DNA from: Comamonas sp. lk | GTDB lineage: Bacteria > Pseudomonadota > Gammaproteobacteria > Burkholderiales > Burkholderiaceae_C | Direction of reading: 5' to 3' | Assembly (NCBI GenBank): GCA_945869165.1 | Contig: CAMBNY010000009.1 | Location: 1 to 58,389 of the forward strand | Length of the DNA: 58,389 nt | Shown here: piece after piece, positions 1 through 58,389 of the stretch | Layout of the letters: the number at the start of each line of letters is the position of its first letter | Position numbering within the stretch: the stretch's first letter is position 1 | The notes under the pieces: model-generated | Databases searched by the model: none | What the model was told of the DNA's origin: nothing | Seen by the model: the letters and a program-made list of their open reading frames with translations, nothing else | Made by a program: the position numbers and the translations under genes

Positions 1-1023
1 CCATTCCACGCGCTGGTCAAAGCTGCGCTTGGGCAGGGTCCAGGGTTTGTTGTCGTGGCTGGGGCGGCGGTCGCGACTGACCACATCGACCAAAAACGCA
101 ATCGCGGGCACCGGGCTGATGGCCACCGCCGGCATGGCCGGGGCTTTGAGCGCCACCGAGGCAGCGCGCGCAATCAACGCAAGTTTGCGGCTGGTGGAGA
201 CCACGGTGCGGCGGTCTATGGAATTGAGGCCGTCGCGCTCCAGTTGTTTGCCGATCTCGGCATACACCAAGCGCGCGGCCTGGATGGCGGGACGACAGTC
301 CCAAGGCAGTTCGGCCAAGCCAAATTCGCCGCGGCGGTAGAGCACATCGGCACGCAGCAGCAGGCGCTGGGTAAAGCCGGCAATGCGGGCATCAAACACC
401 GGATTAGCAATCCAGGCATCAGCGTCCATGCCGATTTCGCGGAACCAGGCGCGTGGCAGGTACAAGCGGCCATTGCGCGCGTCCTCGCCCACGTCGCGGG
501 CGATATTGGTAAGTTGCATGGCCACGCCCATTTCGCAAGCGCGGGCAATGGCGGTGTCGGTGGATGCGCCCATGATGATGGACATCATGGCGCCGACGGT
601 ACCGGCCACGCGGGCGCCATAGGCCTCGACATCAGCCAGGGTTTCGTAACGGCGGTCTTGGGTGTCCCACAAAAAACCGTCGAGCAAGGCATCGAGCAAA
701 CCACGCGGTATGCCGTAGCGGTGCACCACATGCGCCAGCGCGCGGTCAGCGTCCATGGTGCCGGGGCGGCCTTCGTAAATTTCATCCAGGCGCTGTTGCA
801 GGCCTTGCATCGCCAGCTTGGGGTCCTGGCCCAGGTCGATAGCGTCGTCGGCCAAACGGCAATAGGCATACAGCGCAGTAGCCGGTGGCCGCAAGCGTGT
901 GGGCAGCAGCTTGGAGGCTGCAAAGAAAGATTTAGAGCCGCCGCGCATGAGCTGGCGGCAAGCGTCCAAGTCGTAGGCCTTGGGAACGGCAACGGGATGG
1001 TTTTCAGACAAAGCTTGTGACAT
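1..1023 (-). CDS. crtB: Phytoene synthase (partial, C-terminus beyond the window)
   Basis: Condenses two geranylgeranyl diphosphates to phytoene, the first committed step of carotenoid synthesis. The frame is open for 341 codons from an ATG at 1021-1023 to the window edge, so the stop codon and C-terminus are not visible. Both aspartate-rich substrate/Mg sites of the squalene/phytoene synthase family are present: LADDAIDLG (Asp59, Asp60, Asp63) and NIARDVGED (Asp177, Asp181), followed by NGRLYLP. The start overlaps the end of crtI by 20 bp, which implies translational coupling as last visible gene of the bchF-crtB superoperon. Identification is secure. Confidence 0.95.
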   Translation of the reverse strand, partial: MSQALSENHPVAVPKAYDLDACRQLMRGGSKSFFAASKLLPTRLRPPATALYAYCRLADDAIDLGQDPKLAMQGLQQRLDEIYEGRPGTMDADRALAHVVHRYGIPRGLLDALLDGFLWDTQDRRYETLADVEAYGARVAGTVGAMMSIIMGASTDTAIARACEMGVAMQLTNIARDVGEDARNGRLYLPRAWFREIGMDADAWIANPVFDARIAGFTQRLLLRADVLYRRGEFGLAELPWDCRPAIQAARLVYAEIGKQLERDGLNSIDRRTVVSTSRKLALIARAASVALKAPAMPAVAISPVPAIAFLVDVVSRDRRPSHDNKPWTLPKRSFDQRVEW

Positions 1024-2581
1024 CGGGCACCACCTCTTGAAGCATTTTTGCGGACATCAACACACTGGGCACTCCCGCACCGGGTTGGCTGCTGGCACCG
1101 ACTATGAACAAACCTTGCACGTCTTCAGACCGGTTGTGCGGCCGAAACCAAGCGCTTTGCGTGAGGATGGGCTCCAACCCAAAACCCGCGCCTTTGTAGG
1201 ACCACAAACGATCCTGAAAATCTTGCGGCGTAGTCACTTTAGAAGACACCACATGCTGCTTCAAATTGGGCAGCACGCTCTCTTGCAAAGCGGTGGCAAT
1301 CGCGTCGCGGTATTGCTCGGTGACGGCGGCCCAGTCGGTGCCGCTGCTGAGGTTGGGCACGACGGACAGCGCATAAAAACTATCGCATCCGGGTGGGGCC
1401 AAAGAAGGGTCAGTGGCAGTGGGCCGGTACAGATACAGGCTGAAGTCCTTGGACAGTGTGTGGTTCTTAAAAATATCTTGTAACAGGCCTTTGTAGCGCG
1501 GGCCCAGCACCATCATGTGGTGCGGCACATCGTGGTACTGGCGGTCGGTGCCAAAGTACCAGACAAACAGCCCGGACGAGTAGTTACCTTTGGCGATGCG
1601 CTTATCCGTCCAGTGTTTGCGGTGTTGCGGTTCCACCAGGTGCCGGTAGGTCCAGGCCGCGTCGCCATTGCTGACCACGATGTCGGCAGGGATAAATTCG
1701 CCATTGGCAAGTTCTACCCCACGGGCGCGGCCAGCCTCTACACGGATGCGGGTGACCGGTGTGTTGTAGCGGATGGGCACATTGCGCGCCTGCAGCAAAT
1801 TGACCAGCTCGCGCACGATGGCGCCCGTGCCGCCCATGGCCGAATGCACGCCCCAGCGCCGCTCGAGTGCATGGATGAGCGCATACACGCAAGTGACCGA
1901 ATACGGATTGCCGCCGATGAGCAGTGGATGAAAGCTCATGACGATACGCAGCTTGGGGTGCTTGATGTGCTGCGCGACCAGGCTGTAAATCGAACGCCAG
2001 GCTTGCATGCGCGCCAGGTTGGGCATGGCTTTGACCACATCGCCCAGGGTCTCAAAAGGAATCATGCCTAGCTCTTGAAAGCCGAGCTGAAAGCAACGCT
2101 CGGAGGCCTGCATTAAGTCCTTGAAGCCTTGCACATCTTCGGGGCTGAGCTTGGCGATTTGATCGAGCATGGACTCGTCGTCATTGCTGTAGTCAAAGTG
2201 CGTGCCGTCGTCAAAGCGGATGCGGTAAAAAGGCGACATCAGCCGCAAGTCCACATGGTCTTGCATGCGCTTACCGCACAGGGTGAACAACTCTTCGATC
2301 AGGTGCGGCAAGGTGATGATGGTGGGGCCGGCGTCAAAGGTAAAGCCGTCTTGCTTGTGCACATAGGCGCGGCCACCGGGGGCGTCTAGCTTTTCCAGCA
2401 TCTGCACGCGGTAGCCTTTGACCGACAAGCGTATGGCTGCGGCCAAACCGCCAAACCCAGTACCTATGACAATGGCGGTGGGGGCTTTGCCTCCGGTGAC
2501 TAGGGCGGGGCCATGTGTGCCGCCACCAGCATCGCCACCTCCATCGCCAATACCGTCAATGGATTTGAAATAGTTTGTCAT
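1004..2581 (-). CDS. crtI: Phytoene desaturase
   Basis: FAD-dependent desaturase that introduces successive double bases into phytoene to give neurosporene or lycopene; the number of steps cannot be read from sequence. The 525-residue protein has a Rossmann FAD motif, VIGTGFGGLAAAIRLS, near residues 38-53, then the family sequence GGRAYV, and a C-terminal FAD segment VGASSQPGAGVPSVL near residue 500. I chose the ATG at 2581 (MTNYFKSIDG); 15 extra in-frame residues upstream would start inside puhE. About 35 Gly-rich residues precede the FAD fold, longer than usual. It overlaps puhE by 26 bp and crtB by 20 bp. Confidence 0.95.
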   Translation of the reverse strand: MTNYFKSIDGIGDGGGDAGGGTHGPALVTGGKAPTAIVIGTGFGGLAAAIRLSVKGYRVQMLEKLDAPGGRAYVHKQDGFTFDAGPTIITLPHLIEELFTLCGKRMQDHVDLRLMSPFYRIRFDDGTHFDYSNDDESMLDQIAKLSPEDVQGFKDLMQASERCFQLGFQELGMIPFETLGDVVKAMPNLARMQAWRSIYSLVAQHIKHPKLRIVMSFHPLLIGGNPYSVTCVYALIHALERRWGVHSAMGGTGAIVRELVNLLQARNVPIRYNTPVTRIRVEAGRARGVELANGEFIPADIVVSNGDAAWTYRHLVEPQHRKHWTDKRIAKGNYSSGLFVWYFGTDRQYHDVPHHMMVLGPRYKGLLQDIFKNHTLSKDFSLYLYRPTATDPSLAPPGCDSFYALSVVPNLSSGTDWAAVTEQYRDAIATALQESVLPNLKQHVVSSKVTTPQDFQDRLWSYKGAGFGLEPILTQSAWFRPHNRSEDVQGLFIVGASSQPGAGVPSVLMSAKMLQEVVPDVTSFV

Positions 2582-3407
2582 GCTTGTCCAAGGTGGGCGC
2601 CAGCACGGGTGCGGCATGGGCATCAAAGGCGTGTGCGACGGTTTGACCTTTTTTCTTGCGCAAGGCCCAGCGCCACAAGGCGGTGGTGTCCAACGGCAGT
2701 ACCAGCATGAGGTGCTCCAAAATCGCCAAGGCCAGCATAGTGCCTACCAGCACCGCGCCTACGGCTTGCGCCTGGCTGGTCAGCGGGCTGGATGCATAAG
2801 CCACCAACCACCACAAACAGACGCTGGCCAAGGCCACGGCAAAGGGGAAGAAGGCGTTGAAGCGGCGGCGGCGGAAAAAACTTTCCAGATAAGCCAGATG
2901 CGCGGGCAAAAATTCTTCGCTTAAATTGCGCACACCAAAAAACAAATTGAGCTTGGCACTGGTGCGCATGATCCAAAGCACCAGATAGGTGCCGGTACCA
3001 ACTTGGTTGGGGGCATCCCAAGTAATAGCGACGATGGCACACCCGACCAGCAAAATCGCCAGCTCGTGCCATAGCACCGCGCGTAGCGATTGCACAAAAC
3101 GCTGCCAACCGATAGCATCTTTTGGCAACGCAGTGGTGCGCGGTCCGGTGATCCAACCGGTTAGAAAACTCAGCTCATTCCAACCCCAGGCCAACAGCGC
3201 GCAGGTAAATGCGCAGTAGGCGCCGGCGACACCAGTTTGCTGCGCGGTATGGGCCAGCCCCACCAGCGACGCGACGCCCAGCAAAGAAGATAAAGCCAAA
3301 CTGAGCACTACCGTAGTGCGCGACATACGGTTGAGGAGGATGACGATGCCGGTGCTAAACCACCATATAAATATCGCAAATCCGAGCGCGACAGAGGCAT
3401 CGTTCAT
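2556..3407 (-). CDS. puhE: Photosynthetic complex assembly protein PuhE
   Basis: Integral membrane protein of 283 residues with about seven hydrophobic segments, matching the PuhE family (putative photosynthetic complex assembly protein 2) found in puh operons of purple bacteria. Its exact biochemical role is not settled; in relatives it affects reaction-centre and bacteriochlorophyll levels. Characteristic stretches are WGWNELSFLTGW, MRTSAKLNLFFGVRN and EEFLPAHLAYLESFFRRR. It lies 32 bp downstream of acsF and overlaps the start of crtI. Assignment rests on sequence resemblance plus its usual position next to acsF and puhC. Confidence 0.88.
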   Translation of the reverse strand: MNDASVALGFAIFIWWFSTGIVILLNRMSRTTVVLSLALSSLLGVASLVGLAHTAQQTGVAGAYCAFTCALLAWGWNELSFLTGWITGPRTTALPKDAIGWQRFVQSLRAVLWHELAILLVGCAIVAITWDAPNQVGTGTYLVLWIMRTSAKLNLFFGVRNLSEEFLPAHLAYLESFFRRRRFNAFFPFAVALASVCLWWLVAYASSPLTSQAQAVGAVLVGTMLALAILEHLMLVLPLDTTALWRWALRKKKGQTVAHAFDAHAAPVLAPTLDKHDKLFQIH

Positions 3408-3439
3408 CCGCAGCTTTCTTAGCGCTTAGCGTGCAGGCC

Positions 3440-4516
3440 TTACCAGGCCGGGACCATGCGCACCTGCGTGGGCAGACTGTGGTGTTGGACCGGCATGAAG
3501 TACAGACGCACAAAGGTGGCTGCGCCCGAAACCGCCCAGCGCGCGCGTTGCAAAGCGCCAATAAGGCCACCACGCGCTTTGGCTTTGTCCATCTGGGTTT
3601 GGACATGGAACAAATGCGCAAGCCCTTCGCGAAACGCGGGGTTGTCGATGTCCAGACTCACTGGGAAGACCTGGCGCGTGATCTCGTTGGTGATGCGAAA
3701 CACTTCGTAGTCGTAAGTGGTGGACTCCAGACCCATTTCATGGTGCAGCATGGGGCGGCTGTGGTCACGCACATACATGGTGGCGTAAACCGCCAGCAGG
3801 AAGAAACGAATCCAAAAGACATTACCGCCGCGCAGCAAATGCGGGTTGGCGCGCATGATCAGCGCAAAGGATTCGCCATGGCGAAACTCGTCATTGCACC
3901 AACGCTCAAACCAGTGGAAGATGGGGTGAAAACGCTTATCCGGATGTCTTTCCAACTGGCGAAAGATGGTGATGTAGCGGGCGTAGCCGATTTTTTCGGA
4001 AAGATAGGTCGCGTAAAAAATGTACTTGGGCTTGAAGTAGGTATAAGCCTTGGTGCGCTTTAAGTCGCCTAGGTCGATCCCTAAGCCGAAGTCTTTGAGC
4101 GACTGGTTGATAAAGCTGGCGTGGCGCGATTCGTCGCGGGCCATATAGCGCATGAGCTGCTTGATATCCGGGTTTTCGACGTTTTTGAAAATCTCGTTGT
4201 ACAAAATACAACCAGAAAATTCGGAGGTCAAGGACGAGATAAGAAACTCTAAAAACTCCTGGCGCATCTCCGGGCTGACTTGCGAAAAGCGCTCGGCCAC
4301 TTCTTTGGCAAATTCGGGGGTGCGTTGGAAGTGGTCGTGGTTGTTATCGCCTTCGTACTCGGCCATCATCGCGTCCCACTCGGTGCGCATAGAGGACACG
4401 TCAAGGCGGTCCATAGCGGCAAAGTCCGTGGTGTAAAAGCGCGGGCTGAGCATGGTGCTCTCCACGGCTTTTTGGGAGGCTTTTTCTGCCGAGTCGATGG
4501 ACGGGGTCGCTTGCAT
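3440..4516 (-). CDS. acsF: Aerobic Mg-protoporphyrin IX monomethyl ester oxidative cyclase
   Basis: Di-iron, oxygen-dependent cyclase that forms the isocyclic E ring of (bacterio)chlorophyll, converting Mg-protoporphyrin monomethyl ester to divinyl protochlorophyllide. At 358 residues it has the family's usual length. Candidate iron ligands are visible in [11 protein letters not shown] (about 98-108), RDESRH (Glu129, His132) and CNDEFRHGE (Glu210, His213). A GGAG sequence lies about 9 nt upstream of the ATG. It sits between puhC (26 bp away) and puhE. AcsF needs oxygen, so the organism can make bacteriochlorophyll oxically; whether the anaerobic BchE also exists cannot be judged here. Confidence 0.96.
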
Positions 4517-4542
4517 GCAATTGCTCCAAGTCAGGGTTATAT

Positions 4543-5013
4543 TTATTCAGGCTGCATCGCCAAAAAACGGGCAAATTCAGCCGTATTGGTCGGCCCAAAT
4601 GATTCTAGATCGACACGTTGGCCCGTAGTGGGATCCATCAGAGTGACCCGGCCATCGACACGGGCAATCAGATCAAAAGGCTTGTCCGAGCCGATACCGC
4701 GGGCATGGCGCTCGCGCGTCAGGGCGCGTAGCGCGCCGCGCACAAAGCCTTGTTCGCCGTAGAGCACCGTCAGCTTCTCGCCGGTTAGGCCATCGGCCAC
4801 CAGCACGCCATGGTCTTTATGGTCTTGAAACAGCAAGGAACGCTGTACCGTGGGTGCAGCTGCAAGCTGATCTGGGCCGTTGCCGGTGATGCGGATAAGG
4901 CCAACCGAAATCAAGGAAAACGCAATGATGCCGCCGGCGCAGTACAGCACCCATTTGGGGAAGCTGTCCGGCGTGGTGTTGACGGGCTTGGCGGCCAAGG
5001 TGTAGCTGCTCAT
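4543..5013 (-). CDS. puhC: Photosynthetic complex assembly protein PuhC
   Basis: Small membrane-anchored protein of 156 residues with one N-terminal transmembrane helix (about 19-43, [20 protein letters not shown]) and a soluble domain, as in PuhC of purple bacteria, which supports assembly of the reaction centre-LH1 complex. The soluble part contains [18 protein letters not shown] and [20 protein letters not shown], typical of the family. Its ATG overlaps the puhB stop by 4 bp (ATGA). Position and architecture support the name; the family is weakly conserved, so sequence alone would be less decisive. Confidence 0.9.
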
Positions 5014-5681
5014 GTGGGGCTTACTTGCAGCTCAGGGCTGGTATGGCGGCTGGCGCTTTCTTGCACCGCCGGCTTGGCTTGCATGCCGGTGGCTTGCGCC
5101 CAAGCATCGCGCACGTGGGCGGCCACGGTTTGCACGTCGGCAATGGCGCGCAAAGTAGGCTCGGGCTGGTTGATGCGCCAGGGTCGCACGCTGGGCCACA
5201 GATGTACCCAGGCGATACGGTCATCGCCTTGCAGCGCCAGGCTGATGTCGCCAAAACCGCCGTCTAAGTTACGCACATCGGCCGCTGCAATGCGCTTTAA
5301 GGGCAGGTTAAAGGTCACCGTCAGCACAATGCCCAGGCGCATGACGATGCGCTTGTTGGTCACCGTATAGACGGTGGTGCGCGCTGTCATCCAGGCCAGG
5401 GTCCAGACGCAAAGCAGGCCGGTAAGCGACAGCGGAAGAATCCACTTGACCGAGAGCAGCAGCGCCATAGGGCCGGCGCCGGACTCCAGCGCAGGCCATG
5501 CACAAGCCAGCACCAGCAGACCGAAGTAAAAGACCAGTTTGCGGGTATGAAAGGCCGAGGCCGCCAGCGCACGCACGTCCGGCGAGCCTTGCCACACGAT
5601 GTGCTCATCGGCAGGCAAACGCTCGGGCAGTCCGTACTGCGGTTCAAACTCATATTCGTGGCCGAGGTTGTCTACGCTCAT
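5010..5681 (-). CDS. puhB: Photosynthetic complex assembly protein PuhB
   Basis: Membrane protein of 223 residues that in relatives binds or stabilises assembling reaction centres. It begins with the family signature YEFEPQYGLPERLPADE and IVWQGSP, has three hydrophobic helices between about residues 48 and 105, and then a PH-like domain starting with TTVYTVTNKRIVMRLG. It lies 40 bp downstream of puhA and is coupled to puhC by a 4-bp overlap. The puhA-puhB-puhC order matches other purple bacteria. Confidence 0.93.
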   Translation of the reverse strand: MSVDNLGHEYEFEPQYGLPERLPADEHIVWQGSPDVRALAASAFHTRKLVFYFGLLVLACAWPALESGAGPMALLLSVKWILPLSLTGLLCVWTLAWMTARTTVYTVTNKRIVMRLGIVLTVTFNLPLKRIAAADVRNLDGGFGDISLALQGDDRIAWVHLWPSVRPWRINQPEPTLRAIADVQTVAAHVRDAWAQATGMQAKPAVQESASRHTSPELQVSPT

Positions 5682-5721
5682 GGTCTTTCCTTCTCAGTCT
5701 GCAATAGGGGTACGTGGACGC

Positions 5722-6483
5722 TTAAATCAGGGGTTCGCTACGGCTGGCGTCGGCGTACAAGGTGCCTCCACCGTAGTAGGCGCTGATTTTTTCCTCTTCC
5801 AGCTTGGTGATCTGGTCAGGGTTGCGCAGTGCCGGCACCGCCGCGAAATGGCGGGCATAGATGGCATGCACTTCCACTTGATTACGGCGCACCAGTGAAA
5901 ACGGTATGGGCAGCAAGACGGTGCGGCCTCCGGCGATTTCCACTTCCAAGTAACGGAACATCATTTCGGCCGAGTCAATCCAGATGTCTTTGACCGTGCC
6001 ACCTTGCTTGCCATCGCCGCCCATGACCGGCAGGCCGCGTGGATCCACGTCTTGCTCTGCAACCGAGTACGCAGTCGCAACGCGCAGGGGCTGCAGTAAG
6101 GGTTTGCCGTCCGTGCTGCGTTCGGGCACGTCTTCACGCATAGACCAGGCACCGGGGCCTACGCCCGATGTCATCGCATCGCCCGTAGGCTCGATAGGGG
6201 AACCTGAGCCCATCCCGGTAGAGACGCCGCTAAATGGTGGCTCTTTGCGGCTCAGGTCGGGCACAGTGACGCTATGACCACCTGCGAGCAAAAAGGTCTT
6301 GGGCTCTGGAATGGGAAAGCCTTTGATCACGGCCCGCCCATTGCTGCCGGACTCCATGGGATAGCCCTCGCGGTGGCCTTCTTGTACGAGGTAATAAATA
6401 AGGCCTGCGAAAAAGACCCAAAATACATAGAGCAGTATCTGGGCTAGATCAACGTAGCCAGTGATGTTTCCGACAGTTTGCAT
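5722..6483 (-). CDS. puhA: Photosynthetic reaction centre H subunit
   Basis: The H subunit caps the L/M core of the type II reaction centre on the cytoplasmic side and helps proton transfer to quinone B. The 253-residue protein starts MQTVGNITGYVDLAQ, with one transmembrane helix (about 12-33) followed by VQEGHREGYPME and a soluble PRC-barrel domain (KDIWIDSAEMMFRYLEVE). The ATG at 6483 is preceded by a good GAAGGAG ribosome-binding site. The frame stays open 64 codons further upstream into lhaA, but that extension has no family resemblance. The genes for L and M (puf operon) are not in this window. Confidence 0.96.
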   Translation of the reverse strand: MQTVGNITGYVDLAQILLYVFWVFFAGLIYYLVQEGHREGYPMESGSNGRAVIKGFPIPEPKTFLLAGGHSVTVPDLSRKEPPFSGVSTGMGSGSPIEPTGDAMTSGVGPGAWSMREDVPERSTDGKPLLQPLRVATAYSVAEQDVDPRGLPVMGGDGKQGGTVKDIWIDSAEMMFRYLEVEIAGGRTVLLPIPFSLVRRNQVEVHAIYARHFAAVPALRNPDQITKLEEEKISAYYGGGTLYADASRSEPLI

Positions 6484-6506
6484 GGCGACTTCTCCTTCAA
6501 TGACGA

Positions 6507-7943
6507 CTAGGTACGTAACTCGGCCAGGCCGAGGGTGGATGAGACTACGGGTGAAAAAACCTTGCCGCGTTTGACCAGGGGACCAATCGCAACCAGGGTG
6601 ATGAACAGGAACAGCATTTCGACGTGATAGACCATGCTGTAACCCACAGACGGGTCGGTCATACCAGAGCCCCACAGGCCTTGGGTGGCGATGCCGCTGA
6701 CCACATCACGCAAGGCACCGCCGAAAAACATGGCAATACCGGCGGCTGCGGACTGCACCGCACCCCAGGCGCCCAGCGCTAGGCCGACAAACTTGCCTTC
6801 CATGCGCATAGCAGTAAACAAGGTTCCGACGGCAAACAAACCGCCGCCAAAACCGATGCCCAGTGCGCCTAGGCGGAACAACCAGCCGGCCTCTAAAGGT
6901 GCGGAAAAAATGACCGCTGAGAAGGCGGGCAAACCGGCCAATGTTCCATACGCAGCCAGGCGCATCGGGTCTATGCCTTTGGCCAATTGGCGGCCCGAGA
7001 CATAAAAGCCGAGCAAACCACCGGCGGCCAACATGGCTGTCAGCGCGCTGGTGGCGCCCACGCTGAGCTTAAGGATTTCACCGCCATAGGGCTCCAAAAT
7101 AATGTCCTGCATATTGAAGGCCACGGTTCCAAGAGCAGTGGCCCACAAAAAGCGGCGCGCATTGGGCAAGGCGATGAACTGCGCCCATACCTCTCTGAAC
7201 TTGGGCTGCACTTGGTTTTTGAGTGCAGCCACACGCTGCGGGTTGCGTGGCTCTTGTTTCCATAATGCAATGGCGTTGAGGACCAGCACCACTAGCGCAC
7301 TGCCCTGCACTACTTGCACCAAATGCTCTGGGGTGAAATCGGAAAGCAGCACGCTAAAGATCAAGCTACCGCTTACCGCGCCGACCAGCAGCATGGTGTA
7401 GAGCAAGGCAACCACGCGCGGACGGGTCTCTTCGCTGGCTTGGTCGGTGGCAAGCGCCAAGCCCGCAGTTTGCGAAGTTTGCAAGCCAGCACCCACCAGC
7501 AAGAACGCAATGCCCGCTGCCGCTTGGCCGACAAAATCAGGCACTTGCACCTGGCCGCGCCCTGACAGCACCAAGAGCGCAAACGGCATCACCGCAAGGC
7601 CCACAAACTGTATGAGCGTGCCGCCCCACATGTAGGGCACGCGCCTCCATCCAAAAGCCGATACATGCACATCCGACTGGTAGCCAGTAACAGCGCGAAA
7701 CGGGGCCACGACCAAAGGTAAAGCCAGCATCAAAGACACCAGCCAGGCCGGTACGCCCAGCTCGACGATCATCACGCGGTTGAGCGTGCCGATCATCAAG
7801 GCCGTAGTCATGCCCATGGTGAACTTAAACAGTGTCAGGCGCAGCAGGCGCGGCAGCGGCAAACCGGCGCTGGCCACGTCGGCAAACGGCAGCCAGCTGG
7901 CCGGCATTTGCTTGGCGTACTTGGCAAAGGTCTGAGCTCTCAT
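6507..7943 (-). CDS. lhaA: Light-harvesting 1 assembly protein LhaA (PucC/BCD family)
   Basis: Polytopic membrane protein of 478 residues in the bacteriochlorophyll delivery (BCD) branch of the major facilitator superfamily. Relatives LhaA and PucC help insert pigment into LH1 or LH2. About twelve hydrophobic segments are visible, with family stretches KFTMGMTTALMIGTLNRVMI, PFRAVTGYQSDVH and GWRRVPYMWGGTLIQF. The ATG at 7943 overlaps the bchM stop by 4 bp, so I preferred it to upstream in-frame codons. Its position between bchM and puhA matches lhaA rather than pucC. Confidence 0.93.
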   Translation of the reverse strand: MRAQTFAKYAKQMPASWLPFADVASAGLPLPRLLRLTLFKFTMGMTTALMIGTLNRVMIVELGVPAWLVSLMLALPLVVAPFRAVTGYQSDVHVSAFGWRRVPYMWGGTLIQFVGLAVMPFALLVLSGRGQVQVPDFVGQAAAGIAFLLVGAGLQTSQTAGLALATDQASEETRPRVVALLYTMLLVGAVSGSLIFSVLLSDFTPEHLVQVVQGSALVVLVLNAIALWKQEPRNPQRVAALKNQVQPKFREVWAQFIALPNARRFLWATALGTVAFNMQDIILEPYGGEILKLSVGATSALTAMLAAGGLLGFYVSGRQLAKGIDPMRLAAYGTLAGLPAFSAVIFSAPLEAGWLFRLGALGIGFGGGLFAVGTLFTAMRMEGKFVGLALGAWGAVQSAAAGIAMFFGGALRDVVSGIATQGLWGSGMTDPSVGYSMVYHVEMLFLFITLVAIGPLVKRGKVFSPVVSSTLGLAELRT

Positions 7944-8638
7944 GACCGCAGCCACTCCATGGCTTGGGATTTGTAAAAGCCGCTGGACACGCGTTGGGTG
8001 CGGGCGCAAGCCCAGCCATCCAAAGCGCTATGCGACTGCATCAAACGTGCGATGCGCGCTTCGGCCATGGGCTCCAGCCAAGGCGCGCGGTCACCGCGTG
8101 GGAATAAGCGACCCACCGAAATCATGGCCGCAAGCAGCGGGGTGCGCGGCGCAAAGGTAAACACAATGGAGCCGCTGGTGCGTTCAGCCAACTGCGCAAG
8201 CGCATGCACCGCGTCGTCGGTTTGGTAATGGATGATGGAGTCCATGGCCACCACATGGTCGAAGTGACCGAGAGCGGGGTCGAGCATGTCGCCGCTATGA
8301 AACTCCACCAGATGCGCCACGTCCTGCGGAATGCGTTCGCGCGCCAGATTGACCAGGGTAGGCGACAAGTCAATCGCCACCACGTGAGCGCCACGGCGCG
8401 CTGCTTCGACTGCCAATGCGCCGGTGCCACAACCGGCGTCTAGGATGCGTTTGCCGCTCAAGTCCTCATTCAGCCAGGACAGCAAAGTGGCGCGCATGCG
8501 GTCGCGCCCGGCACGCACGGTGGCGCGGATGCGACCCACCGGTGCGTCCGAGGTCAGCTTGGCCCAGGCGGCAGCGGCGGTGCGATCGAAATAATTTTCG
8601 ATCTGGCCGCGTCGTTCCTGGTAGCTTGCATTACTCAT
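7940..8638 (-). CDS. bchM: Mg-protoporphyrin IX O-methyltransferase
   Basis: Transfers a methyl group from S-adenosylmethionine to the C13 propionate of Mg-protoporphyrin IX, giving the substrate of AcsF. The 232-residue protein has the class I methyltransferase motif ILDAGCGTGALAVEAA near residues 65-80 and the acidic loop VVAIDLSPTLVNLAR. The start MSNASYQERRGQIENYFDR at 8638 matches the family N-terminus; an ATG 11 codons upstream would overlap bchL. It follows bchL by 10 bp and overlaps lhaA by 4 bp. Confidence 0.95.
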   Translation of the reverse strand: MSNASYQERRGQIENYFDRTAAAAWAKLTSDAPVGRIRATVRAGRDRMRATLLSWLNEDLSGKRILDAGCGTGALAVEAARRGAHVVAIDLSPTLVNLARERIPQDVAHLVEFHSGDMLDPALGHFDHVVAMDSIIHYQTDDAVHALAQLAERTSGSIVFTFAPRTPLLAAMISVGRLFPRGDRAPWLEPMAEARIARLMQSHSALDGWACARTQRVSSGFYKSQAMEWLRS

Positions 8639-8648
8639 GGTGTTTGCC

Positions 8649-13316
<4,668 letters not shown>

Positions 13317-13345
<29 letters not shown>

Positions 13346-14918
13346 AAAGTGTCTCCACCGTAATCACCGACAGGCCATGCTCGGATGCGTAGCGCTCGGT
13401 ATTTCGTCGGGCCTTGCCGCGTACGAAGAACGGTATTTTTTTTAATTCTTTCTCGGCAACGGCGTCCCAGGTGCAGGCTCCGCCGGTGTTGGTTTTGTCA
13501 GTGCCCACCGTCAGCGTGACGGCTTCTTGGGTAGCTTGGGGGACGGCCTCAATCGCTACCACCACTGGCTCGGGCGCAGGCTGCATGCGCGCGGCACCAC
13601 CGAGGTGCGAAGGAGCCGCGTCTTCGTGGAATTCGGAGTCGCCCCGGAACATGCCAATCAGGTGCTCTTCCAGCCCCATCATGAGCGGATGGACCCAGGT
13701 ATCAAACAGCACATTAGCGCCTTCAAAGCCCATTTGCGGCGCATAGCGAGCTGGGAAATCTTGCACATGCACCGGCGCTGAAATCACTGCGCAGGGCACG
13801 CCCAAGCGCTTGGCGATGTGACGCTCCATTTGCGTGCCCAGCACCAGCTCGGGCTGTAGCTCGGCAATGCGCGATTCGATTTCCAGGTAGTCGTCGCTGA
13901 TCAGTGCCTCAACGCCATAGAGCTTGGCCGCATCGCGCACTTCGCGCGCAAATTCGCGGCTGTAAGTGCCGATACCCACCACGGCAAAACCCATTTCTTC
14001 GGCCGCCACTTTGGCTGCTGCGACTGCGTGCGTGGCATCACCAAATACAAATACGCGCTTGCCGGTGAGGTAGGTGGAATCGACCGAGCGGGCATACCAC
14101 TGGGCGCGTGAATTGACCTTGGCCAAAGCGGCCTCAGCGTCCAGTCCAGCCAGGCCCGCCACTTCGCGGACAAAGGCGCGCGTGGCGCCCACGCCGATGG
14201 GGATAGTTTTGCTAAAGGGCTGACCGTAGCTGCGCTCCAGCCATTGCGCGCTGAGTCGGGCGATTTCGGGATAGAGCACGACGTTGAAATCAGCATCTGC
14301 CAGACGGGCCAAGTCCGCCGGGGTGGCGCTCTGCGGAGCGACCACATTGATGGCGATGCCCATGTCGGTGAGCAGCTTGCGAATTTCGGCGAGGTCGTCG
14401 CGGTGGCGAAAGCCCAAGGCGCTGGGGCCCAAGATATTGCAGCTGGGAACGCGCCCTTCTTGCGGCGCTTGGCTGCGGGGTTTGGACAAATGGCGCACCA
14501 ATTGGTAGAAGGTTTCGGAGGCGCCCCAGTTTTCTTTGCGTTGGTAAGAAGGCAACTCCAAAGCTACGACCGGCACCGGCAGATCCAAGGCCTTGCACAA
14601 GCCGCCGGGGTCGTCCTGGATCAGCTCGGCGGTGCAGGACGAGCCCACCAGCATGGCTTGCGGCGCAAAGCGCTCGAAAGCCTGACGCGCTGCGGTTTTG
14701 AAGAGCTCTGCGGTATCGCCGCCCAGATCACGCGCTTGGAAGGTGGTGTAAGTGACCGGCGGGCGCTTTTGCAGGCGCTCGATCATGGTGAACAACAAGT
14801 CTGCGTAGGTATCGCCCTGGGGCGCATGCAGCACGTAATGCACGCCTTCCATGGCCGTGGCAATACGCATGGCGCCGACATGGGGCGGTCCTTCGTAAGT
14901 CCACAAGGTCAGTTGCAT
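13317..14918 (-). CDS. bchB: Dark-operative protochlorophyllide reductase subunit BchB
   Basis: Forms the catalytic NB component with BchN and reduces ring D of protochlorophyllide. The 533-residue product starts [20 protein letters not shown] at 14918. Asp36 (HAPQGD) corresponds to the unusual aspartate ligand of the NB 4Fe-4S cluster known from Rhodobacter. The C-terminal domain ends [16 protein letters not shown], also typical. In-frame codons further upstream overlap bchN and are not family-like. It starts 13 bp after bchN. Confidence 0.97.
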
Positions 14919-14931
14919 GCTGATGCTCTCT

Positions 14932-16784
<1,853 letters not shown>

Positions 16785-16791
16785 GGGAACC

Positions 16792-16820
16792 AATTTATCC
16801 CCACTTTGGATAAATGTCAA
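16792..16820 (-). promoter_or_regulatory. Predicted sigma70-type promoter of the bchF superoperon
   Basis: On the minus strand a perfect -35 TTGACA (16820-16815) is followed, after 17 nt, by TAAATT (16797-16792), a 4/6 match to the -10 hexamer that keeps T1, A2 and T6. Only 7 nt separate it from the bchF ATG. A near-match PpsR site overlaps the -35. This is a motif reading without experimental support. Confidence 0.55.
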
Positions 16821-16848
16821 CTTTTTGTTACGTAAATATAATTTGACA
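16815..16848. promoter_or_regulatory. Pair of near-match PpsR/CrtJ half-palindromes at the bchF promoter
   Basis: PpsR/CrtJ binds TGT-N12-ACA. At 16815-16832 the sequence is TGT-N12-ACG, and at 16831-16848 it is CGT-N12-ACA, so the two overlap by 2 bp and each has one mismatch. The outer ends TGTCAA and TTGACA form an inverted repeat. The first overlaps the -35 of the bchF promoter, a natural place for repression. Confidence 0.45.
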
Positions 16849-16911
16849 CTTACAATAACCCGAGTGTTTTTATCGGGATTGAAAATTACTTTGACCTGAA
16901 TCGATTTGGAG

Positions 16912-16929
16912 TGTAAAACGGGGTTGACA
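16912..16929. promoter_or_regulatory. PpsR/CrtJ operator, exact consensus
   Basis: TGT at 16912 and ACA at 16927 are separated by exactly 12 nt, a perfect match to the PpsR/CrtJ consensus, in the bchF-aerR intergenic region. Its centre is 97 bp from that of the proximal near-match site, so cooperative looping is possible. It could also serve aerR. Confidence 0.6.
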
Positions 16930-16960
16930 CTTGGAAAAGTCAATTGGTTTGTTCATCGGC

Positions 16961-16975
16961 CGGCGCTTGGCGCCG
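16961..16975. repeat. Perfect hairpin between bchF and aerR
   Basis: CGGCGC and GCGCCG form a 6-bp perfect inverted repeat around a TTG loop. No T-run follows in either direction, so it does not look like an intrinsic terminator. It would fall in the aerR leader. Confidence 0.4.
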
Positions 16976-17063
16976 TGAAAGAAATCAAAGGTGTTTTTCC
17001 CTGCCCTACAAGGGAGATCCGAATAATGAGACGAGACAATTCCTTTGACGAAGGAGATATGTG

Positions 17064-17990
17064 ATGGGTTCATCCAAACGGAGCACCTTGGTAAGCGACG
17101 CAGGTTTTAGCGATGGCAGGCAGTCCGAAGGCTGGCAAGGCGCGCAGGGCGCTGCCAATGGCAGTTATGCGGGCCGTAGCGAGGCTTCTCCAGAATTTAA
17201 CGGCTTGGACCACACGGTGGCGTTGCTGGCGCAGGCGATTCAGCATGAAATCATCCCCCGCCTGATGCTTGCACACCGCACACCCATTGAGTGCGACTTG
17301 CCCCCTGAGGTGGCTAAGGTGGCGGTAAGCGCTGAGGAAGTGGCCGCTTTCGGGCAGTTAATCCTGACACGCAGCGAGGATCAGGCCTTGGCCTGTATCA
17401 CCCGCATGCGTGCCGCCGGTGCGCCCATTGAGGCGATTTACCTCGATTTGCTGGCGCCGGTTGCGCGCTACCTGGGCGAGCTCTGGGAAGAAGATTTATG
17501 TGATTTCACGGACGTCACGCTGGGCTTAGGTCACCTGCAAAAAATGCTTCGCGACTTAAATAAGGAAGCAGAACAGTCTAGAAATCTCAAATCCAACGGT
17601 TTGAGTATTTTGCTGGTGCCAACCCCTGGAGAGCAACATACTTTTGGGCTGGCTATGGTTGCCGAACTATTTCGCAAACAGGGCTGGGACGTACTCGGCG
17701 GGCCCTACGATCTGGGCGATTCACCCCAGGCGCTCACAGGGCAACGCGCCTTCGATGTGGTCGGATTTTCACTAGCGACTTTGGCCAATTTGGACAATCT
17801 GCGAAAGACTATTGCAGAGGTTCGCAAGGCTTCAAAAAATAAAGGGGTGTGCATAATGGTAGGAGGGCCACTGTTCACCGCCCATCCCGAATATGTCACG
17901 ACCGTAGGTGCCGACTTGGTGGCCGGCGATGCCCAAGAAGCACCCTCAATGGTCCGTTTACACCTTGCCAGCAGCGGCACCCTGCAATAA
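17064..17990 (+). CDS. aerR: Cobalamin-binding antirepressor AerR/PpaA
   Basis: AerR/PpaA proteins bind cobalamin and counteract or modify PpsR/CrtJ repression of photosynthesis genes. The 308-residue protein has a variable N-terminus (to about 45), a helical cobalamin-binding cap (about 50-165, with YLGELWEEDLCDFTDVTLG) and a Rossmann-like B12 domain (about 178-300). The segment TPGEQHTFGLAMVAELFRKQ contains His192, in the place expected for the cobalt-coordinating histidine. An AAGGAG site lies 7 nt before the ATG at 17064; a GTG at 17061 is an alternative. ppsR follows by 31 bp. Confidence 0.92.
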   Translation: MGSSKRSTLVSDAGFSDGRQSEGWQGAQGAANGSYAGRSEASPEFNGLDHTVALLAQAIQHEIIPRLMLAHRTPIECDLPPEVAKVAVSAEEVAAFGQLILTRSEDQALACITRMRAAGAPIEAIYLDLLAPVARYLGELWEEDLCDFTDVTLGLGHLQKMLRDLNKEAEQSRNLKSNGLSILLVPTPGEQHTFGLAMVAELFRKQGWDVLGGPYDLGDSPQALTGQRAFDVVGFSLATLANLDNLRKTIAEVRKASKNKGVCIMVGGPLFTAHPEYVTTVGADLVAGDAQEAPSMVRLHLASSGTLQ

Positions 17991-18021
17991 GACGGCATCC
18001 CAACAAATACCTGGAATCTCT

Positions 18022-19488
18022 ATGACCCAACCCCTCGAAACTGCACCGACTCAGCAAGCGGGGCGTTTTGATCAAGCCCAGCGTTATTTTGATCGTCTGG
18101 ACGCCGACACGGTCTCCCGACTTATCACTGCGGCAGCCGATGTAGTGTTGGTTATAGATGCCGATGGCGTGATTCAAGATGCGGCCTTTGGCAATGATGA
18201 ATTGCTCAGCCACGGCTATTCGCATTGGATGGGCAAGCCCTGGAGCCAAACCGTCAGCGAGGAGAGCAAAACCAAGGTCGCCTCCATGCTGCGCGACCTG
18301 GGCACGGATAAAGGTGCCAGATGGCGCCATTTGAACCAACAGGCCCACGACGGGACCGACATACCGCTTTCTTATTCGCTGATCCAGGTGCCGCCCGCGC
18401 CCGGAAATAACCCTGCGCATGCCATCGCGTTCGGACGCGACCTGCGGCCCCAGGCGGCATTGCAGCAAAAATTGGTGGCGGCGCAACGCTCCATGGAACG
18501 CGATTACTGGCAACTCAAACATGTGGAGACGCGGTACCGCTTGTTGTTCCAGGTATCCTCTGAGGCCCTGCTGATTTTGGACGCCAACACCGAAAAGCTA
18601 GAAGACAGTAACCCCGCCGCGCAAACGCTTTTTGGCGAGGCGCTGGGCAAATCGGGTTGGAGCCTGACAAACAGTCTGGATAAGCGCAGCAGCACCGCGT
18701 TGAGCCAGGTTTTGTCGGGCTTGCGCGCCAGCGGGCAGTCGGAACCTTTGGATATTCGCCTGGTACCCAGCAATACCGAACTAAGTGTGTCAGTTTCGCT
18801 TTTCAGGCAAGAGCAGTCGGCGCATTTCCTGTTACGCATTAGCCCTAAAAATCGTTCGGCGGACTCCACGGGTAACGCAAATGCGAAACAAGTGCTCACC
18901 GATGTCATGGAGAGTGCGCCCGATGCCTTCGTGGTCACCGATCTGAGCGGCAATGTGCTGACGGCGAACCGGGCCTTTTTGCAATTAGCCCAAGTAAGTA
19001 ATGAAGCGCTGGTGCGCGGCGAGTCCCTGGAGCGTTGGCTGGGCCGCGCCGGTGTGGATTTGAGTGTCCTAATTTCCAATTTGCGCCAGCGCGATGTGGT
19101 GCGCCTATTTGCCACCCGCATGCGTGGCGACTACGGTTCCACCACGGATGTGGAAATTTCGGCGGTAGCTGTTACCACCGGCGAGCAGCGCTGCCTGGGC
19201 TTTACCATCCGCGACGTCGGTCTGCGTTTGAACAATGAGACCAAACCCGGCCGCGAACTGCCGCGCTCCACTGGCCAGATGACCGAACTGGTAGGTCGCG
19301 TCCCACTAAAGGACATCGTGCGCGAGACCACCGACCTGATCGAGCAGCTGTGCATCGAAGCGGCTCTGGAACTGACGGGCGACAACCGCGCGTCAGCGGC
19401 TGAAATGCTGGGCCTCTCGCGCCAAAGTCTGTACGTGAAGTTGCGCCGCTTTGGCATGGGCGACCCTGGGGCAGAGAGCGAAAGCTAA
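18022..19488 (+). CDS. ppsR: Photosynthesis gene repressor PpsR/CrtJ
   Basis: Transcription factor of 488 residues that represses bch, crt and puc genes under oxic or high-light conditions. Three PAS-like regions are recognisable (about 30-140, 170-280, 295-405), followed by a linker and a C-terminal Fis-type helix-turn-helix (ASAAEMLGLSRQSLYVKLRR). There are only two cysteines, Cys391 and Cys444; the latter (IEQLCIE), just before the recognition region, probably corresponds to the redox-active Cys420/424 of CrtJ/PpsR. The start MTQPLETAPT at 18022 was chosen because the upstream extension lies in the aerR coding region. Confidence 0.93.
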   Translation: MTQPLETAPTQQAGRFDQAQRYFDRLDADTVSRLITAAADVVLVIDADGVIQDAAFGNDELLSHGYSHWMGKPWSQTVSEESKTKVASMLRDLGTDKGARWRHLNQQAHDGTDIPLSYSLIQVPPAPGNNPAHAIAFGRDLRPQAALQQKLVAAQRSMERDYWQLKHVETRYRLLFQVSSEALLILDANTEKLEDSNPAAQTLFGEALGKSGWSLTNSLDKRSSTALSQVLSGLRASGQSEPLDIRLVPSNTELSVSVSLFRQEQSAHFLLRISPKNRSADSTGNANAKQVLTDVMESAPDAFVVTDLSGNVLTANRAFLQLAQVSNEALVRGESLERWLGRAGVDLSVLISNLRQRDVVRLFATRMRGDYGSTTDVEISAVAVTTGEQRCLGFTIRDVGLRLNNETKPGRELPRSTGQMTELVGRVPLKDIVRETTDLIEQLCIEAALELTGDNRASAAEMLGLSRQSLYVKLRRFGMGDPGAESES

Positions 19489-19492
19489 AACG

Positions 19493-19519
19493 GTTGCGGT
19501 GCCTGCGCAACGCAGGCAC
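19493..19519 (+). other. Two mutually exclusive hairpins between ppsR and bchG
   Basis: GTGCCTGCG (19499-19507) and CGCAGGCAC (19511-19519) form a perfect 9-bp stem with a 3-nt loop. An alternative 6-bp stem pairs GTTGCG (19493-19498) with CGCAAC (19506-19511). No T-run follows, so a Rho-independent terminator is doubtful; it may instead protect the 3' end of ppsR mRNA. Confidence 0.45.
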
Positions 19520-19539
19520 TAGGGGGAAACCATAGGAAG

Positions 19540-19581
19540 TGTAAATTTATCTTGACACTCGAATGTGTCAAGGGTAAAACC
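19540..19581 (+). promoter_or_regulatory. bchG promoter with PpsR/CrtJ operators
   Basis: An exact TGT-N12-ACA site lies at 19540-19557, and a near match TGT-N12-ACC at 19564-19581, 6 bp further on. The final ACA belongs to a perfect -35 TTGACA (19552-19557), with TAAAAC (19575-19580, 4/6) after a 17-nt spacer. TTGACAC and GTGTCAA also form a 7-bp inverted repeat around 6 nt. A PpsR dimer here would cover the -35. Confidence 0.6.
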
Positions 19582-19588
19582 TTCGGGC

Positions 19589-20476
19589 ATGGCACTGCCC
19601 CAAATTTCTGCAATTACCGAGCTATTTAAGCCCATCACTTGGTTTCCGCCCATGTGGGCTTTTGCGTGCGGCGTGGTGGCCTCGGGCGTGCCCATGGACG
19701 GTAAATGGCTGCTAGCCATCATTGGCGTGGCGCTGGCCGGGCCCTTTGTCTGCGCCACTAGCCAGGCGGTGAACGACTGGTTTGACCGCCATGTGGACGC
19801 CATCAACGAGCCACAGCGCCCTATCCCTTCTGGACGCATGCCGGGACGCTGGGGTTTGTACATCGCCATTATTTGGACGGTGGTTTCCTTGGCGGTAGCT
19901 AGCCTATTGGGGCCTTGGGGTTTTGGCGCAGCGGTCACAGGTCTGCTACTGGCCTGGGCCTATAGCGCACCGCCCTTGCGGCTGAAGGAAAACGGCTGGT
20001 GGGGCAATGCCGCCTGCGGCATCAGCTACGAAGGTATTGCCTGGACCACCGGCGCCGCCGTCATGGCCGGAGGCCAGATGCCCGATGGGCGATCCCTCTG
20101 GCTGGCTCTGCTCTACAGCATGGGCACCCACGGCATCATGACGCTCAATGATTTCAAAGCCGTTGCCGGTGACCGCGCCATGGGCGTGCACTCGCTGCCG
20201 GTGCAATTAGGCGAGCAGCGCGCGGCCAACGTAGCTTGCTGGTTCATGGCATTGCCGCAATTGCTCGTCATCATTCTTTTGTTCGCATGGGGCCAGCCTG
20301 GGCGCGGGCTGGCCGTGGCGGTACTGCTGGGAATTCAAGTCTTGATGATGGATTATTTTTTGACACGCGTGAGTCAAAGAGCGCTGTGGTACAGCGGCTT
20401 TGGTGTCCCGTTTTTTGTGGCGGGAATGATGGTGAGCGCATTTGCTTTGCGCGCCTTGATTCAGGCCGCCACATGA
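19589..20476 (+). CDS. bchG: Bacteriochlorophyll a synthase (geranylgeranyl transferase)
   Basis: UbiA-family membrane prenyltransferase that esterifies bacteriochlorophyllide a with geranylgeranyl or phytyl diphosphate. The 295-residue protein starts MALPQISAITELFKPITWF, matching the family, and has the diphosphate/Mg motif NDWFDRHVDAINEPQRPIP near residues 62-80, plus about eight hydrophobic helices. A GTG at 19565 would also be in frame but lies inside the promoter/operator region, so the ATG at 19589 is preferred. No strong Shine-Dalgarno is evident. Confidence 0.95.
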   Translation: MALPQISAITELFKPITWFPPMWAFACGVVASGVPMDGKWLLAIIGVALAGPFVCATSQAVNDWFDRHVDAINEPQRPIPSGRMPGRWGLYIAIIWTVVSLAVASLLGPWGFGAAVTGLLLAWAYSAPPLRLKENGWWGNAACGISYEGIAWTTGAAVMAGGQMPDGRSLWLALLYSMGTHGIMTLNDFKAVAGDRAMGVHSLPVQLGEQRAANVACWFMALPQLLVIILLFAWGQPGRGLAVAVLLGIQVLMMDYFLTRVSQRALWYSGFGVPFFVAGMMVSAFALRALIQAAT

Positions 20477-20581
20477 AGGGGCAGTACGCGCTAATTTGGA
20501 CGCAGGGGGCGGCAGTACACGTGCACGCGTTGAACGCGCGGCACAGGTTTTTAGGCTTTGCACAAGCAAGGAGTTAATTCT

Positions 20582-21790
20582 ATGGAAACGACAGAAACTT
20601 TTGATGTAGTAGTGGTGGGCGGTGGGCCGGCAGGCGCCACGGCAGCGCACACGCTGGCGCAACGTGGGCATTCAGTGCTCTTGCTGGACCGTGCCGGCCG
20701 CATCAAGCCGTGCGGTGGGGCGATACCGCCGCGCCTAATCAAGGACTACGCCATCCCCGACAATTTACTGGTCGCCAAGGCGCGGTCAGCACGCATGATT
20801 GCGCCTAGTGATCACAAAGTGGACATCCCGATAGACAACGGTTTTGTTGGCATGGTGGACCGCGCAGAATTTGACGAATGGTTGCGCGAGCGCGCGGCCA
20901 GTGCGGGCGCAGTGCGGCGCATAGGCACTTTTGACAAACTCAGCCGCGATGCCGATGGTGTGAGCGTGGTGCACTACCAGGCGCGCGTGCGCTCGCAGCG
21001 CGGCGAAGGTACTCCAGCGCGCGTGCGGGCTCGCAGCATCATCGGAGCCGATGGCGCAAAGTCACAGGTCGCGCGCCAGGCAGGCGTAGACGGCGCAAAA
21101 GACACGCAATATGTGTTCGCATACCACGAGATCGTCAAAGCCCCGGCGATCAAGCCCGCAGGCTACGACGGCACGCGCTGCGATGTGTATTACCAGGGTC
21201 AACTTTCGCCTGATTTTTACGGCTGGGTATTCCCGCACGGCGACACCTTGAGCATTGGCACCGGCAGTGCAGACAAGGGGTTTTCTTTGCGCCATGCGGT
21301 AGGTTTGTTGCGCCATAGTTCAGGCTTGGGCCAGGCCGAAGTGTTGCGCCGCGAAGGTGCGCCGCTGCCGATGAAGCCATTGAAACGCTGGGACAACGGC
21401 CGTGATGTGGTGCTGGCCGGTGATGCGGCAGGCGTCGTAGCGCCCGCTTCCGGCGAAGGCATTTATTACGCGATGTACGGCGGCGAACTAGCCGCCCATG
21501 CCGTGGAAAAATTGCTGCACACCGGTGAGGTGAAGAGCCTTCTATACGCGCGCAAAGAATTTATGCGCGCGCACCGCACGGTGTTTACCGTGCTGGGCAT
21601 CATGCAATGGTTTTGGTACAGCAGCGAAAAGCGGCGCGAGCGCTTCGTCAAAATTTGCGAAGACCGCGATGTGCAGCAACTCACGTTTGAGTCGTACATG
21701 AACAAGCAGTTGGTGCGCAAAAAACCGATGGCCCATGTACGTATCTTTTTCAAGGACATGGCGCATTTGCTCGGATTGGCCAAAGTGTGA
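20582..21790 (+). CDS. bchP: Geranylgeranyl reductase
   Basis: Flavoprotein that reduces the geranylgeranyl tail of bacteriochlorophyll (or its diphosphate) to phytyl. The 402-residue protein has an N-terminal FAD-binding fold, VVVVGGGPAGATAAHTLAQ (about 9-27), then KPCGGAIPPRL, and a second FAD contact VLAGDAAGVVAPASGEGI near residue 280. The ATG follows AAGGAG by about 8 nt. It lies 105 bp after bchG; I see no gene in that gap, whereas several other purple bacteria have a BCD-family transporter gene there. It overlaps the next gene by 4 bp. Confidence 0.95.
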   Translation: METTETFDVVVVGGGPAGATAAHTLAQRGHSVLLLDRAGRIKPCGGAIPPRLIKDYAIPDNLLVAKARSARMIAPSDHKVDIPIDNGFVGMVDRAEFDEWLRERAASAGAVRRIGTFDKLSRDADGVSVVHYQARVRSQRGEGTPARVRARSIIGADGAKSQVARQAGVDGAKDTQYVFAYHEIVKAPAIKPAGYDGTRCDVYYQGQLSPDFYGWVFPHGDTLSIGTGSADKGFSLRHAVGLLRHSSGLGQAEVLRREGAPLPMKPLKRWDNGRDVVLAGDAAGVVAPASGEGIYYAMYGGELAAHAVEKLLHTGEVKSLLYARKEFMRAHRTVFTVLGIMQWFWYSSEKRRERFVKICEDRDVQQLTFESYMNKQLVRKKPMAHVRIFFKDMAHLLGLAKV

Positions 21791-22065
21791 ACCTGGAGCA
21801 GCTGTACCAGGGCCCGCTGGTGGTGGATATCGCCATCGGCTTCATTACCCTGGAAACCCTGCTGCTCTGGGCTTTTCACACATGGACCGGGCGCGGATTG
21901 GCTTTAGCCGACTGCGTGCTAACGATTCTTTCTGGGGTCTTTCTGATGCTGGCGCTGCGCTGCGCCCTAACGCCTGGCGGCTGGCCGGGCATGGCCCTTT
22001 TTTTGATTGCCGCAGGCATTGCCCACGGCGCGGATTTACGTATCCGCTGGCGCAATAAGGCCTGA
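21787..22065 (+). CDS. Small membrane protein downstream of bchP, function unknown
   Basis: A 92-residue protein read from a GTG that overlaps the bchP stop (GTGA), so translation is probably coupled. It has three likely transmembrane helices: about residues 12-31, 39-60 and 64-84. It ends in the basic RIRWRNKA. I do not recognise a family. The tight coupling suggests a role in pigment esterification or membrane assembly, but that is inference. Its last 30 bp overlap the 3' end of cbbR on the opposite strand. Confidence 0.7.
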   Translation: MNLEQLYQGPLVVDIAIGFITLETLLLWAFHTWTGRGLALADCVLTILSGVFLMLALRCALTPGGWPGMALFLIAAGIAHGADLRIRWRNKA

Positions 22066-23004
22066 ATTAATCGGCCCCAGGTTAATGTGGCGCGCAAACT
22101 GTTGCGCCAAATAGTCTTCGCCGTGCTCCAGTACGAAATAGCGGAAAGCCTCGGCCGCAGGCGAAAGCAATTTGGAAAGCATATGCACCACATTCCAAGC
22201 GCGAACCACCGGGGCGCCTTCGACGTCCAGCACCGCAATCAGCCGATTGTCCAACTCCAGGCCCAGGGTATGCAGCGATAAAAAACTCAAGCCCATACCG
22301 GCCATCACGGCCTGCTTGATGGTCTCGTTGCTGGCCATTTCCATGCTCACCCGTGGTTCGACGCGGGCCTTTTCTAAAAAGCGCTCCATGGCGGCACGAG
22401 TGCCCGAGCCGGGTTCACGCAGGATAAAAGGCTGGGCTTGCAAGTCGCTCGGGGAAATGGTTTCACCACGCGCCAAGGGGTGATCCATCGCCGCCACAAA
22501 CACATGCGGGTGCGCGGCAAAGGGCTCGGCACGCGTTGCCATTTCGGTAGGCGGGCGACCCATAATGGCGATATCCACCTCGTTGGCATAAAGCATTTTC
22601 ACCAACTGCTCCCGATTACCCACTACCAGCTTGATGTCCACGCCATGATGCTCTTGGCGAAAACGCGCCAGCAAATGCGGCAAGAAATACTTGGCGGTAC
22701 TGACCATGCCGATGGTGAGCAAGCCCACTTCCAACTTTTGCAGCCGCGCCGCCGCGTCTTCGGCATCTTTCAGGGTGGCCAGCATTTTGCGGGCATAGAC
22801 CAGCATGTATTCGCCCACGGTGGTCAGCGTCACGGTACGGCCACTGCGGTTAAACAAGGGCATACCAATGTGTTTTTCCAGCTCGCGCACCTGCATGGTC
22901 ACGGCCGGGGGCGTGAGGTTCAGGGTTTGTGCGGCGCGTGCAAAGCTCAGGTGACGGGCCACCTCACTGAACACGCGCAATTGGCGGAAGGTTGCGTTTT
23001 TCAT
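22036..23004 (-). CDS. cbbR: LysR-type regulator of Calvin-cycle genes, CbbR
   Basis: LysR-family activator of 322 residues with an N-terminal winged helix-turn-helix (LSFARAAQTLNLTPPAVTMQ, about 19-38) and a substrate-binding-like effector domain (from about 90: LTIGMVSTAKYFLPHLLARF). The effector region and position next to RuBisCO genes point to CbbR, which senses phosphorylated Calvin intermediates in relatives. It is divergent from the aminotransferase gene at 23108. The likely operator begins only 7 bp before its ATG, so autoregulation is plausible. Confidence 0.92.
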   Translation of the reverse strand: MKNATFRQLRVFSEVARHLSFARAAQTLNLTPPAVTMQVRELEKHIGMPLFNRSGRTVTLTTVGEYMLVYARKMLATLKDAEDAAARLQKLEVGLLTIGMVSTAKYFLPHLLARFRQEHHGVDIKLVVGNREQLVKMLYANEVDIAIMGRPPTEMATRAEPFAAHPHVFVAAMDHPLARGETISPSDLQAQPFILREPGSGTRAAMERFLEKARVEPRVSMEMASNETIKQAVMAGMGLSFLSLHTLGLELDNRLIAVLDVEGAPVVRAWNVVHMLSKLLSPAAEAFRYFVLEHGEDYLAQQFARHINLGPINSGLIAPADT

Positions 23005-23010
23005 TCAGTA

Positions 23011-23049
23011 ATAGCTTAACTGAAAACAAAAAATATATGAATTTACTTT
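23011..23049. promoter_or_regulatory. Putative CbbR operator, copy 1 (cbbR / aminotransferase)
   Basis: Bipartite element ATAGCTTAACT (23011-23021), 17 nt, then GAATTTACTTT (23039-23049). A second copy with the same spacing precedes cbbL at 24660-24698; the two copies match at 10 of 11 and 11 of 11 bases in the half-elements, while most of the spacer differs. The position between divergent cbbR and its neighbour is where LysR regulators usually bind. Confidence 0.6.
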
Positions 23050-23107
23050 CTAATCACGGGCTCTTACAGTCCTCTTCCTTAACCCCTCCCACTGAAAGGA
23101 TACTGCA

Positions 23108-24361
23108 ATGGCTGGTCGTAATTTTCTGTTTGTACCCGGTCCCACCAATGTGCCCGACCGTATTCAGCGCGCCATGATGGTGTCTATGGAGGACCACCGT
23201 TCGCCACGCTTTCCGCAGTTAACCCAGACCATCATGGCCGGCCTGCGCGAAGTTTTCCGCACCCAGTCAGGCACACCTTTCATATTTCCATCCTCGGGAA
23301 CCGGCTGCTGGGAAGCGGCACTGACCAACACCCTGTCGCCCGGCGACAAAGTACTGGCGGCGCGCTTTGGCCAATTCAGCCACCTGTGGATTGATATGTG
23401 TGAGCGCCTGGGCCTGGACGTGCAGATTGTGGACTGCGAGTGGGGCACCGGCGTGCCTTTACAGCAATTCGAAGACATTCTCAAGGCCGATACGCGTCAT
23501 CAGATTAAGGCCGTCTTAGCTTGCCAAAACGAAACCGCCACCGGCGTGAGTTCAGACATTGCAGGTGTACGCGAAGCCTTGGACGAGGCTGCACACCCAG
23601 CCCTGCTGTTCGTCGACTGCGTGTCCTCATTGGGTTGTATCGATTTCCGCTTTGATGACTGGGGCATCGACATGGCGGTTTCCGGTTCACAAAAAGGCTT
23701 TATGTTGCCTGCCGGCCTGGGCATTCTGTGCGCCAGCCCGAAAGCGTTGGCGATGTACCCATCGTCCAAGCTAAAACGCGCTTACTTTGATCTGCCCGAC
23801 ATGATCCAAAGCAATGCGACCGGGTACTTCCCCTATACCCCGGCATTGACGCTGATGTACGGGCTGATTGAATCGCTCAAGATGATCAGCGAAGAAGGCC
23901 TGGACAATGTGATCGCCCGCCACCATTACCTGGCCGAAGGCGTGCGCGCCGCGGTGACCCAGGGCTGGCAACTCAAGCTCTGCGCTAAAGAGCAGCGCTG
24001 GCACTCAGACACCGTGTCGGCGGTGATGCTGCCCGAAGGTATTGCGGGTACTGAAGTCATAGCCCGCGCCTACCATCGCTACAACCTGTCGCTGGGCGGC
24101 GGTCTGTCCAAGGTGGCCGGTAAGTTGTTCCGTATCGGCCATTTGGGCGATATGAACGAAATCCATTTGATGGCCGCTATTAATGGTGCAGAAATGGCCA
24201 TGCTCGATTGCGGCGTCAAAGTGCAGCCTGGCAGCGGCGCGGCGGCGGCCGGCCACTACTGGCGCACCCATGAGGCACCTTCGGGCCTGTGCGCCATGCC
24301 CAAGCCTCAGGAAGCGCAGAGCAATACGCCGCGCTCCAGTCCAGCACTGACAACCCGCTAA
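23108..24361 (+). CDS. sgaA: Serine-glyoxylate aminotransferase
   Basis: PLP-dependent class V aminotransferase of 417 residues that converts glyoxylate plus serine to glycine plus hydroxypyruvate. It begins NFLFVPGPTNVPDRIQRAM, has the PLP lysine Lys196 in SGSQKGFMLPAG, and the substrate-binding stretch GLSKVAGKLFRIGHLGDM near the C-terminus. An AAGGA site precedes the ATG. In methylotrophs the enzyme serves the serine cycle; here, between cbbR and cbbL and with cbbZ downstream, a photorespiratory salvage role is more likely. The last ~30 residues are low-complexity. Confidence 0.88.
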   Translation: MAGRNFLFVPGPTNVPDRIQRAMMVSMEDHRSPRFPQLTQTIMAGLREVFRTQSGTPFIFPSSGTGCWEAALTNTLSPGDKVLAARFGQFSHLWIDMCERLGLDVQIVDCEWGTGVPLQQFEDILKADTRHQIKAVLACQNETATGVSSDIAGVREALDEAAHPALLFVDCVSSLGCIDFRFDDWGIDMAVSGSQKGFMLPAGLGILCASPKALAMYPSSKLKRAYFDLPDMIQSNATGYFPYTPALTLMYGLIESLKMISEEGLDNVIARHHYLAEGVRAAVTQGWQLKLCAKEQRWHSDTVSAVMLPEGIAGTEVIARAYHRYNLSLGGGLSKVAGKLFRIGHLGDMNEIHLMAAINGAEMAMLDCGVKVQPGSGAAAAGHYWRTHEAPSGLCAMPKPQEAQSNTPRSSPALTTR

Positions 24362-24373
24362 AGCGATGCATTT

Positions 24374-24401
24374 AACCCGGTGGCGTGTGCGCCGCCGGGT
24401 T
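24374..24401 (+). terminator. Strong hairpin after the aminotransferase gene
   Basis: Twelve-base arms AACCCGGTGGCG and CGCCGCCGGGTT pair around a TGTG loop with one G-T wobble, starting 12 bp after the stop codon. No T-run follows, so termination may be Rho-assisted or bidirectional. It probably separates the aminotransferase transcript from cbbL. Confidence 0.55.
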
Positions 24402-26220
<1,819 letters not shown>

Positions 26221-26248
26221 ACCCACACGCTGCAAGGAGAAACACACC

Positions 26249-26689
26249 ATGATGACCAACCCGACCGGCCGTTTGACGCAAGGCCAATTCAGTTTTCTGC
26301 CCGACCTGACGGATGCCGAGATCACGCTGCAAATCGAGTACGGACTGCGCAAAGCCTACGCCTGGAGCGTGGAGTACACCGACGACCCGCACCCGCGCAA
26401 CACCTATTGGGATATGTTTGGCAACCCCATGTTCGACCTCCACGACGCCGCCGGTGTGATGCAGGAACTCAAGGCCTGCCGCGCCGCCTTCCCCAACCAC
26501 TACATCCGCATGATGGCGTTTGACTCCACCCGTGGCGTGGAAACCATCGCGATGAGTTTTATTGTGAACCGCCCGAAAAACGAGCCGGGCTTTATGCTGG
26601 AACGCCAGGAGGTCAATGGCCGTTCGCTGCGCTACAGCACGCGCGGCTATGCGGCCAACCATCCCGAAGGCGAGCGTTACAAAGGCTAG
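26249..26689 (+). CDS. cbbS: RuBisCO small subunit, form IC
   Basis: The 146-residue small subunit carries the C-terminal extension after [12 protein letters not shown] (residues about 115-146: [20 protein letters not shown]) that forms the beta hairpin lining the central channel in red-type enzymes. The core motif [20 protein letters not shown] is visible. A clear AAGGAG site precedes the ATG, 28 bp after cbbL. Confidence 0.97.
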
Positions 26690-26724
26690 GCCTTTTCGAA
26701 CCCGCATCCAGGCACGAACCGACC

Positions 26725-27690
26725 ATGAGCGCACCGTCGTATTCCATTCCCGGCAGCACACCTGCGCCGGCCAGCAGCCGTGCCGCCCCAGTCGCATCGG
26801 AAGAACAAGCCGACAACACCGCCGGCGCGCGCTCGGTGGCCGAGGTGTTGGAAGGCTCGCAGGTCGAGGCGGTGTTGCATGAGCTGGACCGCGATCTGGT
26901 GGGCCTGGTGCCTGTAAAGGCGCGCATCCGGGATATTGCTGCTTTGCTGGTCGTTGACAAGCTGCGCGTCAATCTGGGCCTCACTAGCCAGGCGCCCAGC
27001 CTGCATATGTGCTTTAGCGGCAACCCCGGCACCGGCAAAACCACCGTGGCTAGCCGCATGGCGCAGATCCTGCACCGGCTGGGCTTTGTGCGTAAAGGGC
27101 ATCTGGTCTCGGTGACGCGCGACGACCTGGTGGGCCAGTACATTGGCCACACCGCGCCCAAAACCAAAGAGGTACTCAAGCGTGCCATGGGCGGCGTCTT
27201 GTTCATCGACGAGGCCTATTACCTGTACCGCCCTGAAAACGAGCGCGACTATGGCCAGGAAGCGATCGAAATCCTGCTGCAGGTGATGGAGAACCAACGC
27301 GATGATCTGGTGGTGATACTTGCGGGCTACAAAGACCGTATGGATACGTTTTTTCAATCCAACCCCGGCATGAGCTCGCGCATCGCGCACCACCTAGACT
27401 TTCCCGACTACGCAGTGGGTGAGTTGCTGCACATTGCGGGCATGACGCTGGCGCAGCAAAACTACCGCTTCGGCGAAGGTGCGCAAACGGCGTTTGAAAA
27501 GTACCTGGGGCTTCGCATAGAGCAACCACACTTTGCTAACGCCCGTAGCGTGCGTAATGCGCTAGACCGGGCGCGACTGCGCCAGGCCAGCCGCCTGTTT
27601 GCCGACCGCCATCGCATTCTGAGCGCGGATGACTTGACAACCATTGAAGCGGCTGACATTCTTGCCAGCCGAGTCTTCCATCCATCCTAA
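26725..27690 (+). CDS. cbbX: Red-type RuBisCO activase CbbX
   Basis: AAA+ ATPase that remodels inhibited red-type RuBisCO by pulling on the large-subunit C-terminus. The 321-residue protein has Walker [13 protein letters not shown] (about 98-109), Walker [16 protein letters not shown], and the sensor region [12 protein letters not shown]. The first 45 residues are Pro/Ala-rich and probably disordered. It follows cbbS by 35 bp, with a weak ribosome-binding site. Confidence 0.96.
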
Positions 27691-27706
27691 ATACAAGGAC
27701 TGCACC

Positions 27707-28426
27707 ATGCTCCAAGCCCTGATTTTTGATGTGGACGGCACGCTAGCCGACACCGAGTCGGCGCACCGTGCGGCCTTTAACCATGCTTTTGCAGAAGAAG
27801 GCCTGGACTGGGTATGGGATGAGGCGCTGTACATCGAGTTGCTGGATATTTCCGGTGGCAAGGAGCGTATCGCCCATTATTGGAAGCAAACGCGTGGCGA
27901 TATCGTGGGCATTGAGGTCCATTCCTTGCAAGACACGATTGCGCGCTTGCACGAGCTCAAAACAGCCGCCTACGAAGGCATGGTCAATGACGGGCTGGTA
28001 AGCCTGCGCCCAGGCGTATTGCGCCTCATTGAATCGGCGCACGATCAAGGCCTGGCCCTGGCCATTGCCACCACTACCTCGCCGGTCAATATCGCGGCTC
28101 TGCTGCGCAAAGCCATAGGCGCGCACTGGCGCAGCTTGTTTGGCGTGGTGGAAGATGCATCGACGGCCCCGCGCAAGAAACCGCATCCGCAGGTCTATCT
28201 ACAAACCTTGCAGCGCATGGGTATGTCCGCCGACCATTGTTTGGCCATCGAGGACTCCGCCAATGGTTTGCAAGCAGCGCTGGCTGCGGGCTTGCCTACG
28301 GTGATCACGCCTAATGGCTTCACCGCGCACCATCGCTTTGAAGGCGCTCTGCGCGTGGTACCGGATTTGGGCAACACTACAGTAGCGGACTTGCGCATCT
28401 GGCGTTCCCAAGCCCGCGCCGCCTGA
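27707..28426 (+). CDS. cbbY: HAD-family sugar phosphatase CbbY
   Basis: In relatives CbbY dephosphorylates xylulose-1,5-bisphosphate, a misfire product that inhibits RuBisCO. The 239-residue protein begins [20 protein letters not shown] with nucleophile Asp8 and acid Asp10, and has the later HAD motifs [18 protein letters not shown] and [10 protein letters not shown]. An AAGGA site lies before the ATG at 27707; an in-frame ATG at 27644 lies inside cbbX. Distinct from cbbZ, the other HAD protein in this operon. Confidence 0.92.
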
Positions 28427-28446
28427 TTTTTTCCCGAGACCTTGCC

Positions 28447-29538
28447 ATGCCCTTGTCCGCCCGCTCCCAACACTCCACACTAACGCAGTTTCTCATTGAG
28501 GAGCGCCGCAAATACCCGGGCGCCAGCGGCGACTTCAATGCCCTGATTTTGGATATCGCACTGGCCTGTAAAGCGATCGCACGTGGGGTGGCATTCGGAG
28601 AATTGGGACAGGTACTGGGTGACCACAAAGAGGGCGATGGCGCATCGGTCAATGTGCAGGGTGAGGCGCAAAAAACCCTGGACGTGCTGAGCAACCGCGC
28701 CTTTATCCGCCGCACCGAATGGGCGGGTAACCTGGCGGGTATGGCCTCTGAGGAGATGGAGCACCCCTACCAAATACCCGCGCAGTACCCGCGCGGCAAA
28801 TACCTTTTGGTATTCGACCCGCTGGACGGATCGAGCAATATCGACGTCAATGTATCGGTAGGCAGTATTTTCTCGGTACTGCGCGGACCCGAAGACGGGC
28901 GCGATGTGCAAGAAGCCGACTTTTTACAAGCGGGCACGCGCCAGGTGGCAGCCGGATACGCGATATACGGGCCCACCACCATGCTGATGCTCACCCTGGG
29001 CGATGGAGTACAAGGCTTTACCCTGGACCCTAACCTGGGTGAATTCATGCTCACCCACCGAAATATCCAAATTCCGCCTGACACGCATGAGTTTGCCATC
29101 AACGCTTCCAACAGCCGGTTCTGGGAAGCGCCTGTCAAGCGCTATGTCGATGAGTGCCTAGCAGGCAAAACCGGAACGCGCGGCAAAGATTTCAATATGC
29201 GCTGGATTGCCAGCATGGTGGCCGAAGCGCACCGCATCCTGATGCGCGGCGGCGTGTTCATGTATCCCCGCGACACCAAAGACCCCAGCAAGGCCGGGCG
29301 CCTGCGTCTGCTTTATGAAGCCAATCCGGTCGGCATGATCATGGAGCAAGCCGGGGGCCGCGCCAGTACCGGGGAGAAGCCGGTGTTAGACGTGGCACCA
29401 ACGTCTTTGCACCAGCGCATCGGGCTGGTATTCGGATCGCGCAATGAGGTCGAGCGCATCGAGCGCTACCACCACGAACCGGTGCACACCGAGGAACACA
29501 ACCCCTTGTTCGCTGAACGCAGCTTATTCCGGTTTTAA
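28447..29538 (+). CDS. cbbF: Fructose-1,6-bisphosphatase class I
   Basis: Hydrolyses fructose-1,6-bisphosphate (and in some bacteria sedoheptulose-1,7-bisphosphate) in the regenerative phase of the Calvin cycle. The 363-residue protein has the metal-binding motif [13 protein letters not shown] (about 123-135), SEEMEHPY and the substrate-binding [16 protein letters not shown]. It lies 20 bp after cbbY and 23 bp before cbbP. Confidence 0.96.
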
Positions 29539-29561
29539 GATTTTTAGTTCAGGGAGTCTCC

Positions 29562-30437
29562 ATGTCAGAAAAACATCCCATCATCGCCATTACCGGCTCC
29601 AGTGGTGCGGGCACCACATCGGTCACACGTACTTTTGAAGACATTTTCCGGCGTGAAGGCGTCAACGCTGCAGTCATCGAAGGCGACAGCTTTCACCGCT
29701 ATGACCGCACTGAAATGAAGCTGCGCCTAGCCGAGGCCGAGGTCAAGGGCAACAAAAATTTCAGCCACTTCGGGCCGGAGAACAATTTGTTTTCTGAACT
29801 CGAGGCACTGTTTGCAGACTATTCAAAATCAGGCACCGGTAAGCAGCGCAAGTATTTGCACGACCATGAGGAAGCCGCACCCTTTAAGCAGGAGCCAGGT
29901 ACGTTTACGCCTTGGCAGGATGTTCCGGCTGGAACCGATTTACTTTTTTATGAAGGTCTGCATGGAGCGGTGGTTACGCCCGAGGTCAATATTGCTAAGC
30001 ACCCGGATTTATTGATCGGCGTAGTGCCGGTGATTAATTTGGAGTGGATTCAAAAGCTCTGGCGTGACAAGTCCAAGCGCGGCTACAGCACCGAGGCGGT
30101 GACAGACACGATTTTGCGCCGCATGCCCGACTATGTGAACTACATCTGCCCGCAGTTCATGCATACCCATGTCAACTTTCAGCGGGTGCCTATGGTCGAC
30201 ACCAGCAACCCGTTTATCAGCCGCGACATTCCCTCGCCAGACGAAAGCATGGTGGTTATCCGCTTCGCCAAGCCCAAAGGCATCGATTTCCAATACCTGC
30301 GCAGCATGATTGATGGCAGTTACATGAGCCGCGCCAACACCATAGTGGTGCCCGGCGGCAAAATGGAGTTGGCCATGCAGCTCATATTCACCCCCTTCAT
30401 TTGGCGCATGATGGAACGCAAGAAGCGCGCAGCATGA
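29562..30437 (+). CDS. cbbP: Phosphoribulokinase
   Basis: Phosphorylates ribulose-5-phosphate to the RuBisCO substrate. The 291-residue length is that of the proteobacterial, class I, type of enzyme. It has the P-loop GSSGAGTTSVTRTF (12-25), then EGDSFHRYDR and the Walker B-like LLFYEGLHG. The C-terminus overlaps the cbbZ start by 4 bp (ATGA). A GGGAG site precedes the ATG. Confidence 0.97.
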   Translation: MSEKHPIIAITGSSGAGTTSVTRTFEDIFRREGVNAAVIEGDSFHRYDRTEMKLRLAEAEVKGNKNFSHFGPENNLFSELEALFADYSKSGTGKQRKYLHDHEEAAPFKQEPGTFTPWQDVPAGTDLLFYEGLHGAVVTPEVNIAKHPDLLIGVVPVINLEWIQKLWRDKSKRGYSTEAVTDTILRRMPDYVNYICPQFMHTHVNFQRVPMVDTSNPFISRDIPSPDESMVVIRFAKPKGIDFQYLRSMIDGSYMSRANTIVVPGGKMELAMQLIFTPFIWRMMERKKRAA

Positions 30438-31123
30438 ACCGCTATGACCTAATCCTGTTCGACCTAGATGGCACCTTGGTCGAGACTGCACCGGAAATTT
30501 GCGATGCCGTCAATGACACCTTGCGGCACTTCGGTTTTGCCAGCGTATCGCAAGGGCAAGTCAATGACTGGATTGGCCACGGTACTTTGGAGTTGCTCAT
30601 TCAAGCCCTTGCCTCTGTGCAAAACCACAGCGCAGAGACGGTGCGGCACTCGACGGAACTACCTGCCATCGCAGCAATTTTCAAGACCCATTACCGCGCC
30701 CGCTGCGGTACGCGCAGCCACTGCTATCCCAAGGTCAAGCAAGCCTTAGTCCATCTCAAGGCGCACGGCCTGCGCCTGGCGGTGGTCACCAACAAGGAAG
30801 GGGCTTATACACAAACCGTGCTCGATGCGCACGATTTGACAGGCCTGTTTGACAAGGTGATCAGCGGCGATACGCTGGCGACTAAAAAACCCCATCCACA
30901 CGGGGTATTGGCCTGCCTGGAAATGTTTGGCATTCATCCCGACAGGGCATTGTTTATTGGCGACTCAAGTATTGATATTGCAACGGCCCGCAACGCCGGT
31001 GTCGCAGTATGGGCTGTTCCCTATGGTTACAACATGGGTCAGGCCATTGCCGATAGCAAACCCGACCGGCTGATTCAGGACTTCGGCGCTTTGATAGAGA
31101 TCAGCGATAGCGCGCATCCTTAG
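30434..31123 (+). CDS. cbbZ: Phosphoglycolate phosphatase
   Basis: HAD-family phosphatase that removes 2-phosphoglycolate, the product of RuBisCO oxygenation. The 229-residue protein has nucleophile Asp10 and Asp12 in LILFDLDGTLVETAPEI, motif II AVVTNKEGAYT, KKPHPHGVL and motif III FIGDSSIDIATARNAG. Translation is coupled to cbbP. With the aminotransferase at 23108 it gives the locus both ends of a glycolate salvage route; the glycolate oxidase in between is not in the window. Confidence 0.93.
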   Translation: MNRYDLILFDLDGTLVETAPEICDAVNDTLRHFGFASVSQGQVNDWIGHGTLELLIQALASVQNHSAETVRHSTELPAIAAIFKTHYRARCGTRSHCYPKVKQALVHLKAHGLRLAVVTNKEGAYTQTVLDAHDLTGLFDKVISGDTLATKKPHPHGVLACLEMFGIHPDRALFIGDSSIDIATARNAGVAVWAVPYGYNMGQAIADSKPDRLIQDFGALIEISDSAHP

Positions 31124-31129
31124 GCCTTG

Positions 31130-31182
31130 GATAGGCGCTTGTTCGCTCCTTGCAAGTCGCTTCAAGCGCTTTTCTGCCTATC
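31130..31182. terminator. Interlocked inverted repeats at the end of the cbb operon
   Basis: GATAGGCGCTTG (31130-31141) can pair in two ways: GCGCTTG with CAAGCGC at 31163-31169 (followed by TTTTCT), or GATAGGC with GCCTATC at 31176-31182. It lies between the convergent genes cbbZ and the regulator at 31209, so it is a plausible terminator for one or both. Confidence 0.5.
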
Positions 31183-31208
31183 GGGCTCTATTTGCTCACG
31201 AAGCGGGC

Positions 31209-31652
31209 TTAAGGCTTTGATTCCTCGAATGGAGCCAGTCGTTTACCCAGTTCCCGCTTGCCCATTTTTCGCACTTGGGCTAACACTTGGAGTTGCGCAG
31301 GCCGCGGCCTGGTTTTTCCCTGCTCCCATTTGTACACGGACTGGTCACTAACCCCGAGCAAGGCGGCAGCTTGGGCGGCATTAAGATTGACCTTTTTACG
31401 CCACCTGGCAAAGCCGGACGCACTAAAGCGTACTTGACGCCTTGGTTCACCCCTACCCACCGGTTCGGCGCTCGCCTTATTTTTTCCTGCAGCCTTCAGT
31501 TCTTGCTCAATAGCTTTGAGCCGGTTTTTGAGGGTGACGTTTTCCAGCCTCTGCTGTGCCATGGTTTTTTTGATCTGAATTACGCTTTCCCGCAGGTGGC
31601 GGTTCACGATCCGGGTTATTTCTTCTCTCAATTGTTTGACGAACACCGACAT
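31209..31652 (-). CDS. Helix-turn-helix (XRE-like) DNA-binding protein
   Basis: A 147-residue basic protein. Residues about 1-60 are charged and probably helical (REEITRIVNRHLRESVIQIK, QQRLENVTLKNRLKAIEQEL), a possible coiled coil for dimerisation. Residues about 80-135 form an XRE-type helix-turn-helix (LNAAQAAALLGVSDQSVYKW, then EQGKTRPRP). The start MSVFVKQL at 31652 is preceded by AGGAGG; an ATG 8 codons upstream lacks such a site. Target unknown. An inverted repeat 24 bp upstream could be its own operator. Confidence 0.78.
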   Translation of the reverse strand: MSVFVKQLREEITRIVNRHLRESVIQIKKTMAQQRLENVTLKNRLKAIEQELKAAGKNKASAEPVGRGEPRRQVRFSASGFARWRKKVNLNAAQAAALLGVSDQSVYKWEQGKTRPRPAQLQVLAQVRKMGKRELGKRLAPFEESKP

Positions 31653-31676
31653 GCTGCCTCCTATGTCTTGATACAA

Positions 31677-31699
31677 ATGATACTTATCGTTTTTATCAT
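31677..31699. promoter_or_regulatory. Inverted repeat upstream of the XRE-like gene
   Basis: ATGATA (31677-31682) and TATCAT (31694-31699) form perfect 6-bp arms around 11 nt, beginning 24 bp before the ATG at 31652. This is a usual location for autoregulation by small helix-turn-helix proteins, but no binding evidence exists. Confidence 0.4.
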
Positions 31700-31770
31700 A
31701 AAAATTCGGGATGTTACTTTGACGCGGTGCTGCAAAGCCCTAGAACAGCGAGTGCATCGCCTATAAGCGC

Positions 31771-31870
31771 AAGATAAATTTAAAAAAATCGTGAGTTCTA
31801 TTTTTTTAGAAAATTTTTTTTGCAAAAGTAAAAATAAGAAATTATTTAAATTTTAGATATAATTTTTTAA
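31771..31870. other. AT-rich island between divergent regulators
   Basis: By hand count only 12 of these 100 bases are G or C, in an otherwise GC-rich window, with runs of seven to nine A or T. A perfect TATAAT lies at 31858-31863, about 49 bp before the gene at 31912, but no good -35 is seen at 16-18 bp spacing. It may be a strong UP-element-rich promoter, a target for H-NS-like silencing, or a remnant of transferred DNA. Confidence 0.6.
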
Positions 31871-31911
31871 GCCTCAAACATCAATTGCCAACTATTTGCC
31901 TGGGAGAAAAC

Positions 31912-32232
31912 ATGTCGGTATTTGCCAAAACACCCAAGGGACTAGATGCACTGAAAGATATGAACTCAGGAATGCCCAGGCGCATGCGTACGCTCTTATG
32001 GTGCATCAATGGCCAGACCTCGACAGGCACCTTGATACGCAGCCTAACGTCCTTGGGTGACGTAAAAGAGTTAATGCGTACCTTGATGGCAGAGGGATTG
32101 ATCGAAAGAATTTATAAAACTGAATCGCATGGCAGTTCAGTTTCCCAGCCCAGCACACAAACCACGGACCTTAAAGCCTCGTCCGGTCAGGCCATGGGGG
32201 TTCCAGGCCAAGGGCAAGCTTCTGCCCATTGA
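31912..32232 (+). CDS. Small protein with possible winged-helix fold, function unknown
   Basis: A 106-residue protein with a GGGAG site before the ATG. Residues about 20-70 (RRMRTLLWCINGQTSTGTLI, then GDVKELMRTLMAEGLIERIY) resemble small winged-helix-like modules found in various Burkholderiales proteins. The last ~30 residues are Ser/Gln/Gly-rich and probably disordered. I do not recognise a named family. It is transcribed divergently from the XRE-like gene. Confidence 0.65.
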   Translation: MSVFAKTPKGLDALKDMNSGMPRRMRTLLWCINGQTSTGTLIRSLTSLGDVKELMRTLMAEGLIERIYKTESHGSSVSQPSTQTTDLKASSGQAMGVPGQGQASAH

Positions 32233-32253
32233 AGTGGATGCGCAAATAGGATG

Positions 32254-33483
32254 CTAAAACCTGTTTGCGCTAAAAGCCCGCAAATCCATGATCGGATCCC
32301 GACCCGCCACCAAATCGGCGACCATACTTCCGCTCACCCCCCCCAAAGTCAGGCCGATATGCTGGTGCCCAAAGGCATACAGGACCCGTGCACTCTTGCG
32401 AGACCGGCCCAATACGGGCAAACCGTCGGGCAAGGTCGGGCGAAATCCCAGCCATGGGTTTTGCGCGATGCCCAATCCCGGCAAGGCGCGATGGGATGCG
32501 AAGTCGAGCAACTGCAGCAGTCCGGAATGCATCTGCGGTGCCAGATCCGCTATTTCGACCGTACCGGCAACGCGTACCCCCTGCGCCATCGGCGTCATAT
32601 AGAAGCCGCGCTCGGCCCAACCTACGGGACGCGAAATCAAGGCACTGCTGCCCGGAAACATCAGGTGGTAGCCGCGCTCCGCCTGTAAGGGCACATCGTC
32701 ACCGCACTGCGCAGCCAGCGCTTTCGAATGCACCCCCGCGCACAGCGCCAGGTAATCGTAAGCCGCTTCATGCCCGGCACCACCCACCCGGACCTCCTGT
32801 GCATCCGCCTTTAATGTCTGGACCGCTAAGGAATGCACGACCAAGCCTTTGCCCTGCAAATGGGACAGCAAGGCATGCAAAAAACCGGACGGGTCGCTCA
32901 AATGCCAAGAACCGCTAAAGAGTGCACCGCGATGGAAAATTGGACTCAATTGCGGCTCTAGTGCGGCGATCGCTGCGGCATCGAGAATTTCAGAGGACAC
33001 ACCTAGGCGGCGGCGTAATTCCAAAGTTTCGCGCGCGCCTTCAAAAGCCCGGGCGCTGGAGTAGAGGTACAAACATTCCTGTTGCCGGATGAAGCCGCCC
33101 AATTGGGCGTCGGCAATCATCGCGTCATAGCCGCTTTGGGCGCGGGCCAAAAGATGCGATAAGGCGGTGGCCGTCTCGGTATAGCGGCCGGGCGTGGAGT
33201 GCCATAAAAAGCGCACCAACCACGGAGCCAGTGAAAAAAGATGGGTCCATCGCACCCGCAAGGGGCTTTGGCTTGAAAACAGATAAGCGGGCAAATCGCG
33301 GAACACCGTGGGGTTGTTGACCGGAATGCACGCGTAGTTGGCAAATGTGCCGGCATTACCAAAGGAAGCCCCGCCGGCAGCGCCTAGGGGTTCGTAGAGC
33401 GTCACATGATGGCCGTCACGCATCAAGTGATATGCGCACGACAAGCCTACAAAACCGGCGCCTAGCACCGCCACCCGCGCCAT
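32254..33483 (-). CDS. DadA-like FAD-dependent amino-acid oxidoreductase
   Basis: A 409-residue flavoprotein of the DAO family, closest in layout to the small subunit of D-amino-acid dehydrogenase. The N-terminus has the FAD fold VAVLGAGFVGLSCAYHLMRD (residues 4-23), then GGASFGNAGTFANYACIPVN; the C-terminus has GFRPTLPDGLPVLGRS and the closing FAD contact FGHQHIGLTLGGVSGSMVAD. The substrate cannot be assigned; D-amino acids, glycine and opines are candidates. It is 61 bp after the Mpo1-like gene, so co-transcription is possible but not certain. Confidence 0.8.
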   Translation of the reverse strand: MARVAVLGAGFVGLSCAYHLMRDGHHVTLYEPLGAAGGASFGNAGTFANYACIPVNNPTVFRDLPAYLFSSQSPLRVRWTHLFSLAPWLVRFLWHSTPGRYTETATALSHLLARAQSGYDAMIADAQLGGFIRQQECLYLYSSARAFEGARETLELRRRLGVSSEILDAAAIAALEPQLSPIFHRGALFSGSWHLSDPSGFLHALLSHLQGKGLVVHSLAVQTLKADAQEVRVGGAGHEAAYDYLALCAGVHSKALAAQCGDDVPLQAERGYHLMFPGSSALISRPVGWAERGFYMTPMAQGVRVAGTVEIADLAPQMHSGLLQLLDFASHRALPGLGIAQNPWLGFRPTLPDGLPVLGRSRKSARVLYAFGHQHIGLTLGGVSGSMVADLVAGRDPIMDLRAFSANRF

Positions 33484-33544
33484 CAGGCTTCTACCTGATA
33501 GGTGGCAATCTGCAATAACGCCAAAAGACGAACCACCATCGAAC

Positions 33545-34021
33545 TTACCAGCGCACGCCCATGCGCTCGAAAGCCTTGCTCAAGACAAACAGGGGTCCGA
33601 CCAGCAGGTACTGCACATCTTCAAAAAACGAAGGTTTTTTCCCCTCCAGGTGGTGCCCAATAAATTGAAAAACCCAGGCGACCACAAAAATCAGCAAACT
33701 GACGGGCACCAGAAGACCCTGCACCTGAAGGGCATCGACCAGCGCCAACAGAACTGACCAGACCAACAACATACATACCGTAAAAGGCCAAGATAGGCGT
33801 GCGTAGTACACCATGCTCACGGCAATCGACAGCAACGCTGCCAATGGGTGCAAAGCAAACAGCAAACCCGTCAAACTCAACATGATGGCCGGGATGGCGA
33901 AAAAATGAATCAGCTCATTGATGGGATGTTCATGGCTCAGGCCGTAATGCTGCAAAAGCGAATCTACTTTGCGCTGGGGCAGGTCCGGTGTGTCCGAGGG
34001 CTGGGTTTCGCTAGCATCCAT
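33545..34021 (-). CDS. Mpo1-like (DUF962) membrane protein
   Basis: A 158-residue protein with four likely transmembrane helices. It carries the two histidine motifs of the Mpo1/DUF962 family: LQHYGLSHEHPINELIHFF near residues 23-41 and FQFIGHHLEGKKPSFFED near residue 120-137. Yeast Mpo1 is an Fe(II)-dependent dioxygenase that alpha-oxidises 2-hydroxy fatty acids; bacterial members are largely uncharacterised. It sits 27 bp downstream of the degenerate NADH dehydrogenase-like gene. Confidence 0.83.
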   Translation of the reverse strand: MDASETQPSDTPDLPQRKVDSLLQHYGLSHEHPINELIHFFAIPAIMLSLTGLLFALHPLAALLSIAVSMVYYARLSWPFTVCMLLVWSVLLALVDALQVQGLLVPVSLLIFVVAWVFQFIGHHLEGKKPSFFEDVQYLLVGPLFVLSKAFERMGVRW

Positions 34022-34048
34022 TGCATACCTCTTTAAAAAAAACGACGC

Positions 34049-35176
34049 TTAGAGTTTCAAGAATTGTTTCAACCAGGCCACGGTGCGCCCCTGAAAGCAT
34101 TGTCCGCCCCAAGCCAACAAAGCATGGCTGGCTCCCGCATACAGAAATTGCGCGCGCTGCACTGGCGTGGCTTGCATTTTGGTAGGCGCCGACCGCATCA
34201 AGGCATGCACATTCGAGGCGAGTACCGGACTATCGCGCCACACATGGAAGACTTCGGGGTGGCTGGTGCTGCGCTCATGGACGTCGGTCTCTACGCCTGA
34301 GCCGCCCACCTGCAAGCTCAGGCCACTGGTGGCCAGCCATCCGGCTGGCGATCGCGACAGTACCAGCATCGGCACATCGCAGGCCAATAGTGCGCCGCTG
34401 GCCAGTACCACATCATCGCGCGTTAAAGCGGCGACGTTTTCGTACAGCACGGTTACCCGCTGCTCGCGCAATAACTGCAACATACGCTGGTGCAAAGTCT
34501 CGCTATAGCCTCTATCTTCACCATGGTGCGGGCCGATGATCCACGTCACGGCGGCCGTTGGCATGCGCTGGCGCACTGCCAAAGCGAGTTCAAAGCTTTC
34601 GATACCGGGCCCAATCACCGCCATACGCAATGCCCGCGTGCGGCCCAAACCGCATACTTTGGGCCAGATAGGGACAAATCCTTCCAGTGGCGAGACGAAT
34701 AAACCATGCTCGCGCGCGCCCGGCATAGCCGCCTCAATGGCCTCCCGATGCGGCAAGGGCCCGGTATTAATGGATAAGACGTCGTAGCCTAGGGTTTGTC
34801 CATCATCGAGCAGCACCGTACGCGAGACCACATTGAGCCCCCGCCCTTGGCGCCCGGTCCACTGCACGCCGGCTTGTTGCAACCAGGGTTCGGCATCGTT
34901 CATGCATTGCGCCAGCGTGAGCTCATTGGCCACATAGCGCGCTAATTTACGCGGGGCAAAAGTCTGCGTCTGCTGGGACAAAACCGTAATGCGCACATGC
35001 GGCAAAGGCTTACGCTTGAAGTGTTCCAACAAACGCAAATGGGCCGGGCCCAGGCCCCATAGCACCAAATGTTCCGGCTGCCGATAAGGGCGTGCGGCGG
35101 GTTGGGCACCCAAGGCCCTTGCTTCTTCACCCGTAACCACAGAGTCTGCGGAGGGTGTCGCTGATTCTTGCGTCAT
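34049..35176 (-). CDS. Degenerate NADH dehydrogenase-like paralogue
   Basis: A 375-residue protein homologous to the N-terminal half of the upstream SelD fusion: LVLWGLGPAHLRLLEHF aligns with LVLVGGGHSHVAVLKAF, and GYDVLSINTGPLPHREAIEA with DYDVLAINTGSTPQVAQVPG. Key flavin positions look altered. The dinucleotide motif is GLGPAH, the second Rossmann motif is VIGPGIESFELALAV rather than VVGAGAGGVELLLAM, and the C-terminal ASGD motif aligns with VWRD. It may bind flavin poorly or act as a partner of the fusion. It starts only 4 bp after that gene ends. Confidence 0.8.
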   Translation of the reverse strand: MTQESATPSADSVVTGEEARALGAQPAARPYRQPEHLVLWGLGPAHLRLLEHFKRKPLPHVRITVLSQQTQTFAPRKLARYVANELTLAQCMNDAEPWLQQAGVQWTGRQGRGLNVVSRTVLLDDGQTLGYDVLSINTGPLPHREAIEAAMPGAREHGLFVSPLEGFVPIWPKVCGLGRTRALRMAVIGPGIESFELALAVRQRMPTAAVTWIIGPHHGEDRGYSETLHQRMLQLLREQRVTVLYENVAALTRDDVVLASGALLACDVPMLVLSRSPAGWLATSGLSLQVGGSGVETDVHERSTSHPEVFHVWRDSPVLASNVHALMRSAPTKMQATPVQRAQFLYAGASHALLAWGGQCFQGRTVAWLKQFLKL

Positions 35177-35180
35177 ACCC

Positions 35181-37592
35181 CTATTGTTCCACGAGCGCGA
35201 TCGGTGCTCTGAAATCAGGCGCCACGCACACCCTGCCGATCACGGCGCTATGCACGTAACCATGCGCTTGAAGGGCTTGTACACAGGCCTGCGCCTGGTC
35301 CCAGGGCACGCTAGCGAGCAGGCCACCGGCCGTTTGTGGGTCCCATAGCAAGGCTTGCCGCATAGGCTGATGCGTCGCCGAAACAGGGGATGCCCCTGCG
35401 CCGAAGGGCGGGCTTGCAATAGCTACGCTACGCTGCGCATTACTCGTATGCAAGGAGCTGAAAATGCCGGCCTGCATGCATTCAAGTGCGCCGTCCAGTA
35501 CGGGAAGGGCCGCGAGCTGCAACTGCGCGCCCAAGGCGGAAACTTCCAACATCTCCAGCAAATGACCGAGCAATCCAAAACCGGTCACATCGGTACACGC
35601 ATGGGCGCCGCACTGCGCCAAAACCTGTGCAGCGCCTTGACTCGATTGCGCCATGCTCTCCAACGCCGCCTCCACCCAGCGCCCGCGCGCCTGGCCCAAG
35701 GCGTGGGCGGCAAACAAAGTGCCGGTGCCCAGAGGCTTGGTCAAAATAAGGGCATCACCCGCCTGCGCGCCGGTTTTACGCATCAATTGCAGTGGCTGAC
35801 CCTGCACATCCACGTCCACCAGGCCATTGATGGCAAATCCCAGCGACAACTCCGGCCCCTCGCCGCTGTGGCCGCCCACCAGCGCGCAGCCCGCGGCATT
35901 GAGCACTTGCACCGCGCCGGCCATGAGTTGGGATAACAGGCTTTGGGTTTGCCGGTCCAGCCCCGGCGGCACGACGGCAATGGCCGTGGCCGTATGCGGC
36001 GTAGCGCCCATCGCAAAAATATCGCCGAGTGCGTGGTTGGCAGCGATTTGGCCAAAGCGGTAAGGGTCATCGATAAAAGCGCGGAAAAAATCCACGGTTT
36101 GCACCTGCGCTTTGCCTGCGGGAATACGCACCAGTGCTGCGTCATCGGGCGCGGACAGGCCGATCAGCACATCCGGGCTTTGCCAAGTCTGCAAGCCTGA
36201 TAAGGCCCGCCCCAACACACCGGCACCTACTTTGGCGGCGCAGCCACCGCAGCGCATAGCCTGCGCCTGCTGCGCTTGTTCGCGCTCCTTATGGTCCAGG
36301 TCTGCAAAATCCGTCAAACTAGGCGTAAGCGCCGCCACGGGCGCCATGGCGGCAACGCCCAGATCCGAAAAGCGCTGCATAAAGCGCCTATCTATGCGGT
36401 CTTTCCAGCGCCAGACCCAAGCGCCGGCAACATCCAACAGCCCACGCGAGGCGATGGCATAGCGGTCGCCGGTACTGATCAAGGCGAGCCAGCGCTTTTG
36501 CGGCCGATAGGCCTGTAAGGGCAAACCACACAAAGCACGGCGCAAATTGCGCGCCAGTGGCATGCCCATACGCACCGCAAACACGCCGGCTTTTTCCAAA
36601 GGGCTTGGGCCAAAGGAGGCCACATCGCCACTGGCAAATATGCGCGCATCGGTGTCCGTCTGCAAATACTGGTTCACGCGCACACAGCCGTCAGAATCGA
36701 GGGCCAAACCAGTGGATGCCAGCCAACTGCCGCCCGATGCTTGCGTCACCCAAAATACCGCATCGGCCTCTGTAGGTTCGAGCGCCCATGCGGTGCTCGA
36801 TGCAAGCACATCGTTTTGATCGCCAGCCTGCTGCACCTGTGCCGTCGCAGCACCCCAAGCATCAGGGCGCACTACTTGCACACCCGAGGCGCTGACCGCC
36901 TGCACCCGCGCGCGCAGATGCACTTGTACACCGCGCGTTTGCAAGGTGGCCATGAAGCGCGCGCGCACACCTGCGTTGTGCGTCGGCAAGATGGTGCTTG
37001 CCGCAGAAAACAAGGAAAACTGCGGTGCCGCAATGCCCAGCGCTTTGCACTCGGCCTGTAAACGGTATTGCATCGCCAGCAGCAGTTCCACGCCACCGGC
37101 ACCAGCGCCCACGACGGCAATATGGCGCGGGCCTTGTCCGGCGCGCACACTGGCAAGCAATTGCAACCAGCGCGCGTTAAAAGCAGCAATCGGTTTGACG
37201 GGAATCGCATGCTCCGCTGCGCCCGGCACCTGCGCCACCTGCGGCGTGGAGCCGGTGTTAATCGCCAGCACGTCGTAGTCCAAGGGCGGGCGCCCGTGCA
37301 ACAGCACCTGCCGCGCCGCGCGGTCTATGCCTACGACTTGCGCGCGTACAAAACGGGCACCGGCGTAGGCACACAAGCGCACCAAATCAAGGTGAACTTC
37401 GTCGTAGTCGTAATGCCCAGCCACATAGCCGGGCAGCATGCCCGAATACGGCGTATGCGCATCGGTACACACCAGCGTAAGGCGCAGGCCCGCCATAGGC
37501 TGCATACCAAAGGCTTTGAGCACGGCCACATGGCTATGCCCGCCACCGACCAGCACCAGGTCGCGCAAGATGGGGCCGGGGTTTGCTTGCAT
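35181..37592 (-). CDS. selD: Fused NADH dehydrogenase-like / selenide, water dikinase
   Basis: An 803-residue two-domain protein. Residues about 8-430 form an NDH-2-like flavoprotein (LVLVGGGHSHVAVLKAF, VVGAGAGGVELLLAM, IFASGDVASFG). Residues about 440-803 form selenophosphate synthetase, with RCGGCAAKVG holding Cys451 and Lys454 at the positions of catalytic Cys17 and Lys20 of E. coli SelD, then VQTVDFFRAFIDDPYRFGQI, VGGHSGEGPEL and DVTGFGLLGHLLEM. The fusion type is known from cyanobacteria and other bacteria. Selenophosphate could feed selenouridine or selenocysteine synthesis, but none of those genes is in the window. Confidence 0.93.
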   Translation of the reverse strand: MQANPGPILRDLVLVGGGHSHVAVLKAFGMQPMAGLRLTLVCTDAHTPYSGMLPGYVAGHYDYDEVHLDLVRLCAYAGARFVRAQVVGIDRAARQVLLHGRPPLDYDVLAINTGSTPQVAQVPGAAEHAIPVKPIAAFNARWLQLLASVRAGQGPRHIAVVGAGAGGVELLLAMQYRLQAECKALGIAAPQFSLFSAASTILPTHNAGVRARFMATLQTRGVQVHLRARVQAVSASGVQVVRPDAWGAATAQVQQAGDQNDVLASSTAWALEPTEADAVFWVTQASGGSWLASTGLALDSDGCVRVNQYLQTDTDARIFASGDVASFGPSPLEKAGVFAVRMGMPLARNLRRALCGLPLQAYRPQKRWLALISTGDRYAIASRGLLDVAGAWVWRWKDRIDRRFMQRFSDLGVAAMAPVAALTPSLTDFADLDHKEREQAQQAQAMRCGGCAAKVGAGVLGRALSGLQTWQSPDVLIGLSAPDDAALVRIPAGKAQVQTVDFFRAFIDDPYRFGQIAANHALGDIFAMGATPHTATAIAVVPPGLDRQTQSLLSQLMAGAVQVLNAAGCALVGGHSGEGPELSLGFAINGLVDVDVQGQPLQLMRKTGAQAGDALILTKPLGTGTLFAAHALGQARGRWVEAALESMAQSSQGAAQVLAQCGAHACTDVTGFGLLGHLLEMLEVSALGAQLQLAALPVLDGALECMQAGIFSSLHTSNAQRSVAIASPPFGAGASPVSATHQPMRQALLWDPQTAGGLLASVPWDQAQACVQALQAHGYVHSAVIGRVCVAPDFRAPIALVEQ

Positions 37593-37607
37593 AGCGCCCG
37601 ATTGTGA

Positions 37608-39875
37608 CTAACCGCGCCGCCAGCTATGCCAGCGCGCCAGCCAGGGCATGGCCGCTTTGGGCAAGTGCGCGCGCTGCCATTGGCCCGCCAGATGCTTAGC
37701 CGACTCGCTCAGCGTGGGATAGGCGTGGATCGTGCTCAGAATCGATTTCAAACCCAGCCCGTGGCGCAAGGCCAGCACATAGGGCGCCAGCAATTCGCCC
37801 GCGTGCGCACCGACAATGGAGACGCCCAGCAAGGTATCGCGACCAGGCACGGTGAGCACTTTGACAAAACCCGCCGGTATTGCGCCAAGTGCGGCATCAC
37901 AAATGGCGCGGTCCAGACCCGCCAATTCAAAGCGGGTGACTTCATAGGCTCGGCCGCGCGCCTGCGCTTGCTGCTCATTGAGGCCCACGCGTGCCACTTC
38001 AGGCGCGACATAGACCGCCGTGGGCAGCACGCTGTAGTCGGGCCGCAGCGCGCCCCAGCCATCAAGCAAAGCATTGACCGCCGCATACCAGGCCTGGTGC
38101 GCGGCGGCATGGGTGAATTGGTAGGGGCCCACCACATCACCCGCGGCGTAAATCGAGGGAATCAGTGTTTGCAAATAGTCATTGGTATGCAATAGCGCAT
38201 CGCCGCTTATTCCCAAATCCTCCAAGCCAAAACCGCTCAGCCTTGCCTTGCGCCCTGTCGCGCAAATCAGCAAGTCGTAGGGCAACGCCAATGCATCGCC
38301 CTGCACTTGCGCGGCCATGTGCGCAGCAGAGCCACCCACAGGCAATTCCGTGCACGGACGAAGCACCAGCAGCTTGTCAGCGCCTGCATGCACCGGCAAA
38401 GTCTCGCAGCGCAGAACTTGATGGGCAGTGAACACGCGCACACCATCGGCGCGCAAGGCCGCCTGCACCACCTCGCTGACATCGGCATCTTCCTGCGACA
38501 ACAATGCGGGCGCGGCTTCCACCAAGCTCACCTGCGCACCCAGGCGTGCCAGGGCTTGCGCCAACTCGCAGCCCACCGGGCCGCCGCCAAGGATGGCGAT
38601 GCGGCGCGGCAGCGCGCCCGATTGCTCCAAGCGATCCCACAGCGTATCGGTGGTCACAAAGCCGCTGTCCTGCAAACCCGCTATTTCGGGCACGCGTGGC
38701 TGCGAGCCAGTAGCCAGGATGATGCTGCGCGCGCTGATGCGCTCGGGTGCCTGGCCGCTACGGCGCAACTCCACCGTCCAGGGATCGACGATATGGGCAT
38801 AGGCTTGCAACACCTCCACGCCCATGGCGCGGTAACGCTCGGCGCTGTCGTGCGGCGCGATGGCAGCAATGATGCTGCGCACCCGCTGCATGACGGCGGC
38901 AAAGTCCACCTGCACCGCGCCGGTTTGCACCCCAAAGCCAGCCGCTTGCCGCGCTTGGTGCGCGACGCGGGCACTTTGAATCAAGGCCTTGCTGGGCACG
39001 CAGCCGCGGTTGAGGCAATCGCCACCCATCTCGCCTGCTTCCACCAAGGCCACGCGGGCTTGCGCATGCGCCGCCACATAGGCCGATACCAAACCCCCGG
39101 CACCGGCGCCGATGACGATCAGGTTGTAATCAAAACGCGCCGGGCGCTGCCAGCGTGCGCCGACGGAACGCCTGCGCAGCCAGCCCAATGTGCGGCGCGT
39201 CAACCACGGTGTGCAAGCCAAAGCGAGCGCCAAAGCCATCAAGACGGCGACCACCTGCGGCTGCAATACCTGCGAGACCGATTGCAATGCGGCCAACTGA
39301 GTCCCCGCTTGCAAGTAAATCATGGTGGCAGGCAACATACCCAATTGGCTAAATACATAAAAGCGCCAGGCCGGCATACGCGTCAAACCCATGAGCACAT
39401 TGATGGCACCAAAGGGTACCAAGGGAATCAAGCGCAAACTGAGCAAATAAAAAACGCCTTCCCGCTCCAAGTCCCGCGTCATGCGACCCAAACGCCTCGC
39501 CATGCCAGGGCCCAGGTAAGCGGGCAAACTCTCGGCCAGCACATGGCGTACTACCAGCAAGGTCAGCGTCGCACCCAAGCTAGAGGCAAAGGACACCAGC
39601 AACAATCCCCAGCCAAAGCCCAGCACTGCGCCACCGGCCAATGTCAACACCACAATGCCGGGTACGGCTGCGCTAGCCAGCAGCAAATACAACACAAAAA
39701 ACACGGCGCGTACCGTCCAGGGTGCTTGCGTGTGCCAGGCTTGCAAGTCCTGGTACTGCGCTTGCAAGCGCGCCAGGCTGAACCATTCAGACCCTTGCAT
39801 CACACCGGCGAACGCGAGCAGCAGCATGGCGCCCAGCGCCAAGCGCCAGAGCATGCGAGCGCTAAACACCGGCAT
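37608..39875 (-). CDS. VTT/TVP38 membrane domain fused to pyridine nucleotide-disulfide oxidoreductase
   Basis: A 755-residue protein. Residues about 1-240 form a VTT (TVP38/DedA-type) membrane domain with about six helices and the family stretch LRLIPLVPFGAINVLMGLTR. Residues about 255-755 form a dihydrolipoamide/mercuric reductase-like flavoenzyme, with FAD motif NLIVIGAGAGGLVSAYVAA, redox disulfide Cys287/Cys292 (GGDCLNRGCVPSKAL) and C-terminal IHAYPTLSESAK. No extra C-terminal Hg-binding cysteines are seen, so mercury reduction is unlikely. I chose the ATG at 39875, overlapping the previous gene by 14 bp; 39854 is an alternative. Confidence 0.88.
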   Translation of the reverse strand: MPVFSARMLWRLALGAMLLLAFAGVMQGSEWFSLARLQAQYQDLQAWHTQAPWTVRAVFFVLYLLLASAAVPGIVVLTLAGGAVLGFGWGLLLVSFASSLGATLTLLVVRHVLAESLPAYLGPGMARRLGRMTRDLEREGVFYLLSLRLIPLVPFGAINVLMGLTRMPAWRFYVFSQLGMLPATMIYLQAGTQLAALQSVSQVLQPQVVAVLMALALALACTPWLTRRTLGWLRRRSVGARWQRPARFDYNLIVIGAGAGGLVSAYVAAHAQARVALVEAGEMGGDCLNRGCVPSKALIQSARVAHQARQAAGFGVQTGAVQVDFAAVMQRVRSIIAAIAPHDSAERYRAMGVEVLQAYAHIVDPWTVELRRSGQAPERISARSIILATGSQPRVPEIAGLQDSGFVTTDTLWDRLEQSGALPRRIAILGGGPVGCELAQALARLGAQVSLVEAAPALLSQEDADVSEVVQAALRADGVRVFTAHQVLRCETLPVHAGADKLLVLRPCTELPVGGSAAHMAAQVQGDALALPYDLLICATGRKARLSGFGLEDLGISGDALLHTNDYLQTLIPSIYAAGDVVGPYQFTHAAAHQAWYAAVNALLDGWGALRPDYSVLPTAVYVAPEVARVGLNEQQAQARGRAYEVTRFELAGLDRAICDAALGAIPAGFVKVLTVPGRDTLLGVSIVGAHAGELLAPYVLALRHGLGLKSILSTIHAYPTLSESAKHLAGQWQRAHLPKAAMPWLARWHSWRRG

Positions 39876-40548
39876 CCTGCCCAAGGTTCGCAGGCAGCTT
39901 GTCTTCGGGCGGGCCGTGTTGCGGTGGATCTGCTGACGCATCGGCCAACAAGCGCACACCGCTTGCGATGCGGCCCACCCAGGTAATGCAACACAAAGCT
40001 GCAAATCCGTAAGCCAGCGGCACGAAATAATCCGGCCAGACGCACATGGCACACAAGAGTGCCAAAGTTTCTGTGGCTTCCGTCAAGCCACCCAAAAAAT
40101 AAAAGGATTTATCTGGGTACTGCAGGTTGTGCAAACCGCGCTGCGCTGCTAATGCGGCAAATGCAAGAAAGCTACTACCGGTGCCCACAAAGGCGGCAAG
40201 CAATACCGCTGCAGGCAAGGCATTGCGCAGCGGATCGGCCAGTGCAAAGGCCAGTACCATCAGCGCATAAAACACAAAGTCCAAGGCAATATCTAAAAAG
40301 CCGCCCGCCGCCGTGCTCCCGCGGCTAGCGCGGGCCACCGCGCCGTCCAGTGCATCACACAAGCGCGAACACAGTAACAGCGCCAAGCCCGCCATCCAGG
40401 CCTGCGCGGCCACCGAAGTAGCGGCGAGCACACCCAGGATAAATCCGGCCCAAGTGATGTGATTGGCCGAAATACCCCAGCGCAGCAGCGGGCGCGCCAG
40501 CGCTTGTACAGCCGGGCGTATCAGGCGGGTGGTGAAGCGGTCCAACAT
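39862..40548 (-). CDS. CDP-alcohol phosphatidyltransferase family protein (YnjF-like)
   Basis: Membrane enzyme of 228 residues with the full CDP-alcohol motif D-x2-D-G-x2-A-R-x8-G-x3-D-x3-D near residues 65-90 (DALDGAVARAS, GGFLDIALD). About six hydrophobic helices are visible. Such enzymes transfer a phosphatidyl group from CDP-diacylglycerol to an alcohol; the acceptor here is unknown. E. coli YnjF belongs to the same family and likewise sits beside a YnjC/YnjD transporter. The tail (TWVGRIASGVRLLADASAD and on) is polar. Confidence 0.87.
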   Translation of the reverse strand: MLDRFTTRLIRPAVQALARPLLRWGISANHITWAGFILGVLAATSVAAQAWMAGLALLLCSRLCDALDGAVARASRGSTAAGGFLDIALDFVFYALMVLAFALADPLRNALPAAVLLAAFVGTGSSFLAFAALAAQRGLHNLQYPDKSFYFLGGLTEATETLALLCAMCVWPDYFVPLAYGFAALCCITWVGRIASGVRLLADASADPPQHGPPEDKLPANLGQDAGV

Positions 40549-40588
40549 AGCGGCATTGTCGGCGCAAGCGATGACAGCTTGCGCAGGC

Positions 40589-41254
40589 TTAGGGTGCGCT
40601 CAAATGCGTGACACGCGCAGGGTCGGCAATATCGGCCGGGTCATGCGTCACCACGATGGCAGCGATGCCGCGCCGGGCTACTGCGTCAAACACCAGTGCG
40701 CGCATACGCTGGCGCAGCGCCACATCGAGTTTGGCAAACGGCTCATCGAGCATCAAAGCCTGCGGTTGCGCGAGCAAGGCGCGCGCCAAGGCAGCGCGTG
40801 CGCGCTGACCGCCCGATAAGGTCGCCGGATCAGCATGGGCGAAACCGGCCAACTCCACTTCATCGAGCGCTTGCGCCACCTGTGCCTCGCGCGCCGCCTG
40901 CGGCCCGGCGGCTAAGGCAAACAACAGGTTTTCCCGCACCGTCATATGCGCAAACAGCAAATCGTCCTGGTAGAGCAAAGCAATGCGCCGTGCGCGCGTG
41001 GGCAAACCATCCACACGCCGGCCCAACACATGCACCGTGCCTTGGAAATGCAGCGCCGGCGACAGCGTGCCACATACCGCGGCCAGCAAACTGGATTTGC
41101 CCGAGCCACTGGGGCCCATGATGGTATGAACTGCACCCGCGGGCAGCGCAATGTCCAGCGCTTGCGCCAAGGTGGCGCGCGGACTGCGCAGACTTTGCAC
41201 TTGCAGGTGCAAGGCCGCTGAAATATCGAAGGAAGCGGGCATAGACCGACCCAT
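40589..41254 (-). CDS. ABC transporter ATP-binding protein (YnjD-like)
   Basis: ATPase of about 221 residues with Walker A MGPSGSGKSSLLAAV, Q-loop LLYQDDLLFAHMTV, signature LSGGQRARAALARALL, Walker B ALMLDEPFAKLD and H-loop VVTHDPADI. Short length and the neighbouring two-domain permease resemble YnjD/ThiQ-type importers. Start chosen at the ATG at 41254, which overlaps nothing and follows the permease stop closely; 41242 is equally possible as neither has a good ribosome-binding site. Confidence 0.87.
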   Translation of the reverse strand: MGRSMPASFDISAALHLQVQSLRSPRATLAQALDIALPAGAVHTIMGPSGSGKSSLLAAVCGTLSPALHFQGTVHVLGRRVDGLPTRARRIALLYQDDLLFAHMTVRENLLFALAAGPQAAREAQVAQALDEVELAGFAHADPATLSGGQRARAALARALLAQPQALMLDEPFAKLDVALRQRMRALVFDAVARRGIAAIVVTHDPADIADPARVTHLSAP

Positions 41255-41255
41255 C

Positions 41256-42986
41256 CTAAACCAGGCCAGGCGCCATGCGGGGTGGCGCAAAACGCCGCTT
41301 GCGTCCCAGCCCCAAGGCCAGCGCGAACATGCATGCAGGCAAGAGCCATTGCAATAGCGCATAAGCGGCCAGCAGCGAGCGCTGACCGCCAGAAGATAAG
41401 GCCACCGCTTCGGTCGTCACCGTCGCAAAGCGCCCGCCACCGACAAACAAGGTAGGTAAAAACTGCGCTACGCTGACGGCAAAACCAACAGCAAAAGCCG
41501 CCGCCAAGGCTGCGCGCAGCATGGGCCATTGCACCTGCCACCAATACGCCCAGCGCGAGCGGCCCAGACTGGCCGCCAACTGCGCGCCGCGCGGATCAAG
41601 CGCGGCATACGGGCCTTGCAAGCTAAGTAGCACATAGGGCCAGACGCTCAGGCTATGCGCCAGCCACAAACCCCACGCGCTGGCGTCCCAACCCAAAGCG
41701 ATGCACACGCGCTGCAAACCAAGCGCCCATAGCAAAGCGGGCAGTGCCAATACCAGGTAAGCAGCGCTGAACCAAGCGGCGTGCCAGCGCGCAGGCAGAC
41801 CTTCCAGGATGGCCAGCGCCACCAGGAAGGCCGCTGCAGCACTGGCCAGACCCAGCCACAAGGTGGTGCCCAGCACCCCAGAACTGCCCAGCACTTGCTG
41901 CCAAGCCTGCAGCGTCCAGGACTGCGGCCACAGCGCGGGAAAAGGCCAGGCCCCCGCCACGCTGCCCCACACGAGGGCCGCAGCGACCAGCGCATAAGCG
42001 GCCAGCAAGGCCGCCACTAAGCCCGGCGCGTCATGATGAATTCCCGTATGGATACGGCCCGGCGCAGCCCGATCGGCAGCGCTCAGCGCAAGGGCAGCCT
42101 TTTCACGCCACTTGAAGCGTGCACTCAGCTGTCTTAGGCGGCCCATCGTATGGACTGATTCCGTGATGGACCGCGAGCCGCGCGTCCAGCGCGCCGGCGC
42201 CCACCAGCGCAAGTCCATGCGATACAGGATAAAAGCCAAACCGGCCACCAACACAGTGCACAGCAAAAGGCACAACACAGCGGCCAGGCCTTGCGCGCCA
42301 ATAGCAGGGTCCGCATCTTGCAGCCACTGCCATGCCAGCACCGCCAGCGTGGGCGGCGCGCCCGGCCCGATGATCCAGGCCACGTCCACCACCGACAGGC
42401 TATAAGCCCAGACCGCCAACAGTGGCCCGGCCATGCGCGGTAACAACTGCGGCCAGACCACGCACCACCAGGCTGACTGCGCGCTATAGCCCAAAGTGGT
42501 GGCGACACGCATTTGCGCTTGCCAGGCTTGCGCCAGATCCGGTCGCTGCAATTGCGCCCATGCGCCCCACCACAAAAACGGAATTTCTTTGCACACCAGC
42601 ACCAACACCAAGCCCAGCGCATACGGGTCTTGGGTGCTCTGCCAAGGCGGCGGCGCATCCAAGGCAAAGGGTATAGCCTCGGCCCAGGGGTGCAAAGCCG
42701 CAAACAAAAGCCGTACCAGCCAACCCGACGGAGCCAGCAGGAGCATGCAGCCCAAAGCAAAGGCCACATGCGGCAAGGCCAACATGGCAGGCAATAGCCT
42801 TAAATGGCTGTGATCGGTGCGCAGCCCCAGGCCCGTGGACAAAATACAGGCGCTCACGCACAGCGCCAACAGCGTTGCCGCCATACCGCTCCACAGCGAC
42901 AGGCTTAGGGCCTGTGCAAACTGCGGGTGCTGCAGCAATAGTGCGCAGGCCGTGGTCAAAGAAGTGATGGGTAAAAAAATATCCAC
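41256..42986 (-). CDS. ABC transporter permease, two fused membrane domains (YnjC-like)
   Basis: A permease of about 576 residues in which two binding-protein-dependent permease domains are fused. Each has about six helices and an EAA-like cytoplasmic loop: ATTLGYSAQSAWWCVVWPQL in the first half and AASLGRSRWAYWWQVQWPML in the second. They are joined by a basic linker (RWTRGSRSITESVHTMG). The start is uncertain. I propose GTG at 42986, because the longer open frame is antisense to rlmJ and the first internal ATG (42884) would cut the first helix. No solute-binding protein gene is adjacent. Confidence 0.8.
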   Translation of the reverse strand: MDIFLPITSLTTACALLLQHPQFAQALSLSLWSGMAATLLALCVSACILSTGLGLRTDHSHLRLLPAMLALPHVAFALGCMLLLAPSGWLVRLLFAALHPWAEAIPFALDAPPPWQSTQDPYALGLVLVLVCKEIPFLWWGAWAQLQRPDLAQAWQAQMRVATTLGYSAQSAWWCVVWPQLLPRMAGPLLAVWAYSLSVVDVAWIIGPGAPPTLAVLAWQWLQDADPAIGAQGLAAVLCLLLCTVLVAGLAFILYRMDLRWWAPARWTRGSRSITESVHTMGRLRQLSARFKWREKAALALSAADRAAPGRIHTGIHHDAPGLVAALLAAYALVAAALVWGSVAGAWPFPALWPQSWTLQAWQQVLGSSGVLGTTLWLGLASAAAAFLVALAILEGLPARWHAAWFSAAYLVLALPALLWALGLQRVCIALGWDASAWGLWLAHSLSVWPYVLLSLQGPYAALDPRGAQLAASLGRSRWAYWWQVQWPMLRAALAAAFAVGFAVSVAQFLPTLFVGGGRFATVTTEAVALSSGGQRSLLAAYALLQWLLPACMFALALGLGRKRRFAPPRMAPGLV

Positions 42987-43064
42987 GAAAACCGGTCGGT
43001 GCGAAAACAGCGATTGTCCAACCAAGACCTGTTGCTGCGACACGCGGCGGTTACCATAGTCGCC

Positions 43065-43955
43065 ATGTTCAGTTATCGACACGCTTTTCACGCGGGCAAC
43101 CACGCCGACGTGCTCAAACACATGGTTTTGCTGGCGCTGCTCAAGCACATGACGCTCAAAGAAACCCCGTTTACTGTCATGGACACGCATGCCGGGGCTG
43201 GCTTGTACCGGCTGGACGGCGACTACGCCCAGACCAGTGCCGAGGCCAGCCAAGGCTTTTTGAAGCTGGCCCAAACCAGCCCAGCCCAACCTTGGGCGCC
43301 GCTGGTGCAGGACTATCTGGACATGGTCGCCGGATTTAACGCGCCGGGCCAATGGAAGGTCTATCCGGGCTCGCCCTTTATCTGCCAACAACCGCTGCGC
43401 GGGCGCGACAAACTGAAGTTGTTTGAACTGCACCCCACCGATAGCAAAACCCTGACCGCCAATATCGCGCAACTGGAGGCCGGACGGCAAGTGGCGATTG
43501 CACGCGAGGACGGTTTTGAAGCGGTCAAAAAATTCCTGCCACCGCCTTCGCGCCGCGCCCTGCTGCTGTGCGACCCGAGCTATGAAATCAAAAGCGACTA
43601 TGGCCGCGTAGCCGCCATGGTGGCCGATGCCTTGACGCGCTTTGCCACCGGCAATTACATGGTCTGGTACCCGATCATCCCGCGCCCGGAAGCACACGAT
43701 TTGCCACGTAAATTGCGCACCCTGGCCAATAAAGCGGGCAAGAGCTGGCTGGACATCACGCTAACGGTGAAATCGAGCAAACTGCTGCAAGACGATGCCG
43801 GCGAAACCGTGCGCCCGGGCCTGCCCGCCAGCGGCGTGTTCCTGATCAACCCGCCCTTCACGCTCAAGGCGCAACTGGCGCTGGCGCTGCCGCAACTGGT
43901 GCAGACGCTCAAGCAAGACATGCATGCGCGGCATACGCTGGAGTCCGGGGGCTGA
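43065..43955 (+). CDS. rlmJ: 23S rRNA (adenine2030-N6)-methyltransferase
   Basis: A 296-residue protein with the RlmJ N-terminus MFSYRHAFHAGNHADVLKHM and the adenine-methyltransferase catalytic motif as D170-P-S-Y (LLLCDPSYEIKSDYGRV), where E. coli has DPPY. HAGNHADVLKH, MDTHAGAGLY and PGSPFICQQPLRGRDKLKLF are also family features. It is transcribed divergently from the permease, with about 78 bp between starts. Confidence 0.92.
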   Translation: MFSYRHAFHAGNHADVLKHMVLLALLKHMTLKETPFTVMDTHAGAGLYRLDGDYAQTSAEASQGFLKLAQTSPAQPWAPLVQDYLDMVAGFNAPGQWKVYPGSPFICQQPLRGRDKLKLFELHPTDSKTLTANIAQLEAGRQVAIAREDGFEAVKKFLPPPSRRALLLCDPSYEIKSDYGRVAAMVADALTRFATGNYMVWYPIIPRPEAHDLPRKLRTLANKAGKSWLDITLTVKSSKLLQDDAGETVRPGLPASGVFLINPPFTLKAQLALALPQLVQTLKQDMHARHTLESGG

Positions 43956-43966
43956 AAAAGCGCGCC

Positions 43967-43979
43967 ATGCCTTCGGCAT
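43967..43979. terminator. Short hairpin after rlmJ
   Basis: ATGCC and GGCAT pair around a TTC loop 12 bp after the rlmJ stop. The stem is short and no T-run follows, so this is a weak terminator candidate. Confidence 0.3.
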
Positions 43980-44001
43980 CAAGTAAAAACGGGAGGCGTT
44001 T

Positions 44002-45180
44002 ATGGCCATCGAAGCAAGTAACAGCAAGGGCGTGCCCCGGCGTATCCGTCTAGGCATGGTGGGCGGTGGGCAAGGTGCCTTTATCGGTGCCGTACACCGC
44101 ATCGCCGCACGCATGGACGACCGCTATGAACTGGTGGCTGGCGCCCTGTCGGCCAACCCCGAGCGCGCCCGTGCCAGCGCCGCCGAGTTACATATCGCAC
44201 CCGAGCGCGCCTACAGCGACTACCGCGCGATGGCGCAGGTTGAAAGTCAGCGCCCCGACGGCATTGATGCGGTGTCCATCGTCACGCCCAACCACCTGCA
44301 CGCACCGATTGCGCTGGCTTTTCTGGAAGCGGGCATCCATGTGATTTGCGACAAGCCGCTGAGCTCCACCCTGTCCGATGCGCAAGCCCTGGTCGCAGCG
44401 GTGCGCGCTAGCCATTGTTTATTCGCACTCACCCACAACTACAGTGGCTACCCCATGGTGCGCCAAGCCCGCGCCATGGTGGTGGCGGGTGATCTCGGTG
44501 ATATCCGTCTGGTGCATGCGGAATACGTGCAAGATTGGTTGAGCACCCCGCTCGAAGCAAGCGGCCAAAAACAAGCCGCATGGCGCGTAGACCCAGCGCA
44601 AGCGGGCGCGGGCGGCTCGCTAGGCGACATCGGCACCCACGCCGAACATCTGGCGCGCTTTATCAGCGGCCAACAGGTGCAAGAAGTTTGCGCTGATTTG
44701 TCGACGTTTGTGGATGGCCGCAAGCTGGACGACAACGCCCATGTGCTGATGCGCTATGGCAATGGCGCGCGCGGCATGCTGTGGTCCAGCCAGGTCGCGC
44801 CAGGCAATGAAAACGGTTTAAAAGTGCGCGTCTATGGAACCAAAGCGGGTTTGGAGTTCCGCCAGGAACACCCCAACCAGCTATGGTTTACGCCCCTGGG
44901 CGGCGCACCGCAATTGGTGACCCGTGCCGGTGCCACGGCAGGGCCCGCAGCGGCGCATGCCAGCCGCATTCCCGCTGGTCATCCAGAGGGTTACTTGGAG
45001 GCTTTTGCGCAGCTGTACACCGACTTTGCGGAGCAGCTGCACGCACGCTGGGAGCAGCGTGCGCCCAACCCACTGGCCTGCCAGGTACCCACCGTGGAGG
45101 ATGGCTTGCACGGCATGCAGTTTATTGAGGCGGTGGTGGCCTCCAGCCGTGCGGGTGGACGCTGGACCGCCGTCGTATAA
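44002..45180 (+). CDS. Gfo/Idh/MocA family oxidoreductase
   Basis: NAD(P)-dependent sugar or polyol dehydrogenase of 392 residues. The N-terminal Rossmann motif is LGMVGGGQGAFIGAVHRIAA (17-36), followed by SIVTPNHLHAPIALAFLEAG, the family's lysine motif in ICDKPLS, and GDIGTHAEHL near residue 210 carrying a probable catalytic histidine. A GGGAGG site precedes the ATG. Substrate unknown. It precedes a GH13 glucosidase on the same strand but is separated from it by a terminator-like hairpin. Confidence 0.88.
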   Translation: MAIEASNSKGVPRRIRLGMVGGGQGAFIGAVHRIAARMDDRYELVAGALSANPERARASAAELHIAPERAYSDYRAMAQVESQRPDGIDAVSIVTPNHLHAPIALAFLEAGIHVICDKPLSSTLSDAQALVAAVRASHCLFALTHNYSGYPMVRQARAMVVAGDLGDIRLVHAEYVQDWLSTPLEASGQKQAAWRVDPAQAGAGGSLGDIGTHAEHLARFISGQQVQEVCADLSTFVDGRKLDDNAHVLMRYGNGARGMLWSSQVAPGNENGLKVRVYGTKAGLEFRQEHPNQLWFTPLGGAPQLVTRAGATAGPAAAHASRIPAGHPEGYLEAFAQLYTDFAEQLHARWEQRAPNPLACQVPTVEDGLHGMQFIEAVVASSRAGGRWTAVV

Positions 45181-45210
45181 ACGGCAGCCCCGCCTACAAT
45201 GTTTGCAGCC

Positions 45211-45230
45211 ACCGGCGCTGTGCCGGTTTT
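45211..45230 (+). terminator. Hairpin with T-run upstream of the GH13 gene
   Basis: ACCGGC and GCCGGT form a 6-bp stem around GCTGT, followed by TTTTCCTT. It lies 31 bp after the oxidoreductase stop and 19 bp before the TTG start of the next gene. A TACAAT hexamer at 45195-45200, just upstream, resembles a -10 box, but no -35 is seen. It may end the upstream transcript or act within a leader. Confidence 0.55.
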
Positions 45231-45248
45231 CCTTAGGGAGCCGCAGCA

Positions 45249-46904
45249 TTGATCACACAAGCGTCCGCAACACGGGATGAAAATGCAGACTGGTGGCGCG
45301 GCGGCATCATCTACCAAATCTACCCGCGTTCGTTTCAAGATAGCAATGGCGACGGGGTAGGCGATTTGCCCGGTATTACCCAGCGCTTGGCCCATGTTGC
45401 AGCCCTAGGCGCAGACGCGGTGTGGCTATCGCCGGTGTTTAAAAGCCCGATGAAAGACTTCGGCTATGACGTCAGCGACTACCGCGACATCGACCCGCTG
45501 TTCGGCACACTGGACGACTTTCGCAAATTAGTGCGCCATGCCCATAGCCTGGGCCTGAAAGTCATGATCGACCAGGTGCTCTCGCACACTTCCGATCAAC
45601 ATCCCTGGTTTGTCGAAAGCCGTGCCAGCCACGACAACCCCCGCGCCGACTGGTATGTGTGGGCCGATGCCCGTGACGACGGCACGCCACCGAATAACTG
45701 GCTCTCCATCTTTGGTGGCAGCGCCTGGCAGTGGGACACCCGGCGCTTGCAGTACTACCTGCACAACTTTCTAGCCTCCCAGCCTGACCTCAATTTCCAC
45801 AACCCGCAGGTACGCGCAGCCATCCTCGACGACGTGCGTTTCTGGCTGGAACTAGGGGTGGATGGCTACCGCTTGGACACGGCGAATTTCTACTTCCACG
45901 ACCAGGCGCTGCGCAACAACCCAGGGCGCGGCCAGCCCGACCCTAAAGACGCCTCGGTCGACCCGGTCAACCCCTACAGCCGCCAGCACCATGTGTACGA
46001 CAAAAGCCGCCCCGAGAACCTCGGGTTTTTGAAAGAACTGCGGGCCCTGCTGGACCGCTACCCCGGCAGCACCATGGTCGGCGAAATCGGTGACGATGAC
46101 AGCCTGACCCGCATCGCCCAATACACCCAAGGCGGCGACAAGCTGCACATGGCCTACTCCTTCGACTTGCTCGGAGCCAACAAAAGCGCCACGTTTTTGC
46201 ATGGCCTGCTCGATACCTTTATGGCCACGGTGGGTGACGGTTGGCCTTGCTGGGCGCTGTCCAACCACGATGTGATGCGGGTCGCCACGCGCTGGGGCGG
46301 GGCAGAGCCCGATGCGCGATTGCTGCGGCTGGCTGCGGCTTTCCAGATGAGCTTGCGCGGCAGTCCCTGCATCTACCAGGGCGACGAGTTAGGCCTCACG
46401 CAGGTGGACATCCCATTTGAGCAATTACAAGACCCCTTTGGCAAAGCCATGTGGCCCGAGTTCAAGGGCCGCGACGGCTGCCGCACCCCCATGCCTTGGC
46501 AAGCGCAGCAGGTGCAGGGGGGTTTCAGCAGCGCCGAGCCCTGGCTGCCACTGCCGCCAGAACACCTCGCGCTAGCGGTCGACGCGCAACGCGCCGATCC
46601 GCACAGCCTGCTTCATTTCTATACCGGCCTGATCCGCTGGCGCGCGCAGCACCCGGTGCTGGTGCATGGCGCTATGCGGCTGCTGCCCCTGCATCCGCAG
46701 GTGCTGGCCTTTGAGCGCAGCCATGCCGGGCAGTGCGTGCTATGCGTGTTTAATTTCAGCGACACCGCGGTGGACTGGCCGCTGCCGCCCGCCCACTACG
46801 GCACACAGTCGCTGGAGGGCAGCGGTCTGCAAGGTGCTTTGCTGATCGAGGGCTATGTGGCCTTGCAGCCCTGGGGCGGCTACTTCGGTCTGGCGCGCGA
46901 GTAG
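45249..46904 (+). CDS. Alpha-glucosidase, glycoside hydrolase family 13
   Basis: A 551-residue GH13 enzyme that acts on alpha-glucosidic bonds. It begins WWRGGIIYQIYPRSFQDSNG and has conserved regions VMIDQVLSHTSDQHPWF, the nucleophile Asp in VDGYRLDTANF (about 209), the acid/base Glu in MVGEIGD (about 278) and SNHDVMR (about 338). The start must be TTG at 45249, about 9 nt after GGGAG; no suitable ATG exists upstream of the first conserved residues. Together with glgB 23 bp downstream it probably belongs to glycogen or maltooligosaccharide use. Confidence 0.9.
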   Translation: MITQASATRDENADWWRGGIIYQIYPRSFQDSNGDGVGDLPGITQRLAHVAALGADAVWLSPVFKSPMKDFGYDVSDYRDIDPLFGTLDDFRKLVRHAHSLGLKVMIDQVLSHTSDQHPWFVESRASHDNPRADWYVWADARDDGTPPNNWLSIFGGSAWQWDTRRLQYYLHNFLASQPDLNFHNPQVRAAILDDVRFWLELGVDGYRLDTANFYFHDQALRNNPGRGQPDPKDASVDPVNPYSRQHHVYDKSRPENLGFLKELRALLDRYPGSTMVGEIGDDDSLTRIAQYTQGGDKLHMAYSFDLLGANKSATFLHGLLDTFMATVGDGWPCWALSNHDVMRVATRWGGAEPDARLLRLAAAFQMSLRGSPCIYQGDELGLTQVDIPFEQLQDPFGKAMWPEFKGRDGCRTPMPWQAQQVQGGFSSAEPWLPLPPEHLALAVDAQRADPHSLLHFYTGLIRWRAQHPVLVHGAMRLLPLHPQVLAFERSHAGQCVLCVFNFSDTAVDWPLPPAHYGTQSLEGSGLQGALLIEGYVALQPWGGYFGLARE

Positions 46905-46927
46905 CCACCGCTTTCGCGCCGCACCCT

Positions 46928-49117
46928 ATGCTCAAAGACCACGATGTTTCCGCCCTGATGGCGGCGCGGCACGTCGACCCGTTTGGCGTGCTGGGTATGC
47001 ATGTGCAGGACGGACGTTTGTGGGTTAGCGCTGTGCTAGCCCATGCCCGCACGGTGGACGTGGTAGAGCGCAACACGCAGCGCTTGGCGGGCAGCTTGCA
47101 GCGACTGGGAAATAGCGATGTCTTTAGCAGCGCACTGCCGGGGCGCAGCGTGCCCTTTGCCTACCAGTTGCGGGTGCACTGGAAGCCGGGCGCAGGCAAC
47201 ACCGCTGACTCCACGCTGCTCGATGACCCCTATGCTTTTCCCGAAATCCTTTCCGATGGGGACATTTGGCTGCTGGCCGAAGGCTCGCACCAGCGGCCCT
47301 ACGAATGCCTGGGCGCGCACCCCGATATACGCGATGACGTACCGGGCACCCGCTTTGCCATTTGGGCGCCCAATGCCAAGCGGGTATCGGTAGTCGGCAG
47401 TTTCAACCAATGGGACGGGCGACGCCACCCTATGCGTTTGCGCCATGGCTGCGGCGTGTGGGAAATCTTTCTGCCCCAGGTGGTGCGTGGTGATACCTAC
47501 CAGTTTGAAATCTTGGGCGCGCAGGGCCTGGTCGCATTGAAAGCGGACCCCTATGCCTTCCAAACCCAATTGCGGCCGGCCACGGCCAGCCTGGTGTGCG
47601 GGCTGCCGCCCCGGCGCGCGATGCAGCCATCGCGTGCCGCAGCCAATGCGCTGAATGCGCCCTTGTCGATGTACGAAGTGCACCTGGGTTCCTGGCGCAA
47701 AGCAGACGGCTGGCGCTGGCTGAACTACCGCGAACTGGCCGACACCCTGGTGCCTTATGCCAGCGACCTGGGATTCACGCATCTAGAGCTTATGCCCGTG
47801 AGTGAGCATCCGCTGGATGCGTCCTGGGGCTACCAGCCGCTGGGCATGTTCTCGCCCACGGCGCGCTTTGGCAGCCCGGAGGATTTTCAGTATTTTGTGG
47901 ACGCGGCCCATGCCGCCGGATTGGGCGTAATTTTGGATTGGGTGCCCGCGCACTTCCCCAGCGACGCGCACGGTTTGGCGACTTTTGACGGCACGCATCT
48001 CTATGAATACGCTGACCCCAAAGAAGGTTTTCACCAGGACTGGAATACGCTGATCTACAACTTCGGCCGTACCGAAGTGCGTAATTTTTTGATCGGCAAC
48101 GCTTTGTACTGGTTGGAGCGCTTTGGCATTGACGGCCTGCGTGTCGATGCCGTGGCCTCTATGCTGTACCGCGACTACAGCCGGGAGCCCGGCCAGTGGA
48201 TACCCAACGCCCATGGCGGGCGAGAAAACCTGGAGGCCATGGATTTCCTGCGCCGCCTCAACCACCAAGTCGGTGTGGAGCGGCCTGGCACGCTGATGAT
48301 TGCCGAAGAATCCACCGCCTTCCCGGGCGTAAGCCGCCCGCCAGCGCCCGACCTGGCCAGTGGTGGGCTGGGCTTTCACTTCAAGTGGAATATGGGCTGG
48401 ATGCACGATGCGCTCGACTACTTTCAGCTCGACCCCGTCTACCGCCGCCACCACCAAAATTTGCTGACTTTTGGGCTGATGTACGCGTTTAGCGAAAACT
48501 TTGTGCTCCCGCTCTCGCACGACGAAGTGGTGCATGGCAAGCGTTCGCTGCTGGGCAAGATGGCGGGCGACCCGTGGCAGCAATTGGCCAATTTGCGCGC
48601 GCTTTACGGCCTGATGTGGGCCTATCCGGGTAAAAAACTATTGTTCATGGGGGGTGAATTCGCCCAGCCCACCGAATGGGCCGATGGCCAAAGCCTGCCC
48701 TGGCATCTGCAAGACCAGCCGGGCCACGCCGGTGTGCAGCGCTTGGTGCGTGATCTCAACCGCGTCTACCGCGACCTGCCCGCCTTGCACCAGCAAGACG
48801 AAGATTGCGCCGGGTTCAGCTGGATCGCGCACGAAGACCATGCCCAATCGGTATTGGCCTTTGCCCGGTGGTCGCGCAGCGGCCAATGCGCGGTGGTGGT
48901 CTGCAATTTCACACCCTTGCCGCGTACCGCTTATCGACTCGGTGTTGCGCAAGGGGGCGAATGGCGTGAAGTGATCAACACCGATGCAAGCGTGTACGGC
49001 GGCAGCGGTATCGGCAACAACAGCTTGCATGCGGATGCACAGGGGGCGCACAGGCACGAACAATCGCTGCTTCTGCATCTGCCGCCGCTGTCCTGCCTGG
49101 TGCTGGAACCCGCGTGA
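46928..49117 (+). CDS. glgB: 1,4-alpha-glucan branching enzyme
   Basis: Introduces alpha-1,6 branches into glycogen. The 729-residue protein has an extra N-terminal domain (1-110), a CBM48 domain (TRFAIWAPNAKRVSVVGSFN at about 139-158), and the GH13 core with GIDGLRVDAVASMLYRDYSR (nucleophile about 405), IAEESTAFPGV (acid/base about 460) and LSHDEVVHGKRSLLGKM. Length matches two-N-domain branching enzymes. First of five glycogen genes in order. Confidence 0.96.
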   Translation: MLKDHDVSALMAARHVDPFGVLGMHVQDGRLWVSAVLAHARTVDVVERNTQRLAGSLQRLGNSDVFSSALPGRSVPFAYQLRVHWKPGAGNTADSTLLDDPYAFPEILSDGDIWLLAEGSHQRPYECLGAHPDIRDDVPGTRFAIWAPNAKRVSVVGSFNQWDGRRHPMRLRHGCGVWEIFLPQVVRGDTYQFEILGAQGLVALKADPYAFQTQLRPATASLVCGLPPRRAMQPSRAAANALNAPLSMYEVHLGSWRKADGWRWLNYRELADTLVPYASDLGFTHLELMPVSEHPLDASWGYQPLGMFSPTARFGSPEDFQYFVDAAHAAGLGVILDWVPAHFPSDAHGLATFDGTHLYEYADPKEGFHQDWNTLIYNFGRTEVRNFLIGNALYWLERFGIDGLRVDAVASMLYRDYSREPGQWIPNAHGGRENLEAMDFLRRLNHQVGVERPGTLMIAEESTAFPGVSRPPAPDLASGGLGFHFKWNMGWMHDALDYFQLDPVYRRHHQNLLTFGLMYAFSENFVLPLSHDEVVHGKRSLLGKMAGDPWQQLANLRALYGLMWAYPGKKLLFMGGEFAQPTEWADGQSLPWHLQDQPGHAGVQRLVRDLNRVYRDLPALHQQDEDCAGFSWIAHEDHAQSVLAFARWSRSGQCAVVVCNFTPLPRTAYRLGVAQGGEWREVINTDASVYGGSGIGNNSLHADAQGAHRHEQSLLLHLPPLSCLVLEPA

Positions 49118-49127
49118 GCGCAGTGTG

Positions 49128-51242
49128 ATGAACGCGGCCTTGCAGCGCCTGAATGGCGTAGCGCTGCTGGGCGCAACGGTGATGGACGGCGGCGTGCAAT
49201 TCGCTTTGGCAGCGCCCCATGCGCAAGCGGTGGACTTGTGCCTGTTTGACGCCACCGGCCAGACCGAAACGCAGCGCCTGCCTATGCCCCCGGCGGTGGA
49301 CGGTGTCTGGCAAGCCCTGCTCCCAGGCGCAACAGCCGGATTAATTTACGGTTGGCGCGTGCACGGCCCCTGGGACCCGGCGCAGGGCCAGCGCTTTAAT
49401 CCCCACAAGCTTTTGCTCGACCCCAGCGCCGCGTCGGTCTTGGGTGCGTACGAAGGGCAGGACATTCACCTGGGCCACCGTGCGGACGCGCCCATGGTGC
49501 AGGACACGCGCGACAACGCGCAGCAGGCCATGAAAGCCGTCGTCGTAGAACCCTTCGCGCCCGCAGCGCGGGGCCCAGTGTTGGATCCGGCGCAACGATT
49601 GATTTGCGAATTGCACGTCAAAGGCTTTAGCGCCCTGCACCCCGGCATTCCCCTTAAATTGCGCGGCAGCTATGCCGGGCTGGGACACCCGGCAGCGATT
49701 GCGCATCTCAAACGAATGGGGGTGACCACCGTCAGCCTCATGCCCTTGGCGACCTGCGCCGATGAACTGCGCTTGCTCAATCTGAACCTGCGCAATTACT
49801 GGGGCTACAGCCCGATTGCCTGGAGCGCACCGACCGCGCGCTATTGGAGTGGCCAGCCCGGCACTACGCCGCGCAGCGAGTTGCGCGCCATGGTCAGCGC
49901 CTTGCACGATGCAGGATTGGAAGTGCTGCTCGATGTGGTCTACAACCACAGCGGCGAGACCGACGAGCACGGCCCGACCTTGGGCTTGCGCGGCATCGAT
50001 AACGCCACGTATTACCACCTGGACCCGGACGACCTGGCGCGCTACCGCAACTGGACCGGCTGTGGCAACTGTTTGCGGCTAGACCATCCGCTAGTCATCC
50101 GACTGGTGCTACAAAGCCTGCGCAGCTGGGTGCTGGACTATGGAATAGATGGCTTTCGCTTTGACCTGGCCCCTGCGCTGGGGCGCGGCACTGCTGCGCA
50201 AGACTATGCGTTTTCGCCCCGTGCGCCCCTGTTGCAGGCCCTGGCGGGCGATCCACTCTTGTCGCGCTGCACGCTCGTGGCCGAGCCCTGGGATATCGGG
50301 GAAGGCGGTTACCAGCTCGGGCAGTTTCCAGCGGCTTGGCTGGAATGGAACGACCGCTTTCGCGACACCCAGCGCAGTTTTTGGCTGCACCGCGATGGGG
50401 GCCTAGGCGAATGGGCTATGCGGCTGGCTGGCTCTAGCGACACCTTTGAACCCCGCACGCGGGCGGCCCACAGCAGCGTAAATTTTGTCGCCGCGCATGA
50501 CGGTTTTACCTTGGCCGATCTGCTGCGCTACACCGAACGGCGCAACCAGGCCAATGGCGAAGACAACCGCGACGGGCATGGCCACAATCTGAGCATCAAC
50601 TGCGGTATCGAAGGCGATAGCGCAGATCCGCAGATCCGCGCGCAACGCAGCCAATGGCAGCGCGTGCTGCTAGCAATCACCCTGCTGGCGCTGGGCACTC
50701 CGATGGTGCAGGCGGGTGACAGCATCGGCCACAGCCAGGGTGGTAATAACAACGCCTACTGCCAGGACAACGCCATCAGTTGGCTGGATTGGGAAAATGC
50801 CGATACGGGCTATGCCGATTTCATCGCTTCGTTACAAGCGCTGCGCCAAAGTCGGGCCGTGCTGCGCAGTAGCGGCTGGTGGCAAGCAGAGGGTGCAGAC
50901 CAGGGTGTGGTGGCGCGGTGGTTTTTGGCCGATGCAAGCTCCCCGCGCCCCCAGGATTGGAACGATCCGGCGCGCCACACGCTGGCAGTGCAGCTCGACT
51001 GGGCCACCGCAATTGGTGATACGCACCACAACGATGCGCTGTATGCCAGTTGTCTGCTGCTGTGCAACGGCGCGTCCAAGCCGGTGCCTTGTGTACTGCC
51101 GCCGGGGGTGTGGTTTCTTCTGATTGACACGGCTGGCGGGGACAGCCCTAATCGACGCTTGGAACATGTTGAAATGCTGCCACCGGGGAGTTTGTGGCTT
51201 GCCAGCGCAGCACCGACATCAGCGCAACAAGAACCACCCTAG
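49128..51242 (+). CDS. glgX: Glycogen debranching enzyme
   Basis: Isoamylase-type GH13 enzyme of 704 residues that removes alpha-1,6 branches from limit dextrins. It has CBM48 at the N-terminus ([19 protein letters not shown]), then [17 protein letters not shown], the nucleophile in [13 protein letters not shown] (about 345), the acid/base in [19 protein letters not shown] (about 386) and [13 protein letters not shown]. The ATG at 49128 lies 10 bp after the glgB stop; an open upstream extension lies within glgB. Confidence 0.95.
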
Positions 51243-51252
51243 GAACGACCCT

Positions 51253-52542
51253 ATGTCCACCAAAGATGCCCCGCACAAGCCCTCCACGCAGCCCCATATG
51301 CTGGTGCGCCGCACCATCGCCCTGGTGCTGGCCGGTGGACGCGGTTCCCGCTTGAAGCAGTTGACCGATAAGCGCGCCAAGCCGGCGGTGTATTTCGGTG
51401 GGAAGTTCCGCATTGTTGACTTCGCACTGTCCAACTGTGTCAACTCCGGCATCCGGCGCATTGGTGTCATTACGCAGTACAAATCGCATTCGCTATTGCG
51501 CCATATTCAGCGTGGCTGGAGTTTTTTGCGCGCCGAGCTCAACGAGATGGTGGACCTGTTGCCAGCCCAACAAAGGCTCAATGACGAGCACTGGTACCGC
51601 GGTACCGCCGATGCGATTTACCAAAATCTGGACATCATCCAAAGCAGCAACCCGGATTACGTGGTCATCCTGGCCGGTGACCATGTCTACAAAATGGATT
51701 ACTCGCTGATGCTCAAAGACCATGTGGACAGCGGCATGGATTGCACGGTGGGATGCATCGAAGTGCCGCTGCATGAGGCTAGTGCATTCGGGGTCATGGC
51801 CATTGAGGCGGCGCGCAACATCGTCCGCTTCGATGAAAAGCCCGAACAGCCCCAGCCCATGCCCGATAAACCGGATGTGGCGCTGGCCAGTATGGGGATT
51901 TACATCTTTAATGCAGCGTACCTCTACCGCGTGCTCGAAGAAGATCTGGCAAACGCATCGTCCAGCCACGACTTTGGCAAAGATGTGATTCCGCGCGTGG
52001 TGCAGGAAGGGCGTGCAATTGCCCATCCCTTCTCTATGTCCTGTGTGTCGTCCACGCAGGAGTCTGAACCCTATTGGCGTGACGTGGGCACGATAGACGC
52101 GTTTTGGGAGGCCAATCTTGACCTCGCATCGGTGACGCCAGCGCTGGATATTTACGACACCAACTGGCCGATCTGGACCAGCCAGCGCCAGCTCCCGCCG
52201 GCCAAGTTTGTGCAGGATGCCCAAGGCAAGCATGGGCAGGCGATCAACACCATGGTCTCGGGCGGTTGCATTGTTTCGGGCTCGATAGTGAGTAATTCCG
52301 TCTTGTTTTCTGGCGTGCGGGTGCATTCCTTTTGCGTGATTGACCAAGCGGTTTTTTTGCCCGATGTCACAGTAGGCCGAGGCTGCCGATTGCGCAAAAT
52401 TGTGGTGGACCGGGGCTGTGAGTTGCCTGAAGGCCTGGTCGTCGGCGAAGACGCCGCGCTCGATGCGGCGCGTTTTGAGCGCACCGGGAACGGCGTGGTA
52501 TTGATAACCCAAGCTATGCTCGACGCATTAACTTCCTCCTAA
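51253..52542 (+). CDS. glgC: Glucose-1-phosphate adenylyltransferase
   Basis: Makes ADP-glucose, the committed step of bacterial glycogen synthesis. The 429-residue protein has the nucleotide-binding [20 protein letters not shown] (about 23-42), substrate motifs [26 protein letters not shown] and FDEKPEQP, and a C-terminal left-handed beta-helix ([19 protein letters not shown]). An AGGAA site precedes the ATG, 10 bp after glgX. Allosteric control by fructose-1,6-bisphosphate or related metabolites is usual for the family. Confidence 0.97.
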
Positions 52543-52565
52543 GCGTCCCGCCCCGGCTTGTGTGC

Positions 52566-54032
52566 ATGCGTATTCTTCAAGTTAGCTCCGAACTTTTCCC
52601 TTTGCTTAAAACTGGCGGCTTGGCCGATGTGGCCGGCGCACTGCCCGCAGCGCTGGGCGCGCAAGCTTGCGATGTGCGGCCCTTGCTGCCGGGCTTCCCT
52701 GCGGTAGTGGCTGGCCTGCATGCAGCGCAGACCATCGGCAATTTCACCACCCCCTGGGGCGAGCGCATCGAGGTGGTTTTGGGGCATTTACCCGGACTGG
52801 GTGCTGCGGGGCAGGCGCTCAAGGCTTATGTGCTCATGGCGCCTGGCCTGTATGACCGGCCTGGCAACCCCTACCATGACGCGCAGCATCATGCCTATGC
52901 CGATAACCACCGGCGTTTTGCTGCACTGGGATGGGGCGCTGCGCACCTGGCCTACGGATTAGACAGCGCTTGGAGTCCCCAATTGGTGCATTGCCATGAC
53001 TGGCATGCCGCTCTGGCGCCCGCTTGCATGGCCTTGTGGGACAGCCCGCACCGGGTTCCCTCTCTGTTCACCATTCACAACCTGGCCTACCAGGGCTGCT
53101 TTGACGCGGGCTGTTTTCCCGAACTGGGCTTGCCCGCCAGTGCGTTTAGCGTTGATGGGCTGGAGTTTTATGGGCAGGTTTCTTTTATGAAAGCGGGCCT
53201 GGTCTATGCAAACCATATCAGTACCGTAAGCCCTACTTATGCCCGCGAAATCCAGACCGCAGAGCAGGGCTTTGGCTTAGACGGATTGCTGCGCAACCGG
53301 GCCGCGCAGCTCAGCGGCATCTTGAACGGCGTGGACGGCAGCGTGTGGGATCCTAAGCACGACGCCCTGTTGCCCCACCCCTTTGATCTGCGCAAACTGA
53401 GCGGTAAAGCCCTCAATAAAACCCACTTGCAAGCCGAGACCGGTTTGCAAGCGCTGCCCGATGCGCCTTTGTTCACCCTGGTGGGCCGCCTGACCGAGCA
53501 AAAAGGCCTGCCGCTGGTGCTGGGCGGGATCGAGGAAATTGTGGGTGGCGGTGGCCAGTTGCTGGTGCTGGGCAGCGGTGACGCCGCGCTCGAACATGCG
53601 CTGGCGGCGCAAGCGCAGGCCTACCCCGGACGCGTGGCGGTACGGCTGGACTATGACGAAGCGCTGGCGCACCGCATTTTTGGCGGCAGTGACGTGACGC
53701 TGGTACCCTCGCGCTTTGAACCCTGCGGGCTGACCCAGCTCTATGGCATGAAATACGGCAGCCTGCCGCTGGTGCGCCGCGTCGGCGGCCTGGCCGATAC
53801 CGTGGTGGACACCGACCTGGAAACCCTGGACGACAGCAGTGCCACCGGTTTTGTATTTGAGGCTTTTGACAGCACACCCTACCGCAGCGCTCTGCGCCGC
53901 GCCTTTGCGCTGTACCGGCGGCGGCCGGACTGGAACCGCGTCCGCCAGAACGGCATGCGAATTGCATCGAGCTGGGAGGACAGCGCTCGGCAATACCGCG
54001 ATCTGTACGCATCACTTATTTCAACGCCTTAG
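52566..54032 (+). CDS. glgA: Glycogen synthase
   Basis: GT5 glucosyltransferase that extends glycogen from ADP-glucose. The 488-residue protein begins [20 protein letters not shown], with the ADP-glucose-binding KTGGL, and has [20 protein letters not shown], and the C-terminal GRLTEQKGL and [18 protein letters not shown] with a catalytic Glu. The ATG at 52566 fits the family start; an in-frame GTG lies 6 nt upstream. Its ribosome-binding site is weak. Confidence 0.96.
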
Positions 54033-54051
54033 TTTCAGGCGCCTATTGCCC

Positions 54052-56520
54052 ATGAATTTTTCTGATTTGACCTCCCCCCAAACCACCTTTCCCTTCGACA
54101 GCCCCAAGCGGGACTTGGAGTCGCTCAAACGTGCGATTGCCAACAAACTGATGTTTAGCGTGGGCAAAGACCCCCAGGCGGCGAGCGCGCAGGACTGGCT
54201 TAACGCTGCGGCCTATGCGGTGCGTGACCAGTTGATTGAGCGTTGGATGAAAACCACCCGGGCCCAGTACGCCCAGGACTCCAAGCGGGTGTACTACCTG
54301 TCCATGGAATTTTTAGTGGGCCGCACCTTTGGCAACGCGATGCTGGCGCTAGGCTTACGCGCCCGGGTGCAGCAGGCCTTGCTGGATTTTGGCGTGGACA
54401 TGGCCGCCATCAGTGAGCTCGAGCCCGATGCGGCCTTGGGCAATGGCGGATTGGGTCGTTTAGCGGCCTGCTTTTTGGATGCGATGGCCACCCTCAATAT
54501 CGCCGGTTATGGCTACGGCATAAGGTATGACTACGGCATGTTCCGCCAGACCATTGTGGACGGCCGCCAGGTGGAAGTGCCCGACTATTGGCTGACCCAG
54601 GGCAACCCCTGGGAATTTGCCCGGCCCGAGGTGGTGTACCGGGTGCAGTTCGGCGGCCATGCGCTGGAAGAAAACGGCAAGTGCCAGTGGGTGAGCGCGC
54701 ATGAAGTGCAAGCCATGGCCTACGACACCATCATCCCCGGCTACGACACGCAAGCCACCAACACGCTGCGTTTGTGGTCGGCCAAGGCCACCCACGAAAT
54801 CGACCTCGGCGCTTTCAACCGGGGCAATTATTTCGCTGCGGTGGAGAGCAAAAATCACTCGGAAAACGTCAGCCGTGTGCTCTATCCAGATGACTCCACG
54901 CCCGCCGGGCGGGAGTTGCGTTTGCACCAGGAATATTTCTTTGTCAGCGCCAGCGTGCAGGACTTGCTACGCCGCTACCTCCAGACCCACACCGATTTCA
55001 ATCAACTGCCCGCCAAGGTCAGCATTCACCTTAACGACACCCACCCGGTGCTCGCCATCCCCGAGCTTATGCGCTTGCTGCTCGATGAGCATGCGCTGCC
55101 TTGGGACCAGGCCTGGACGCTGTGCCAAGGGGTTTTCTCGTACACCAACCACACGCTCATGCACGAGGCCCTGGAGACCTGGCCGGTGGACATGTTTGGG
55201 CGCATCCTGCCGCGCCATTTGCAAATCATTTTTGATATCAATGCGCGCTTTCTTGAAAATCTGACTGCGCAGGGGGCTGAGCCTGAACTCTTGCAACGTG
55301 TCTCTTTAGTGGACGAGCAAGGCGAGCGCAGGGTGCGCATGGCCTATCTGGCGGTGGTGGCCAGCCACTCGATCAACGGGGTTTCGGCCCTGCATTCGGC
55401 GCTGATGCAGCAATCGATATTTGCCGATTTTGCGCAGTTGTGGCCGGCGCGCTTTAACAATAAAACCAATGGCATTACACCGCGCCGCTGGCTGGCGCAG
55501 GCCAATCCCGCCCTGGCGGCGGTGCTCGACAAATACATCGGCACCGGCTGGCGGCGTGACCTCACCCAGCTCGGTGGCTTGGCGCCGCTGGCGCATAAAC
55601 CTGCGCTGATCAAAGCGCTGCAAGATGCCAAACGCGCCAACAAGCAGCGGCTGGCAGATTGGGTGCAGACGAACATGGGGCTTACGCTGCCGGTAGATGC
55701 CATGTTTGACGTACAGGTCAAGCGCATCCATGAATACAAGCGCCAGTTGCTCAATGTGCTGCATGTGATTGCGCGCTACCAGCGCATACTGCGCGATCCA
55801 GGGGCCGATGTGCTGCCGCGTGTAGTCGTGTTTGCGGGTAAAGCGGCCTCGGCTTACCACATGGCCAAACTCATCATCCAACTCATCAACGACCTGGCCA
55901 CCACAGTTAACAATGACCCGCGCGTAGGTGACAAACTCAAGATCGTCTTTATTCCCAATTACAGCGTCAGCCTGGCCGAGCGCATCATCCCGGCGGCTGA
56001 CCTGTCCGAGCAGATTTCTACCGCCGGTACAGAGGCATCGGGAACCGGCAATATGAAGCTCGCGCTGAACGGCGCGCTAACCATCGGAACGCTGGACGGC
56101 GCAAATGTAGAAATTCTCGACGGCGTAGGTGAAGACAATATTTTTATCTTTGGCTTGACCACGCCCCAAGTCGCGGCCACCCGTGCTGCGGGATACCAGC
56201 CACGCCAGGCTTTGGATGCCTGCCCGGAGCTAGAGCAGGTGCTGCTGGCCCTGCGCGACGGTGCCTTCAGCCCCGCCGAACCCCAGCGCTACCAAAATAT
56301 TTATGACGCGCTGGTGAACTGGGGCGACCACTACCTTTTGCTGGCCGATTACCCCAGCTACGCCGCCGCGCAAGACGCTGCCGACGCCGCCTACCGCAAG
56401 CCTGACGCCTGGGCGCTCAAGACTCTGCACAACATTGCAGCCATGGGCCCGTTTTCAGCGGACCGCACGATAGAACAGTACGCCCGCGAGATCTGGAAAA
56501 CCAAACCGGTGACGGTTTGA
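54052..56520 (+). CDS. glgP: Glycogen phosphorylase
   Basis: PLP enzyme of 822 residues that releases glucose-1-phosphate from glycogen. Conserved stretches are [19 protein letters not shown] (about 83-101), [36 protein letters not shown] and the PLP lysine region [20 protein letters not shown]. The start [10 protein letters not shown] at 54052 is 19 bp after glgA; the upstream open frame overlaps glgA. Last gene of the glycogen operon, converging on metF with only 16 bp between stop codons. Confidence 0.96.
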
Positions 56521-56536
56521 GCTTACATACCCCCGC

Positions 56537-57394
56537 TTAGCGCTGCGGTGCCGACTGGAGCATCCCCAGTTCATTGCAAATCGCCAGCGTAGGCGCGCTC
56601 TGGTTGAGCGTGTAGAAATGCAAGCCCGGCGCACCACCGGCGAGCAAACGCTCGCACAGCCGTGTCACCACTTCCAGCCCGAAGGCTTGTACCGAAGCCA
56701 TGTCCTGGCCAAAGCTTTCCAGGCGCTGGCGTATCCAGCGCGGGATCTCTGCGCCGCAGGCCGATGAGAAACGCAGCAACTGGCCGGTATTGGCAATCGG
56801 CAAAATGCCCGGCACCACGTCGATATCCAGCCCCAAGGCCGCCGTCTCTTCTACGAAACGAAAGTACGCATCGGCGTTGTAAAAGTACTGGGTGATGGCC
56901 GAGTCCGCGCCGGCGTGCACTTTGGCGGCAAAGGCGCGCACATCGTCTTGCGGGGACGCGGCCTGCGGATGCGTTTCGGGATAGCAAGCTACTTCGATGC
57001 GAAAGTCCGAGCCGGTTTCCCGGCGCACAAAGGCGACCAAATCGCTGGCATACGGAAACGCGCCCGGCACATAGTCGTTTGGCAAATCGCCGCGCAATGC
57101 CACCAAATGGCGCACGCCCATGGACTGCAAGGTGTGCAAATGGGCACGCACCGAGTCTTGCGTCGCATGGATGCAGGTGAAGTGCGCCGCAGCGCATTCG
57201 CCTTCTTTAGCCAGTTCGGCTACGGTGCGCAGGCTGCCCTCTTGGGTTGAGCCTCCGGCCCCGTAAGTCACGGAGCAAAAACGGGCATGTAAAACGACAA
57301 GTTGCTGGCGCACTAGGCGCAGTTTGTCAGCGCCTTCCACTGTCTTGGGAGGAAAGAATTCCAGACTGACTGGAACCCGAGGGGTAGAAAACAT
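56537..57394 (-). CDS. metF: 5,10-methylenetetrahydrofolate reductase
   Basis: Flavoenzyme of 285 residues that makes 5-methyltetrahydrofolate for methionine synthesis. The start MFSTPRVPVSLEFFPPKTVE at 57394 contains the conserved FFPPK motif; RFCSVTYGAGGST, HFTCIHAT, ALRGDLP and GILPIANTGQLLRFS are also family features. The frame is open far upstream through tlyA, but that part is antisense-like and discarded. It lies 7 bp after tlyA. Confidence 0.95.
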   Translation of the reverse strand: MFSTPRVPVSLEFFPPKTVEGADKLRLVRQQLVVLHARFCSVTYGAGGSTQEGSLRTVAELAKEGECAAAHFTCIHATQDSVRAHLHTLQSMGVRHLVALRGDLPNDYVPGAFPYASDLVAFVRRETGSDFRIEVACYPETHPQAASPQDDVRAFAAKVHAGADSAITQYFYNADAYFRFVEETAALGLDIDVVPGILPIANTGQLLRFSSACGAEIPRWIRQRLESFGQDMASVQAFGLEVVTRLCERLLAGGAPGLHFYTLNQSAPTLAICNELGMLQSAPQR

Positions 57395-57401
57395 GGCGTT
57401 C

Positions 57402-58250
57402 TCATTTGGAAGAAGGGTCAAGGCCCGGATACCGGGCGCAGATAAAAAACTCGCGGTTGCCATCCCCGCCGGCAATGGGGGAGTCGAACCACGCAGTGAC
57501 CTCCAGGCCAAGGGCGGCGCATGCCTCACGCAGGCGCTGCTCGACAAATAGGTACAGAGATGCGTCTTTGACGATGCCGCCTTTGCCCACTTGGCCGGGC
57601 TGCAATTCAAACTGCGGCTTGACCAGGGTGAGCAAGCTGCCGCCCGGCTTGAGCAGGGCAACCACCGCAGGCAAGACCAGGGTTTGCGAGATAAAGGACA
57701 AGTCCGCCACGATCAGGTCAAAAGCCGGTGCAAAACTGGGCACCGCTGCTTCGTCATCGTCAAGCTCCTCGCCACTATCAAACACACCTTGCTCGCCGAT
57801 GCTGTCCTCGTAGGCTTGCAGCAAATCGTCGGCTGTCAAAGCACGCGCATTGACTTTTTCCACACAGAGCACGCGCGGGTCAGTACGCAATTGCGGATGC
57901 AACTGCGCGCTGCCCACATCGACGCCCACAACAGACGCCGCACCGCGCTGCAACAAGCAGTCGGTAAAGCCTCCGGTGGACTGGCCCACATCCAGGCATG
58001 CCATGCCACTGACGTCCAATTGCACATGCGCCAAGGCGGCCTCGAGCTTGAGACCACCGCGCGACACATAGCGTGCCTCTTGGGTATTGAGCAGCTGGAT
58101 CGGCGCGTCCTCGGGGACGTCGTCGCCATTTTTAAGGACCCGTTTCCACGCGTCCCCTTGCTGCCACAACACCCCATCAGCAATCAGGCGCTGCGCCTGC
58201 GAACGGGTGCTGGCATGCTGGCGGTGCACCAGCAATTGGTCAATGCGCAT
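57402..58250 (-). CDS. tlyA: TlyA-family rRNA methyltransferase
   Basis: A 282-residue protein with an N-terminal S4 RNA-binding domain (MRIDQLLVHRQHASTRSQAQ, up to about 60) and a FtsJ-like methyltransferase domain (YVSRGGLKLEAAL, CLDVGQSTGGFTDCLLQRGA, LIVADLSFISQTL, LVKPQFE). Mycobacterial TlyA 2'-O-methylates cytidines in 16S and 23S rRNA and related proteins are often annotated as haemolysins. It follows ahcY by 11 bp. An acidic insert (GEELDDDEAA, about 161-170) is unusual. Confidence 0.92.
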   Translation of the reverse strand: MRIDQLLVHRQHASTRSQAQRLIADGVLWQQGDAWKRVLKNGDDVPEDAPIQLLNTQEARYVSRGGLKLEAALAHVQLDVSGMACLDVGQSTGGFTDCLLQRGAASVVGVDVGSAQLHPQLRTDPRVLCVEKVNARALTADDLLQAYEDSIGEQGVFDSGEELDDDEAAVPSFAPAFDLIVADLSFISQTLVLPAVVALLKPGGSLLTLVKPQFELQPGQVGKGGIVKDASLYLFVEQRLREACAALGLEVTAWFDSPIAGGDGNREFFICARYPGLDPSSK

Positions 58251-58261
58251 TCAGTGGCGCA

Positions 58262-58389
58262 TTAATACCGGTAGCTCGCAGCTTTGTAGGGGCCAGCCTT
58301 GTTCACGCCAATGTAGTCGGCCTGCTCTTTGGTCAGCTCGGTGAGCATGGCGCCGACTTTTTCCAGGTGCAGACGGGCCACTTTCTCGT
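58262..58389 (-). CDS. ahcY: Adenosylhomocysteinase (3' end only)
   Basis: The last 42 codons of a gene entering from the right edge. The visible peptide contains [20 protein letters not shown] and ends [10 protein letters not shown], the characteristic C-terminus of S-adenosylhomocysteine hydrolase, in which a Lys and Tyr of the tail reach the NAD of a neighbouring subunit. With tlyA and metF it forms a methyl-cycle operon. Start and regulatory leader are outside the window. Confidence 0.9.

Follow-up and report, generated by a model that had tools for sequence, protein, structure and literature searches.

To our knowledge, no function has been established for the Escherichia coli ynjABCDEF and ydjXYZ genes, for fusions of VTT domains to disulfide reductases, or for NADH dehydrogenase-like (NDH) proteins of family TIGR03169. 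The E. coli ydjXYZ-ynjABCDEF cluster encodes YnjC, YnjD and YnjF, which are homologues of genes described here (38-50% identity), and its VTT/DedA proteins adjoin the ynj genes, as a VTT protein does in the operon studied here. According to a passage in PMC2731931, ynjABCD is induced on overexpression of BaeR. A passage in PMC10127716 describes the joining of COG0398 DedA domains to PF07992/PF02852 as the commonest COG0398 fusion; this fusion also occurs in our operon, but no link to YnjBCDF, TIGR03169 or SelD is drawn there. An NDH protein fused to the selenophosphate synthetase SelD has been proposed, in PMC2432076, to reduce a selenium compound. In a literature search by title and abstract start, with most subscription papers outside its scope, we found no paper joining SelD with YnjC/YnjD/YnjF as a gene set, and none joining SelD, TVP38 and a CDP-alcohol transferase.

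The window is a stretch of 58,389 nucleotides from Comamonas sp. lk (contig CAMBNY010000009.1). Its minus strand carries seven genes between 33545 and 42986 with intergenic distances of -14 to 40 bp, so that the coordinates, strand, order and tight packing given in a preliminary description are right. Profile searches also detected all of the domains named there (SelD, NDH, VTT, Pyr_redox, CDP-OH_P_transf, ABC_tran, Mpo1-like and DAO). The features are:

41256..42986, minus strand, ynjC-like two-domain ABC permease (block A), assigned by homology to E. coli YnjC

40589..41242, minus strand, ynjD-like ABC ATPase (block A), PF00005 at 105 bits and 48% identity to E. coli YnjD

39862..40548, minus strand, ynjF-like CDP-alcohol phosphatidyltransferase (block A), PF01066 at 37.2 bits and 50% identity to E. 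coli YnjF

37608..39875, minus strand, fusion of a VTT (TVP38/DedA-type) membrane domain and a disulfide reductase, VTT/PNDR (block A), PF09335 and Pyr_redox_2/dim

35181..37592, minus strand, fusion of NDH (TIGR03169) and SelD, NDH/SelD (block B), TIGR03169 at 472 bits and TIGR00476 at 296.6 bits

34049..35176, minus strand, NDHdeg, a protein of NDH-2 fold lacking FAD/NAD motifs, TIGR03169 at 119.9 bits and position in the tree

33545..34021, minus strand, Mpo1-like membrane protein, PF06127 at 55.3 bits

32254..33483, minus strand, DadA-like FAD oxidoreductase (DAO), a doubtful member, PF01266 at 180.9 bits and a 61-bp gap

YnjC and YnjD are spaced by 13 bp and YnjD and YnjF by 40 bp, YnjF overlaps VTT/PNDR by 14 bp, and gaps of 15, 4 and 27 bp separate VTT/PNDR, NDH/SelD, NDHdeg and Mpo1. 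The starts of ynjC (GTG at 42986) and ynjD (ATG at 41242) were picked among several candidate codons. By these gap sizes no two neighbours among the seven genes are more than 40 bp apart, and the DadA-like gene is a looser eighth. It does come next in order, as the suggestion of an eighth member had it, but it follows Mpo1 at 61 bp and is linked only in the closest relatives (L052, L053, L055 and L056). The Mpo1-like gene follows NDHdeg in nine genus loci beyond the window (L052, L053, L055, L056, L057, L062, L123, L128 and L129) and likewise in L130. A consensus promoter scan gave 4 sites against a shuffled mean of 4.0, and a terminator scan gave 27 against 19.8 (sd 4.6), near the shuffled expectation.

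The likeness of the first three genes to E. coli ynjC, ynjD and ynjF, pointed out in the preliminary description, reflects real homology: over the aligned parts, the permease is 38-48% identical to YnjC, and the identities to YnjD (48%) and YnjF (50%) are similar. A Pfam search with the permease gave no match, and its NCBIfam matches to ModB and ThiP are weak and all below cut-offs. Counting the window genome (G000), 23 of 37 genus genomes have a strong YnjC match. The window genome also encodes YnjB (NF008633, 498.6 bits against a cut-off of 203), which is 48% identical to the E. coli protein and is located outside the operon on another contig (G000:C5:43730-44878). The genome holds the parts of a YnjBCD-type importer, a permease and an ATPase homologous to YnjC and YnjD together with YnjB, and we predict that this importer takes up a small compound. 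A PDB sequence search and a Pfam search with this YnjB gave no match; YnjB homologues carry precomputed Pfam tags of SBP families. A structure model of Rhizobacter YnjB has matches among binding proteins for metal citrate, iron and polyamines, which indicates its fold class and not its ligand.

It is very improbable that YnjBCD is a thiamine importer. One source does name the protein "putative thiamine transport system substrate-binding protein", and the ATPase and permease match the ThiQ and ThiP models, below cut-offs. However, scans of the window and of 13 YnjB loci at gathering score revealed no TPP riboswitch, the only RNAs found being tRNA and SRP RNA, and no thiamine binder is named among the 50 matches listed for the YnjB model. 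We dropped thiamine import on the riboswitch result, although a missing riboswitch does not exclude thiamine.

The reductase half of VTT/PNDR resembles dihydrolipoamide dehydrogenase and mercuric reductase and carries GGDCLNRGCVPS; the last 40 residues of the protein contain no Cys. Nearly identical copies of the module's VTT/PNDR (99% or more in 23 records) are carried by plasmids of Klebsiella, Salmonella, Providencia and Citrobacter, which makes its function relevant to the cargo of these plasmids.

The same gene order recurs in relatives within the genus, and parts of it recur across Pseudomonadota, which argues that the arrangement is not due to chance. A lack of conservation beyond close relatives, which had been named as evidence against a shared purpose, did not occur. 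The ynjC-ynjD-ynjF-VTT/PNDR module is spread over the phylum, often with an unfused TIGR03169 NDH; block A with unfused NDH is found on a Klebsiella plasmid and in Paracoccus, Rhizobium rhizoryzae, Rhizobacter, Ciceribacter and Paenibacillus. The genes could instead share no purpose and simply be crowded by the compactness of the genome, as the joining of DadA only in the closest relatives and the separate occurrence of blocks A and B would allow. In distant genomes, however, both blocks are conserved within themselves, and the genes measured have dN/dS values well below 1; we give this explanation only a small chance.

The SelD half of the fusion scores 296.6 bits with TIGR00476 (cut-off 125) and the NDH half 472 bits with TIGR03169 (cut-off 310). 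Aligned to 3u0o, the SelD half reads GGCAAK against AGCGCK, and both catalytic residues of the glycine-rich segment near the N terminus, a Cys and a Lys (Cys17 and Lys20 in E. coli), are present. NDH/SelD is the sole SelD over cut-off in the draft window genome. MnmH is encoded over cut-off on contig C14, which together with SelD provides for the selenouridine trait. SelA, which the selenocysteine trait would require, gave no match in the window genome and is present in 2 of 41 genus genomes. The window genome is 84% complete, so the single SelD and the missing selA may be assembly gaps. With a genuine SelD, mnmH present and no selA match, the selenophosphate likely serves selenouridine use.

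Fused and unfused NDH genes keep different company. Fused NDH/SelD loci hold mnmH in 20 of 51 cases in the GTDB set and in 7 of 10 in the phylum set, versus 0 of 28 and 0 of 17 for unfused NDH loci. For VTT/PNDR the fused loci give 3/51 and 0/10 and the unfused loci 12/28 and 10/17 (GTDB set, a non-random sample: Fisher p=3e-5 for mnmH and 1e-4 for VTT/PNDR). The GTDB set comprises the best 80 among 124 confirmed loci, and of the 22 phylum genomes other than the window's that have the fusion, 10 were taken into the counts. Weak matches are included in the mnmH counts, for which tblastn was run at E 1e-6; partner counts omit L221, whose contig ends 2 bp beyond the match, and treat L223 as fused (857-aa frame).

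Within the window's family, the site occurs in three arrangements. Genome G026 has the order YnjC-YnjD-YnjF-VTT/PNDR-DUF3047-NDH, then a standalone selD on the opposite strand and then Mpo1, and its NDH keeps all motifs. In the joined lineage, where block A and NDH/SelD form one predicted operon, the only SelD is the fused form. In G035 the two halves are split, with about 90 kb of a single contig between them. G083 furthermore has selD 1.8 kb from NDH. We infer that SelD at the module site predates the fusion in this family. Locus L169 holds VTT/PNDR-NDH and, 7 kb further, NDH/SelD-Mpo1; this distance rules it out as a transitional state in which the two NDH genes are neighbours.

An alternative is a single selenium pathway, at least in the window's family: a compound of selenium or sulfur would enter through YnjBCD and be reduced to selenide at the membrane by VTT/PNDR and the NDH proteins, with SelD capturing the product. 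This reading fits G026 and G083, where a standalone selD lies beside the NDH of the module, and the position of VTT/PNDR directly upstream of NDH/SelD in 13 of 21 genus genomes with fused SelD (ynjC is visible in 11). Outside the joined lineage, NDH/SelD also lies about 9 kb from VTT/PNDR in L169 and faces it in L202 and G022. In 6 of the 18 phylum genomes with both genes, the distance between selD and YnjB is at most about 13 kb; five of the six belong to one family with an E. coli-like order. The proposal in PMC2432076 points the same way, as does a paper whose title gives a probable link between DedA and selenite resistance, as cited in PMC10127716 and PMC3836016. Over the phylum, however, YnjB is not associated with SelD: 18 of the 41 genomes with YnjB have a SelD over cut-off, against 86 of the 258 others (p=0.22). 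Half of the loci with YnjB and VTT/PNDR (6/12) are in genomes without SelD over cut-off, no standalone selD was seen within the locus DNA of the 12 unfused GTDB loci with VTT/PNDR, and few fused loci hold VTT/PNDR at all. Block A does not need SelD, and the missing phylum-wide association speaks against selenium as the general purpose of the module, a reading that we dropped. We regard the single pathway as possible but doubtful. What stands of it, as first put forward, is the genuine SelD, the presence of mnmH and the selD beside the module before the fusion; it is weakened by modules without SelD about as often as expected and by a fusion that elsewhere is found mostly with mnmH.

Elsewhere the module adjoins arsenosugar genes and bufferin-type genes, a setting that hints at metalloid or soft-metal chemistry. 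L162, L164 and L228 combine the arsenosugar protein ArsS, VTT/PNDR, both glycosyltransferases and NDH. VTT/PNDR and NDH also lie among arsenosugar-cluster genes in G311, G318 and the Burkholderia glumae plasmid L157 (no ArsS was seen on this plasmid), and the arsenosugar-cluster loci L084 and L088 also hold YnjBCD. In G022, an NDH/SelD-ArsS-glycosyltransferases-MTAP-DUF3047 cluster faces VTT/PNDR. Block A could accordingly handle organoarsenicals or related metalloids, with methylated arsenic reduced for ArsS-type arsenosugar synthesis, and the window genome would use the kit for another substrate. However, ArsS (TIGR04167) is not over cut-off in the window genome, and the 5 genus genomes out of 41 that have it all lack a strong YnjC match. 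Both glycosyltransferases occur at 3 of 40 phylum YnjB loci, and YnjF is not among the matches in the nine ArsS loci examined (L126, L162, L164, L181, L189, L199, L228 and those of G276 and G311). This explanation is thus rather unlikely.

NDHdeg scores 119.9 bits with TIGR03169, under the cut-off of 310. Its motif regions read GLGPAH, APRKLAR and GPGIESFE and its AGD region is deleted, so that the FAD and NAD motifs are lost. Among 58 close clusters (54-99% identity), none has YSG, AGD or GxGH (two lack the GxGH region), 10 keep the NAD motif and none keeps the cofactor signature of NDH; row L061 is classed with NDHdeg by best match and yet keeps all motifs. In three pairs dN/dS is 0.098-0.118, inside the range of the neighbouring genes (a fourth pair is saturated), and NDHdeg is under purifying selection. 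NDHdeg forms one clade (support 100/99) nested with the unfused NDH of L154, L163, L169 and L115 and apart from the fused NDH clade, although fused rows carrying NDHdeg group with only 87/78 support. An earlier tree agrees for the rows in it; the first tree omits three fragments or duplicates, and the second omits seven rows of the first set and adds new ones. This placement indicates that NDHdeg descends from the module's own unfused NDH, and both trees rule out a duplicate of the fusion. The "degenerate NDH paralogue" of the preliminary description has indeed lost its cofactor motifs, but it appears to be the older NDH of the module and not a decayed copy of the fusion.

We consider it fairly probable that the operon joins two functional units, a transport and redox block A and a selenophosphate block B, and that the fusion displaced a standalone selD while the old NDH was kept without cofactor sites. 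With YnjB supplied from contig C5, YnjBCD would bring a small compound into the cell, and YnjF may act on a lipid head group. The VTT-anchored reductase and the NDH-2-like flavoprotein could pass on NAD(P)H electrons at the membrane. A probable substrate is a thiol-reactive compound of a metalloid, soft metal or chalcogen, or the thiols oxidised by such a compound. Block B would make selenophosphate for MnmH, the tRNA 2-selenouridine synthase encoded on C14. In the family, a standalone selD would first have stood beside the NDH of block A. In one lineage the bifunctional NDH/SelD would then have taken its place, between VTT/PNDR and NDH, its NDH half taking over the work of the old NDH and probably also reducing the selenium feed. 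The old NDH may then have lost its FAD and NAD motifs and been retained, probably as a non-catalytic partner.

A further speculation, unlikely in its entirety, makes block A a general system for the reductive uptake of soft metals and thiol-reactive metalloids, paired with ArsS arsenosugar synthesis, bufferin metal buffering or, in the window's family, SelD. The fusion's NDH would hold the job of the old NDH, and NDHdeg would be a cofactor-free partner docking NDH/SelD to the VTT-anchored reductase. Toxic selenide would thereby both arise and be captured at the membrane. The finding of ynj/ydj genes, VTT/reductase fusions and TIGR03169 in one module near arsenosugar, bufferin-type and SelD genes suggests concrete substrates to test. 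The site is furthermore a traceable case of a flavoenzyme that lacks its cofactor sites after the arrival of a fused relative and is still under selection.

Compared with the window operon, the E. coli cluster has neither a VTT/reductase fusion nor an annotated NDH of this kind and includes YnjA, YnjE and YdjY; E. coli selD lies about 5.5 kb away, behind topB. The plasmid module of Klebsiella, Salmonella and others (e.g. NZ_CP092394.1) shares VTT/PNDR, a TIGR03169-like NDH and YnjC-D-F with the window, but it has YnjB in place and no SelD annotated within the stretch, and it carries bufferin-type genes, an ECF sigma factor and a carboxymuconolactone-decarboxylase-family protein. Arsenosugar (ArsS) clusters have VTT/PNDR, NDH and often DUF3047 in common with the module, unlike the window genome in holding ArsS. 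The NDH-SelD fusions of cyanobacteria and Alphaproteobacteria have the same domain order as the window's (TIGR03169 followed by TIGR00476). Whereas those other fusions are encoded mostly beside mnmH or without any gene looked for, the NDH/SelD of the window lies inside a transport and redox operon and is followed by NDHdeg and an Mpo1-like gene.

The operon's seven genes occupy 42986 to 33545 of the minus strand and encode, in order, a YnjC-like permease, a YnjD-like ATPase, a YnjF-like CDP-alcohol transferase, a VTT membrane domain fused to a disulfide reductase (VTT/PNDR), a TIGR03169 NADH dehydrogenase fused to SelD (NDH/SelD), a degenerate NDH (NDHdeg) and an Mpo1-like protein. Successive gaps of 13, 40, -14, 15, 4 and 27 bp bear out the tight same-strand packing first proposed (-14 to 40 bp), with a DadA gene 61 bp beyond the seventh gene and a divergent RlmJ-like gene upstream. 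The operon itself carries no binding-protein gene; YnjB (NF008633) is encoded on contig C5 of this draft genome (498.6 bits against a cut-off of 203). Among the 37 genus genomes searched for both, YnjC gave a strong match in 23 and YnjB exceeded its cut-off in 24, namely those 23 and G030 (76% complete). A thiamine label for the importer found no support in riboswitch scans. The window, contig 9 of the draft (2.64 Mb, 84% complete), encodes three other gene sets, and its host is probably a phototrophic betaproteobacterium, judging by gene content. Membership in Comamonadaceae is likely, and a homologue of NDHdeg bears the name Rhodoferax.

Window 1004-19488: photosynthesis gene cluster, with CobN/Mg-chelatase with DUF3479 (bchH-like), nitrogenase-type protochlorophyllide reductase subunits, PucC, a rubrerythrin-family protein and a PAS-HTH regulator
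Window 26725-31123, past DadA: Calvin-cycle-like genes, with an AAA ATPase (CbbX-like), FBPase, phosphoribulokinase and a HAD phosphatase
Window 45249-56520: glycogen genes, with an alpha-amylase family protein, GlgB, GlgX-like, GlgC-like, glycogen synthase and phosphorylase

Fused and unfused NDH have two separate partner sets. In the GTDB scan, a non-random set of the best 80 of 124 confirmed loci, the 51 fused loci had MnmH in 20 and VTT/reductase in three, whereas the 28 unfused loci had MnmH in none and VTT/reductase in 12. The phylum sample gave seven and zero for ten fused loci (fetched of 22, window's own apart) versus zero and ten for 17 unfused genomes (every one scoring at least 200 bits). 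The 40 fetched YnjB loci of the phylum also had no MnmH, the tRNA 2-selenouridine synthase. All these linkages were scored in draft genomes over distances of up to about 20 kb.

Both sets meet in one operon within the genus. VTT/PNDR is directly followed by NDH/SelD in 13 of the 21 genomes with fused SelD (G011, G017 and G024, outside the 13, are on short contigs). These 13 are the window and loci L052, L053, L055, L056, L057, L060, L062, L063, L064, L067, L131 and L132, with ynjC visible in all but the last two. A DUF3047 gene separates SelD from NDHdeg in L060, L063, L064, L067 and L131. The two operon halves lie about 90 kb apart on a single contig in G035, and G003, G009 and G023 encode NDH/SelD with neither YnjC nor VTT/PNDR within the DNA fetched.

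We built two trees from NDH domains, with 66 in one and 81 in the other. The window's NDHdeg groups with its orthologues from the genus in a single clade (support 100/99) that nests with the unfused NDH of G083 (L154), Hydrogenophaga (L163), L169 and G266 (L115); in these four loci VTT/reductase precedes NDH on the same strand, with DUF3047 between them in three. Cofactor motifs are kept in L154, L169 and L115, and L163 differs by CSAM in place of YSGM. Fused NDH is a clade apart; in the larger tree its 17 rows from NDHdeg-bearing loci group together, at a modest support of 87/78, which makes a single merger the simplest reading. Across 58 protein clusters with 54-99% identity to the window's NDHdeg, the YSG, AGD and GxGH motifs occur in none (the GxGH region is absent in two) and the NAD motif in ten. 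For NDHdeg, three comparisons gave dN/dS of 0.098-0.118 at near-saturated dS (1.5-1.6) and six further pairs gave 0.049-0.155 (dS 0.47-1.49), values similar to those of the neighbouring genes. The predicted model retains the NDH-2 fold (pLDDT 87.7; top match 4nwz, TM 0.74). NDHdeg is a putative maintained pseudo-oxidoreductase that may partner NDH/SelD.

The arrangement replaced by the joined operon seems to be that of G026: YnjC-YnjD-YnjF-VTT/PNDR-DUF3047-NDH, with every NDH motif kept, followed by a standalone selD that runs the other way and by an Mpo1-like gene.

L239 2750-5514 (G026): intact NDH, convergent standalone selD, Mpo1-like

G083 carries VTT/PNDR-DUF3047-NDH with a standalone selD 1.8 kb further on, and the joined genomes have SelD in fused form only. 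In the window's family, selD thus seems to have adjoined the module (YnjC-YnjD-YnjF-VTT/PNDR, often with unfused NDH) already, and the fusion to have displaced it. Among the 12 GTDB loci that combine unfused NDH with VTT/reductase, none showed a standalone selD in the DNA fetched for the best 80 of 124.

The fused SelD is the sole SelD over cut-off in the window's draft genome. MnmH is located on contig C14 and SelA has no match in this 84% complete draft, which makes selenouridine the likely use of its selenophosphate. MnmH exceeds its cut-off in 38 of 41 genus genomes and SelD in 35. Classification on score, length of the reading frame and context puts the fused kind in 21 and the standalone kind in 16, with both in two (G022, G023); across G000-G064 the two largely substitute for each other.

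The module has varied companions. DUF2282/DUF692/DUF2063 genes, which we take to be bufferin genes, adjoin it together with sigma factors on plasmids of Klebsiella, Burkholderia glumae and Paracoccus. G266 and G083 have the DUF genes beside it as well. YnjA-like proteins accompany it in Aeromonas and in family f35, and genus relatives have redoxin or Rieske proteins next to it. Proteins of the sterol-desaturase or fatty-acid-hydroxylase families also occur; in keeping with the sterol desaturases found beside YnjF, one YnjB of 655 aa (P0157) is tagged with a fatty-acid hydroxylase domain (PF04116). Arsenosugar-cluster genes occur with module parts in L162, L164, L228, L084, L088, L157, G311, G318 and G022, and in G022 the SelD fusion is directly linked with them (glycosyltransferase and MTAP names follow NCBIfam and sequence records).

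L126 8976-17451 (G022): NDH/SelD, ArsS-type radical SAM, two arsenosugar glycosyltransferase homologues, MTAP and DUF3047, with VTT/reductase facing

No ArsS (TIGR04167) exceeds its cut-off in the window genome. The companions' common thread of thiol-reactive elements and membrane redox favours, with modest confidence, a metalloid or soft metal as the module's substrate. A near-identical plasmid VTT/reductase (L010 4427-11726; 23 records at 99% or more among 206 with a match) adjoins DUF2282/DUF692 genes, an ECF sigma factor and SulP; the copies listed belong to Klebsiella, Salmonella, Providencia and Citrobacter, and several have a cattle or milk origin.

Across Pseudomonadota, YnjB exceeds its cut-off in 41 of 299 genomes. 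The 40 fetched loci (window's own excluded) carry YnjF in 29 and VTT plus reductase in 12, six of these with unfused NDH. Parts of the neighbourhood are conserved beyond close relatives. A one-strand set of YnjC, YnjD, YnjF, VTT, disulfide reductase and NDH homologues also occurs outside the phylum, in Paenibacillus filicis (L207 276-12475). Genomes with YnjB have SelD over cut-off in 18 of 41 cases and the other genomes in 86 of 258 (Fisher p=0.22), and six of the 12 VTT/reductase loci are in genomes without it; therefore, the module has no dependence on selenophosphate. The preliminary description's single selenium pathway is not supported phylum-wide; its best evidence is the standalone selD beside the module in G026 and G083, but this is local. 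Against the module's independence, YnjB and selD are no more than about 13 kb apart in six of the 18 genomes having both: G083 and five from family f35, in which the genes are arranged much as in E. coli.
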